The translations under genes were made by a program, and so were the position numbers. Of a stretch of DNA of 64,000 nt, positions 1 through 64,000 are shown in pieces (positions within the stretch are counted from its first letter, which is position 1; every line of letters begins with the position of its first letter). The notes under the pieces were generated by a model. It was given only the letters and a program-made list of their open reading frames with translations, was not told the DNA's origin and did no database searches. The stretch spans positions 19,171,648 to 19,235,647 of the forward strand of contig CM075765.1 in NCBI GenBank assembly GCA_037974665.1, read 5' to 3'. This DNA is from Ehretia macrophylla. Taxonomy: Eukaryota > Streptophyta > Magnoliopsida > Boraginales > Ehretiaceae.

Positions 1-887
1 GTTAAAATTTCACAGTTAGACCAAACATAACCTTAGCTTCAATATCTTTGTAAATTTGATAGACTGAGTCTAGGGGTGGGGGCCTTGCCCCCGACCTAAA
101 AAAATAATATTTAATAGAATTTTTGAAAAAAACAAATTTGGCCATTCCAAGTAAAAGGCAAAAAAGGTATAAAAAATTTAAAAAACATAAAGTTAGCTTA
201 GTGGTTAGTCACAATAATTATATTTTTTGGCCAATTTTTTGCTAATATGTGTATATCTATTAGTACTTGTTTTGATTTATATTCTTTATTAGATATATAA
301 ATATAACTTTAAGGTACTTAATATTATGCTTGTTTTAATCTTTTTTTTTTTAAACTATAACAATTAGGTATATTTTTTACTAATTCAAAAAATACTATGT
401 AAAAAATACTATACAAAAAAAAAATTAATCTCCCAATATTAAATTTTTAGCTCCGTCTTTAACTGAAAATTCAACTATCGAGTCTATTCTTGTAACTACC
501 ATGAAGAAAAAAGAATAAAACCATATTCCTGCAAAATAACAAAATCTTTTTCTTTATTGATGTAACGCTTGTCAATCAATTGATTATACATTATAAAGAA
601 TATTAAGTTCCATTTCATTCTAGGGTGTGGAGACATTCTTTTAACTAGTGTTCTTAAGATTCCTGTATTATTCTTGAGGTATATATTTAACGTCCTTATC
701 TCTTTAAGCAGGCTCTTGAAGTCCTTTAGCCAAGTTCTTCTGTAATTGTTAGAAAAATTATCCACTCAAAGAGAAGCAAAAAAGTAATCCAATTTTCTAA
801 TCTTCACAATGCTTAATAATAAGGTTTACAACGATTAACTAGTGGAATCTAGGAACTCTACATATTTTATAAGAGCAACATTTTTAA
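1..887. other. AT-rich intergenic DNA, no gene seen
   Basis: Low-complexity AT-rich sequence with many short homopolymers. No convincing exon or RNA gene is visible. Bases 1-30 resemble 1944-1972 (both contain gttaaaattt followed by acagttaga), so the intervening TE-derived DNA may sit between two copies of an older repeat. Confidence 0.5.
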
Positions 888-1123
888 AGCTAACTCCAAC
901 TGCTCCTTAATTTAATCTCTTAAATAAAAGGAATTTTTAATAGTTACATGACTACAATTTTTAAATACAGAAGTTGCCAGAGAAAAAAAAACTAAAATAG
1001 GCGTTTTTTAAAACAAATGATTGGTCAAAAATAAGAACATAATTAGAGTGAAATTAAAATTAAAGATATCTAAAAATAGAGAAATGACTCCAAATCTCTA
1101 GGGGAGCTATTGGAGTTGGCTAA
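888..1123. mobile_element. MITE-like element with terminal inverted repeats
   Basis: The left end reads agctaactccaactgctcc and the right end reads ggagctattggagttggct. Reverse-complemented, the right end gives a near-match to the left over about 20 bp. About 195 bp of AT-rich noncoding sequence lies between them. This fits a short non-autonomous DNA transposon. I could not find a clear target-site duplication, so the ends and superfamily are uncertain. Confidence 0.5.
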
Positions 1124-1425
1124 TTAGGACTAAAGGTTTGTTTAGCTCAACTTTTAGACTCTTGAAAGCTTATTATGAGTTTAATATCTTAGTTAAAAGC
1201 TAAAATTGAAAAATAACTAATAAAATAAGAAGCCTCAAATCGGAATTTTCTGAAAAAAGTTTTTCTGAAACTATTTTACATCATAGAAAAGTTATTTCTT
1301 TTTCCCCTTAAAAAATACCACTCCATATTTTTTGAATCTTAATATTGTTTTAAAACTTTGTGACATTAAGGAGTGTACGAATTGTAAAAGCTTTCTAATG
1401 CAACTCATCTTTCACTAAAAACTTA

Positions 1426-1919
1426 ATGACTTATATTCAGCAACACTTTCCATGCATTGGTAGAGTTTTGACATTTGGCATTGCCAAACAGATTCCTTTC
1501 TATTCAGCTCTTCAAGGAGAAGCTCTCGCAATGCTTAATGCATGCCAAATTAGCATTTTTCTCTGCTTAAATGCCTCGACAATTGAAATGGATTCAGAAA
1601 TCCTCCACGAAGCAGTCCTATTTACTGCTTCTGCCACAACTGTGGAAATCCAAGATATTGTTGAAAATATCTACATTCTTAGCCGAGTTATCCCTCATGT
1701 CTCCTTCTCCTTAGTTCGTCACGAAGGAAATCTGTCTGCTGATTGGATAGCTAAATCTTGTATGGATAACAACCTACCTTTGGACTGGTGCTCAAATGTT
1801 CCAGATGCTTTGTCCAATATTATTTTGTTTGATCTTGAACTTGCCGGCATTGGTTAATGATGTACAACCTCCTGATTCTTTTTAATGAAATTTCTCTTTG
1901 ACAAAAAAAAAAAAAAAAA
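1426..1919 (+). mobile_element. LINE remnant: RNase H-like 3' end plus poly(A)
   Basis: An open frame at 1426-1857 (143 aa) resembles the RNase H-like (RVT_3) domain found at the C-terminus of plant non-LTR retrotransposon ORF2. It has the ALQGEALAMLNAC segment, the IEMDSE acidic strand and the late VRHEGNLSADWIAK segment. A short untranslated tail ends in about 16 A residues at 1904-1919, as expected for a 5'-truncated LINE copy on the + strand. No reverse transcriptase domain remains, so it cannot move itself. A host RNase H-like gene is possible, but the length, isolation and A-tail favour a relic. I did not find a target-site duplication. Confidence 0.6.
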
Positions 1920-3779
1920 TTGGTGAAACCTTTGTAAATCAACAGTTAAAATTTTTACAGTTAGATCAAATACAATTTAAAATTGTACAAAAAAATAAAA
2001 AAATGATATACTATTCTACCCAACCTAAAATTTAAATTTTTCTTGAAATGACAACTCTAAAAATTTATCCGTATCTAAACTTTGGAACAAAATGGCAAAC
2101 AAAAGTGCAATGATGATAAGTTTTTCACATCATCTACAAGAAAGGTGAACAATATTTCTACACCAAAAGAAGTTGGAGACAATGGGGTTCAAGCATCCGG
2201 TACAATTGTTCACAAGGATATTTTGTTTTGATAGGAAGTAACCTAACTAAAGTAGCCCTCAAAATCAAACACCTCCTTTTCTCTTTTACATCTACCAAAT
2301 ATCCCTTTCACATTACCATCATAGTACCTATTATGGATTCATGAAATTCAGCCCAAAGAATATGTAGTTCGACAAAATTGGTCCCCTTTCTAAAGTCCCA
2401 AGGGTATGGACCAATTTATAACACCCACATTCTTTTTACTGATATCGTCTTATTTTTATTATTTATTTATTACAAAAAATATAAATATTTAATTCGTATG
2501 TTAATAAAAAAGAGAGAAATAATCTTTTTATTATTTTAGTATGTTGAGTGAGTATTAAAATAAAAATTAATAAGCTGAGTGATCAAAATAATTTAGTGTT
2601 TAATAGTGTTATCTTTTTTAATTTGTATCTACATATTTTACTCCATCTTGATGGCAGTATCAAGTCTTGAAATTTTTATTTCTAAAAGTGAAAGGTACAG
2701 TTCCGGTATGGCCGAAAAGTGCCCATATATATTCATTTAAAATTCCAATATCAATCACTTGTATTTCCACTCCAATCATTACTATCACCACACCAATGAA
2801 TGCTAAACCTCCATATAAGTAATATAACCTATTAGTAAGGGCCTAAAGTGAATGAAAGCCAAGGAATGAGTTGTGCGAGTTTAGTTTAAATCGATTTGTT
2901 TACTTAATGAAACAATTTAAATGAGTTTTAATGAATATAAGCAGTATTTGGTCTTGGTTTTACTATTTTGTGAAGTTGATTACATGTATTTAATTGAAAT
3001 TATCTGCTCTCTTAATTCTATATTCGTTAAATTTTATAGATACATCTTTCACTTAAATCATATAGTGTGTTATTAGTAGGAGATGCCCTAACAATATTAT
3101 CATAATATCTCGATCCATATCTGACTAAGTTTATATTAATTGTTAACTAAGTTTATACTAATTATCGACTATATGACGTTATTCTTATCTTGTCAGACAA
3201 CAATTTCAAGAGTTAAATTTCTAATTATAGAAAGAGTAATAAAAGAAATTAAACTTGAGTAACTTGGTTATTGATTAATAACTCTTACTCAAAACAAATA
3301 ACATCATTAAATCCATTCAAATTACTCTTTTTAATGTGACAAAAATTAACTTGATTTAGCTTATTGACATAATTACTTATCTATCAAAGATTTTGGATTT
3401 AATAACCTTTAAGTATAGTAGATTAAGTTTGATTAGATAATATTAACAACTACTTTCAAACAAATTTTAATAGTGAATAATTTCAAACTTGACTTTAAAG
3501 AAATTTTTTTAAGCTCAAGGTGTGTAAATAAAAAATATTTGTGATAAGGGCAGCCCATTGATAGATTTGCTTTTGCATGTGTAAATTTTTTTTTTATATT
3601 GGATGGTCCGTACTCTGACAATGACCACTGAAGGATGGTGGCACATGCCTCCTGTCATATCAGTGTCCCAACAAACGGTCAAGATGTTTTGGTACGATTA
3701 AACCAACGGCCAAGATTCACTGCTATCCAGAACTTTTTCTTCTGATGATAGAGAGAGAAAGCAAAGCCCCAAGAAGACT
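1920..3779. other. Intergenic spacer upstream of the ARF8-like gene
   Basis: AT-rich spacer with no supported exon. The last few hundred bases presumably hold the ARF8 promoter, but I could not assign a TATA box or named cis-element with confidence. Confidence 0.4.
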
Positions 3780-4019
3780 GAGCCATTAAGCATTCCTTTC
3801 ACTATTAGCTGCTTGCTGTAGTAGTTGTATTACTGTTTTTTTCTCTCTCTAAAGTATTTTTTTTTTTTTGGGTTTCTCTCTCTAAAGATTTTTCTCTCTC
3901 TACTGCTACCAGGGGACCCCACTTTGGTCGGGTGGACTATAAAAATTAAGAGAGAGAAAAAGTACCCACTTGTTATTTTTCTCTATCTTTGGACACCCAA
4001 ATGGTTTTTTCATACAAGT

Positions 4020-4067
4020 ATGGAGGAAAGATGGGATTTTTACAGTGTTTTTGTGTTAAAGTTTTGA
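4020..4067 (+). CDS. Putative uORF 1 in the ARF8 leader (15 aa)
   Basis: ATG at 4020 to TGA at 4067 (MEERWDFYSVFVLKF). It is upstream of and separate from the ARF8 start. Membership in the transcript is assumed. Confidence 0.3.
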   Translation: MEERWDFYSVFVLKF

Positions 4068-4107
4068 TTTTTATTGTGTGTTTTTGTGGTGAAGTTGTGA
4101 TTTTTTG

Positions 4108-4182
4108 ATGGAGGGGTTGAGAAAAAGGGAAGTTTTACTGGGATTGGTTGGTTTTGGGTTTTGGTTTTTGATGATGAGCTAA
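4108..4182 (+). CDS. Putative uORF 2 in the ARF8 leader (24 aa)
   Basis: ATG at 4108, stop TAA at 4180-4182. The peptide begins MEGLRKREVLLG and is hydrophobic. No conservation can be judged here. Confidence 0.3.
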   Translation: MEGLRKREVLLGLVGFGFWFLMMS

Positions 4183-4228
4183 AAGTTGGGAGCTTTTTGG
4201 GTTTTTTTTTTTGGGTTAATTTTGGAAA

Positions 4229-4330
4229 ATGTGTTTGCATGTGAAGAGTTGGGTGGGGAGGAGGGGGATGATGGTGCAGGTGTGCATAAAGGGTGTAGGG
4301 ATTCAAGATTTAAAGGGCTTTGTGAGCTAA
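4229..4330 (+). CDS. Putative uORF 3 in the ARF8 leader (33 aa)
   Basis: ATG at 4229, stop TAA at 4328-4330, about 100 bases before the ARF8 start. The peptide begins MCLHVKSWVGRRG. It is the longest of the leader frames. Confidence 0.3.
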   Translation: MCLHVKSWVGRRGMMVQVCIKGVGIQDLKGFVS

Positions 4331-4432
4331 GTGGGGTTTAGTATAATTGTGTTGTTTGATTGTGTGGATTTGTAGTTGTAACTGTTGTAATTTATATATA
4401 TAGTGTTAAGGTGGGGAGTGGTTATATAAAGT

Positions 4433-7400
4433 ATGAAGCTTTCAACATCAGGCTTGGGTCAGCCGACTCATGAAGGTATGCAACACTTACTACTGTTCCT
4501 TTTTCAACCCCTTTCTTTCTCTACTGTCCTTTAAGCTTGGCACAACAGTAAAGTTGTTGCAGTGTGAATTGTGGACGGGTTGCAAAAATTGCAAAGTTAA
4601 GACTAGGTACAGTAAATCAGGGTGGGTCCAACCTTTTTTCGCACCCACGCATATCTAGAGTTTCATATAACGGACCGTCCACACCTTTCTTTTTCAACGA
4701 ATCTTATTAATTTTGTGCTATGTGCTTTACTTGTCTTGATTATATTATCTTAAGCAAAAAGTTAGAGGATATTAGGAGTTAAATGATGTGGATCATGACT
4801 AATGTGTTGTTTACTTCTTATGGATTATGGAAGGGGAGAAGAAATGTTTGAATTCAGAGCTATGGCATGCTTGTGCTGGTCCTCTGGTGTCCCTTCCGAT
4901 GGTCGGGAGTCGTGTGGTGTACTTCCCTCAGGGTCATAGTGAGCAGGTTTTGTATTCTATGAAAACTTCATGTCACTTTTGTTGTGTAAGAAAGGTAGTA
5001 TGAGTAAGATTCTTGATGCTATCATTTGTTAAGTGATGGCTAATGGACCACATTTGGAATTGAAAGCCAGGTCGCAGCCACGACTAATAAAGAAGTTGAT
5101 GCCCACATACCCAATTATCCGAACTTACCACCCCAGTTGATCTGCCAACTCCACAATGTCACAATGCATGTGGGTTTTCTTCTTCCTTTTTGACTTGTTT
5201 GTTGTGAGTTGATTGCGAAAGGCCATAAGAGAGAATTTTTTATTTTCTTGAAATTCAGGCAGATGTTGAAACAGATGAAGTGTATGCTCAAATGACATTG
5301 CAGCCCTTGAGTGCGGTAGAAATTACATGTTTTCCTTTAAATTTTTTCATTGACTACATTCCTTTTTTTTTCTTTTCGTTTTATTTGGTTGATGAATCTG
5401 GAATTGCTGAATTTCATTATTTCTGGCTCTAATTCATGGTTACGCAGCAAGAACAAAAGGATACATATCTACCTGTTGAGCTGGGGACTCCAAGCAGGCA
5501 GCCAACAAATTATTTCTGCAAGACATTGACCGCAAGTGATACTAGTACACATGGAGGCTTCTCTGTACCTCGTCGCGCTGCAGAGAAAGTTTTCCCACCT
5601 CTGGTAAGAAATGTTTTTGGTCATCTGATATTTCTTGACCCAGGTTCACTGGTAATAGTTACTTTCTGTTGCGTACCCAGGATTTTTCTCAGACACCACC
5701 TGCCCAGGAACTGATTGCTAGGGATCTCCATGACGTTGAATGGAAGTTTAGGCATATCTTTCGAGGTATGATTTCTGAGCGCATTCATTAACTCTACTTT
5801 TACACCACTGGAATCATCTCAAATTGAACAAGTTTCCTTCTGGTTTAGACTTTGGATAATTTCCATAAAGCCATCTAGATGCGGTATAACTGTGGATAAT
5901 ATACATACCACCTCCTGCTGAAGTTCATAGTGGTTATGCCACGCATGGGATTGCTGCATAAACAAATAGTCTAAATTAATTCCCCTCCCTTAATGAATAT
6001 GTATATTATATTTCTGATTTTAAGTTACTGGCGAAAGCATGTAGCTTGTCTAATTTGCTGGCCACTTGGCATGGTTTGAACTGCTTAAAGTTTTCTTTAG
6101 TCGGTTCTCTAGTAGTTCATTTCTGATAAGTGCCTTTAGTGGGAAGTTCAGACTTACACTCCGATGAGAACAAACAATCTCCTTTTTCTTACTCCCCGAC
6201 TAAGCGTGACACTCCTACTAGATTTCATAATTCAGATGACATATGAAGTTACATAATCCATTTGGAGCTGTCTACATTTTGCTTCTCTCCCTAATTGCGT
6301 TCCAGTAATTAAAGAGAAAAGAGTAGAAAATCACCATTATGCTTTAACAAGAATTCTCATAATTACAAAAAAAAAGATGTAAGAATAATTGCTGCTATTT
6401 CAGGAAGTAATTGACCATCCAAAGGATGTATATTGGTGCTTTTCTTGAGCTTGGGAGATAAGCAATGGACCTGTGAACTAGTTATCTATTCCAAGTAGCC
6501 TATGTGGAGAGAGTACATTATGCACATATAAACTAAGATACCTAATTCGTGGTTGATAGGGGTCAAGTTGGAATACAATCTAGAGAATATACGAGTGGAA
6601 TTCGAATTTGCACCTGAAAGGCACGGTCGAGGTTTAGAGAGGATGAATTCTTTGTATTACATTTGTGCTCAGATATCAAATGCAAAATCTGTCTTTTGAT
6701 AGGAGCGAGTTTGGAGTTGGACACATCTGGTCCCTACTCCCTAATACTTTCATTTTTGTCAATTGTGATGCCCTATCATATAGAAGTGCTAGGAAAATGT
6801 TGTTACTTTCTTAAGAAGTAGGAAAATGTTCTCACTTTCTGCGCTTATGTATTTTCTCATGCTTTTTTTCTTTGTGCCCTCTTTCTGCACTTTACCCTTT
6901 TGCAATATTTCTATTCACTATGAAAGTCTAAAAATTATGAGATCTAAACACTTGCAACATACCAAATCAGAATAGATTGTAGTGAGAAAGAGATGTAAAC
7001 AACATTGTCTAGTCAAGAAGATAATGAAAAGGATGCTTCAAAGTTGTCACTAATACTGAAACAGAAAGTCCAAAAACACCTCAATGAAGCCATCCCTGTT
7101 CAGAACAAGTGTGGATGTCATTAAGTATTTAATCAGGCCAGTGAATAAAGGCCTTTACTGTTCAGAAAGAGCGGATTTCATCAAGAATTTTATTAGCCTA
7201 GTGGATAAAGTGTGTATCTATACATAACTACAAGGGTATCTATTGTAAATCTTATATGTCTCATGTAGATAAATCTATCACTTTTGTGTATAATTCATAG
7301 ACGTTTTCTTGGAGCAAAGATCAATTTTGTATACACATAACATCAATTGATGTGTGCATGGCCGCATGCTCAGGTCCATCTCCCAGTATCCTAGCATACA

Positions 7401-10400
7401 CATGCCCAAAGTAGTGTAATGTCATGTAGACCAGGTTGAAAATTTCAAGATTACCATATTGATGCCAGCTAAACTAGTTAGAAGCCAACACTATATAACT
7501 TGTCAAAAATTAATGAGTCAGAGGGCTTTCTTAGGGACCAAAGTGAACCTCCTCAAGTTGAAGGGGAACAAGATGCATCTTAATCCTAAAACCTCCAAAA
7601 ATCCTATTTGCTTTTTGTCTCAAGTGTTTGAACTAAATGGTTATCTCAGAACAGCATCAGAATAACCATGAATTGATAAATCACTAAAGCATCACACCAT
7701 TGTTCAAACAAGAAGGCGGCATATAACTTCCATTTGGGCTTCTTATGTGAACTTTGTAGTAGAGAGATGGATGTAATATTCCTAAGCTCTCCATTTTACT
7801 TTAACTATTCTATGGATGGAGAAACGTCCCTCACCAAGCTTGGAAGAAATATATACCAATCTATACTACTATTCCCACCATTCCAAATTGAGTATCTGCT
7901 TTGACTTTTATTTGTTCAAACAGCTTTCTTTTTCAAAGCAACATTTTAAATTACTTCAATTAGATTTCATAAACTGCTAATGATATGCTAGCTTTTCTAA
8001 TGAATTTTATCATTGTCATGTCAATTTCACAAAGAAATGAATCAATCAATATTAAGAGTTGCTCAGAGAAATGCCTACTGACCCAGAAAAAAGTCAAAGT
8101 GGACATTGAATATGGAACTGGCCGACTACTATTTTTATCCGGATAGAGGAGATGAACAGCTAAGAACTAAGTGTATGACACAACTGCTAACTATGATCCC
8201 AGACAGCATTTCCTTCCATTTTGGCTGCTGTGTGAGATTTTCTAGAATTTCAGTGCATGAAAATATGGGAAATGAACTATCTCCTTGTAAAGTTGAAAAC
8301 CAAAAAAAAGCACTGAAACCTAAGTTGGCTTATATAATTTGTCTGATAGCATTGTCTTTACATGATATGATGGTATTACGTGTTACATCCTTTTAAGTTT
8401 AAGAAAGTAATTTTATCATTCGTCTTTATTATGAATTCTCCATTTAAACCTGTAAAGCAGGGAGGGAAAATGAATGGCTGAATTCATGCTGTTAAATGGG
8501 AATGGTGGACTTGACATGCTCGAAAGATTCTCTTGGTTGCATCAATATGAAGTAGCTAGAAGCAGCTAATTGCATATAGTTATTGGCAGATTATTTGTTC
8601 CCTATCAGTGGCTTGAGATCAGTAAATTCTTTAGCCACCTTGAAAGTAATTTGTCATTTCCAGAAATGGGTCTTGGACATCAAGTGACATGTGCTTATAA
8701 AGAAAGTGAAAAATGAAAATAATCAATCATTTTCCTGTAAATTATAGTAGATTCTGTATGAAGAATGATAGCTCTCATATACTGCTCAATGCTGATTCTC
8801 ATTCTCTCTGCATATCATTGAGTATACTTTTCTTGTTCTCTCGTGCAGGACAGCCTAAGCGGCATCTTCTTACTACTGGCTGGAGTGTATTTGTCAGTGC
8901 CAAGAGACTTGTAGCTGGAGACTCTGTTCTTTTTATCTGGTTGCCACGATCTCTTTCGATCTCATTTATTAATTTTATTCCTCAAATAGAACATAAACTT
9001 CACAGGGCTGACTGTTTGTATAATCTAATGCTCTAAATTATATATTAGGAATGAGAAAAATCAGCTTCTCTTGGGAATTCGTCGCGCCACACGTCCACAA
9101 ACTGTTATGCCCTCATCGGTTCTGTCAAGTGACAGCATGCACATTGGATTGCTAGCCGCTGCTGCTCATGCTGCTGCCACTAATAGCTGTTTCACCGTCT
9201 TTTATAACCCAAGGTGGCAATGTATAGATATAACTATTTATCTTGTTTTTTTGCATCTGCTTCTAATCACGCGCTTATTTCATCCAGGGCGAGTCCATCG
9301 GAGTTTGTGATACCTCTTTCAAAGTATGCTAAAGCAGTATATCACACACGTGTGTCTGTTGGGATGCGCTTTCGGATGTTATTTGAAACAGAGGAATCGA
9401 GTGTCCGTAGGTATTGTAGCATTTTCTGTTTGAAATCTTGATTAATATCACACTCCCTGTTTCTATTGCCTGCAGTAATAGAATTAGTTATGAACATGGC
9501 AGATTAGTTTGTATATTTCTGTCTTTGTTCCTCTGCTTTGAACAGCTGTGATTCACGATGATGTTATTGCTAGCATTGAAGAACTGATTTCCATGATTTA
9601 TGAAAAAGTTAGTTACAATACCTATGCAGAGTGAAAATATAATTGAATTGGTTCAAGTGAAAATGAATCTAGAGATCCAGGTGGCATTTTGCATAAACAC
9701 ATCACTTTGGTCCATAGTATCCTTTTAATTGCAGTACATGGAATCCCTCGCTTCACCTTGCATTTCATGCTTCTTTTGGTGGTTAGTTGTTATGTCTAAT
9801 GCATAATGACAGGCTTTCTACTGCTTAATTCATTGCATTCGTTAACTACCATTGCTTTTGGTTAACAAAAACGTTTTCTCGTTATGCTGGCATGTCTAGA
9901 AGACCATCTAGGCTGTAATACAACATTATAACACACAGAAATGCATTTGCTAGGCCATTGGGGCTATATACTGTCGCTATATGAAGACAATGGTAGCAAT
10001 AGGACATCAGCATTAACACACAGAAATGCATTTGCTAGGCCATTGGGGATATAGACTGTCGCTATATGAAGACAATGGTAGCAATAGGAATATAATGCTG
10101 ATATCCCGTCAAGTATCCTTTATTGTATATGTCCATAACCGAGCCTGCCTCAGCACTTTTTACTTGAGAATTGTTGTTAAATTGTGAAATTGTGAAATTG
10201 TCACATTCTCCAGATATATGGGCACAATTACTGGCATTGGTGACTTGGATCCTGTTCGCTGGCCAAATTCTCACTGGCGATCTGTCAAGGTAAACAAATT
10301 CAATTTGCTACCACTTCTTTTTCATGTAGATATTAGCTATTCTTGCTCTTGATCTTAATATCCTATTCATATTGTATAGCAGTTCTTCTTAATCAGTGAA

Positions 10401-13400
10401 GAATATTTTAGTACTTGTGTACTGAATAAGATTGGAGCTGAAGAAACTTTGTGTTAATATGCTAAAGCATGGAATATGTGATACATCCTATATGTATGTT
10501 CATTTTCTCTTATATCTGGTGTTAATGGTGTGATGGTTTTATGTTTAGATGAAGTACTTATCTTGTTTATGTTAGGAGAGACAGCTATTTGTCCTACAAC
10601 AGTTTTATTACATTGAGAGGCCAATATGCTATGGTGGTTGTGCAAAGAAACATTCTTTTCAGAATACTTGGCTGTTAAAAACTCTGGATTGCGGATTCCG
10701 ATACCATTATCAGGATGTCTCAGTCTTTGTACAAATCATTGTTGGACATACTTGGTCATGGACCTGGAAAGTGATATTGTCTTTAGTTCACTCTTATGTT
10801 GAATTCGACTTTAACTTGAGAATGGGACGGGATTGGTTTGGTGATGGATTATCATTCCAAGTTTGCTCCTAAGAATTTTACAACTTCATAAACCTAATAT
10901 GTACATCTCTTGCTGGCTAAATTATCTTTTACGCCCAAGTTCACCTTTCACATGTACAAAATATGAGTGACAGCTGAAGTGTGTTATTTATATTACTGAA
11001 GAGAGACACGGAGTAGTTGACATTTTTGAATATGATGTTTGTTCTATGGCTCAAAAGAAGAAAAGAAACAAACTAAGAATGGGCTTGGCTCATTCTTAAA
11101 AGCAGTATTTGGTTGGTGTAGAGGTCAGTGTAGGTTTTAACTATTGGTCCTATGATTGAGTTTCACTGTGAGATTTTTACTACGATTGGTGCTATGCTTA
11201 TGTGGAGCCTCTTGTCTTCTTTATTCTCCATAGAAAGAGAAGACACTACTTAAAAGTTTGTTTCTCTTGTATTATGAGAAATGTTCCAATCTAAGATTTG
11301 AGATTGGCTGCTCTTGGAATGATTTAGGGATAGTTTGTTGTGAAACGTATATTGTGATATAGATTAGGCATAAAGATTCATAGTGTTGTCTGAGTTCCAT
11401 GTGAAAAACCTCAACCGAGGTTGCTGAAGTTGCTTTCTATGCTCTAATTCCGGGAAGAGAAAGAAGATTCATTTTTATTGATTAATCTTAGGTTTCTGTT
11501 CAGTACTGGTCGCTAATGTTTTGATGGTCTACTTAGACCTAATGTTTATAGATCTGGAAAACAAAGTTCGGTGGACATTTACATTATAGGGTTATGCATA
11601 TGCAGAAAGCAAATCATTTTTATTTTAACCAATGACTCCTTATCATCTAACGCTAGGATTAGAGGAAGACTATAATTAACAGCAGATGTTGTGATTAAAA
11701 AAGTCTAGCTTGTGGTGTAACAGATCCTAGATCCAGTGTAGTAGAAATGCTGGATTGATGCAGCCTGCCTCGAAAGTTGGGATAAGGTTTTCTCGAGTTG
11801 ATTTAGGTCAAGAGTTGGGCATTATCATTTGCAGTCTAGGAAATAATTAATTTTTTTTCTTTTTTTTTTGTCTGTTAACCAAGAGAAACATCCCTGCACA
11901 ACCAACCCACAATGGACAGGCAGGCACCATTGCTAGAGCCAAACTGAATTTCATCACAAACTTGCAATTACCTCACTGCATGCACCACGGATCTTTCAGT
12001 TGTTCCTGAACAATTATTATCTTCTTCTAGTGTCATGTTTTCATTCTTTCTCCTCAAACTTGTAGGTTGGTTGGGATGAGTCAACAGCAGGGGAGAGACA
12101 GCCACGGGTCTCATTATGGGAGATTGAGCCTTTGACAACTTTTCCCATGTATCCCTCGTTGTTTCCTCTCAGGCTCAAACGACCTTGGTATCCAGGAGCC
12201 TCGTCATTTCAAGGTACAAAACCTGCTAAATATTGGCGGGAAAAGCTTACAAAAACTTTATGCTTTATATCCAAGACCCCCACCCTGTCCTGCATGTTCA
12301 TTAATGGCAGGTCTTCTTGTCAGGATGGGCTAACATGCATACATCAATTAAATCAAATTTATAACGAGTACATATGTGGTACTGTTGATTTGCCTTGTGT
12401 TGATATGCTACTTGATGTGACTTTCTAAACTTGTCTGTCGATTTTATTCATTTGAAATTTTAAAGGGCCTTATGCTTAATATGCTGATTTATGTTATAGA
12501 TTTTCATCAATCTGTGCGGACCATTCTCTGTTGTAGACCTCTTCTTCTGCACCTCTTCTTCTGCATCCCATGCAATGGACGGCAGTACTAATTTGTAAGG
12601 AAAGAGTTAAATCAAACACTATAATGTAATTGCTAAGATGGCATTAAATAAAAAAAGAATTGGAATCTAATGCAAAAGCAATGCAGTAAAGTTACAAGCC
12701 ATTAGGAGACCTTCATCTATCCACCCCTTCCCCTGCTTTCTTCTCCATAATAATTCATCAAGCATAAATGCTATTTATTTCAGTGAGCGTATGTCAAGAC
12801 TTCATTTGTAAGTTGGATGCCTGGAGATCATGATTCTTTGATGATTGATAGATGAAATTGTCGGCATTTTTCTGATTTATGAGGCTTGCAACAGATTACT
12901 AAATATATGATGGACCTTTTAAGTTAGATGATTAATTCTCTTTTGTATGTTAGAAGGGGCATAGGTACTGATGAACAAGGTGTGCTTTATGAATCGGATA
13001 TGCCGAAAAAAGAGTGATGTCCTGTGTGATAAAGCCAAATGAAACACTTGGTGAAATTCAAGGATTTGAACATGAGGGAGGAAAAGTTGTTTTCTTGGTC
13101 CATGTTGCTGCTAATTACATTATGCCAGCACTATTGCATGAATCATTTTAGATTATTCTCCCTGACATGCTACCCCTGTTGAAGGGAAAGACTTAGAAAG
13201 AAGCAAAAAATGTATAATGCTGGTTCATTGGGATAAACGCTAGTTACCTGCCTATATGTTTGTCCGATTGATAGGCACTTTTGGGGGCTGCATGAAGAGG
13301 CTCTTTATAAAGTTCTTGTTTAAAATATTTATATATACACCGCTTGCTCTGTTATTTCTTTCGAAATCCGTTCTAACAACTATTCTTTTGCTGCAGATGG

Positions 13401-15028
13401 CAGTAATGATGCAGTTAATAGTATGGCGTGGTTGAGAGGGGAAACTGGTGACCAAGGACTAAATTCCTTGAATTTTCAGTCTATTGGTATGCATCCCTTG
13501 ATGCAGCAGAGAGTTGATCCAATGATCCTTCGAAATGATCTTCATCAGCAGTACCAACCCATGCTGGCAGCAGGTTTGCAAAATTTTGGAAGTGGAGATT
13601 TGCTGAAACAGCAGTTAATGCAGTTGCAGCCTGTGCAATATCTTCAGCATGTAGGCAGCCACAATCAACTGCTGCAGCAGCAGCAGCAAGTAATCCAGCA
13701 GTCAGTATCTGCACAAATGCTACCTGCACAAACCCAAATGCTATCAGATAACCTGAATAGGCCATCGATACAACAGGTGAACAGTCAAACAGAGGAACAG
13801 CAGCAGCAGCAGACCTATCAAGAAGCATATCTTGTCCGACATGATCAACTCCAGCAGAGGCCGCCATCAAATACTCCCTCTCCTTCCTATTCTAAAACAC
13901 ACTTTACGGATACAAATCCCAAGTTTTCAGCATCTGTGGCATCTCCCAGCATGCAAAATATGCTGGGTTCGTTATGTTCTGAGGGTAGTAGCAATCTTCT
14001 GAATTTCTCAAAAACTGCTCAGTCATTGCTCAATGAGCAACCACCCCAACAATCATGGGTACAAAAGTTTCCTCATTCACAAGTCAATACTTGTTCGAAT
14101 TCAGTGTCACTCCCATCATATCTGGGGAAGGATGCTCCTGCCCAGCAGGAACCTTGTAGGTTGGGACCGCAGGGTCAGGCTCTATTTGCTGCTAATATTG
14201 ATTCCTCTGGACTCCTACTTCCAACCACTGTGTCCAATGTTGCTACTTCTTCAATTGATGGTGATATGTCTTCTGTGCCTCTTGGGAATTCTGGGTTTCA
14301 GAGTTCTCTGTATGGTTATGTGCAAGACTCCTCTGAGTTGGTCCATGGTTCAGGACAAATTGACTCCCCCACAGCAAACCGAACATTCGTGAAGGTGCTT
14401 GTCATACATATCAGAGTCCGCACTTTTGTTGTCATTTTTCTAATTAGGTGACCAAATGCTGCTTGTCTATACAGGTATACAAATCAGGGTCTGTTGGGAG
14501 GTCTCTGGACATCAGCCGCTTCAGCAGCTATCATGAGCTGCGACAGGAGCTAGGTCAGATGTTTGGGATTGAAGGGTTGCTTGAAGACCCTCAAAGATCA
14601 GGCTGGCAGCTTGTATTTGTCGACAGGGAGAATGATGTTCTTCTCCTTGGAGATGATCCATGGGAGTAAGCACTTTAACCCTAGAAATACTTCCAACAAC
14701 CCCAAACCCCCCTTCCCTCTTCTCCCTCTTGGTATACCTCGATAAAGGAATGAAAATAAACAGATCAAGATCTCCTGCAATTTGTAATCTATTTCTTTAT
14801 GAAGAGCTTTTGTTACTAGTTTTCGGATTGTAATAATATCATGTCTGCAGGGCGTTCGTGAATAATGTCTGGTATATCAAGATTCTATCACCTGAAGATG
14901 TGCAGAAACTAGGGAAGCAAGAGGCTGAATCCTTGAGTCAAACTGCTGTAGAGAGGATGAACAACAGTGGCCCCGATGGTCAAGACCTTGTCTCAAGGCT
15001 TCCATCTCTCGGATCCCTTGAATACTGA
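4433..15028 (+). CDS. ARF8: Auxin response factor 8 (ARF8-like), 14 coding exons
   Basis: Nuclear transcription factor that binds auxin response elements and activates auxin-responsive genes; the ARF6/ARF8 clade acts in flower and fruit development. Exons: 4433-4475, 4834-4946, 5071-5169, 5259-5315, 5448-5603, 5681-5765, 8849-8939, 9049-9213, 9288-9410, 10214-10289, 12066-12213, 13397-14394, 14475-14665, 14851-15028. They join in frame to 2523 nt (840 aa; Arabidopsis ARF8 is about 811). The start [10 protein letters not shown] matches ARF8. Domains: B3 DNA-binding about 127-229 ([26 protein letters not shown]), ARF domain about 253-336, Q-rich middle region 386-718 (activator type), PB1 oligomerisation domain about 719-803 with the basic lysine ([10 protein letters not shown]) and acidic GDDPWE. 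Intron 6 is 3.1 kb and intron 10 is 1.8 kb. Exon 13 carries a miR167 site. No breaks seen. ARF6 is the main alternative, but the middle region ([20 protein letters not shown]) favours ARF8. Confidence 0.96.
9931..10089. repeat. Spaced direct repeat (74 bp x2) in ARF8 intron 9
   Basis: Copy 1 (9931-10004) and copy 2 (10016-10089) are nearly identical (acacacagaaatgcatttgc ... gcaatagga), separated by 11 bp. They sit wholly within the intron between exons 9 and 10 and do not include splice sites. Confidence 0.85.
14594..14614 (+). promoter_or_regulatory. miR167 target site in ARF8 exon 13
   Basis: The coding sequence agatcaggctggcagcttgt is complementary to miR167 with a few mismatches. It encodes the RSGWQLV segment of the PB1 domain. 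miR167 cleavage of ARF6 and ARF8 mRNAs is established in Arabidopsis and other plants. The site position and codons match the conserved one, so post-transcriptional control by miR167 is expected. Confidence 0.92.
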
Positions 15029-15530
15029 GTGGCATTTGTGATCTTCCCAACACATTCAGGTTCCAAATCTCTTCTTTTGGAGCAGTAGAAATTGTTTATC
15101 GGAAAAAGGATCTGCAGTTCTCAATTTTCATCTGTGTTTATCTTGGCCTATAATCGTTTGAGCTTCCCGATCATGTCACAGTGCATTTGCTCCACAGTAT
15201 CCTGCTGTTGTAGAACTTCCTTTGTTTTTGGAGAGAGTGAATCTCATGGATCAAACATATGTAATCTAGACTAAGAGTTCTGAAACTGCCGAGTATTTCT
15301 AGTTAGTAGAACTGGCAAACTGTAGTAGAACCTTGTCCAATCTGAGAACGGTGCTGCACATGAGATGCTGCTATGTTGAGAGAGTATTTATTTATCTGTA
15401 TCGTCCCATGGATCTTCATTTCCTTTGTAGTTGAAACCAATTAGTACTTGAGGATTCCATTTGATTTCCATGAGTATGTTAAGTACCTGGTGGCGAAGTT
15501 TTGCATATATTGCTTGGCTCTCGGCATGCT
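15029..15530 (+). other. Probable ARF8 3' UTR
   Basis: Sequence directly after the TGA at 15026-15028. It is less AT-rich than the spacer beyond it. No unambiguous polyadenylation signal could be fixed, so the right edge is approximate. Confidence 0.4.
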
Positions 15531-18500
15531 TCCTTTAGCATTAGGGAAGACATGGCTAAAGCTTAACTAGTTATAAGTATCTCGTAGGAGCAATTGCTGA
15601 GATTTTTGTTTCGTTTCATGTCCTCTCAAGATATGCTAGGCCGAGTCTATTGGTTTCGAAGGCCTAAGATTTATCTCATTGTACAGCTCTATCGACTAAA
15701 TGTAGGATACATGTAATGACACCAAAAGATAATCATAAGACTAGGAGTTTTAAGGTTCAATTATGGAGACACATAGATAAGTGTGCTACACAGGTGGGGT
15801 GTTGAGGCAAGTCCGGGTCCGGCGAATACACGTGTAGAATCCAATCTTGATTAAGAAATCCAAGCCATTGGGTTTTTAATCTGCACATGTATATTAACAT
15901 TTTTTGGCTCTCCCCTATTGTCTAATATGAGCAAATGCCCTCCACAAAATGTCAACACTTGATAATATCACCCTTTTCATGTAAGCATTCCATATTAAGG
16001 GCCTCGGCTCCTCCCATTTATGTTTTCTGCTCATAATAGATATAGATAGATATAGACAGGTATAGTGTTAGAGTAGAATCTTGCAATCACTACCCTACAC
16101 GCATCACAGACCTTTCAACTATTTTCGCTACATGTCTCAACGCATGTACGAGTTCAGTTAAGAGTTTGATTTTAGAAGCAGTCGAAAAGTTTTGAACCCG
16201 TGTCTCGTGTGGCCTCTTGCTCCTTGGTGCCATCCAAGCTACCCCTTGGGGCAGCTCTACTCTCCCATGATCGACGTTGAAGGATTCATTTTCCATCACC
16301 AACCTCACAAGTCTCTGTACATCTCATGCAATAAAATGATTGTGGCATATAATGAGATTATGTTGAACATTGGGTTTATAAGGATGTTTCTTTGCTTTCC
16401 TTGGGGGACAAATCACCTTGTCTAGTTTCAGGCACATTAATAGTTCTCACATCATGATGATGATAATGTTAAGCGATGACACTGATTGCGAGTGAAGAAT
16501 AAAGCACTATCTGGCAATAACTATTCGATCCCATGAAATAAAAAGTGTGAGACCCACATGTTTGTGAGAAATGTCGAATGATCGAAGGCTAGATAGAAGC
16601 ATTTCCTCTCGTGGAGCTTTTTTCTTTTTTCCCAAGTTGCAGAATGACAAATTTTCAGTATGTAACTTTCTTCTTCCATTTGATCTTATGGTATACCTTG
16701 ATCAAAATTGTTCTAGTAACAGTTTAGGATTAACTGCAATTGATCGGAGGAAACTAATTATTAATTTACTATTTTATTTAAAAGATTAAACTGTTAGAGA
16801 AAAGTTATTTTATTCATTTATTAACTCAACAAGTTTTTTCACATGAGGCGAGATTATGGTTTCGCACATGGAGATATTAATAGGCCGGTTGCAAGTATTT
16901 CTTGACATATTGATAGAGTTTTTGGGCCTCTATTTGTGATTATTATTATTATTATTTTATAAAGTCCATAATGGATAGCCAGACACCATCTTAGAGTTGA
17001 AATAATTTTGAAAATATCCCCCACAACTAGCCCATATTGTACATACAAGCATTGCACTAGAGTTGAACCCCACAATGACATATCTAAGCATATTGTTCCG
17101 AATTTATAGATGTATTTGACTAAAACGCTAAGAGTAAAGCGATTTTAGTTTATATGGAGAAAAATGATAGTTCACAAAAAGTGATAAGTGTGATCTGATT
17201 ACTAATTAAAGGCTTTTGGAAAGGCACATGATGCTACCATGTGCTGAATTTCATGGTTTCCTCCATTGAAACCGCATCAATTATACTGTTTTCGTGACCC
17301 CATCAAATTTTCCAAGCTAAGCTTTCCAACATGATTAAAGGTATTTGCATTGTGGAAAGCACTACAAAGACACAAGAGACCCCTACCAGGACATGAAATA
17401 GCATGTGGAGCACATAGACATCTCATTTACGCCCCCTTAATCGAATATGTGACAAAATCATATTGTTGTATAGTTGTCCTATTATAAATATTGTCCGATC
17501 CTATATTGACCTAGAAGGAAAACCCTGCTCCATTACAAACTTTGTAGAATTGGAGTGGATCTCATCCTAAAAAAAAAAAGCAAAATGCATGGTATAATGT
17601 TCAATTATCTTCTTCTTCAAGTATACTGCAAAGTTCAAAGGACAAGTGAACTTATTCATATGTACCCAAAAATATTAAAAGAAAAAAGGGAGAAGGAACT
17701 TATCAAACATTTTTTCATATTAAAAATGTCAAGAAAGGGTCAAAATTCCAGAGAAGACCTTTCTTTATGCCTGTAAATTTTAATGCTGGTCCAAAACAAA
17801 TGTTGCTTGGAAAAAGCTGTGAATTAAATGACTAATAACTAAGTCTTTATGAGATTATATAGTTAACTAATGCAGCTGGTTATGAGTAATAATAGGTAGC
17901 CAGGGGGTGGGGGTGAGAGATTATTAAGGAATGAATTCATTCATAACGTTATATAGTATTTTAAAAGGATCCTCACTTGGGATTATTAGGAATAAGCTCT
18001 ACATGTGAATCTGTCTTGTGGAAGAAAATTTTATGCTGATACGAGTTTCACTAATGAAATCAACATAGGAACGAAAAGGTCGACAGCTTTCGGTGATGAT
18101 AAAAGCACCGTCAAATTGGATAGTATTGAACCAAGGCTCAACTTTAATTCCATGATGAGATATATAGGAATTTTATTTTAAAATCAATTTAATAGCTAAA
18201 GAACGTATATATTGGTCTTCGAAGTTATGTCAATTGGATTTTCTAACAACTCTTCCCGTATGACCCTTGATTGATTGTTGAAGTTAGATTTTGTAACATC
18301 TCTTCACGTGTGACCTTTAATTGTTGAAGACACATTAACGTGATGAAAGAAATAACTTTAAATTTTGGAAGAGTTTGGCACTAGAGTAAACTCCTGAAAC
18401 CAGAATGGATGGAGTGTTAATACAATGTCAAAGCTCTATCACCAAAAAAGTCTAGCATGTTTGACACGTCAAACTAATTAAATATATATTTTCTAACATG

Positions 18501-21500
18501 ATGTGTTCTACATCAAACTAATTAAGTAAGCACTCTCTATCAACCTAACTTTTTACATGAGCTGGTAAATTAAAAAAAAAAATTATGTTTATCTTATATA
18601 ATATCAAAACTTGGTCTTAAATCAATAGATAATTATTTCATTCATGAAACAAAAAATGAGAAAGAAAAAAAAAAACAAAGAAGAAAGATGGAGGATCATA
18701 GTCATTGGTACATTCCAGTATAACGCGTTTGGTATGTAGTTATGTGCCAACTTTTAGTATCCTTTTTTTTTTGCTAATTAACTTTTAGTATTCTTGTCTC
18801 TGGCAAAGATGGATTATTTAGTTAATAAAATGTATGCTGGCTTCTCCAATAAAGTAAGATTTCATTTGTCATAGAATTGTTGTAGAGAAGTTAAGATTTG
18901 GCTGGCCTACTAATAATCATATATTTAATGCAATTGATTAGCTTTGCACGTCCAATAGCATCAAGGGCGGATGCAAGCGATGGGCAATGGGTAAGGATGG
19001 TGTACAGTGAATAGGTTTTGCTGGTACTCACCTTACTCCCATTTTAACGAATAAGTTTCGCGGATACTCGTCTTATTGAGGTAAAAAATAAGGAATGGGG
19101 AGCAAGGAGGGATTACATTTTAATCCCCGTACGGGGGTGGGATAGGGGCTCGAGAAAGCATAGTTAATTATTTTTCGTCCCACATAACCCTTAGCATAGA
19201 CATACAAAGTTATATCAAAACACGTTGGTATTGTTATATTATAAAAAGATTTAACCTCTATAGTTTCACTATTTTTGGTTTTTAAAATCACTCTAACCCC
19301 TCACTAATTTTGATATCTAAAATTACTTTAATCCCTTTTAACAAAATATTTTAAATCTACTTCTAAACCGGTAGTATAACATTTATTAATTAGAGTGTTT
19401 TAAACTTTCCGATGTATCTTAATATCAAAAAAGAAAGGGAAAAAAAGCTATTGACTTTGTTCCCACTTTTAGTTATGGAATCTCTGCTACTGGGCCTCAC
19501 AACTTTAGACATACATAAATGTTCATGTCACTCGTGGAGATTGAGAAGTGGTCAAGGTGTAAGTTCTCGTGAGTTAATTTATAACTGGTGAGTTCTTTGC
19601 ATGGTCCAAGCCGGCCGCGCCGGCTTTTAAGATATTGTGGTAAGCCTCATATTCATAGATTGACTATTGTAAATATTAAAAAAAAAATACAATTTTTTCA
19701 CGTTAATAAATTATAAATTTTAAAATGACATTGTAAGATTTTGAGTAATCTATTTAATCTAAATTAGTTTTAGGATGAAATTTTTTGTTGCTTAACACTA
19801 TACAAGCTCATATTTTTATAGAGTGGCCATGTGCTAATTACAAACTCTTTTTTTTTTTTTTTTGTCAACAAATTACAAACTCAAAAAGCACTATCTTGCA
19901 TTAAATACATTGATTCATATTGCCAATTTCTTTTTTTATTTTTATTTGTTAATAACGAGGAATTTATCTTAAATCGAACCATATTAAATCTATTTCAAGA
20001 CTATATAAATCTTGTAGTGCAACGATGCATCCAATACATACTCTAAATTAATTAAAAATCAGACAATATATATTATGAAAATGTATAAATTTAAATTTAA
20101 AATTTTTAATTATAATAAATCACTATCTAACTATTTTAACAAACCCGCATTCGTAATGCCAATGTTAAATGAGTGTCTACTCATATCAACAACACACGAA
20201 CTATCTCTTTAATGTGGTGATGAAATAAGGTTAATTTGATAAATGAGCATTAATGAAAAAGCAAAAGGAAGAAAAATCATCATCACAAAACGAAAACATG
20301 TGAAAGCAATAAATGACTCGATGTCATCAAAACCTTCTATATTATCTTGTGCACAAAAAGTTAAAAGAAAGCTGATGCAGCATCATCATATGAGACATAC
20401 AAAAATAATAATTAAAATATATATATATATACATGCGCGCACTTCATCTTAAAAAAGGACTTAAGTCCATCTAGACGGATGGATCCGCCTTTCAAATGTG
20501 AGGTGGGCCTTAAGAGGCTGAATAAATTCTCTTCATCTTATTCGTTTTTCGTTTTATTTTTTAGCACCTTTTATTGTTTGAGGTTGACACTTTCCTGTAC
20601 AAAAAATTCAACCTTTTTGATTTATACGGAAATCAAATTCAAATTCTTTCTCAAATACAAATTATTATCTATTTTGTCCATTTTTTTAGAGTACTTCCAT
20701 TATTCCTAGAGCATTACCACAAAATTCGATTTACCCAGGTTTAGAATTGAGATCATAATGTCAATGACTCGATATCACTTTAGATCAAATCTAGATCCTA
20801 TTATGGTTGACGTCTTGTATTTTTACGCTTATTTTTTTTTTTTTAAAAAAAAAACTTTCTCGCTGATTCAGCAAAAAAAATTTAGATCCCATTAGATTCT
20901 TTAATACTTATAGTAGTCGAATAATGACCTATGCCCCTATTTTTCAATTAGTTAGTTGTGTTTAGATCAGTTTGAGCTCACGCAACAATAAGACCATCTT
21001 GAGTCATAAATCAAGAAATCCTTATAAATAACCTTGTCAAAGAAAAAACTGATAACGAAAGAGCATGACATCTACTCTCTCTACTCTCAAAGGCACCATT
21101 ATTTAACTATTAATTATAGATTTTGAGCATCTATAGTAAACCTTAAACATGAAAGGTTTTGAACAAACAATTTAACTATCAATTTAAGGTTAACAAGCTG
21201 CAATCTTCGATCTTTCACACATTATTATTCTTTTCTTTTGATTTGGTTTTCTTTGTGTTGTAACTGATATAGTAGTAAGGTGCCCAACTAAATAACCAGA
21301 TAAAGCCATAAAGGTCAAAAGTCTCAATCCATAGGGATGATGCTTGCAACATGGCGCAAGAAAATCCTCGTCTTCACCATCTTCCAACCTAAGTGCTATC
21401 TAATTAAACTCGTACACCAAGTTTCCATCTTTGGCTTATTTATTTTATATACAATGGAGAATGAAGTCGTGATTCGAATTTTAAATATTTAGTTATAACC

Positions 21501-22790
21501 GGTCGTTACTCAACTATTCTACCTAACTGTTAGATGTATATTTGGTTTTCTTAAACCTTTAACATAACCATTTCAATTTATGGTTGTGTAACGAAGGATG
21601 AATCCAAAGAATCGATCTTTCTTTTAGACGTTGTTAATGTTAATGCAGTTGATGAAAATATGATTATTGTTTTAAGTGCGAAAGGTTTTGAGATCAATTT
21701 TTAGAGTATGCAACATCTTTTGAAATTGATATAAGTTTAACTTAGATCTTTTTTTTCTTTTTTTTTTTTAATTTAAAAAAAAAGGTTTGATCTTGCAATA
21801 TAATATTTATAGTACATGATATACCTTGTATACAATAATTAATAAGACACAATTGTCAAAAGATTTCAAAACCACATCCCCCATGTTTGATCTTGTTTGG
21901 TACCAATAAAGAGATGAGATCTAAATTTCTGGTGCATTATTCACATTTTGAAACTTAATTACAATAACTCCAAACTAATTGACTTTTAAAATTTTATTTT
22001 AAAGATAATTCTTCAAATTTCTATTTGTTTTGAATATATTTTATATGGAATTCATAAATTCTTAATAATCGATAAATATTGAGGTACATTTTAAGTGGCT
22101 ATTTGCTAATTATTATCTACCATTCCCTCCCAAAATCTTATTACTTAAGTGTCAATTCCCTCAAAGTGAACATAGCTTCCACAAAATAGAAATTTTTTGA
22201 AGTGTGATAAAGTATTTATCTTTAATTGTTTTTAGACTTATTATGTAGACAGCCCTTTGACAAGAAAAAAGAACCATATAAAGAACACGTTTCAAAATCC
22301 ATTCGATGTAAAATTGGAACGAAGGGCATAAACAATGATGATTGTTAGTATTTCAACCAAATACTAAGCTCATTGAAAAAAGAAAAAAAACCAAATACTA
22401 GATTTTTTTTTTTTTTTTTAGTAAAGAGAATTTTAGTGCAACAGAAAAGTTGACGCACTATGACTGATTACAAGTTTAAATCATAAAAATAATGTTACAA
22501 AATGCAACATAAGACTATAAATCATATAACACTAAAACTAGCTTAATCAGCGCTTAAAACTTATATATACTGAGAACTTTATATACTAAACTGTCCGTTT
22601 TACTAAGTTTTGACCCCTAAGATACCCATTAAACCAAGCAAACCACTTTTCATACTTGAGTGTAAGAAACAGACAATGTGGATATTTGATATTACCCATG
22701 AACAAAAAGATGTGAAAATGGTACAACAAACTAAATCATAAACAAATATACTAGTAAGAAAAAGTACTACTACTGTAATTACACAATCAT
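15531..22790. other. Gene-poor AT-rich spacer between ARF8 and KCBP
   Basis: About 7.3 kb with no ORF that looks like an exon of a known family and no recognisable RNA gene. It holds an ATT microsatellite at 16940-16957, homopolymer runs, a GC-rich hairpin at 19608-19626 and probable decayed TE fragments (for example near 16180-16260 and 18960-19160) that I cannot classify. Confidence 0.55.
19608..19626. repeat. GC-rich perfect hairpin in AT-rich DNA
   Basis: Arms aagccggc and gccggctt (8 bp) around a 3-nt cgc loop, followed by tt. The surrounding kilobase is strongly AT-rich. It may be a TE terminus or chance; no function is supported. Confidence 0.5.
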
Positions 22791-23842
22791 TTTTTGTTTT
22801 TTTGGGTATAATTGTTTTTTAAGCTGCTGCTCTGAGTGCTCTTATACTCTCTGCCCAAAAACAGCTTTGAATTTATTTATTCAAAAAGAAAAAGAAAAAA
22901 AAACTCTCGTGACCCTCACGACCGTCTCTTCTCCCTCCTTCACTCTTTGCTAGCACATAGAGAGAGAGAGAAAAAGAGAGAAATCTTTTCCATTCTTTTC
23001 TCCAAAGCCACCAATTAGCTCTTCATCATAGCTTCATCATTCCCCCTTTATGGTATTTTCTCATTTTTTTCTGCATACCCAGAAAAATATAAGAATCTTT
23101 TATATATATGTATATGTGTGTGTTTGTGTTTTGAAGGGTAGATGTGAATGTATGTGCTGATGTAATCTTTTTTGTTTTATTTGTTCAAAGGTAGTAACTT
23201 TTTTTGAGTTTTATCACTTGCATTGTTGGTTTATCGATCTGCTCATGTTTCATGTTGATTTAGTGTGTGCTTTATGGATCTTTGCAACTTGATTTTATTG
23301 CCCTTTTGTTTTTATGGTAAATGGTTTGGTTTTACTTTATTGCATTTTTTGATTCTGTAGAGAGTCTACTGTTTTACTTAAATCTTGAATTTTAAAGGCC
23401 TGTTAGATTTATATTTGAGAATGGTAGTATTTATTAGCTTGACATTTGATGTTTTGATTGATATCTTCCCCTGCCCGCGCGCTCATGTGCCCCGTGGCTT
23501 GAGTCAAAGTGGATTGGATTGTGGTGTGGTGAATTTTATACTTGACAATGTGTTTTTTGCTGATGTTGAATAAGGAAAGAACCTTAAATTGGTACTTTGT
23601 CTTGGAAGAAGCTAATGACTTTCTATATCTGCGCATAAAAAAAGGTAAATGAGGTTCTGCGTTCTTGTGTTGACTTTTCGATTGTCTTATTCACTAGGGT
23701 CAGATACTGCATTTCGTGAGTTGCTTGTAGAGCTAAAAGAAAATTGGCGAGAGACTTGGGGGATGAGCATTGTGCTGTGAATTCAGAGGTGGATGTGATT
23801 GGCAATAATTCTTGGATTATTTGGGTTTAGCATTTGGAAGAT
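22791..23842 (+). promoter_or_regulatory. Probable KCBP promoter and 5' leader with intron
   Basis: A purine/pyrimidine-rich tract with agagagagag (22961-22972) precedes the KCBP start by about 900 bp. A plausible leader intron runs from a gt at 23053 to an ag at 23696-23697, which would place the CT/AG-rich tract in a noncoding first exon. The frame upstream of the KCBP ATG is closed by TAG at 23828-23830, supporting the chosen start. The splice and transcription start are inferred. Confidence 0.4.
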
Positions 23843-26800
23843 ATGAATTCTGATATGCCACCAGTTATGTCGCAAAATTTGAGATCGAGCTGGTCATCTT
23901 ATAGCACTAGCAATGGATACGATACTCCTTCTCACAATTCCTATGGTGCTGCCAATGGGGATGATTATGACAGTGATGGTTTCAGTTTCGCGCCACCGTA
24001 TGTTTTCTAGCTTTGTCTCATTTATTGTGTTTGGAATTTTTCGCTTTCTAATAAGGCCATATTATGTTTCTGCTTACTATAATTAGAATTTTATTCTGCT
24101 GTTAGTGTCCCTGATTGATGTTTTCTTAAACATTTAAACATATAGCTAACAATATCTTGTATTCTTTTTAATCATGTAGTACGCCAACATCACTATCATC
24201 AGCTCTTCCACCTGAACTTGCTGCCGCTATACCCTTGATTGATAAATTCCAGGTAGGATTTCTATCCCGCTCTCCCACCTCCCCCCTTTCTTTTAATCAG
24301 TTTATATAAGGGGAAGTGAAGGCAAAGCTGTATGCTGCCTTTCTACTCTTGATTGATATATTCCAGGTAGGATTTCTATCCCACTCTCCTGCGTACCCCC
24401 TTTCTTTTAATCAATTTATATAAGGGGAAGTGAAGGCAAAGCTATGTCATTCCTCAGATTTCTTCTAGCCAAGTTTTAGTGTCTAATTTCAAAAGAAATC
24501 GCTGAATTTCAGCTTCTTGTACTTGTTTAGGTTGAGGGGTTTCTTAGGGCTATGCAAAAGCAGATTCATTCCTCTGGAAAACGCAGTTTCTTCTCCAAAA
24601 AATCAGTTGGCTCTCAAGTTCGAGAGAAATTCACGTTTGAAGATATGCTCTGTTTCCAGAGGGTAATTATATACTATGACAGCACTTTATCTACTTCTCT
24701 AACTTATAAATCCTTAATTAAATAAAGAATGCAACTTCTGACAGGATCCTATACCAACTTCAATACTGAAAATAAATGGCGATCTCGTGAGTAGGGCAAT
24801 CAAGCTGTTCCAGACCATTTTGAAGTACATGGGAATTGATTCCTCTGATCGCACAACTCCTATAAGCTTAGATGAATGCGTTGAGCTTGTTGAGAAACTG
24901 TATAAGCATGCTTTGAAACGTTCTGAGCTTCGAGATGAACTTTTTGCACAAATTTCGAAGCAGACACGAAACAATCCTGATAGGTATGCCGTTTTGGTCA
25001 TTTTGAAGTTGACCAATCTCTCTTTGCCCCATGTATATTTTCTGTGTTTGGATTACTATCCGTGGTGGTTTGACAACTTTTTTACGTAGTTTCTTCCATT
25101 ATTGACAGGCAGTCTTTGTTTAAAGCGTGGGAGCTAATGTATTTATGTGCGTCCTGCATGCCTCCAAGCAAGGAAATTGGTGGCTACTTATCAGAGTATG
25201 TCCACAATGTTGCATATGGAGCAAATTTTGATTCTGAGGTTCAAGTGCTTGCATTAAATACATTAAATGCCTTGAAGCGTTCTGTTAAGGCTGGACCTAG
25301 GCATACAATACCTGGTCGTGAAGAAATTGAGGCTCTGTTGACTGGTAAAAAGCTTACGACTATAGTATTTTTCCTGGATGAAACGTTTGAAGAAATTATG
25401 TATGACATGGCAACGACTGTGGCTGATGCTGTAGAGGTACCGATGCATTTTCACCCTTTCTTTTAAGTGCATACTCTTCTTGTGTAGATATTTTATAGCA
25501 AATAAAGAAGAGTGAGCAGGGTTATGTCCAGTCTTTGTGTGGAAGAGGACAAACCACAAACGAAGTATAACACTTTGGTTAACTGATGGAAATTGTCAAA
25601 GATACAGAAGCAACTTGAATGCGAGATTGCTTTACATGTTCTTACCAAATCTAAATGATTTCTCCCGAAGGAAAAAGAATATTTCTGATTTTCATTTCTT
25701 TCGCAAAGCTTCAAACTAGCTCATAAATGATGTCCAGATCTCATTCTCTTGGGGCAATTATTCATAACATAGTACTTATATGGATCAATTGAAGTTTTTT
25801 ACCCTTAAGCAACCACTACTGCTTCATCAAAAGCTTCTTTTGCTATTGAAATGGAAATATTTACTTCAAATGAGATTACAGGCCAAAATCTACTTGGCAA
25901 TATAAAATAATTCAAGAATAACTTTTAAAACCCAAATTTTCTTCAAGCCTGTAAAGATAGAAAAGTCTAAATGTAAAGCTGCTTTGATATCATAGACTTC
26001 AAAACATACAACCATCCAGTGACTCTGAACTGGCAGAATATTCTATGGCTATTTTTCTGAAAGGATTTGGATCCTTTAGGGTACACTGAAACTTTTAGCA
26101 ATCACTTGCCAAGTGAAGTGAATATTTTTGTTATATTTTCCTTTGATTCGTTAGATTATCTTGAAGGAAGTGGGGGGATGTTAGACACCTTGATGGTTGT
26201 GGTGTCCGGAAAATATTCTACTTTAAACTTAAAGCGTCTTGCATTTACAAATTTCATCTGAATGATCAGATTTTTGGTCGACATATTTTTGTTGGCTTCC
26301 AAATTAAATTGTACTTTTGGTAAACTGAAGACACCAAATTGCTCTGTAAGTACCTTTTGTGTGTGTGTACTAGTCATTAGAAGGGGTAGGGGATTTGAAT
26401 CTACGACCTTTTGGTTGGGGAGGGTGGCTTTTGCTACCAAGCTGTTCCATGGGGACTATTTTTCTTATTTGATTCTTCCGGCAATTTCATCCCCAAATTC
26501 CTTAATCAGCAGCACTTGCTTCCAGGAACTTGCTGGAATAATTAAATTATCAACACATTCTAGCTTCAGCCTGTTCGAGTGTCGAAAGGTTGTCACTGGT
26601 TCTAAGACACCAGATCTGGGGAACGGTACACTTTACAATCTTTAATATCAGATTTTCAAGTCGGAATCTTCTAGTGTGGCCAAATGGATAATATATAACT
26701 TTATTGTTTCAGAGGAGTACATTGGCTTAGATGATAACAAGTATATTGGAGATCTATTGGCAGAATTTAAGGCATCAAAGGACCGGAGTAAAGGAGATAT

Positions 26801-29800
26801 TTTACACTGCAAACTGACATTCAAAAAGAAGTTGTTTCGAGAGTCAGATGAAGCTATTACAGACCCAATGTTTGTGCAGTTATGCTATGTTCAAGTATGC
26901 AACATTATTTCCTTCACAGTTTTGTTGTGAGATGGATTATATTTAGTGATCTCATTTTTTAAGTCAAACTGTTTGTTACTTCTGGTCTTCATGATACATT
27001 ATCGCGTATTTACAGTTGCAACATGATTACATATTGGGCAATTATCCAGTTGGAAGGGACGATGCGGCACAGCTGTCTGCATTGCAGATCTTGGTTGAAA
27101 TTGGATATGTTGTTGGCCCTGAATCATGCACGTTAGTGGCTCCTGCATTTTTATTTAACTTTTTATATCCAGTCTGTTACATTTTGTTTTTCCATTTTCC
27201 TTTTGCTGCTTGCTGCCTTCATAGTTTATTTCATTCAACTGGTGCTTGTGCTTTTTCATATTGTTATGATATCTCTGGATTGCTGTCCAGTATCATATTC
27301 AGCATCACTTAGCTTTCAGAACTGCTTGATGCAAAGTTTTTATATTATTGATTTCTATGATGAGGGATGCAAATTCCATTATGCATGTTTCCTTCACTAA
27401 TAAAATTCTTTATTTGTCTAGTGACTGGTCATCACTTCTGGAGCGATTTCTTCCTAGGCAGATTGCTATTACTCGAGCAAAGAGGGACTGGGAATTGGAG
27501 ATCCTTTCTCGTTATCGTTCACTGGTATGAAAAATCATTTGAAATCAACTCAATAGATAAAGTGTACAATAATTTCCATCGTCTTCCATAGCTTTTTCCT
27601 TTTTGTGTGACAAAGAGTTTGTCTTCTCCCATATCCTTATTTTTTTTAAATCCGTTGGTATCCGAGCTTTGCCCGACTTCTCCCATATTCTTATTAACGG
27701 CTCTCTTGTAAATATTTTGTTGAATAATAATTGCCATGTAATTTTTCCACAATTTATACATAAATAATGTGTTTCTGCTGTCAATTAGTATGAAAAATGT
27801 AGATGATACATTTAATTGTTTCCTTATCTCTTCAAATTTCCAGCATGCTCTTGCTTTTCCTTTATTATTGATGAAATCAATGCTGAGCTTGGGGTAGCAT
27901 ATATTCTATATTCATAAGCTTCCGTAATTGGATATTTGTTGCTATAGGAAAATTTGACAAAAGATGATGCAAGGCAACAATTTCTGCGGATCCTAAGAAC
28001 ACTTCCCTATGGGAATTCAGTTTTCTTCAGCGTTCGGAAGATTGATGACCCCATTGGACTTCTTCCAGGAAAGATAGTATTGGGCATCAATAAACGCGGG
28101 GTCTGTTGTGAATTGTTAGATTGCTATAAAATCTTTGCCAGCTAAGAATTTTATTTACCTGATTGTGTATGTATATCCGCCAACAGGTCCATTTTTTCCG
28201 TCCAGTTCCAAAGGAATATCTGCATTCAGCTGAATTAAGAGACATTATGCAATTTGGTAGCAGTAATACTGCTGTCTTCTTTAAGATGAGAGTTGCCGGG
28301 GTCTTACATATATTTCAGTTTGAAACTAAGCAGGTGAGATATTTGTATTCTTCTCAATAGGTTTATGTCTTGCATCTCATTGGTTGCCTTTCCGCTTTAC
28401 TTTTGTAATTAGAATCAACTTTCTTGTTTTATGCAGGGAGAGGAAATTTGTGTTGCCCTTCAAACACATATAAATGATGTGATGTTACGCCGCTACTCTA
28501 AAGCACGATCTGCTGCTAATGGTTCAGTTAATGGAGATCTCCCCTACAATCCTAAACCTCCCAGTCTGGACAGTGTCGAGAAACGCGTTCAGGATCTATC
28601 AAGAGCTCTTGAAGAATCAAAGAAGAGAGCTAATCAGGTCAGTAGTGTTGATGGATGGAGAGCCAATCATTTAAGACTAAATAGCAGCTTGTTGATTGGT
28701 AAAGAAGCCCTTGTCTTTGATCATCATAGACACAATTATGCAGGATTGATAATTAAGTAACTTGTCGACAGAGCTTTGACAGATGTTGGTCGCACACTCG
28801 CACTTGTGTTTCCTTTCTTTGTTAATGTTTTAATTGAATTATCTTTAGCGGTTCCCTCCCCTTTCACAAAAGAAAGCAAAAGGAAGAAAGGAACGGGAAA
28901 ATAAAGAAGATGAGGAGTTGCTAAAAGATGACCAGAAGTTGACAAACTAGTTTTTTCCTTCCTCCGAACCATTTTGGGTGTCATGTGAAGAGAGATAAAT
29001 TGTCTGTATTTACTTTCTTTTACTACGTGGTACGAGGTTCATCATTTGGGTATGCTTATACAGTTGCAAGATGATTTGGAAGAAAAGCAAAGACAAGAAG
29101 TAAAAATGCAAGAGGAACTTGAGAGCTTGAAAGATAGCTTGAGAACTGAAAGGAAAAATGTAGCTGAAATTATGTCTGACCGAGATAAATTGAGATCTTT
29201 ATGCGATGAAAAAGATTCTGCTCTTCAGGTATTAATTTTTAAAATGCTCTATAATGTGCTCATGTACTATATTTGTTATTATTAATGTCCAAAATTGTAT
29301 TTTCAGTTCCTTATTTCAGCACGTCTTATTTATAGGCTGCAGTATTGGAGAAGCGGAGCATGGAAGTGAGGCTTGCAAAACTAAGTACTCAAGGATTAGA
29401 AAGTAATATTAGAAAGGAATTGGTTGAAGCAAATAACCAGGTATGACATGGAGCTTATTTCAATACTAAGTTTGACCATAGACATTTTTGTCTTTGATTT
29501 GCTCTCGACTAACATGTACTTTTTGGATCTTAACCACATTTGATATAAATTGTTTGTTCCAACTTTATTATAACAGTGTGTAATTATTGGTCTGTGATGG
29601 TTTGGTAAATTGTAGCATTAATGATGATTATTTGCAGATTATACATAAGATCCAAGATGAATTGAAAGCGCGCAGTGCAGAGTTGCGTGTGGCTGAAGAA
29701 ACTAACAGAAAAGTTGAGCATGAAAAAGCATTTTTGGAAGAAAAAGTTTCGAGGCTGGAAAAGAAGAAAACTGAAGAGGTATTCAAACTGATCTTTGACT

Positions 29801-32800
29801 TGGAGCTTTAAGAGTGTGTAGTCCATTTCCACTAAAGTATTTTATATGTCGTGTTGTAAAATTTGCAGACAGAAGTTCTTGCAAAAATTTTTGAACAGGA
29901 ACGCAAGGCATTGAAGCTTAAAATTTTCGATCTTGAAAAGAAGTTAGAAGAGGTCACACAAAATTTCGCGGTCACACAAACCGCTCTTTCCTCTAAGGAT
30001 ACAGAGTTGTCCACTTTGCAAAATAATCTCAGGGAATTGGAGGAACTGAGGGAAATGAAAGAAGTGAGAACATTATAATACTTTATCCTTGCTACTTATG
30101 GAAAAATGTCATAACCTTGCTAAATCCTTGTAGATTTTGTTTGATTTGTCGTTATTAAAGCTTTTAATTTGTGACTCCTTCATTTAGGATATTGATAGAA
30201 AGAATGAACAAACTGCTGCAATTTTGAAGATGCAAGGGGCTCAATTGGCTGAGATGGAGGCACTTTATAAGGAAGAACAAATATTAAGGAAACGATATTT
30301 CAACATGATAGAAGGTAGAAATGTTCTTCGCTTCCTTCTTCTCTCTGACAAAAGAACTATTTAACTTGACAAATTGAAAATTTTAGTCATTTTTCCTGTT
30401 AATGAAAGAGACTGCTTTTTGCACATTATTTACATTTGCAGACATGAAAGGAAAGATTAGAGTCTACTGCCGATTAAGGCCTCTTTGTGGAAAAGAAATT
30501 TCTGAGAGGGAAAGAAATGCCATCACAAGTATTGATGAGTTTACAGTTGAACATCTATGGAAAGATGAAGTAAAGCAACACATGTATGATTGTGTTTTTG
30601 ATGGCAATGCAACTCAGGAGGATGTTTTTGAGGATACAAAAGTAAGTTTGATGACTTCTTTCGTAATTTACTTATTGTGGCAATTTTTAACTAGTCTTTC
30701 ATGACTCAATTGTGTATTCGTCATTTAATAAAGTGAATTCATTGTAATGTCTCATTATTTCGATTAATGTTTCTCGTTGATGCAGTATTTGGTCCAATCT
30801 GCTGTTGACGGTTATAATGTGTGCATATTTGCCTATGGTCAAACTGGTTCTGGGAAGACATTTACAATCTATGGATCAGATAAGAATCCTGGACTCACCC
30901 CACGGGCTATTTCTGAACTATTTGCAATTATTAAGCGAGATAGTAAAAAGTTCTCATACTCCTTGAAGGTGCTTTACTGTTAGGAATAAAGTTGTCTTTG
31001 CTTTTATATGAGCATCAATGACTTGAATAGCATGCTTTTGTGTTAATTTACTAGTAACAATAATTCATCAACCAATTTATCTTGCAGGCTTACATGGTGG
31101 AGTTATACCAAGATACACTGATAGATCTTTTACTACCGAAGAATGCCAAACGCCTGAAGCTAGACATCAAAAAAGATTCTAAGGTGATATTATCAAAAAA
31201 ATTGTTACTTATAATTTTTTTATATAAATATTTATATTTCCGTTACTTATTCTCTCTTCTGTTCTAACTTCAGTCTGCCCATGCATCTGGTTTTGATGAA
31301 GGTTTTCTATTTAGTTAGGTTTTGAAACTTTCCCGACCATATTTTGATGTGCAGGGCATGGTTTCTGTTGAAAATGTGACAGTAGTACCCATTTCAACTT
31401 ACGAGGAACTAAAAAGCATAATCCAACGAGGATCAGATCAACGTCATACAACCGGGACTCTGATGAATGAGCAGAGCTCAAGATCGCATCTGATCCTCTC
31501 TGTTGTGATTGAAAGTACCAACCTGCAAACTCAGGCTGTAGCCAGAGGAAAGGTATTAATTTATTATTATTTTTGATAACTTGTATTCGTTGGAGATGCA
31601 TGAAATGTGGTCGTTATTAGAATTTTCAAGGAAAAAAATATTTTATTGGTAGTGGTATCTTTTGATAGTGTTTGGCGTCTGACATTCTGGGTGCTTCCTA
31701 CTTAAGTTGTAAATTTTAAAGTTTGAAGTTCCGATAATGCTTCTGTTTTTTATCTCTCACTTGGATAAACTTAATAATATCCAAGGCAAGTTAACCTTCT
31801 CAAGAGATTGGAAGTCCTGCCATGTTTTGTAGGAGTGCTACATTGTCATTGGTGATCTAGAATAGATCACGATATAACTTCTCTATGGTTCTTTTCTCGT
31901 GTGAAATGATTATAATCAATGTACTTGGGTATCTTTGGTGGAAGTTTCATACTTGAGGCTTAGTTGTGCTGGAAATTTTTTGAGTGAGGGTGCATGTGAT
32001 TGCACCTTTATAGAGATAAATCTGTACATTCCGTTGCATCTATTCTTCGTTTTGTGGTTCAAAATTGTATGCTTGTGCTTACATGATTTCTTAAAACATC
32101 TTGTGCAGCTAAGTTTTGTAGATCTTGCTGGTTCTGAAAGAATTAAAAAGTCAGGTTCTGCCGGTAGTCAACTGAAAGAAGCTCAGAGTATAAATAAATC
32201 ACTCTCAGCTCTTGGGGACGTCATTAGTGCTTTGTCATCGGGTGGTCAACATATACCTTACAGGAATCACAAGCTGACAATGTTAATGAGTGATTCTCTT
32301 GGTGGTAATGCTAAAACACTGATGTTCGTGAACATATCTCCAGCAGAATCAAACTTGGATGAGACCTACAATTCTCTAATGTATGTTCTTTATACACATA
32401 CGTATGCATGCACGCTCACACATTTAGTTAAATTCGTTACTGCCTCCATCTCATACAGATTCTCCAAACTGAATTTTCTCATGATCTTAGTATTGTATTT
32501 GACATCGGAATATTCTTATGAAAAAGATTATATAATTTGATTCGTCAAAAAAACTCTTTTCGCAACATAACCTTATATTGAAAGAAAGTAGCTTCTATTT
32601 TTTGAAAGTGTTCCGCTTATTTGCTTAAAGAATGGCCAAGGAATCAAGCCTTGAAACATCACTATAATTTATATTCACATGTCAACTGGTTTGGAGCTTG
32701 AATTATGTACAAGTTACCATATGCTCTTAAAATTAGGGCAATCTTCTTGGCCATCTAACTTGACACTGTTGGTTTTGTTGTCATGTAACCAGGTACGCCT

Positions 32801-32985
32801 CAAGAGTCAGATCCATTGTAAATGACCCCAGCAAAAATGTTTCGTCAAAGGAAGTGGCTCGTTTGAAGAAGCTGGTTGCATATTGGAAGGAGCAGGCTGG
32901 CCGAAGGGGAGATGACGAGGATCTGGAAGAGATCCAAGAGGAACGACATACAAGAGATAAGAGTGATGGTCGTCATTCCATGTGA
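23843..32985 (+). CDS. KCBP: Kinesin-like calmodulin-binding protein (KCBP/ZWICHEL)
   Basis: Plant-specific minus-end kinesin-14, Ca2+/calmodulin regulated, acting on microtubules in trichome shape and cell division. Exons: 23843-23997, 24180-24252, 24531-24662, 24745-24983, 25109-25436, 26526-26625, 26713-26894, 27016-27131, 27422-27524, 27948-28100, 28187-28333, 28437-28637, 29064-29228, 29336-29440, 29638-29778, 29869-30063, 30188-30314, 30442-30641, 30786-30968, 31088-31183, 31355-31552, 32109-32380, 32793-32985. Total 3804 nt, 1267 aa (Arabidopsis about 1260). Domains: MyTH4 about 115-275, FERM about 340-576, coiled coil about 600-885, C-terminal motor about 890-1210 with P-loop GQTGSGKT (972-979), switch I NEQSSRSH (1085-1092) and switch II DLAGSE (1118-1123), then the calmodulin-binding helix [16 protein letters not shown] about 1223-1238. 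The domain order MyTH4-FERM-coil-motor is diagnostic. All junctions keep frame; no lesions seen. Confidence 0.97.
24234..24443 (+). repeat. Duplication of exon 2 end and its splice donor in KCBP intron 2
   Basis: Copy 1 (24234-24329) covers the last 19 bases of KCBP exon 2, the donor and 77 bp of intron. Copy 2 (24348-24443) repeats it with a few changes, including the junction ttccag|gtagga at 24361-24370. The gene therefore has a second, decoy-like 5' splice site 114 bp downstream of the real one. Confidence 0.9.
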
Positions 32986-33305
32986 AGCAAATTTAGCGCG
33001 TAAATGGCGTATTTATTCGAGTTAAAAATCTTGCTTCGTGCCCCAGAGACCTAAAACTATGGAGAATGATGCACTGACTACATTGGCAATATTGGGTGCT
33101 GACAACATATGAAGTACTTGCTTGTATTGCCACCATTGTAGGTGGATGATGCCTCTTACAAAGTTTTGTCATGGCTGGAGAGAACTATACTTAGAATAGA
33201 AGGTTTCAACACACTGTTGTATAGAATGATGTGTATATTAACATTAACCAATTATTACAGAATCAAATATCAATGAACTTTGTATTGATTCTTTCCCATT
33301 TTCCC
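32986..33305 (+). other. Probable KCBP 3' UTR and downstream flank
   Basis: Follows the TGA at 32983-32985. A diverged second copy lies at 45285-45625, so this flank is the left part of a duplicated unit. No certain poly(A) signal was chosen. Confidence 0.5.
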
Positions 33306-33879
33306 GAGTTATGAAAAAGCATGATGAGGATATCTTTTATACTTTTCTTGGGAAAATGCTAAAAAACGAATTTGTCACCATCACATATACATAATGTGAC
33401 GTGTCAACATTATATGTAGTGATGATACGTGTTATTATTAACGACTGTCATTTTAAAAGAATTGCCCTCTCTTGTGCAATTTTCAGCAAGTTGAGTTTTC
33501 TCTTCATTTTTATAAATTGACCACTAACCCCTTCGACAAGCGATGTAAGATAGGCCAAAAATCTCTCTTGCACATCAATCTTGGTTAGCATACCATCAAT
33601 CTAGTTTCTCGCGGATCAATTCTTGTAATAGATGTTCTTGGCCTTCTCAATCCCAAAAACTAGCTCATAAACTAAGGCTTTTCTTTACACTTAATTTCTT
33701 CTATAATCAATGTTAAGGTAACCCAACAAGTCCAATTTCCAATCCTAGTTGTAAAAATCGAGTCAACTCAGCTTGTAAAAATGGGACGGGTTTCTATTTA
33801 ATTATGGAATGCTCTAATACACATATAAACTCCATCATCATGTAAAGTTCACTTCTATCCTAAACTCATCTACACTCCA
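33306..33879. repeat. Local tandem repeat, copy 1
   Basis: Begins gagttatgaaaaagcatgat and continues through gtgcaattttcagcaagttg and ccccttcgacaagcgatgta. The same series recurs at 33880-36240, there split by a LINE. A more diverged version lies at about 45625-46860 in unit B. Noncoding. Confidence 0.85.
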
Positions 33880-36240
33880 GAGTTATGAAAAAGCATGATG
33901 AGGATATTTTTTTTATTTTTTTTTAGAAAAATGCTCAAAAACGAATTTGTCACCATCACATGTGTCAACATTACATGCAGTAGAATTTCCTCAAAAGCTG
34001 CTAAAGATACTCTCATTAAGTCAGTACTTCAAGCTCTTCCCTCTTTTGTTATGTCAACTTTTCTTTTACCTAAGAATGTTTGCACATGAATTTCCTCAAA
34101 AGCTGCTAATTTCTGGTGGGGGAGGAATGGTAAAAATGGGATCCACTGGATCAAGTGGGAGGACCTCACAGAATCAAGAAGAAAAGGTCTCGGTTTCAAG
34201 GACCGTCACTGCTTTAACCTTGCAATGATTGCGAAACAAGCTTGGAGGATTCAATCTATGCCTCACAGCTTTACTTCTAAATTTCTCAAGGGAATTTACT
34301 TTGCAGACGGAAACTTTTGGAATGCAAAGCCAAAAAGAACAGCCTCTTGGTCTTGGAGGAGTATATTGAAAGGAAGAGTGTTAATCCAGAAAAAAAGCGG
34401 TTTGGGTTATTGGCAATGGTGAAAAGGTGACTATCTGGAGCGATAGATGGCTGGAAAAATATGATTCTCTTCCTCGCCGAGGTGATTCTGATCCAATTTG
34501 GGTGAGTGAGCTAATTGACTCCCAAAATAGGAGATGGAAAGAAGACCTGATCAGAAGCCTTTTTAACATGGAGATTGTGGAAGAGATCCTTGCAACTTTC
34601 ATTCCAAGCAACGAGCAAGCCTCACAGCTAATGGGATTCTGAGTGTCAAACCAGCCTATTATGTTGCAAAAGAATCCAATAGCTACAGTAGCGCAAGATC
34701 ATCCAAAGAGGCAAGCTCTTCTTTTGTGGATCCTCCTACAATTTGGAAAACTTGATTTGGAATTGCTATGCTCCTCCCAAGGTAGAAAATTTGCAAGAAT
34801 GCACTGCCAAGTAATGAGAATAGATTTAAAAGGAAATGTGCTATCAATCCTTTGTGTGTTATTTGCCCAGATGAAGTTGAGTCCTTAGCGCACCTTTTCC
34901 TTGTTATGTTCGTGGGCACAAAGACTATGGTTTGCTTCACCTTTACAATGCCAGCCAAACCCAGCAAATGTCAGGAGAATGAGCGAATGGATTAGTTATG
35001 TTGTGCAAGCATGTGTTGAAGTTGGGTATAAAATGGAAGAAGCTGCCACGCTGGTTGCTATTTATTGTTGGCAAATTTGGAAGCATAGGAATGAAGTCTG
35101 CCTTGAAGGAAAGGAAGTTTCAATTGATAAAGTTCTAATCTATCAGAAATCAACAAAGTCAGGATTCTAAATCTTCACAGTCCTTTTATTTCTCCTCGCG
35201 ATCACTCTGTAACACCCTCCTTTTGGTCACCTCCACTTTATCAAGAACTCAAGTTCAATATTGATGCATCCTTTTGTGGTGGTAGAAAACAACTATTGCC
35301 TTTATTTGCAGAAAATAGGAAGGTCATCTAATCTTCGGTCAAACTTCATCAATTCTGTGCAACTCTACAACTAAAGCAGAAGCGATGGCTATTAGAAGCA
35401 CTTGTATCTTTGCAACGCAGCTTCAGATAACCAACATTACAATTGAAAGTGATGCACAAACAGTTATCAACATAATCAAGTTTATGGATATCACTCCAAA
35501 CTGGAAAGCTAGAGCCATCATGGACGATGTTCAAAGATTGTGATAGGATTTACTAATATTAGGTTCTCCTATATTCGAAGAACTGCGAATAGATCGTGTG
35601 ATTGGGTTGCTAAAGAGAAATTGAAAGAGTCGTTATCTATAGATTGAACTTCTAATATTCCATTGTGTTTGTATCAATTATTAAATTTGGACTTCTACCC
35701 TACAGGAGTTGGTTAATTTGTATGTTTTTTTATGCAATATATTCTCTTTTGACCAATTTTTTTTTTATTACATGCAGTGATGGTACGTGTTATTATTAAC
35801 GACTGCCATTTTAAAAAAATTTCTCTCTCTTGTGCAATTTTCAGCAAGTTGGAGTTTTCTCTTCATCTTTGTAAATTGACTACTAACCCCTTCGACAAGC
35901 GATGTAAGATAGGCCAAAAATCTCTCTCTTGCACATCAATCTTGGTTGGCATACCATCAGTCTAGTTTCTTGCGAATCAAGACTTATTGAAAGCTTAGAT
36001 CTAATATTTGTAATAGATGTTCTTGGCCTTCTCAATCCCAAAAACTAGCTCATAAACTAAGATTTTTTTTTACACTTAATTTTTTTTATAATCGATATGA
36101 GATAACCCAATAAATCTAGTTTCCTATCCTAATTCTAAAAATTGAATCAAAATAGGATGGGTTTCTATTTAATTATGAAATCCTCTAATATACATATAAA
36201 CTTCATCATTATATGAAATTTATTTCTATCTTAAACTCGT
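33880..36240. repeat. Local tandem repeat, copy 2, split by a LINE
   Basis: Copy 2 of the preceding repeat: 33880-33981 left part and 35767-36240 right part. Once the LINE and one TSD copy are discounted it aligns along its whole length with copy 1. Confidence 0.85.
33982..35766 (+). mobile_element. 5'-truncated LINE insertion with 12-bp TSD
   Basis: Broken + strand frames encode the C-terminal part of a plant LINE ORF2: the post-RT segment (FNLAMIAKQAWRI, FWNAK, SWSWRSIL, VTIWSDRW), the zf-RVT region (CVICPDEVESLAHLFL, LWFASPL, WQIWKHRNEV) and an RNase H-like end (TTKAEAMAIRS, IESDAQTVINI, SCDWVAKEKL). Stops and frameshifts make it dead. It is flanked by attacatgcagt at 33970-33981 and 35767-35778. 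The paralogous empty site (attatatgtagt) is in copy 1 near 33400. The 3' end is a T-rich run rather than poly(A), a mild oddity. Confidence 0.85.
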
Positions 36241-36433
36241 ATAGTCAAATAAAAGAAATTTTCCATAAAAATGGGCAATTCAAGTGCACTTCTAAACGTG
36301 TCAGTCTTACTGTTAATCAGAAAAAGACAAAATGCATATAGTACAAAAGCATTGAATCTTCCGCAAGGTACTAAGTAACAACGAAGAAACAAAAGAGAGG
36401 AACATTATCATACTGGTTTAATTATTAGAATAA

Positions 36434-36794
36434 CGGTAAATGGTTAAAATGGTCCTTTAATTTTGAATTTTGTAATATTTTTATTTTTTATTTATTAATT
36501 GTGATAAATTGATTTTTTTTCTTTAAATTTGTGTTGTTGTTAATTTTTTTAACAAATTTCATCAATTTTTTTAACGCGAATTGCATGTGTCCGATACGCG
36601 ACCAACTTAATTAAGATTTTGGAAAAATCATGTGCCGAGTGCATGTAATCTAAATTAAAAAATTAACCAAATTTGTTATAAGAACTAACGGTGTCACAAA
36701 TTTAAAAATAAATGATTAATTTATTACGTTTAATAAATAAAAGATAAAAATATCAAAAATTTTAAAAATAAAAAACCATTTTAGTCAATTACAC
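36434..36794. mobile_element. Long-TIR MITE, Mutator-like, 9-bp TSD
   Basis: 361 bp foldback element. The left arm (aaatggttaaaatggtcctt) and the reverse complement of the right arm (ending aaccattttagtcaattaca) pair over roughly 100 bp. Flanked by ttagaataa at 36425-36433 and 36795-36803. No coding capacity. The 9-bp TSD and long TIRs suggest a Mutator-type MITE. The same spot in unit B (about 47020-47045) lacks it. Confidence 0.8.
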
Positions 36795-36803
36795 TTAGAA
36801 TAA

Positions 36804-37350
36804 TAGTCATCACTAGATGTGTACAAAATGTTTCAGTACATGGTATATCTCATTTATGAATTACTTTTTAAAACGTTAACGTAAATTTCACGTGCAGCTA
36901 CAGATAATCCGTGGGACACATTTTTGGCCGGCCAAAGTGTCACAATCTACGTAATTGCGGACGGCTGTCGAGGTAGAATGCGTGGGTTTATGCAATTTTT
37001 TTTTTTTTTTTTTTTGTCTAAGTCAAAGGATTATGCAAAAACTTAGTGATAGTCAATGGTACACATTCAAATATGCTTATCACGATTCAAATTTAAAAAT
37101 TTAAACCCTCATTTAAATATATTTATTAGTTTTTAGTTTCAGATTGTATCAGTAAATAAGGCTCATATCTTAAATTTAGAAATAATCTTTTACATTAAAT
37201 ATTGATTATACCCAAATTAATTAACTCAATTTATTACTGAATTTGTAAATAAGACTTGTAAATTTAGAGGATAAGTGTTTTGAATCAAAATATTGATTAG
37301 ACCTCAAATAATTAATTCAATTTATTACTTAAACTTGTGACATAACTCAA
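36804..37350. other. Intergenic spacer upstream of DAO-A
   Basis: AT-rich noncoding sequence. A GC-richer patch at 36895-36990 contains ggccggcc. No gene or TE termini are recognised. Confidence 0.4.
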
Positions 37351-37741
37351 AGAAAAAATTACACAAATAGTCCTATTGTTTCATTAAAATTTTAAATTCG
37401 TCAATAATATTTAAAATTAGTCAATTTAGTTTATATTATTTTTTAAAAAATTTTAAATTCGTCCTTATTGTTTAAAATCAGCCAATTTGATTCTTATTAT
37501 TTTTTTAAAAAATTAATTTAGTTTCTATTATTTCTTAAAAAAAATTAATTTAGTCCATGCAAGTTATCCCTATTTGGAGACTAAATTAATTTTTTTTGAA
37601 AAATTGTATGAATTAAATTAATTAATTTTAAATAATAGAGATAATTTTAAATTTTTTAGAAAATAATAAAATTTAAATTAATTAATTTTGAATTATAAAA
37701 ACGAATTTGAAAATTTAAAAAAATAATAGAAACACATTTTC
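37351..37741. mobile_element. Foldback MITE in the DAO-A promoter, 10-bp TSD
   Basis: 391 bp, very AT-rich, with arms that fold onto each other (left aaattttaaattcgtc, right pairing through gaatttgaaaattt). Flanked by cataactcaa at 37341-37350 and 37742-37751. It ends 136 bp before the DAO-A ATG. Mutator-like by TSD length. Confidence 0.75.
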
Positions 37742-38011
37742 CATAACTCAATAATATGTTTGATAACGTAAGACATGACATCACCCTGAAAAGACAATGG
37801 AAGCATCAAAGTCCCATAAACAACTACAACTCCAAAATCCAACAAAGCTCCCATAATTCATGCACAAGGCAGGCAACATGGACACTACCAGTACAATCCC
37901 AGTGATAGATTTAGAAGATTTTCCAAACCAGACAAGAAAATTGATGAAGGCATGTGACGAATGGGGATGTTTCAGGATAGTTAACCATGGCAAGATTCTG
38001 CCAGTGACACT

Positions 38012-38178
38012 TGATAACGATGTGCTAGATTTATTAGTCTTGTGCTTGGCATATTTGTACTTATCTTATCACAGCTTGTATACTTATCTTCAATTACTGA
38101 TGTATTATAAATAAGCACACTTGTAAACATTAAACATACAGGGAAATATACAACATATTTTGAGTGTAAATCTCTTCA
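38012..38178 (+). repeat. 5' LTR of the copia element
   Basis: 167 bp, starts tgataacgatgtg and ends aaatctcttca. Contains a TATA-like tataaata at 38106-38113, a likely core promoter. Confidence 0.95.
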
Positions 38179-38190
38179 TGGTATCAGCAG
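38179..38190 (+). other. Primer-binding site (initiator Met tRNA type)
   Basis: tggtatcagcag directly follows the 5' LTR. It matches the usual plant copia tRNA-iMet complementary site (tggtatcagagc) at its first nine bases. Confidence 0.85.
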
Positions 38191-38293
38191 ACCTCTTAGA
38201 CTAACAATCCTTCCCACAGCCAAACACTATATCGTCCAAATCACATCAAACACTTATAACCTCCGCTACTCTCTCCTCTCTAGTTAATCCACC

Positions 38294-39085
38294 ATGACCT
38301 CCACCGCCTCTGTTCAGTCCTCCACCGCTGCTCCCTCCACCGCCTCTGCTCAGTCCTCCACCGCTGCTACCTCTACTACCATATCTTCCGTCTCCATCTT
38401 CTCTCTACCGTCCGCTAACGTCAAGCTTTATGTTACTGTACTTCTTGATCACTCCAATTACTTGACTTGGCAAACCCAGATGCTCAATTTCCTTACCTTC
38501 AACAAGCTCCTGGGCTACGTCAATGGCTACGTCAAGAAACCCACTCTTCCTGACTCTGCTACTGACCACGATCATGCGACCGTTGCTTCTGAACTGGACA
38601 ATTGGTTGTGTTATGATCGTTTTGTCACAGCATGTATCACGTCCACTCTCTCGGAATCTCTCGTTCATCAGGCGACAGGCTTCGACTCCGCTCATTCTCT
38701 CTGGCAGTCCCTTCGCGAGTCATTCCAACACCAATCCATGGCACGCAAATCCCTCTTGCGTGTTCAACTGCGTACTTTAAAAAAAGGCAATCTCTCTATC
38801 GCCGAGTATCTCCAGCAAATACATATTGTCACCACTGCTCTTGCCGCAGTTGGTGATGCTCTCTCTGATTCAGACATGGTTAGTGCAACTCTCGAGGGTC
38901 TCCCCAAGGAATATCGTCCGTTTGTTACTTCTGTCGAACAGTTGGTAGACACTCCATCCTTCTCCCACGTTCGTGCTAAACTCCTCGTATACGAACAGAG
39001 GATTCTTTTGGATGACCCTCCTTCTTCTCATTTCTCACATTGGCTTCTCTACTTTTTGATCTTCAGATCGCAAATTTTCACTTAA
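38294..39085 (+). CDS. Copia gag, C-terminally truncated
   Basis: 263 codons from an ATG after a Kozak-like acc. A Ser/Thr/Ala-rich start is followed by the plant copia gag (UBN2-type) region: LLDHSNYLTWQTQMLNFL, WLCYDRFVTACI, SLWQSLRESF, SIAEYLQQI. Expected next parts, the CCHC zinc knuckle and the aspartic protease with its DSG active site, are absent. Around 39035-39060 the sequence jumps to the end of the protease region (SSDRKFSLNDILHVPHITRN) in the +1 frame. This points to an internal deletion of several hundred bases that also broke gag-pol continuity. Confidence 0.85.
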   Translation: MTSTASVQSSTAAPSTASAQSSTAATSTTISSVSIFSLPSANVKLYVTVLLDHSNYLTWQTQMLNFLTFNKLLGYVNGYVKKPTLPDSATDHDHATVASELDNWLCYDRFVTACITSTLSESLVHQATGFDSAHSLWQSLRESFQHQSMARKSLLRVQLRTLKKGNLSIAEYLQQIHIVTTALAAVGDALSDSDMVSATLEGLPKEYRPFVTSVEQLVDTPSFSHVRAKLLVYEQRILLDDPPSSHFSHWLLYFLIFRSQIFT

Positions 39086-42000
39086 CGACATTTTACACGT
39101 TCCTCATATTACTCGCAACCTCCTTTCTGTTTCTCAGTTTACTAAGCAAAATAATGTTTCACTCGAATTTACTCCTTCTTCTTGTGTTGTCAAGGACCTC
39201 CACACCGGGACTCCCCTACTCACGGGCCGCGTTGATTCAAAACTCTACACACTCTCCCTGCCTCTTGCATCCACATCTTCCAGCCCTGTTGCGTTTGCTG
39301 CTTCTGCTCGTGCACCATTTGAAGTCTGGCATAATAGGATGGGACACCCAGCTCATTCTGTTTTGTCTACACTTCGTTCTAGAAATTTTTTTAGTGTTAG
39401 TGGTATATCCAGATTAAATAAGCTTTGTAACTCATGTATGCAAGGCAAAAGCCATAAACTTCCGTTTCAGTTATCTAATAAAATTGCTCGTTTTCCTCTT
39501 GAACTAATACATTGTGATATCTGGGGCCCGGCTCCAGTTTCGTCTTTCTCTGGTTACCGTTTCTTCATTTTATTTATTGATGACTTCAGTCGTTTTACGT
39601 GGATCTATCCCTTGAAACACAAAAATGACTGTGCTGACTCTTTTATACATTTCAAGCAGCTTAGTGAAAACTATTTTAATTCCACAATAAAATCATTTCA
39701 ATGTGATGGGGCTAGAGAATTAACTCAAGGGCGTTTTAAAACAATCATTGACTCCTCGGGTATCCAATATCGCATCTCCTGTCCCTATACACCAGAACAA
39801 AATGGCCTAGCTGAACGCAAAATTCGCCATGTTACAGAAATGGGTGCTACTCTCCTTTTTCATGCGGCTCTTCCTAAACAGTTTTGGCTTGAGGCCTTCA
39901 CCACTGCAGTCTTTCTCATTAATCGTTTACCTACTCCCGTCCTCTCACAGCAATCTCCCTTTCAGGTCCTATACAACACTTCGCCATCTTACTCCACTCT
40001 CCGCGTGTTTGGAAGCCTATGTTACCCTCACCTTGGTCCTGTAAAAACCGACAAGTTAAGCCCCAAAACACAACCTTGTGTCTTCATCGGGTATAGTCCA
40101 TGTCACGTAGGTTATCGCTGCTACAATCTCATAACTGGCAAGGTTCATATTTCTCGTCACGTTGTGTTTGACGAAACTCATTTTCCATTTCACCAAACCA
40201 ACGCAAACATCCAGTCTGCCCGTGGTATTCTCTCGGCTCTACCATCTTCTCATGATGTCGTGTCTACTTCACCTCCACCTTCTGGTTCATTTGTTGCTTC
40301 GCCACAAACAGCTAGCACTTTCCCTCTACTACCACCGATGTGCCCCCCTCTACCTTTCTCTCCCGCCTCTAGTAATCAACCATTGCAAGTGCTTGCACCT
40401 GTCCAGTCCATTCACAGTTCAACCATTGTGCCTGCTCCCTTGTCCACTCCCACCACCTCTCTTACCTCACAAACTCTGCTGCCCTCTCTCAATGCGTCTC
40501 CATTACCAGCTCCTGACTCCTCCTCCCTCACTCCTTCATCACTTCCTACACAGCCTAGTCAACCAACCTATCGCGATGTACTTCTGTCTCCTCAGCGTGT
40601 CACCACCTCCTCGTCTGCCATAAATTCTTCGCTGCCTTCTTCTGCTACTGCGTCTTTACCCATTCCCACGTCCACTCATCCTATGGTTACGCGGACGCGG
40701 GATAATACTCGTGTTCCACGTACATACCCTAACCATATCACCTTCACTACCGTGTCCTCTTCTTTCGCTGACACCGAACCTACATGCTACACTCAAGCAT
40801 CCAAATGTTCTCACTGGCGTACAGCTATGGATAAGGAATACAATGCATTGCTTCAAAATAGTACTTGGGTTCTTGAGCCACCGAAATCGACACTCAATTT
40901 GGTTGGTTGTAAGTGGGTGTACCATATAAAGCGTAAGTCGGATGGTTCTATTGAGCGGTACAAGGCTCGTCTCGTTGCGAAATGCTACAATCAGGAAGAA
41001 GGACTTGACTATACTGAGACATTCAGTCCTGTTGTTAAGCCGACCACCATTAGAATTGTGCTCTCTCTTGCTATATCGCGAAATTGGGTAATAAAACAGC
41101 TTGATATTAATAATGCTTTTCTGCATGGTGTTTTACAGGAAGATGTTTATATGGCTCAACCACCGGGCTTTGTTCATCCTTCCTATCCGTCATATGTGTG
41201 CAAACTTCAGAAAGCCATTTATGGTCTTAAGCAAGCTCCTAGGGCATGGTTCTCACGGCTCAGTACATTTCTTATGCAGTTGGGTTTTACTTCTTCAATC
41301 TCGGATACTTCATTATTTATTCGCCACTCATCAACTGCTCCTGTGTTTGTGTTGGTCTATGTTGATGATATCCTTATTACTAGTCAGTCTTCGACAGTTG
41401 TCCAATCTGTTCTAGATGCATTGCACCGCCAATTCTCAATCAAAGATCTTGGTCCAATTTCTTATTTTCTCGGCTTACAAGCTCAGCATGTTGATAATGG
41501 TCTTCGGCTCTATCAAACAAAATATGCTACTGAGCTAATTGCTCGTGCAGGTCTCCAAGCGGCTAAACCAGTTGCCACTCCGCTAGCTACTTCGCAACAT
41601 CTTTCGCAATTTGATGGTGACCCACTGACCGATCCTACGCACTACCGCAGTGTGGTGGGTGCACTCCAGTACCTCACGATTACTAGACCAGATCTTACGT
41701 TTGCTGTGAACAAAGTGTGTCAATTCATGCATTCACCCACTGATGTGCATTGGTCGGCAGTCAAGAGAATTTTAAGATATGTTAAGGGCACGTTGGGTTA
41801 TGGTCTTACTATCACACCTTCTTCCGAGACTCAACTTCATGCCTATTCCGATGCTGATTGGGCTGGATGCCCGGATGATCGCAGGAGTACTCATGGCTAC
41901 TGCATTTACTTGGGGCCTAATTTAGTTTCGTGGTCTGCAAAGAAGCAAACTACGACTTCGCGCTTGAGTACTGAGGCGGAGTACCGAGCGATTGCATTTG

Positions 42001-42320
42001 CAACTGCTGAGCTCTGCTGGATTCAGTCTCTTCTTGCTGAGTTGCGCAGTCAATCGTTGATGCAACCTGTATTATGGTGTGACAACATCGGAGCTACGTA
42101 TCTCACAGTCAACCCTGTCTTCCATGCTCGCACGAAGCATATCGAAATTGATGTACACTTTGTTAGGGAAAAAGTTGCTTCTGGGTCCTTGCGTGTGCGG
42201 TTCATTTCTACTGCGGATCAAATTGCTGACATTATGACCAAACCTATCTCACGTGCACGGTTTGCATCTCTTCGACACAAGCTCACCGTTCGGGCTCTGG
42301 CTTCGCTTGAGGGGGCATGA
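39060..42320 (+). CDS. Copia pol: integrase, reverse transcriptase, RNase H
   Basis: Open from 39060 to TGA at 42318-42320; the first in-frame ATG is at 39339. Order of parts: pre-integrase (WHNRMGHP, CNSCMQGK), integrase core with acidic residues in HCDIWGP, QCDGARE and PEQNGLAERK, a Ser/Pro-rich linker, reverse transcriptase (WVYHIKRK, QLDINNAFLHG, YVDDILIT), and RNase H (YSDADWAGC, STEAEYRAIA, WCDNIGA, TKHIEID). Integrase before RT identifies Ty1-copia. No internal stop. The upstream protease is gone, so maturation of a polyprotein from this copy is doubtful. The stop codon is the first three bases of the 3' LTR. Confidence 0.93.
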   Translation, partial: SSDRKFSLNDILHVPHITRNLLSVSQFTKQNNVSLEFTPSSCVVKDLHTGTPLLTGRVDSKLYTLSLPLASTSSSPVAFAASARAPFEVWHNRMGHPAHSVLSTLRSRNFFSVSGISRLNKLCNSCMQGKSHKLPFQLSNKIARFPLELIHCDIWGPAPVSSFSGYRFFILFIDDFSRFTWIYPLKHKNDCADSFIHFKQLSENYFNSTIKSFQCDGARELTQGRFKTIIDSSGIQYRISCPYTPEQNGLAERKIRHVTEMGATLLFHAALPKQFWLEAFTTAVFLINRLPTPVLSQQSPFQVLYNTSPSYSTLRVFGSLCYPHLGPVKTDKLSPKTQPCVFIGYSPCHVGYRCYNLITGKVHISRHVVFDETHFPFHQTNANIQSARGILSALPSSHDVVSTSPPPSGSFVASPQTASTFPLLPPMCPPLPFSPASSNQPLQVLAPVQSIHSSTIVPAPLSTPTTSLTSQTLLPSLNASPLPAPDSSSLTPSSLPTQPSQPTYRDVLLSPQRVTTSSSAINSSLPSSATASLPIPTSTHPMVTRTRDNTRVPRTYPNHITFTTVSSSFADTEPTCYTQASKCSHWRTAMDKEYNALLQNSTWVLEPPKSTLNLVGCKWVYHIKRKSDGSIERYKARLVAKCYNQEEGLDYTETFSPVVKPTTIRIVLSLAISRNWVIKQLDINNAFLHGVLQEDVYMAQPPGFVHPSYPSYVCKLQKAIYGLKQAPRAWFSRLSTFLMQLGFTSSISDTSLFIRHSSTAPVFVLVYVDDILITSQSSTVVQSVLDALHRQFSIKDLGPISYFLGLQAQHVDNGLRLYQTKYATELIARAGLQAAKPVATPLATSQHLSQFDGDPLTDPTHYRSVVGALQYLTITRPDLTFAVNKVCQFMHSPTDVHWSAVKRILRYVKGTLGYGLTITPSSETQLHAYSDADWAGCPDDRRSTHGYCIYLGPNLVSWSAKKQTTTSRLSTEAEYRAIAFATAELCWIQSLLAELRSQSLMQPVLWCDNIGATYLTVNPVFHARTKHIEIDVHFVREKVASGSLRVRFISTADQIADIMTKPISRARFASLRHKLTVRALASLEGA
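42309..42317 (+). other. Polypurine tract of the copia element
   Basis: gagggggca immediately before the 3' LTR, where plus-strand DNA synthesis would be primed. Confidence 0.8.
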
Positions 42321-42484
42321 TAACGATGTGCTAGATTTATTAGTCTTGTGCTTGGCATATTTGTACTTATCTTATCACAGCTTGTATACTTATCTTCAAT
42401 TACTGATGTATTATAAATAAGCACACTTGTAAACATTAAACATACAGGGAAATATACAACATATTTTGAGTGTAAATCTCTTCA
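42318..42484 (+). repeat. 3' LTR of the copia element
   Basis: 167 bp, apparently identical to the 5' LTR. It points into the remainder of DAO-A exon 1; the first ATG after it (42491) is in the DAO frame. Confidence 0.95.
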
Positions 42485-43676
42485 ACACTGATGCAGGAAA
42501 TGAAAGCAGTGGTGAGGTCACTGCTTGACCTGCCAATGGAAATCAAGAAAAGAAACACTGATGTCATTGCAGGCAGTGGGTATATGGCGCCTAGTCAAGT
42601 TAATCCACTTTATGAGGCCTTTGGACTCTATGATTTGGCATCTGCTGAAGCTGTTGATGCCTTTTGCACTCAGTTGGATGCCTCTCATCAGCAAAGGTCA
42701 GAATCATTAGTTTTGCTTAATATTTTGTTTTTAAGTTGTGATTTGCTTGATTAACCTTTTTGTTTTGTAATGATTATTTGTGCGTAAAGTAATAATGTCG
42801 TTATAATAAAATAATATGGGGTACTATTGAATGTGGGGTCAAATAAATATATGATTACTTTGTTGTCATTGATCACCGTAGTACATTTTAACGTTATAAA
42901 CGAAAGTCAAAGATTGGTATATTTAATTTGTGGTAGCACTAAAGTCTATTTGTAGGAATTTTCGTTCTTGAAGTTGCTTTCAGTAGCCTCAGCTAATGCC
43001 TTTTGCATTTGCAACATGAAACAGAGAGACAATTGTTGAATATGCTCGAGCAGTGCACCGCGTGATAATAAATATTGGCGAGAAGTTGGGCGAAAGTTTG
43101 GATTTGGCAAGTGTTCCTTTCAAGGAATGGCCTTGCCAGTTCAGAATGAATAAATACAACTTCACCAATGACTTTATTGGTTCCACAGGTGTACAAATAC
43201 ACACAGACTCTGGTTTCCTCACAATACTGCAGGACGATGAAAATGTAGGTGGTCTTGAAGTTATGGACAGATCTGGAACGTTTGTGGCCGTTGATCCCTG
43301 GCCGGGGACCCTCCTTGTCAATCTTGGAGACGTTGCTGCTGTAAGCCTAACATTTTCTTTTGCTAACTGGATTTGTTACATTCACCTTTTCCCAACTCTA
43401 ATTTACAATTGTATGCATGTCGTCAAGGCATGGAGCAATGGTAGATTCTGCAATGTCAAGCACCGAGTATTATGCAAAGAAGCAGCGATACGAGTGTCAA
43501 TTGCTTCATTTCTCTTAGGACCAAAGGAGGCAGTGGTGGAACCACCACCCGAACTAGTGGACTCTGCACATCCCCGGCTATATACTCCCTTCACTTACGA
43601 AGATTATAGAAAGATCAGGTTCTCAACAAAGTTGGAAGCTGGTGAAGCACTTGCTCTTGTACGCTCTGACTCGTAA

Positions 43677-44661
43677 GATTACTCAAGTACATTGCACTTT
43701 CTTCGCTTTCTGTGTTCTTTTTTGGTAATGTGGGGGTAAAGTTTGAGATGAATGATGAAATATAAGGCAGCAGATATAGAGGGAGCTTTTCGTTAGAGTT
43801 AATATAGTTCATGGTGTAACCTGTAACCTATCTTCTTTTGTACACTTTTGTACGGTTTTGTACATCAGCGTAATCATAATACTATCTTCTTTGAAATTTT
43901 AATACGACCATTAATTGTCTTTCCTCAGTTATATAGCAGTTTAAAAAAATCCGAACCTCTTTTAATTTCTTATTGCTCGAATGAGATTCAATCCTACTCA
44001 TGAACTTGTATTTAGGTAAGTAAACTCATTGCTCGATGAAACTGTCACCAAGGATTTACATATGATAATATTGTTATCGTTGATAAACTCAGGCTTGGCT
44101 TCCAAATCTAGTTTGTGAAGCTACAGTGATGGTTATGTATATGTGGATATTTATTGTAGATGGACTCGATAAAGATATTACATTCAAAAGACCATAACTC
44201 TCTGTAGAATCAACAAAATAGTGCACAGTTTTTCGTTTTATTTTTTATTTTTATCACTTAGGCTCACTTTGCTTTCTGTGTCATTATCGCGCACATCTAA
44301 CTCCACCCAATAATTAGAAGTTTGTCAAAGTTAAATATTCTGCAGAAATGCCTCTGCATCTCCATTGACACTTGAAATCAGTGATAGTGCTATCATATTG
44401 ACAAACTCAGGCTTCTGAGAAGCTCAAGTGTGAAAAACAAATAGTTGGCTTTTTGGCCAAATGACTGTTGCTTTGTGAAAATATTGCCAAAACAACTTTG
44501 GCAAGTGGAAGATACATAAATTTTTTGATTTGCAGATACTTACGAGTAATGCAAGATGATGATCTTCACTAGTTAGAAATTGTTTTTTTCTCTTAAATGG
44601 ACACAACTGTAACAGCTGGACATCATAAATTTCATTTATGACTGCGAATCAATATGCGGAT
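43677..44661. other. Downstream flank of DAO-A, duplicated in unit B
   Basis: Noncoding; includes the DAO-A 3' UTR. It matches 49907-50870 through most of its length with small indels. Confidence 0.6.
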
Positions 44662-44836
44662 TGTCACACCCCGAGCCCACAATCTCAGACCCACATGCGC
44701 GACTAGTGTTGTATGCATAAGACATAATACTTGGGCCTTTTTTTTCTACTGACCCAAATGAGTTAACTCAAGTTATTTTTTATACCTATAATATCCACTT
44801 ATAAACCGCACAATCACACTATATTGAGATATTACA
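44662..44836. mobile_element. Solo-LTR-like insertion, TG...CA, 4-bp TSD
   Basis: 175 bp starting tgtcacaccccgagccc and ending attaca, flanked by ggat at 44658-44661 and 44837-44840. It is absent from the equivalent point in unit B (near 50910). A partial copy of a related end, inverted (gggctcgggcgtgaca), lies at about 50834-50849. Confidence 0.6.
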
Positions 44837-45127
44837 GGATGCTGTGTCAATAAGGCTGGGGTGGGTGTCCATCCTCTAACCAAATTGTCAAATACAGAAT
44901 CTTAAAAAGACCATAAAATACAAGTAAACAACATTAGAATTTACATTGCCATATCTACCTCCCTACTTTGTTCTTCGGTTGAACAAGTCGAAAACAAAAT
45001 ATCAAAACAAAAATGAACAATGGATGGAAATGTTGTGGAGTTCCTCTCCAGCAAACATGACCCTAGGATAATACACATCGGATAAGGAAAAACGCAACAC
45101 ACAACTGTTATAGTCGTTTGTAGAAAA

Positions 45128-45284
45128 TTACACCATAGAGTGGCCATTGTATCCTGTATAGCTTTCCCTGCTGAGATATTGATCAGTCCATCCTGAATTG
45201 AAGTGAGAAGTAGTGATGGATGTTTATGTGATGTTTGTTTCTGTGACAGATGCCGTGTTAACTGTACTAGAATCTATATCAATT
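45128..45284 (-). pseudogene. Lectin receptor kinase 3'-end fragment (LecRK-A)
   Basis: Reads on the minus strand as the last about 50 codons of the lectin kinase at 51207-56945, ending in GHSMV and a stop at 45128-45130, with a small insertion near 45267. Homology to the kinase stops at 45284, where KCBP 3' sequence begins. It is a duplication breakpoint remnant, not a gene. Confidence 0.85.
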
Positions 45285-45625
45285 GAAGCAAATTTAGCGC
45301 GTAAATGGCGTACTTATCCGAGTTTAAAATCTTGCTTAATTGCTGCCCTTCAGAGACCTAAAACTATGGAGAATGATCTATGTACTGACTACATTGGCAA
45401 TATTGGGTGCTGACAACATATGAAGTACTTGTTTGTATTGCCACCATTGTAGGTGGATGATACCTCTTCCAAAGTTTTGTCATGGCTGGAGAGAGCTATA
45501 CTTAGAATAGAAGGTTTCAACAAAACTGTTGTATAGTAATCATGTGTATATTAACATTAACCAATTATTGGAGAATTCAAATACTAATGAACTTTTGTAT
45601 TGATTCTTTCCCATTTTCCAAAATT
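45285..45625 (+). repeat. Duplicated KCBP 3' UTR without its gene
   Basis: gaagcaaatttagcgcgtaa and the following sequence match 32985-33305 closely, with a few indels. No KCBP coding sequence precedes it. Confidence 0.9.
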
Positions 45626-47117
45626 GTGAAAAAGCATGCGAGGATATATATTTTTTCTATTTTAGACTTAAAAACAAACGTGTCACTATCACATGTACTT
45701 AAAGTTTCGCGAGTCACCATCACATGTCATCGTTAACGGCTGTCGTTTCAAAGAAAACTCTTTCTTCTTTTGCAATTGTCAGCAAGTTTCTACATATTGA
45801 TGATTTTGTTTCAAGATAATTGGGGTTAAGACACCTATCATGATGTTTAATTGCAGCTGTTGATGATTTAAAAATGCTTAGTCATTATTCAAAATGGGGC
45901 ATCAATTATGAATTTAAGTGCTCCTATATTCATGTTCAAATTTAGGTAGCAGTAACTGCCTACTGTGAGAAAGTACATGTACATGAGCTGATGAGAGCTG
46001 AAGGATCTCAAAAGTTATGGATGTTATCAAGGGAAACTCTTGGATTCGGACGGTCCATCGTATATGAGGTGTAGGTCGTAATTGTGAGGATTGCCATCCT
46101 CTCTGGTCATACTTAAGTATTTTCTATTATCAAAATACAGATAAATAAAAAGACTCTTCATTAGTTCATATATATAATTAAAAAATTATTGATATCTTAT
46201 TTTAGACAGCATACCTAACTATGCTTGTTTGGTCTCTCAGCTACTCGGCCAGCTACTGACTTAATTGGGAGCTTTTTAGTCAAGGTCGTCGGATTTAGAG
46301 GTCCTTTCTTTACAGACATATAGTTTGGTCATCTTGAGTTTTTTAAATTTCAAAATTAGCTTATAAGGTGACCCTTTTCTTCATATATATAAATTGATCT
46401 CTAATCCCTTTTACAAGCGATGTAGGATGACCCAAAAATCTCTCTCTTACGATTTAAACCTTGGTTCGCTTACCATCAATTCAGTTTTTCTCGAATCGAT
46501 TGGATACTTGTTCAAAGCTTAGGCTCTAATACTAGTAATTAATGGTCTTGCCTTTTCAATCCCAAAAACTAGCATATAAGCTAAGACTTTTTCCTCACAC
46601 TTATAAATTAATGTAGAATCCCTTCTACAACCGATGTAAGATAAGCCAACAGGTCTTATTTCGTATCCTAGCTGTAAAAATCTAAGTCAACTTGGCATGT
46701 TCTTTTCTATATTTGATTATGATAATTATAACCCCACAATATGAAGAGTACAACATAAAAATGGACGGGTTTTATTTGGTCATGCATTCTTCTAATACAC
46801 ATATAAGTTTCTCATCATCTGGATCCTCTTCTATCTCAAAACAAAACCGTATTATGCATAAAAGATTTTTTTTTTTTTTGACAATTCTATTGTACTTCTA
46901 AACATGTCAGTATTACTTTTCATCAGAAAAAAAAAATATATATAATACAAAAACATTGAATCTTTCGTAAAGTAATGAAGTAATAAAGAAGAAGCAAAAG
47001 AGAGGAACATTATCTTAGTGGTTTAATTATTACCATAATAATCATCACTTAATAAGTATACAAAACGTTTTAGTACATTGTATATCTCATTTACATATTA
47101 TTATTTAAAACGTTCAC
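45626..47117. other. Unit B spacer, diverged copy of 33306-36880
   Basis: Noncoding. Segments match the 33.3-36.2 kb repeat (for example cttttacaagcgatgtagga near 46411 and atcccaaaaactagc near 46559) with unmatched sequence inserted at about 45800-46340. It lacks the LINE and the 36434-36794 MITE. Confidence 0.6.
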
Positions 47118-47126
47118 ATAATTAAT

Positions 47127-47861
47127 GGGTTATTTTGCTTCAGATCCCTTCATTTTTAAGAAAAATATGACTTAGACCCTAGACTTTTTAAAAAATGTGA
47201 CTTAGACCCATTCTGTTAAATATTCTGTTAAACTAAAGGGTAAATATGTCAATGAGCATTTTTTCCTTTTGGTAAGATTAAGAAATTATTGTTAATTATT
47301 TTCTTTTCTTTGTTTAACAAAAAGTAAAGTCAACAACCATTTTCTCTCTCATCCTTTCTTCTTTTCTCTTTTTCTCTCTCATCATTTCTTCTCTCTTTCT
47401 CTTTCTTTCTTCTCTGTTTCCATTCTTCTCCCTGCACACACAAACAACTTGGCATTATAAAATATTTAAATCACAAATTTTATTTTATTTTTTTATGTTC
47501 TTTTCTTGACCACTGTTACAATTTTACTTATTTGACTTTTTTATATTCTTTTATTTTAAGAACAAGTGAATAACTAAAAAAGTAACAAAAAATATATTAA
47601 ATATATAATTTCAATTTTAAAACTGCTAATAAAAACACATCTAGTTTTAAATTATCAGAAAACGGTTGTTGGCTTTACTTTTTGTTAAACAAAGAAAAGA
47701 AAACAATTAACAATAATTTCTTAATCTTACCAAAAGGAAAAAAATGCTCATTGACATATTTACCCTTTAGTTTAACAGAAGGGGTTTAAGTCACATTTTT
47801 TAAAAGATTTAAGGACTGGGTTACATTTTTTTTAAAAATGAAAGGGTCTGAAGCAAAATAT
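47127..47861. mobile_element. Long-TIR MITE in the DAO-B promoter, 9-bp TSD
   Basis: 735 bp with inverted arms of roughly 200 bp (left end gggttattttgcttcagatc; right end gggtctgaagcaaaatat) around a TTCTC-rich middle. TSD ataattaat at 47118-47126 and 47862-47870. No coding capacity. It ends 133 bp before the DAO-B ATG. Its arms share atgacttagaccc with the element at 59020-59843. Confidence 0.85.
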
Positions 47862-47994
47862 ATAATTAATTAAATATAAGATATCATATGGTCTCACCCT
47901 CAAAAGACATTGGGAAGCATCGAAGTCCAATAAACAATTACAACTCCAAAACCAACATAGCTCGCACAATTCATTCACTCACAAGGCAGGTACC

Positions 47995-49906
47995 ATGGAC
48001 ACAACCAGTACAATCCCAGTGATAGATTTAGAAGATTTTCCAAACCAGACAAGAAAATTGATAAAGGCATGTGAAGAATGGGGATGTTTCAGGATGGTTA
48101 ACCATGGCAAGATTCTGCCAGTGTCACTGATGCAGGAAATGAAATCAGTGGTGAGATCACTGCTTGACCTGCCCTTGGAAATCAAGAAAAGAAACACTGA
48201 TGTCATTGCACTTACAGGCAGTGGGTATCTGGCACCTAGTCAAGTTAGTCCACTTTATGAGGCCTTGGGATTCTATGACTTGGCCTCTGATGAAGCTGTT
48301 GATGCCTTTTGCACTCAGTTGGATGCCTCTCCTCAGCAAAGGTCTGAATCATTAATTTTTCTTAATATTTTGTTTTGAGTTAAAATTTACTTGATTAACC
48401 CTTTTGTTTTGTGACGACAATTTGTGCATGGGAGGTCAATAATTGTGAACCGATTGTCAAAATATATTACCCCTAAAAAAATCATAAACTCCAAATACGC
48501 TATATAAGTATTTGACAACTCCTCCTAGTATCAATTAATTTTAAGATAGAATCTCAGTAATCTTAACATGTTATTAGAACTGAGTCTCATATTCATCTAC
48601 TTATGACCCATCTGTGTTGTTTGGTTTTGCTTTCACTGACTCATTTCTTGTCAATGTCAACTCTCGTTTCTCGTCAGGTCATACATGAGGGGGTGTTGGA
48701 ATATGTATTAATCCCAAATTAGAAAATTACCAACTCGAACACTACCTTATAAGATCTAGGTCTGTTACTCCATCTAATACCAATTAATTTTAGCATCAAA
48801 CCCATAATTCTTAACATCGATAATGCAATTATGATGAAAAAATTTGGACTACTGAGTTTTGGGATCAAATGACCGTGTCTTTCACTTGGACTATTGAGTT
48901 TTGGGATCAAATAACTGTGTCATAACTTCACTACCATTGGTCCTCTCATGCATTATAAAGTTATGAGTGAACCCAAATCATGCAATCTTATTTGGACGCT
49001 TTACCTTCTTTGATCTTCTGCTAATCGGATTTATATCTACGTTGTGTTTACTAAGTTAGATTATCTAGACATTGGTTTGGATTCAATATATATTTCGTTT
49101 AGTTTCATAAGTCAGATACATCTATCTGAAGATGCATTACTAAGGTCAAGATTGATATGTCTAATTTCTGCTAGCACGAAAGCTTACACGTATAAGTTTC
49201 GCTCTTCTAGTTGCTTTTAGTAGCCTCAGCTAATGTCTTTTGAAAGCAACATGAAACAGAGAGACAATTGTTAAATATGTTCGTGCAGTGCATCGCGTGA
49301 TAGTAAATATTGGCGAGAAGTTGGTAGAAGGTTTGGGCTTGGCAAGCATTCCTTTTGGCGAATGGCCTTGCCATTTCAGAATGAATAAATACAACTTCAC
49401 CAATGACTCTATTGGTTCCACTGGTGTACAAATACACACGGACTCTGGTTTCCTCACAATATTGCAGGACGATGAAAATGTAGGCGGTCTTGAAGTTATG
49501 GACAGATCTGGAACATTTGTGGCCGTTGATCCCTGGCCGGGGACCTTCCTTGTCAATCTTGGAGACGTTGCTGCTGTAAGTCTAACATTTTTTTGCTAAC
49601 TGGACTTGTTACATTCACCTTGTCCTAACTCTAACTTACTATTGTATGTATGTTAAGGCGTGGAGCAATGGTAGATTCTGCAATGTCAAGCACCGAGTAT
49701 TATGCAAAGAAGCAGCAATACGAGTGTCAATTGCTTCATTTCTCTTAGGACCAAAGGAGGCAGTGGTGGAACCACCACCCAAACTAGTGGACTCTGCACA
49801 TCCCCGACTATATGCTCCTTTCACTTACGAAGATTATAAAAATCTCAGACTCTCAACAAAGTTGCGAGCTGGTGAAGCACTTGCTCTTGTACGCTCTGAC
49901 TCTTAA
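47995..49906 (+). CDS. DAO-like 2-oxoglutarate dioxygenase, intact (DAO-B)
   Basis: Likely cytosolic Fe(II)/2-oxoglutarate-dependent dioxygenase of the DAO group (oxidation of indole-3-acetic acid in characterised members). Exons 47995-48341, 49260-49575 and 49658-49906 join in frame to 912 nt (303 aa). Seen: N-terminal DIOX_N region from TIPVIDLEDFP, iron ligands H175 and D177 in QIHTDSGF, H233 in CNVKHRV, and R243-x-S245 in IRVSIASF for 2-oxoglutarate. It has two more residues (ALTGSG) than DAO-A at about residue 75. Intron 1 is 918 bp against 328 bp in DAO-A, partly because of a TRIM-like element. As DAO-A is broken, this is the only intact DAO-type gene in the window. Another small-acid 2OGD substrate cannot be excluded. 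Confidence 0.92.
48455..48816 (+). mobile_element. TRIM-like miniature LTR element in DAO-B intron 1
   Basis: Two diverged direct repeats that both start tgt and end cttaaca: 48455-48568 (114 bp) and 48694-48816 (123 bp). The 125-bp interior starts with a degenerate primer-binding site (tgttattagaac) and ends with a purine tract gaggggg at 48687-48693. Flanks ccgat and tcgat form a 4/5 matching TSD. No coding capacity. This layout is that of a terminal-repeat retrotransposon in miniature. DAO-A intron 1 lacks it. Confidence 0.7.
48844..48927. repeat. 42-bp tandem repeat, two copies
   Basis: Two units starting ttggactac and ttggactat, each containing tgagttttgggatcaaat, within DAO-B intron 1 just after the TRIM-like element. 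Confidence 0.8.
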
Positions 49907-51206
49907 GATTACTCAAATACACTGCGCTTTCTTCGCTTTCTGTGTTCTGTTTGGTAATGTGGGGTAAAGTTTGAGATGAATGATGAAATATAGAAGGAGC
50001 TTTTCATTATAGTTCATAATTCATGGTGTAACCTATCTTCTTCTATATACTATTGTACGATTTTGTACATTAGTGTAATCATAATACTAGCTTCTTTGAA
50101 ATTTTAAAACGACCATTGTCTTTCACTTATATAGCAGTTTAAAAAATCCGAACCTCTTAATTTCTTAATACTCGAATGAGATTCAATCCTACTCATAAAC
50201 CTGTATTTAGGAAAGTAACCTCGTTGCTCGATGAAATTGTCACCAAGAATTTACATATGATAATATTGTTATCATTGATAAACTCAGGCTTCCAAATCTA
50301 CTTAGTGAAGCTGCAGTGAAGGTTATGTATATGTGGACATTTATTGAAGATGGACTCAATAAAGATGTTACATTCAAAGACCATAACTCTCTGTAGAATC
50401 AACAATACAGTGCACTATTTTTTCGTTTTTGTTTTTGTTTTTGTTTTCTTTTTTGTTTTTATTTTTTATTTTTTATTTTTTTGTTTTTATCACTTGGGCT
50501 CACTTTGCTTTCTGTGGCATTATCGCGCACATCTAACTCCACCCAATAATTACAAGTTTGTCAAAGTTAAATGTTCTGCAGAAATACCTCTGCATCACCA
50601 TCAACACTTGAAGTCAGACAAACTCAGGCTTCTGAGGAGCTCAGTGTGAAAAACAAATGGTTGGCTTTTGGCCAAAACAACTCTGGCAAATGGAAGATAC
50701 ACAATTTTTTTGATTTGCAGATACTTACAAGTAATGCAAGATAATGATCTTCACTAGTTAGAAATTGTTCTCTCTCTTAAATAAGAATATATTGTAATGT
50801 CTCACATAGGTGGGAGAAGTGTTAAGTAGATTATGGGCTCGGGCGTGACAACTGTAGCAACTGGACATAATAAATTTTATTTATCCTGGTCAAACTCTAT
50901 CTGACTGCGAGTCTGTGTCAATAAGATTGCAGTGCGCATCCATACTCTAACCAAATTTTCAAATACAGAATCTTAAAAAGACAATAAATACAAGTAAACA
51001 ACAGTAGAATTTACATTGCCATATCTACCTCCCTACTTTTGTTTGTCTGTTGAACAAGTCAAAAACAAAATATCGAAACAAAAATGAATAATGGATGGAA
51101 ATGTTGTGGAGTTCCTCTCTAGCAAACATAACCACAGTATAATAGACATCCAATAACGAGAAAATGCAACACACCACTGGTTATGGTCGTTTGTAAAAGA
51201 AACTAA
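49907..51206. other. DAO-B to LecRK-B spacer (converging 3' ends)
   Basis: Holds the DAO-B 3' UTR and, in opposite orientation, that of LecRK-B. A T-rich gtttttgttttt microsatellite lies at 50424-50483. Most of the segment aligns with 43677-45127. Confidence 0.55.
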
Positions 51207-54200
51207 CTACACCATAGAGTGGCCACTGTATCCTGTATAGGTTTCCTTGCTGAGATATTGTTCACTCCCTTCTGAATTGAAGTGGGAAGTTGTGATGGAT
51301 GTTTCTGTGATGGTTGTTTCTGTAACAGATGTCGTGTTAACTGTATCTATATCAATTTGCAGCACAGCAGGCCAGATGAATGCTGGTTTGAATGGTGGAA
51401 CACTTGGAGCTGGAATTGTTCCTGATATAATCTGCACTATATCCTGTGTTTTCGGCCTCTCACTTGCTATAGGGTGTGAACAAGCCAACCCAAGTAGTAT
51501 AAGTCTCTCAGCTTCTTCAGCTTCATAATTATCCCCCAACCTCTCATCCACAGCTTCAAGTAGACGGCCTTCCCGATGCATGAACCAAACCCAGTCTACC
51601 AGAACTTGGAAGTTATCAATCCTGGTTCCAGGTCGCAGGCCACATACTACTTCCAAAATGACTGCCCCAAATGCATAGACATCAGACTTCTGTGTGGCCT
51701 TTCCCATATGGAAACACTCTGGTGCAATGTATCCAATTGTGCCTAACACCCCTTCAGCCTCAGCATATGAGGTCTTTTCATTGTCCAGGGCTCGGGCAAG
51801 GCCAAAGTCACCAAGACAAGCATTGAAGTTGGCATCGAGCATGATGTTACTGGCTTTAAGGTCGCGGTGTACCACTCTCTGGTTATACTCGTTATGAAGA
51901 TAATGCAGAGCTGAGGCCACTCCAGATATGATTTTTGTCCGGAGGTTCCAGTTGAGTGGCTCTGTATCTGGTTCTGCAAACAGGTGCTTGTCTAGGCTTA
52001 GATTAGGCATGTATTCGTACACCAATAGCAGCTTCATATTCTTGTGACACCATCCTGTTACAGAATACACATGGTCAAATAGTTGAGAATTGGCAAGCCA
52101 CACAAATATTTTATTTTAGTTTTTATTTTATATCACAAAGAAATTAATTATACGATTCTACGAGTGAGCTTATAAGATAGTATTATGAGTTTATGTTATA
52201 ATTCCGGTTAACCACTTTGAGCCAATGGAATTGAAGTTTAAAAGAATTATTTTAAACTTATGACACTAATCTCCCTTAGGAACTTAGCCTAAGATTTGGT
52301 TGAATTCAGAAGGCTAACTAGGAGAACGGCTCAAATTGAGCGTCATCATAATTCATGTAATTCTGGGTTAAACTAGTAAACAATCAACCTAACCCGTTCA
52401 AATGATCAGATCGTCTTGTAGAAGTTTCTCCTCATATTCCTATCATACATAGACTTATTATAGTCTCAAGCAATTCTTATCTCTTGCTTAGTTATTCAAA
52501 TAACACCAAAAGAAGATTTATATTAGTCGTGCCTTGTTAGCCTTGTGCCTAACGCTACAAGTTGTGATTATCTGTATTTGGACAAGTCAAAGTAAATGCA
52601 TATAACATTGTAAATCTTGAAGACAAAGGGTAATATCATTTTCATGAGCTCATGACTCGTTAGTTTAATCTTCAAAATTTTTGAAAACTTCCCCAAAACC
52701 GATGACGTTGCATTTGGGGTTGAACGGTCTGAGTAGGAGGAAGTATCTTCTCTATTTCCATGATGTGCAGCATAGCAATTGCGATGACGATGGCTGCTTA
52801 GTGGATTCCACTCGTCAGCCAAAAAAATATCCATATATTTCAATTTTCAAGCATGACTGAAACACAGTTTTGAATCAACTCAAAATGTGATGAAAAAAAT
52901 CAGTAAAATAATAATAATTCGATAGTTATATCGTCATCTTATCACGACTAGTTTTTTTTTTTGTTTTTTTTATAAAGTTATTACTCCCACTAACTTTAAT
53001 TTTTTAAAAATATATTGGTAATTTAAAGATATTTTTAATTTGAAAAAAAGCGTACAATCAGTCCCACTAAAAAATAAATCATATATAAATATTAAATTAT
53101 GTTTTATAACCTACACTAAATCAAAATTCTAAATCGATCCCTACCTAATACTCATCTTGAATTGTGAAAGACGATAATAGGCAAAGCATATCTTTTTTTT
53201 TTTTTTTCCTGGGGAGGCTTAAAGCCAAACCACCAACAAACTAAATGAGGGAAGTTTTGCCTCCTCTTATCTTTCTCTAACAATACTAAGAGAGGGTGGC
53301 AGATGTTGTGAACAGTGTGATTGCCAAGGGGTCATTCAAGAGCATAGCTAGAAAATTAATTTGCATACAAATTAACCTTCGTGTACACATGTTCTAGATG
53401 GAACTTGCAAAGCAGATCTTCAAGGCAATGATATATCTAGGACAAAAGCACCTTGAATTCAGAATTCAAGACAGCTAATGCCTTTATTCAAAATTGTCAG
53501 CAACTCAAGACTCAATTAAGGTCTTTAACAACTTTAAGGTTAATGTTGTTATTCAATCCGTTCGAATTGATATCAATCTTTTTATATGGAGTGAGCTTTA
53601 TATGTATGTGAGATTTATTTCATCTCTCACGGACTGATGTTAATTCGGACTTATAGAAGAGTTTTCCTAAAGTCAATTTTTGCAACCTACTTTTTATGAG
53701 CGAAGAGAAACCAGCGGCTGTTTGCAAATTCTACCCAAACTGAAGATCAAGTTTTTGCTAGTATAAAAAATAGTGCGCAAGTGTAAAGTGTAAGAAAAAA
53801 TATTTTGGTTATAGTATGCTCAACCTTGCGATTTGTATAATTTGGAATCTCTATACGAGAGGATTCTCTTATGGATGAGCTTTTCTGTTGTTTTAGCACA
53901 AAAATGTTTTAAACTAATAGAATCACTTACTTATTTACTAAAAAAAAAAAAAAATTGCCTGACTGATACTGCCAAAAGAAAATAAAAAACCTCCATGAAC
54001 ACCCAAGATAATGGTTATTAATTCTTCTAGCAAAGCATGAATTAGAAATTAATTAATTAATTATAGTTTACTAACTTTGGCTTTTATTCTATATCAGTTT
54101 ACATCACTTTCAGAGAAGTTAATCGGGCAAAAACCATTTTAATCCCTGAGGTTTGCTTTAAAGATTAAATTGGTCCCTTAGGTTTACAAAAAGACCAAAG

Positions 54201-56945
54201 AGGTCCCTCCAGTTAACTTTTGTTAGTTAAATATTAATATTCAAAGGGTTGACTGAGTTAAAAGACCATTATATCCTTAACCAACATATATTATAAAAGA
54301 AAATTACAATAAAAGTCTAAATCAGTCTAAAAAAAATATAATTCGCGTAGGATAAAAAAACAAAAACTAAAAAATATCAGTTCAAACATAAACAAATTAA
54401 ATTCAGTAATATATCGTTAAAAAATGAACAATCATCATCGATATAATTAACAGCGAGGGTACCGACCAAAAAAGAGGATGAATCATGATTATTTATTTTT
54501 TAACGATATATTACTAACTTTAATTTGTTTATGTTTAAACTGATATTTTTTAGTTTTTATTTTTTTTTTTTACGTGAATTATTTTTTTTTTAGACTGGTT
54601 TAGACTTTTATTTTAATTTTTTTTTTTAATATATGTTGACTAAGGATATAATAGTTTTTTAACTCTGTCCACCATTTGAATATTAATATTTGACTAACAA
54701 AAGTTAATTGGAGGGACCTTTTTAGTCTTTTTACAAACCTGAGGGACCAATTTGATCTTTAGAGCAAACCTCAGGGACTAAAATGGTTTTGACCCGAAGT
54801 TAATCTATGTCACTTTTTTTTTGGGTCAAATCTATATCATTTGATTGCAGATGATATTGGAGTAATCCTTTCATTTCACATCAATGAAGCTGCAGTCCTC
54901 CGGTTTTCACTTTTTCAACTTTGGTAATTGGTCTGCTCCTCTTTATCCAATATCAGCCAACATTCTATTCTTAAAGGCATCAATGGATTATATTCCGTAC
55001 TGACAACGTTTTACCGACTAACAATTTTTTTTGTCAGTCCGAATATCATTAATTTATTCATATATAAGTAAATCTCATATATTGTGAGACCATCTTATAT
55101 TTTTAGGATTGATAATCTGCTTAAACTGATCAAAGAATTTTTATTTGCCGACATTATCCATCAACATTCGATAGAGGAGAAGATAAGAATGTTGAAATAA
55201 ATGTGATAAAATCAGGAAAAACAAGATTATGAATGAGGTGATAGAAAAAAAAGTAAGGTTGCCTAGATCAAGGATAAAATGAGGGAGTATCATCTGAGAT
55301 GATATAAACATGTTAGAAGACGATTTATAGAGATCTGTTAAAAGGTGCGAAAGTCTCATAGAAAAGGTAAAGAAAGACTTAAAGATGAATTAGACTGAGA
55401 TACTAATTAGAGCAATAGCTCGTTTGTATGAAACTAAAAGAAGAGACAATTTTTGGATAGGAATGATCTGATATCGATAAATACATATAGCTGACTTCAA
55501 AACAAGCACAATTTGATTTGATTTGATTTATTTTGTTTGGTTAATCCACCAACAGGTGGATAGCAAGTTATGCTACAAGGAGAACTGCGAAAAAAAAAAA
55601 AAAAAGATTGGATAATAAGTATCCGTTAACACAAGACCATCATATCATAAGAGCAATAATCAAGATTAATATTGTATAAGAAGCGCTTACCGAGCAATCG
55701 GACGAGATGTTTGTGCCTGAGACGATTGATTATGGTAAGCTCAGCCAAGAAATCATCACGACCCTTAATGCTTTCCCTGCAAAACCACTTGACAGCAATC
55801 TCTGAGTATTCCTCCCCAGCTAATTTTCCTCTGTACACAACTCCAAATCCCCCTTGTCCAAGCTTGTTTTTCTCATCAAAGTTATTAGTTGCTTTCTTCA
55901 AATCCTTGAACTTGAACTCCCTGGGAGTTCCAGGCAAGCTCTTGAGTTTCCCTAGTATGTCTGAATTCGACCGCGCCATTCGCCTCTTGTGCAGATAGTA
56001 TCCCAGCCATGCGGCTGCCATTAACAAAAGCACAAGTGTAGGCACCCCGGCCGCAAGAGCAATCTTGAGCCATGGTTTCTTGTCTTCTGCTATATACTGA
56101 ACTGTCAAGTTCCATCTCAACACACAGTTGAGTTGTCTAGTATTTCCTGTTGATGCTGAGAACCCAAAGTATGAATACTCGTTTACATAATCTCTCAGGC
56201 TGAGATTGTATGTGAGTATTGGTGAACTAGGCCTTGGTGGAGTAGGACCAGTCTCGGTAGCTTGTTCTGCGATGTACACCTCTATGGTCTTGTTAACACC
56301 ATCATATTGTACCCACAAGTTGAAGAATTTGGCACCTACGATTTCAATGCCATATGGAGTCAACGGCACAGAACTAACAGATCGAACGCTATTGATATCG
56401 AGGCCTACATGGTTGGCATCAGGGTCGTAGTCTTGCTTGTAGGTATCAACCTCGATAGCAATAAGTTTGTTTGAGGAGTTTCTATCAGTGGTAGCATTGG
56501 TTAGGCCAAGATACTCCCCATAGCTATTGAGAGGCAAGTCCAGGTCAGGCGCGATGACGAACGCAAGCCCTTCACCTGCTGTCTTGTTATCAGCTAGCCG
56601 ATTAATGTTGATCAGAAAGGAAGTGTTGAAAGATGCCACCCTGCTACTGAAATTGGCTGTTGTATCACCATCCCATAGCCTGAAAGGCTTTTTCAGGAAT
56701 ATCCTTCCTGATTTATAGGTTAAGTTAAAGTTTGGCGCAGCCGAATCAAGAGTCACCTGAAGGGCGCCGTTGTTGATAGTGGCATTGGGTACTATTTCAA
56801 AGATATCAGAGTAGTATTGAATTTGATCTTGAGGGAAGGGACCATATTGTCTACTAAAGGTTTTGAGTTTCTGAGCTTCAGAAAAAGCCTGGAGGCAGCA
56901 AAGAAGGACAACAATGGTGCTGAGTTTTGCTGTTAGCAGTGCCAT
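51207..56945 (-). CDS. L-type lectin receptor-like kinase (LecRK-B), two exons
   Basis: Plasma-membrane receptor kinase. Exon 1 is 56945-55691 and exon 2 is 52054-51207 (minus strand); they join in phase 1 at LVRLLG|WCHKN to 2103 nt, 700 aa, usual for the family. Signal peptide about 1-24 (LLTAKLSTIVVLLCCLQAFS), legume-lectin domain about 28-280 with several N-glycosylation sequons, transmembrane about 294-317 (LAAGVPTLVLLLMAAAWLGY), kinase from about 360: GQGGFGVV 363-370, K386 in IAVK, HRDLKASN with D483, DFG 501-503, APE in IAPECF. All catalytic residues are present. The ATG at 56943-56945 fits the signal peptide. The odd feature is the 3636-bp intron; most L-type LecRKs are intronless. 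Ligand unknown. Confidence 0.92.
54125..54795. mobile_element. Long-TIR MITE in the LecRK-B intron, 10-bp TSD
   Basis: 671 bp. Left end gggcaaaaaccattttaatc; right end actaaaatggttttgaccc, which pair; the arms extend roughly 300 bp. TSD gaagttaatc at 54115-54124 and 54796-54805. No coding frame. Mutator-like by TSD length. It adds a large potential hairpin to the intron. Confidence 0.88.
55275..55500 (+). mobile_element. Decayed LINE reverse-transcriptase tail in the LecRK-B intron
   Basis: With stops and frameshifts the + strand reads like the common plant LINE C-terminal tail: LRWYKHVRRRFIEIC, then KSHRKGKERLKDELD. Known tails have a WxGHVxRRP motif followed by a GRPKxTW motif. No ends or TSD were located. 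Confidence 0.5.
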
Positions 56946-57032
56946 TTTCGTGTGTGTTCGACCGCTAATGATCAATATTGGAAAATGCTGGCAAAATGGA
57001 AATGTGAGTCTTTGAAGCAGTCTACGCTTTTG

Positions 57033-57040
57033 TTTATATA
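57033..57040 (-). promoter_or_regulatory. Candidate TATA box for LecRK-B
   Basis: On the minus strand this reads tatataaa, about 90 bp before the LecRK-B ATG, a suitable spacing for a short leader. Confidence 0.5.
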
Positions 57041-58397
57041 TTGTTCAAGATATAGGAAGAGTGAGAGAGAGAGATGACAGGTATGAAGTTTGACATTGAA
57101 TAGGTTTTAGGTTTGGTCACACACTTTTCTTTTGCATTGCTTGGAAGCTGCCCGTGCGTGATTTCTTTGATCAGTGTTCTTTTAAATTGGAAGCACATCA
57201 CATTTCATGATAGTTTTGTTTATCACTCTTTTATTAATATCCCGTCTAGTTATCTACATACTATTTAGAATAAAGGAATTCAATAAAATTTTATGAAATT
57301 TATTTGCAAATCCTGAATTTAGCTTTACCCAAATTCTTATTCAAGAGGTAAAATTTATAATTCTAAGCCATCAAATTAGTTATTCATCTTTTAAAAACTA
57401 AACTGCCTTCTAAATTTTTTCCCCCCCTTTTTACTGTTTTTATTCTTTCACTTTCATTCATATATAGTTAATTCTTCTTCATTTTTTTTCTTGCAAGCTT
57501 CTTTATGGCGAAATTTTTTTCACATTTTTTAATCCAATATTCTTCTTTTGTTTTCAATTTAGAAGCCCAAATCATGAGTTTATTTATTCATTCATCCTTA
57601 TTTTTAGATAGTCTTATATATTTAACAATCTAAAATCATAAATTATTTATTCATGTTGTTTATCCATCAATACTAATTAATTATGTTTAATTTTAAAATC
57701 GATTAGTGTTATTGATGAAATACATATTCGTATTAAAGTGTCAAAGTAGAGCTCCAAGATATAAGGCATTTTTTTGGTAAAAAAAGATATAGGGATAAAA
57801 AAGAAATACTTATAATAAATATATTTATAAATCACAGAATTGATTTAATATTGTTTTACAGTTTCAAATAAGATAATTTATTTGTAAATACAAATCCTCA
57901 CAAAATTCATTTATAAATCAAATAAATTTTACACCACAAATGCTTCAAATTGAGAATTTCATGAGGCTATTTTCATCACTTTTTGCTTATATTTTTATTC
58001 AGACATAATATCATTTTCCTCCATGGGTTTTATACTAAATCCCAAACTCCCTAACAAAGTTTTAGTTTTACTCATATCCAATGATATTAAACTTTACTAA
58101 ATCAAACCTTATGTTGAAGGGTATTTTCATCTTTTTTACTTTTACATAATAAAATTAGATAAAATAATTTAATAAAATGATTCAATAAAAAGGTTATCAA
58201 TAATTAGAAAATTACTAACAATTGTATAAAAATGAAGAAAAAGATTAAAATAAATTTATTGTACAATTTCGTGTTATGCACAAATTAGAGAAAAAAATAG
58301 ATTCACTTTTAGTCTATCCTTTTTCTATGCGTATACATCTCAAATTAATCTGAAATCCAATGTATAATTTTTTGGGAATGAGCTAAACTTTTAGAAA
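57041..58397. other. AT-rich spacer upstream of LecRK-B
   Basis: Includes the presumed LecRK-B promoter. No other gene or TE termini are recognised. Confidence 0.45.
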
Positions 58398-58406
58398 TAT
58401 ATAAAA

Positions 58407-58822
58407 GGGTAAATAGCGTATTATCCCCTGTGTTTTGTTAAAAATACACAATACCCCCTGTATTTTAAAAATTAGTTGATTACTCTCCTGTGTTTTGTTA
58501 AAAGTGCACAATACCCCATGTGTTTTAAAAATTAGCTGATTACCCCTCTGTGTTTTATAAAAGTAGCTGATTACCCCCTTGTGTTTTATAAAAATAGTTG
58601 ATTGCTCCCCTATATTTTCTAATAAAAGAGCTAATTTTTAAAAAACACAGGGGGTAATCGGCTACTTTTATAAAACACAGGGGGTAATCAGCTAATTTTT
58701 AAAACATAGGGGGGTATTGTGCACTTTTAACAAAATACACGGGGTAATCAACTAATTTTTAAAATACAGGGAAATATTGTACATTTTTAGCAAAATACAA
58801 AAATGTAATACGCTATTTACCC
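58407..58822. mobile_element. Foldback MITE with internal repeats, 9-bp TSD
   Basis: 416 bp. Ends gggtaaatagcgtatta and taatacgctatttaccc are a perfect inverted pair. TSD tatataaaa at 58398-58406 and 58823-58831. Each arm is built of degenerate about 60-bp units containing tgtgttttgttaaaa and attaccccc-like stretches, so the whole could fold as one long hairpin. Confidence 0.88.
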
Positions 58823-59019
58823 TATATAAAATAAAGAAAAGAGATTAAAAAACAACTCATTGGACAAAATTTCCATTGTACGCCAGATTAGAAAAGAAGA
58901 TTAGATTCACTCTAAAACTTTTGTTCAATACATATACTTGTATCTCAAATCCGATCTTTTTAATTTTCCTCCCAATATATAACTTTTTCAAAGAGCTATC
59001 GTTTGAAAAAAATAAAAAA

Positions 59020-59843
59020 GCTGTTTTTGACTAAAACCCCCTCTATAATGGATAAGTATGACTTAGACCCTTTACTTATTAGAAAGCGAGTAACAGACCA
59101 CTTCTATTAGAGCTCCGTCTAATTTTCCGTCTAATTTACTACGAACACCACCAAGCTTTTCTAGCTAGCCCATGGTGAGCTCACCTTCACCTGTAATGAG
59201 TATGATCTCCAAGTTAAAACAATATGAAATCACCCTTTCTACTTCTTAGACATGAAATACAGATGAACACATTTTGACGGAGATCAATATGTCAATATCA
59301 ACTAAAATGCGTCGGCAAAAACAACATTGAGATAAGATTTATACAATCATATTTCTACTTCTCAGGGTCACAACAGCCAAGGCATTCAAGACAAGTGCAA
59401 TGCTTGATACGTGATTGTCATGCTTGTTGGAGTTCTATTTGATCCACAGTCAAAATTGAGTCACAGATTTGTTGACTAAATCAATATTATTAAAAGAAGT
59501 AGATGACAAATGCATTTCTGCAGCACTATTCTCTGAACCTCTATTACATTGGAAGGGAAGAAGGGACTTTTGGGGCAAGGGTGCGGTGGGCTTGGAGAGA
59601 GAAGGGGAAAGAAGATGGAGATGAAAATTTAAGAAAAAGAAAAAGGGGAAAAGGGGAGAAGGGGAAAGGACAAGAAGGGAAAAAACAAAAAGATGAAGGA
59701 TATAAAAGACTTTTTATACTCATTTGACAACAAAATTAAACGGAATCCCGATAGAAGGGGTATGTCTTTCACTTTTTAATAAATAGGAGGTCAAAGTCAC
59801 ATTTATTATAACAGGGTCTTAGTATAAAATACCAAAAAAAGCC
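59020..59843. mobile_element. Long-TIR MITE-like element, imperfect 9-bp TSD
   Basis: 824 bp with diverged inverted arms (left gctgtttttgactaaaaccc; right gggtcttagtataaaatacc then aaaaaaagcc). Flanks aataaaaaa (59011-59019) and aataaaata (59844-59852) differ at one base. The middle contains a purine-rich G/A tract (59570-59700) unlike its surroundings. Its arms resemble those of the 47127-47861 element. Confidence 0.7.
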
Positions 59844-59852
59844 AATAAAATA

Positions 59853-60402
59853 GAACTAAGCATGTCAATACGAAAATATCCTTTAGCCTTATGTTTCGTT
59901 TGATAAATTTGATATCATAGAAAAATTTGTACAAAACTAAAATTTCTTAGGAGAATTTGACATTTAAATTAGAACTCATCATGAAAAATGACATTCTCTC
60001 ATTCTTTGTTCCTTGCCCCAAAGGAGCACAACTTTGTTTTTTATTTAATTGAATTTTTTTTGGGATCTTTGTCAACAACAAGTACTCTTCTTTGTTCATA
60101 GATGTGAATGCCTAGTGTATGGTTACAATGACAAAGGAAATAGCAATATGCCTCAATTTGGACAAAAAACCTAATTGCTTATTTTTGGCTACTTGTCGAC
60201 CTCATACTTAAAGCATAATTTGTACCAAGGATTGTAAAGATCAACGAGAAAGATTCTTCAAAAAGGAGCTAAAACTCATGAAAGAAGTTCACTTTCATTA
60301 ATGAATATTCGAAATGTCAAAAGATGTTTATGCAGACCTCCCTTCTTCCTTAAGAGTGAACATGCTGTCAAGGTTCATCCAGGCTGCCTAACTGTAGACA
60401 TT
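59853..60402. other. AT-rich intergenic DNA, nothing recognised
   Basis: No exon, RNA gene or TE terminus was identified. Confidence 0.4.
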
Positions 60403-60410
60403 CAAGTAAT

Positions 60411-61005
60411 CACTAGCGGAACCACATGGCTCTCAAGGGGTTCACATGAACCCCATGAAATTTGATTTTTTTTTTTTTTTGTTCTTCTAAAAATATTCTC
60501 TTACTTTTTTTTTTCTCTCTTTTTTCATGTTTTTCTCTCTTCATTTTTTACTTTTATTCTCTTATTTATAAATAGGTTTGAAATTTATTTTCTATATTTT
60601 GGGAACTATTTGTGTTATCATTGTGTATGAATTTTGATTCATTTATTTTTATAATATTTTTAACATTTAAGTTAAACTTTTCTAGTTTAATTGCACATTT
60701 AATTTAATTTTAATTTTTTAAATGATTTTTACACTGTTTTTTATTTTTAATTGATTAGTTTGTATCTTTGATTAAATAGTTCAGTTAGAATAATAACGAA
60801 TTCTATATGTCTAAAAATTTTAATATTTTTTCATCATTGTCATAATTTTAGAGATAAAGGCAATAGTTTTTTTTTTCAATTTATATAAAATAAATTTGCA
60901 TATATAAGTGCTCAAACCCGATTACTAACTTTGCCACGTAATACACTCCTAATCTCGAGTGGCGAAGTGACACCCCCTAACCCTAGGTGTCTGGCTCTGC
61001 CACTG
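60411..61005. mobile_element. hAT-like MITE, 8-bp TSD
   Basis: 595 bp. Left end cactagcggaacca and the reverse complement of the right end, cagtggcagagcca, match at 10 of 14 bases and resemble the plant hAT terminus CAGNGGCGGAGCCA. Exact 8-bp TSD caagtaat at 60403-60410 and 61006-61013. No transposase frame. Confidence 0.85.
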
Positions 61006-61013
61006 CAAGTAAT

Positions 61014-61916
61014 AGTACTAGTCTCACTAGTAACAACTAAGAAGATTAGAGCCTGGCCACTCCACTTAAAGTAAAGCTTTCCAAGTAATGGCTATTGAAT
61101 AAAAGTTATTCTTTTCTCACATATGAATTTCTCTCTCATTGAAGCCATCTTGCTCAGTATTGCTTGTTGTTAAGGTAAAATTTTTCCGATCTATCTACTT
61201 GGTAATATACCTTTAAAGGAATAAGAAGATGAGATTTGAGATTTATCCTAGGGAATAACTCTGATACTTAAGTTAATATGGTCGGACTTCAAAGAATTTA
61301 ATTAGTTAAAATTTGAGTGAGTATTCGTGTAAAGTATAATTTAATTAGTTTCTTTTAAGGAGATATATTGGCTCCTCGGGAAAACTTTTGTCTTCAGCCA
61401 TCCCTTCTTATCTCGGGGCACTATTCATCTCGAGCTATCAAACGTAGCCAAGAAGTAATCCTCCTTGAGGTTTCTCTTAAATCCGTTATATTATTATTTA
61501 ATTCCGTTAAATATTATATGTCTATTCTGTTTTTACTAGATTTATCACCCCTTATCACTTGTAATTTTTAACTAATATGATCATGTCAGGCATTGCATGC
61601 TCAAACACTCTGATGAAAACATAAATTATTTTTCGTATATAGTTAGTCAAAAGTGCTCATTTTTTTTTGCCATCTCACATGAAGTTTATGGCTTTAAATA
61701 AATGGTTCATATATACTTCGTAAAAAGTAAAAAAATAAAAAAATAAATGGTTCATGTAGAGTAATACCACGTATCTACTTTTAACTGATGTGTTTTTTAT
61801 TAGGCTTAAAGAAGAGGTGAATCTCTAGTTCTATTGTATAATTGCAAAATAATCATTGTAACGAATTTTTTTTAATCAAACTCTACTATCTTGTAATGGA
61901 GTGAAAAGTCCTTGGT
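61014..61916. other. Intergenic DNA, nothing recognised
   Basis: AT-rich spacer up to the point where similarity to the LecRK-B 3' flank begins (about 61917, matching about 50962). Confidence 0.4.
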
Positions 61917-62148
61917 CAAATACAGAATCTTAAAAAGACCATAAATTAATACAAGTTAACAACATTAGAATTTACATTGCCATATCTACCTCCCTACTTT
62001 GTTCTTCTGTTGAACAAGTCAAAAACAAATATGAATAATGGATGGAAATGTCGTGGAGCTCCTCTCCAGCAAACATAACTACAGTATAATACACATCGGA
62101 TAGCGAAAAATGCAAAACACCACTGGTTATAGTCGATTGTAAAAGAAA

Positions 62149-62985
62149 CTACACCATAGAGTGATCACTGTATCCTGTATAGCTTTCCCTGCTGAGATAT
62201 TGTTCACTCCATCCTGAATTGAAGTGGGAAGTTGTGATGGCTGTTACTGTAACAGATGTCGTGTTAACTGTATCTATATCAATTTGCAGCACAGCAGGCC
62301 AGATGAATGCTGGTTTGAATGGTGGAACATTTGGAGCTGGAATTGTTCCTGATATAATCTGCACTATATCCTGTGTTTTCGGCCTCTCACTCGCTATAGA
62401 GTGTGAACAAGCCAGCCCAAGCAGTAGAAGTCTCTCAGCTTCTTCAGCATCATAATCATTCCCCAACTTCTCATCCACAACTTCCAGTAGACGGCCTTCA
62501 CGATGCATGAACCAAACCCAGTCTACTAGAACTTGGAAGTTATCAATCCTGGTTCCAGGTCGCAGGCCACATGCATGCTACTTCCAAAATGACAGCCCCA
62601 AACGCATAGACATCAGACTTCTGTGTGGCCTTCCCCATATGGAAACACTCTGGTGCAATGATTCCAATTGTGCCTAACACCCCTTCAGCCTCAGCATATG
62701 AGGTCTTTTCATTGTCCAGGGCTCGGGCAAGGCCAAAGTCACCAAGTCGAGCATTGAAGTTGGCGTCGAGCATGATGTTACTGGCTTTAAGGTCACGGTG
62801 TACCACCTTCTGGTCATACTCATTATGGAGATAATGCAGAGCTGAGGCCACTCCAGATATGATTTTCGTCCGTAGGTTCCAGTTGAGTGGCTCTTTATCT
62901 GGTTCTGCAAGCAGGTGCTTGTCTAGGCTCAGATTAGGCATGTATTCGTACACCAATAGCAGCTTCATGTTCTTGTGACACCATC
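62149..62985 (-). pseudogene. Lectin receptor kinase copy, exon 2 with frameshift (LecRK-C)
   Basis: Minus-strand copy of LecRK-B exon 2, from a splice acceptor after 62985 (read as ctgtaatag) to a stop at 62149-62151. The catalytic HRDLKASN and DFG are kept. A 4-bp insertion near 62570-62578 (atgcatgc where LecRK-B has at) shifts the frame after VILEV, removing the last third of the kinase domain and the tail. The activation-loop segment reads GTIGIIAPE where LecRK-B has GTIGYIAPE. The tail is five residues shorter. Exon 1 would lie beyond the right edge. Barring a sequencing error it is a pseudogene. The duplicated block extends to about 63563. Confidence 0.85.
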
Positions 62986-63573
62986 CTATTACAGAATACA
63001 CATGGTCAAATAGTTGAGAATTGGCAAGCCACACAAGTATTTTATTTTAGTTTTTATCTTATATCATAAAGAAATTAATTATACTCGTATACGATTTTAC
63101 GAGTGAACTTATAAGATAGTATTATGAGTTTATGTTTTAATTCCGATTAATCACTTTAAGCCAATGTAATTGAAGTTTGAAAGAATTATTTTAAACTTAT
63201 AACATTAATCTCCCTTATGAATTTAGAGTCTAAAATATTATAGATTTATCTAAAATTCAAAAGGCTAACTAGGAGAATGACTCAAATTGAATGTTATCAT
63301 AATTTATGTAATTTTGGATCAAACTAGTAAACAATCAACCTGACTCGTTCAAATGATCAGATTGTCTTGTAGAAGTTTCTCCTCATATTCCTATCATACA
63401 TAGACTTGTTATAGTCAAACAATTCTTATCTCTTGCTTGGCATTCAAATAACACCAAAAGAAGACTATTATATTAGTCGTGCCTTGTTAATTAGCTTGTT
63501 CCTAACGCTACATGTTATGATTACCTGTATTTGGACAAGTCAAGGTAAATGCATATAACATCATAATTATTAT

Positions 63574-63904
63574 TGTAAACTAAAACTTAAATATAAAGAA
63601 AGCAATATTAAAACAAGAAAGAATTTGAGAGAGTAAAATTGTTAATTTCTTCAAGTGTATTTCCTTCTTACAAACTCCCTCTATTTATAGAGTTTTCTAT
63701 TATCTTAATGACATACTCATTACATTACATTTACATCACATTCCATATACATATAATAATCTCCATTATACAAGAATCCTATAAGCATCTTTTGACCATT
63801 CAATTGTAGTAATTTTCCACTAACAAAAGAATCATATAAAAGAACTTCTTTTTCTTGATAAGTTCATAACGATGAATATCCACAATATCGTATTTTTCAT
63901 AACA
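63574..63904 (-). repeat. LTR of a minus-strand copia-type element at the window edge
   Basis: The + strand runs from tgtaaac to cataaca (331 bp), TG...CA in both orientations. It is followed at 63905-63915 by ctcccccttgg, a polypurine tract on the minus strand, so this is the 3' LTR of an element whose interior continues past 64000. It interrupts the alignment between the LecRK-C and LecRK-B introns soon after gcatataaca. The left edge is less certain than the right. Confidence 0.65.
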
Positions 63905-64000
63905 CTCCCCCTTGGATATTCATTCTTCAAGAATATGCTTCGTCAAAACCTTACTAGGATAAAATCCAGTGGGGTAAAAATCCTAGTAAAGGAAAAAGAG
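63905..64000 (-). mobile_element. Internal end of the same LTR retroelement (partial)
   Basis: Contains the polypurine tract and the motif accttactaggataaaatc ... ccagtgggg ... aaaaagag, a stretch seen beside the LTRs of many plant copia elements. Cut by the window edge. Confidence 0.6.

Follow-up and report, generated by a model that had tools for sequence, protein, structure and literature searches.

The window analysed here is a stretch of 64,000 nucleotides (C2:19171648-19235647) from the 1.58-Gb assembly of Ehretia macrophylla, which comprises 20 contigs and is the one assembly on which this study draws. It carries a tandem pair of genes of the DAO type, DAO-A and DAO-B, the upstream of which is interrupted in its first exon by a Ty1/copia LTR retrotransposon in the same orientation. 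The features of the locus, numbered from the first base of the window, are as follows.

37878..38011, plus strand: DAO-A exon 1 before the insertion, codons 1-45, codon 45 being split
38007..38011, plus strand: 5' target-site duplication, ACACT
38012..38178, plus strand: 5' LTR, 167 bp, TG...CA, 100% identical to 42318-42484
38179..38190, plus strand: TGGTATCAG..., directly after the 5' LTR, candidate primer binding site, which we take to be of the initiator tRNA-Met type
38294..39082, plus strand: gag frame, copia-type, Retrotran_gag_2/_3 (Pfam); runs past the deletion junction, stop at 39083-39085
39031..39032, plus strand: junction of a 446-bp internal deletion with 2-bp (AT) microhomology, from comparison with the C14 copy
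39060..42317, plus strand: pol frame, 1086 codons open; end of Pol_BBD, gag_pre-integrs, integrase core, SH3, RVT_2
42309..42317, plus strand: purine run GAGGGGGCA before the 3' LTR, candidate and presumably the polypurine tract
42318..42484, plus strand: 3' LTR, 167 bp, TG...CA
42412..42419, plus strand: TATAAATA, putative TATA box at LTR position 95 of the 3' LTR
42485..42489, plus strand: 3' target-site duplication, ACACT
42490..42696, plus strand: DAO-A exon 1 after the insertion
42491..42493, plus strand: first ATG after the putative TATA box of the 3' LTR, equal to DAO-A Met46, in frame
43025..43340, plus strand: DAO-A exon 2
43428..43676, plus strand: DAO-A exon 3 with stop; 2OG-FeII_Oxy match in frame 43020-43673
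47995..48341, plus strand: DAO-B exon 1, intact paralogue; PDB matches 6kwa and 6kun
49260..49575, plus strand: DAO-B exon 2
49658..49906, plus strand: DAO-B exon 3 with stop

The element itself occupies 38012-42484 (4,473 bp, plus strand). Its TG...CA LTR ends and target-site duplication identify it as an LTR retrotransposon of the Ty1/copia group, as does the order of the pol domains, with the integrase (rve + SH3) preceding the reverse transcriptase (RVT_2) in a Pfam scan of the frame done in two pieces. The gag frame matches Retrotran_gag_2 (E = 4e-24) and is thus of copia type. An earlier sequence-only reading had delimited the insertion at 38007-42489, both target-site duplications included, and had described ACACT duplications, TG...CA ends, and two identical 167-bp LTRs; all of this is borne out, with 167 of 167 LTR bases equal.

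The insertion follows base 134 of the DAO-A coding sequence, within codon 45. All exons downstream of it are open, with GT/AG borders, and the residues at the metal/2OG ligand positions of the joined protein (H173, D175, H231, R241, and S243) all lie downstream of the element. Joining the coding sequence thus confirms the earlier description of a gene split at codon 45 with its later exons and catalytic residues intact. The pattern HxD...H...RxS, which we take to be the metal and 2OG ligand motif, is present in the exon 2-3 translations of both DAO-A and DAO-B, in keeping with their assignment as DAO genes, and its spacing in DAO-A agrees with the quoted residues of OsGA2ox3. DAO-B likewise has GT/AG exon borders, and the closest solved relatives of its first exon, the top two of 17 PDB matches, are 6kwa (E = 6e-30; named 2OG/Fe(II) oxygenase and presumably AtDAO1) and 6kun (E = 5e-23; named DAO).

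A search of the genome with the DAO-B protein, in which 130 of 247 candidates were scored and 83 matches listed, uncovered a further gene, DAO-C (C7:88990244-88992849), open over three exons as spliced here, and partial DAO matches at C7:88950168-88950608 and C1:43016917-43017604; the others among the matches listed reach at most 45% identity. The assembly therefore holds at least three DAO loci with all exons (DAO-A, disrupted, DAO-B, and DAO-C) in addition to the two partial matches. Over 903 compared bases (301 codons), DAO-A and DAO-B show 56 differences (dN 0.048, dS 0.123). Compared with DAO-C, the DAO-A branch carries 6 synonymous and 6 nonsynonymous changes and the DAO-B branch 5 and 7, 27 ambiguous codons having been excluded, and by these counts the two genes have evolved alike since the duplication. 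We found no excess of nonsynonymous change in DAO-A and no disabling change other than the insertion, and the branch counts give no sign that DAO-A was already decaying. The sequence-only reading had proposed that DAO-B supplies the exact empty site, which does not hold: the joined DAO-A flanks read GTGACACTGATGCAGG and DAO-B reads GTGTCACTGATGCAGG, with 1 difference inside the 5-base target and 2 differences over the 41 bases around it. A search string for the target site gave no match in DAO-C at the DNA level; in the DAO-C protein, the same site is uninterrupted.

The element is not complete. Relative to the C14 copy, it lacks 446 bp between gag and pol, with the dinucleotide AT common to both sides of the break, so that the end of gag is joined to the last third of Pol_BBD (profile positions 53-79 of 81). 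The equivalent segment in the C18a copy (region L040), where the projected frame is open, reads a CCHC knuckle (CQICQKTGHSAARC) followed by DSGA, which we take to be a zinc knuckle and a protease site, respectively; Pfam reports Pol_BBD only on this segment (positions 1-69). Judged by these motifs, the missing segment codes for the zinc knuckle and the protease. It is matched in 11 of the 15 fetched regions (L031-L034, L037-L041, L043, and L045), or in 10 of 14 once L031, the source of the query, is disregarded; there is no match in L035, L036, L042, and L044, which hold fragments or copies with other, larger gaps. Nor is there a match anywhere in the window, and the element is accordingly not an autonomous copia element. 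The exact 20-base deletion junction occurs at 1 place in the whole genome and, with one mismatch, at three, none of them among the copies listed by the LTR or pol searches.

As for the age of the insertion, the two LTRs differ at 0 of 167 positions, for which the 95% upper bound on K is 0.018. This corresponds to at most 0.69 My at an assumed rate of 1.3e-8 or 1.38 My at an assumed rate of 6.5e-9, and the 50% bound lies at 0.16-0.32 My at the same assumed rates. The dS between DAO-A and DAO-B (see above) is well above the LTR bound, indicating that the tandem duplication came before the insertion. LTR mismatches were also measured in ten family copies with two LTRs. The four nearest copies, C14, C10, C1, and C19, have 3, 3, 4, and 4 mismatches, and at their mismatch rates 0 differences would have a probability of 0.017-0.05. 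Among the six more distant copies, C18a has 0/166, C18b 0/136 (compared over 136 bases, one LTR being cut), C2a 1, C2b 1, C15 2, and C17 9 mismatches; the window copy is thus not the only member of the wider family with identical LTRs, C18a and C18b having them too.

The coding changes private to each copy provide a second line of evidence. Counting was confined to pol codons for which three or more of the other near copies have sequence and are in agreement, and multi-base codons were dropped (1, 0, 2, 4, and 1 for the window copy, C14, C10, C1, and C19, respectively). In the window copy, 24 of the private changes so counted are synonymous and 16 nonsynonymous, against 11/51 in C14, 13/47 in C10, 13/44 in C1, and 16/38 in C19 (sum 53/180), with a neutral expectation of about 2.7 nonsynonymous changes per synonymous one; the test, which concerns one window copy and 40 changes, gives Fisher p = 5.3e-6 and binomial p = 1.4e-5. 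Private stops number 0 in the window copy and 3, 4, 1, and 1 in C14, C10, C1, and C19, and stops in the pol frame number 0 in the window copy and 5, 6, 5, and 3 in the projected frames of the same four. The few changes in gag give 8 synonymous and 3 nonsynonymous for the window copy and 17 and 38 for the four sisters summed. In a pol tree of 11 rows, with C3b left out, the window copy has the shortest end branch of the five-copy group (0.022 vs 0.030-0.043). Since the private changes of the window copy are mostly synonymous, they were mostly made while the lineage still needed working proteins. On this test, most private changes predate the insertion, whose absolute age it does not give; taking every one of the 16 nonsynonymous changes as neutral and post-insertion would put the bound at 0.0099 per site. 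A lower share of C>T/G>A changes would be a second signature of youth, but this share does not differ significantly between the window copy (22/40) and the others (152/233; p = 0.22). In the more distant copies, the private synonymous and nonsynonymous changes are 78/48 in C2c, 13/27 in C15, and 12/30 in C18b; C2c thus likewise has more synonymous than nonsynonymous changes.

The sequence-only reading had called the insertion very recent and had named the LTR distance as a check. The distance gives no sign of an old insertion, and LTR identity, the private changes, and the undecayed state of DAO-A all speak for a recent event, but the bounds allow up to about 0.7-1.4 My.

Full copies of the family in this genome measure approximately 4.8-4.9 kb, with LTRs of approximately 166-167 bp. 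In the genome search with the LTR (40 of 41 candidates scored), 100% identity was reached only at the window's own two LTRs, and the next value among the matches listed is 98%; with an 841-base piece of pol (40 of 585 candidates scored, 41 matches listed), the next best copy among the matches listed is 96% identical. The counts from both searches are lower bounds, but any near-identical copy should have come first among the matches. The nearest copies differ from the window copy by about 4-5% in pol and are more decayed. A near source copy in the assembly was thus looked for by LTR and by pol without one being found, and the lineage behind the insertion seems to be absent from the assembly, either lost or present only in other plants. 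A missing source copy is unusual for a very recent insertion. The lineage is presumably a short-LTR Ty1/copia of the Ale/Retrofit type, which the window copy resembles in its 5-bp target-site duplication, LTRs of approximately 166-167 bp, and copia domain order and from which it differs in having lost the zinc knuckle/protease segment.

Collectively, these results make us confident that a young, internally deleted Ty1/copia element landed recently in exon 1 of the upstream gene of the tandem pair, DAO-A, with predicted loss of the full-length enzyme, and that it came from a lineage which was selected for working proteins until recently and has no close copy in the assembly. The alternative, that the insertion is old and that gene conversion has since erased the differences between its LTRs, might draw on the shortness of the LTRs, on the distance of the nearest copies (about 4-5% in pol), and on the absence of a source copy from the assembly. 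It is very improbable, given that the private pol changes are mostly synonymous, unlike those of the four nearest copies: the window copy looks selected and its sisters decayed, which makes conversion in an old copy unlikely. The 1086 open codons of pol, the perfect target-site duplication, and a DAO-A gene free of nonsynonymous excess and of disabling changes beyond the insertion point in the same direction. A misjoined repeat is less credible still. LTR repeats are common sites of misassembly, but here the target-site duplication is perfect, the sequences on either side of the element together form a single exon of a single gene with the reading frame kept, and a divergence of about 2% or more separates the element from the other copies found.

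The order of events within the favored account, that of a recent landing in DAO-A, is less certain. Because of its own deletion, the element cannot itself supply the missing functions, which would have been given in trans by an autonomous relative, unless the deletion arose during or after insertion. An element deleted beforehand and then mobilised in trans is compatible with the main explanation, and we hold this order as a tentative possibility, somewhat on the doubtful side. A deleted element with identical LTRs and a target-site duplication fits this sequence of events, as do family members with 0 stops in the projected pol frame (C2a, C18a, and C2b). Against it, the exact junction is found just once in the assembly, and a pol that was under selection until recently points to a deletion that is likewise recent.

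What the insertion means for DAO-A depends on transcription. A transcript from the DAO-A promoter would enter the LTR and soon meet a stop, and no full-length DAO-A would then be made; as far as sequence can tell, DAO-A is very probably disabled by the insertion. The knockout proposed by the sequence-only reading therefore stands for the full-length protein, whose loss follows from the sequence, but is qualified by a possible LTR-driven product from the in-frame Met46. Under this alternative, the 3' LTR would start a transcript yielding a 256-residue DAO-A under retrotransposon control instead of a clean knockout. The element and the gene share one orientation, no ATG lies between TATAAATA at 42412 and position 42491, where the first ATG is in frame with the downstream exons, and the product, although lacking the first 45 residues, would retain the ligand residues of the catalytic core. 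The four nearest copies retain TATAAATA in their 5' LTRs, at LTR position 94-95, whereas inspection of three more distant copies (L038, L039, and L040) did not reveal it. Furthermore, the missing N-terminal stretch corresponds in alignment to about residues 2-40 of the crystallised chain 6kwa, so that the product may be unstable, and young LTRs in plants are usually silenced. We consider such a promoter swap unlikely, and a Met46 product that is inactive or unexpressed would be more likely. Slightly less likely again is the full form of the idea, an allele in which truncated DAO-A would answer to a retrotransposon responsive to other cues, the element deriving from an active lineage missing from the assembly. 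If the swap were true, an auxin-inactivation enzyme would have come under the control of a retrotransposon responding to other cues. Among the matches listed in the literature, judged by title, there is nothing on an LTR read-out giving a truncated product.

With DAO-A very probably disabled, DAO-B and the C7 copy are predicted to carry the DAO function. The sequence-only reading spoke of an auxin-oxidising enzyme. The DAO type is upheld, but published work has DAO acting mainly on conjugates of IAA with amino acids. PMC12344411 reports an oxidation of IAAsp by recombinant Arabidopsis DAO1 and DAO2 that is at least 10 times faster than that of IAA, and this preference makes "oxidising IAA-amino acid conjugates" the better label. 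According to the same paper, nearly all vascular plants carry a single DAO gene, in contrast to the three loci with all exons described here. A variation in DAO dosage, which had been suggested for the case that an allele without the element still segregates, would accordingly be shared with at least one further open DAO gene (C7). If the empty site does segregate, DAO-A and DAO-B would allow DAO dosage to be tested through natural variation in a plant that has several such genes; otherwise, this is an ordinary gene-disrupting insertion. The locus also illustrates that private changes in pol tell a just-landed copy from decaying ones where LTRs are too short to date an insertion alone.

By title or the start of the abstract, none of the literature matches listed describes a DAO gene cut by a retrotransposon. 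The nearest known system is SORE-1 in the soybean gene GmphyA2, which is reportedly also located in an exon, with a paralogue retained. Unlike SORE-1, the window element is internally deleted. In PMC3698206, e4-SORE-1 at the maturity locus E4 (GmphyA2) is listed as a null allele, and 2009 work on gene duplication and a novel Ty1/copia-like insertion in soybean is cited. On this evidence, the two cases are alike in that a Ty1/copia-like element produces a null allele of a gene from a duplicated set, whereas the SORE-1 allele differs between accessions (PMC3698206) and the DAO-A insertion is known from one assembly. Copia insertions that disable a duplicated gene are thus already known, and the DAO-A case adds another example.

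The tandem duplication of the DAO-type dioxygenase genes extends up to the edge of a neighboring legume-lectin receptor kinase gene, as indicated by a self-comparison of the window, in which the stretch downstream of DAO-A (44842-45284) is 86.7% identical to 50913-51357. The same comparison pairs 50959-52608 with 61916-63561 at 89.5% identity. Domain matches place the following features in the window:

1399-1854, plus strand, open frame with an RVT_3 (RNase H-like) match
25074-25463, plus strand, MyTH4 match
31905-32537, plus strand, kinesin motor match
51210-57044, minus strand, legume-lectin receptor kinase gene
62546-63046, minus strand, second kinase match, partial

Some differences separate the DAO genes themselves. 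DAO-B carries 2 additional codons (Leu-Thr, 48211-48216), which are absent from both DAO-A and DAO-C, a further open DAO gene on another contig (C7, 88.99 Mb). The catalytic part of DAO-C reads DPCPG and GNLGD, as opposed to DPWPG and VNLGD in DAO-A and DAO-B, and its activity may differ from theirs.

Copies related to the copia element that splits DAO-A were also found elsewhere in the genome. Two of these, L039 and L045, belong to a related subfamily and lie ~0.27 Mb apart on the contig of the window (C2, 16.99 and 16.72 Mb, respectively); because they share the target-site duplication AATAC and have 1 LTR mismatch each, their sequences suggest a single insertion doubled by segmental duplication. 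A third related copy, L040 (C18, 69.53 Mb), is evidently another recent insertion within the wider copia family, with no LTR mismatches (0/166), the target-site duplication CTAAG matching on both sides, and 0 stops in its projected pol frame.

In the remainder of the window, the RVT_3 frame is probably a retroelement remnant, and a 375-codon open frame (13324-14448, plus strand) had no Pfam match at E 0.001. Two long near-palindromes, 54123-54797 and 58406-58823, which match their reverse complements at 86% and 83% identity, respectively, resemble the type left behind by inverted-repeat transposons. Finally, the MyTH4 and kinesin motor matches (25074-32537, plus strand) form the domain pair expected of a KCBP-type kinesin gene.
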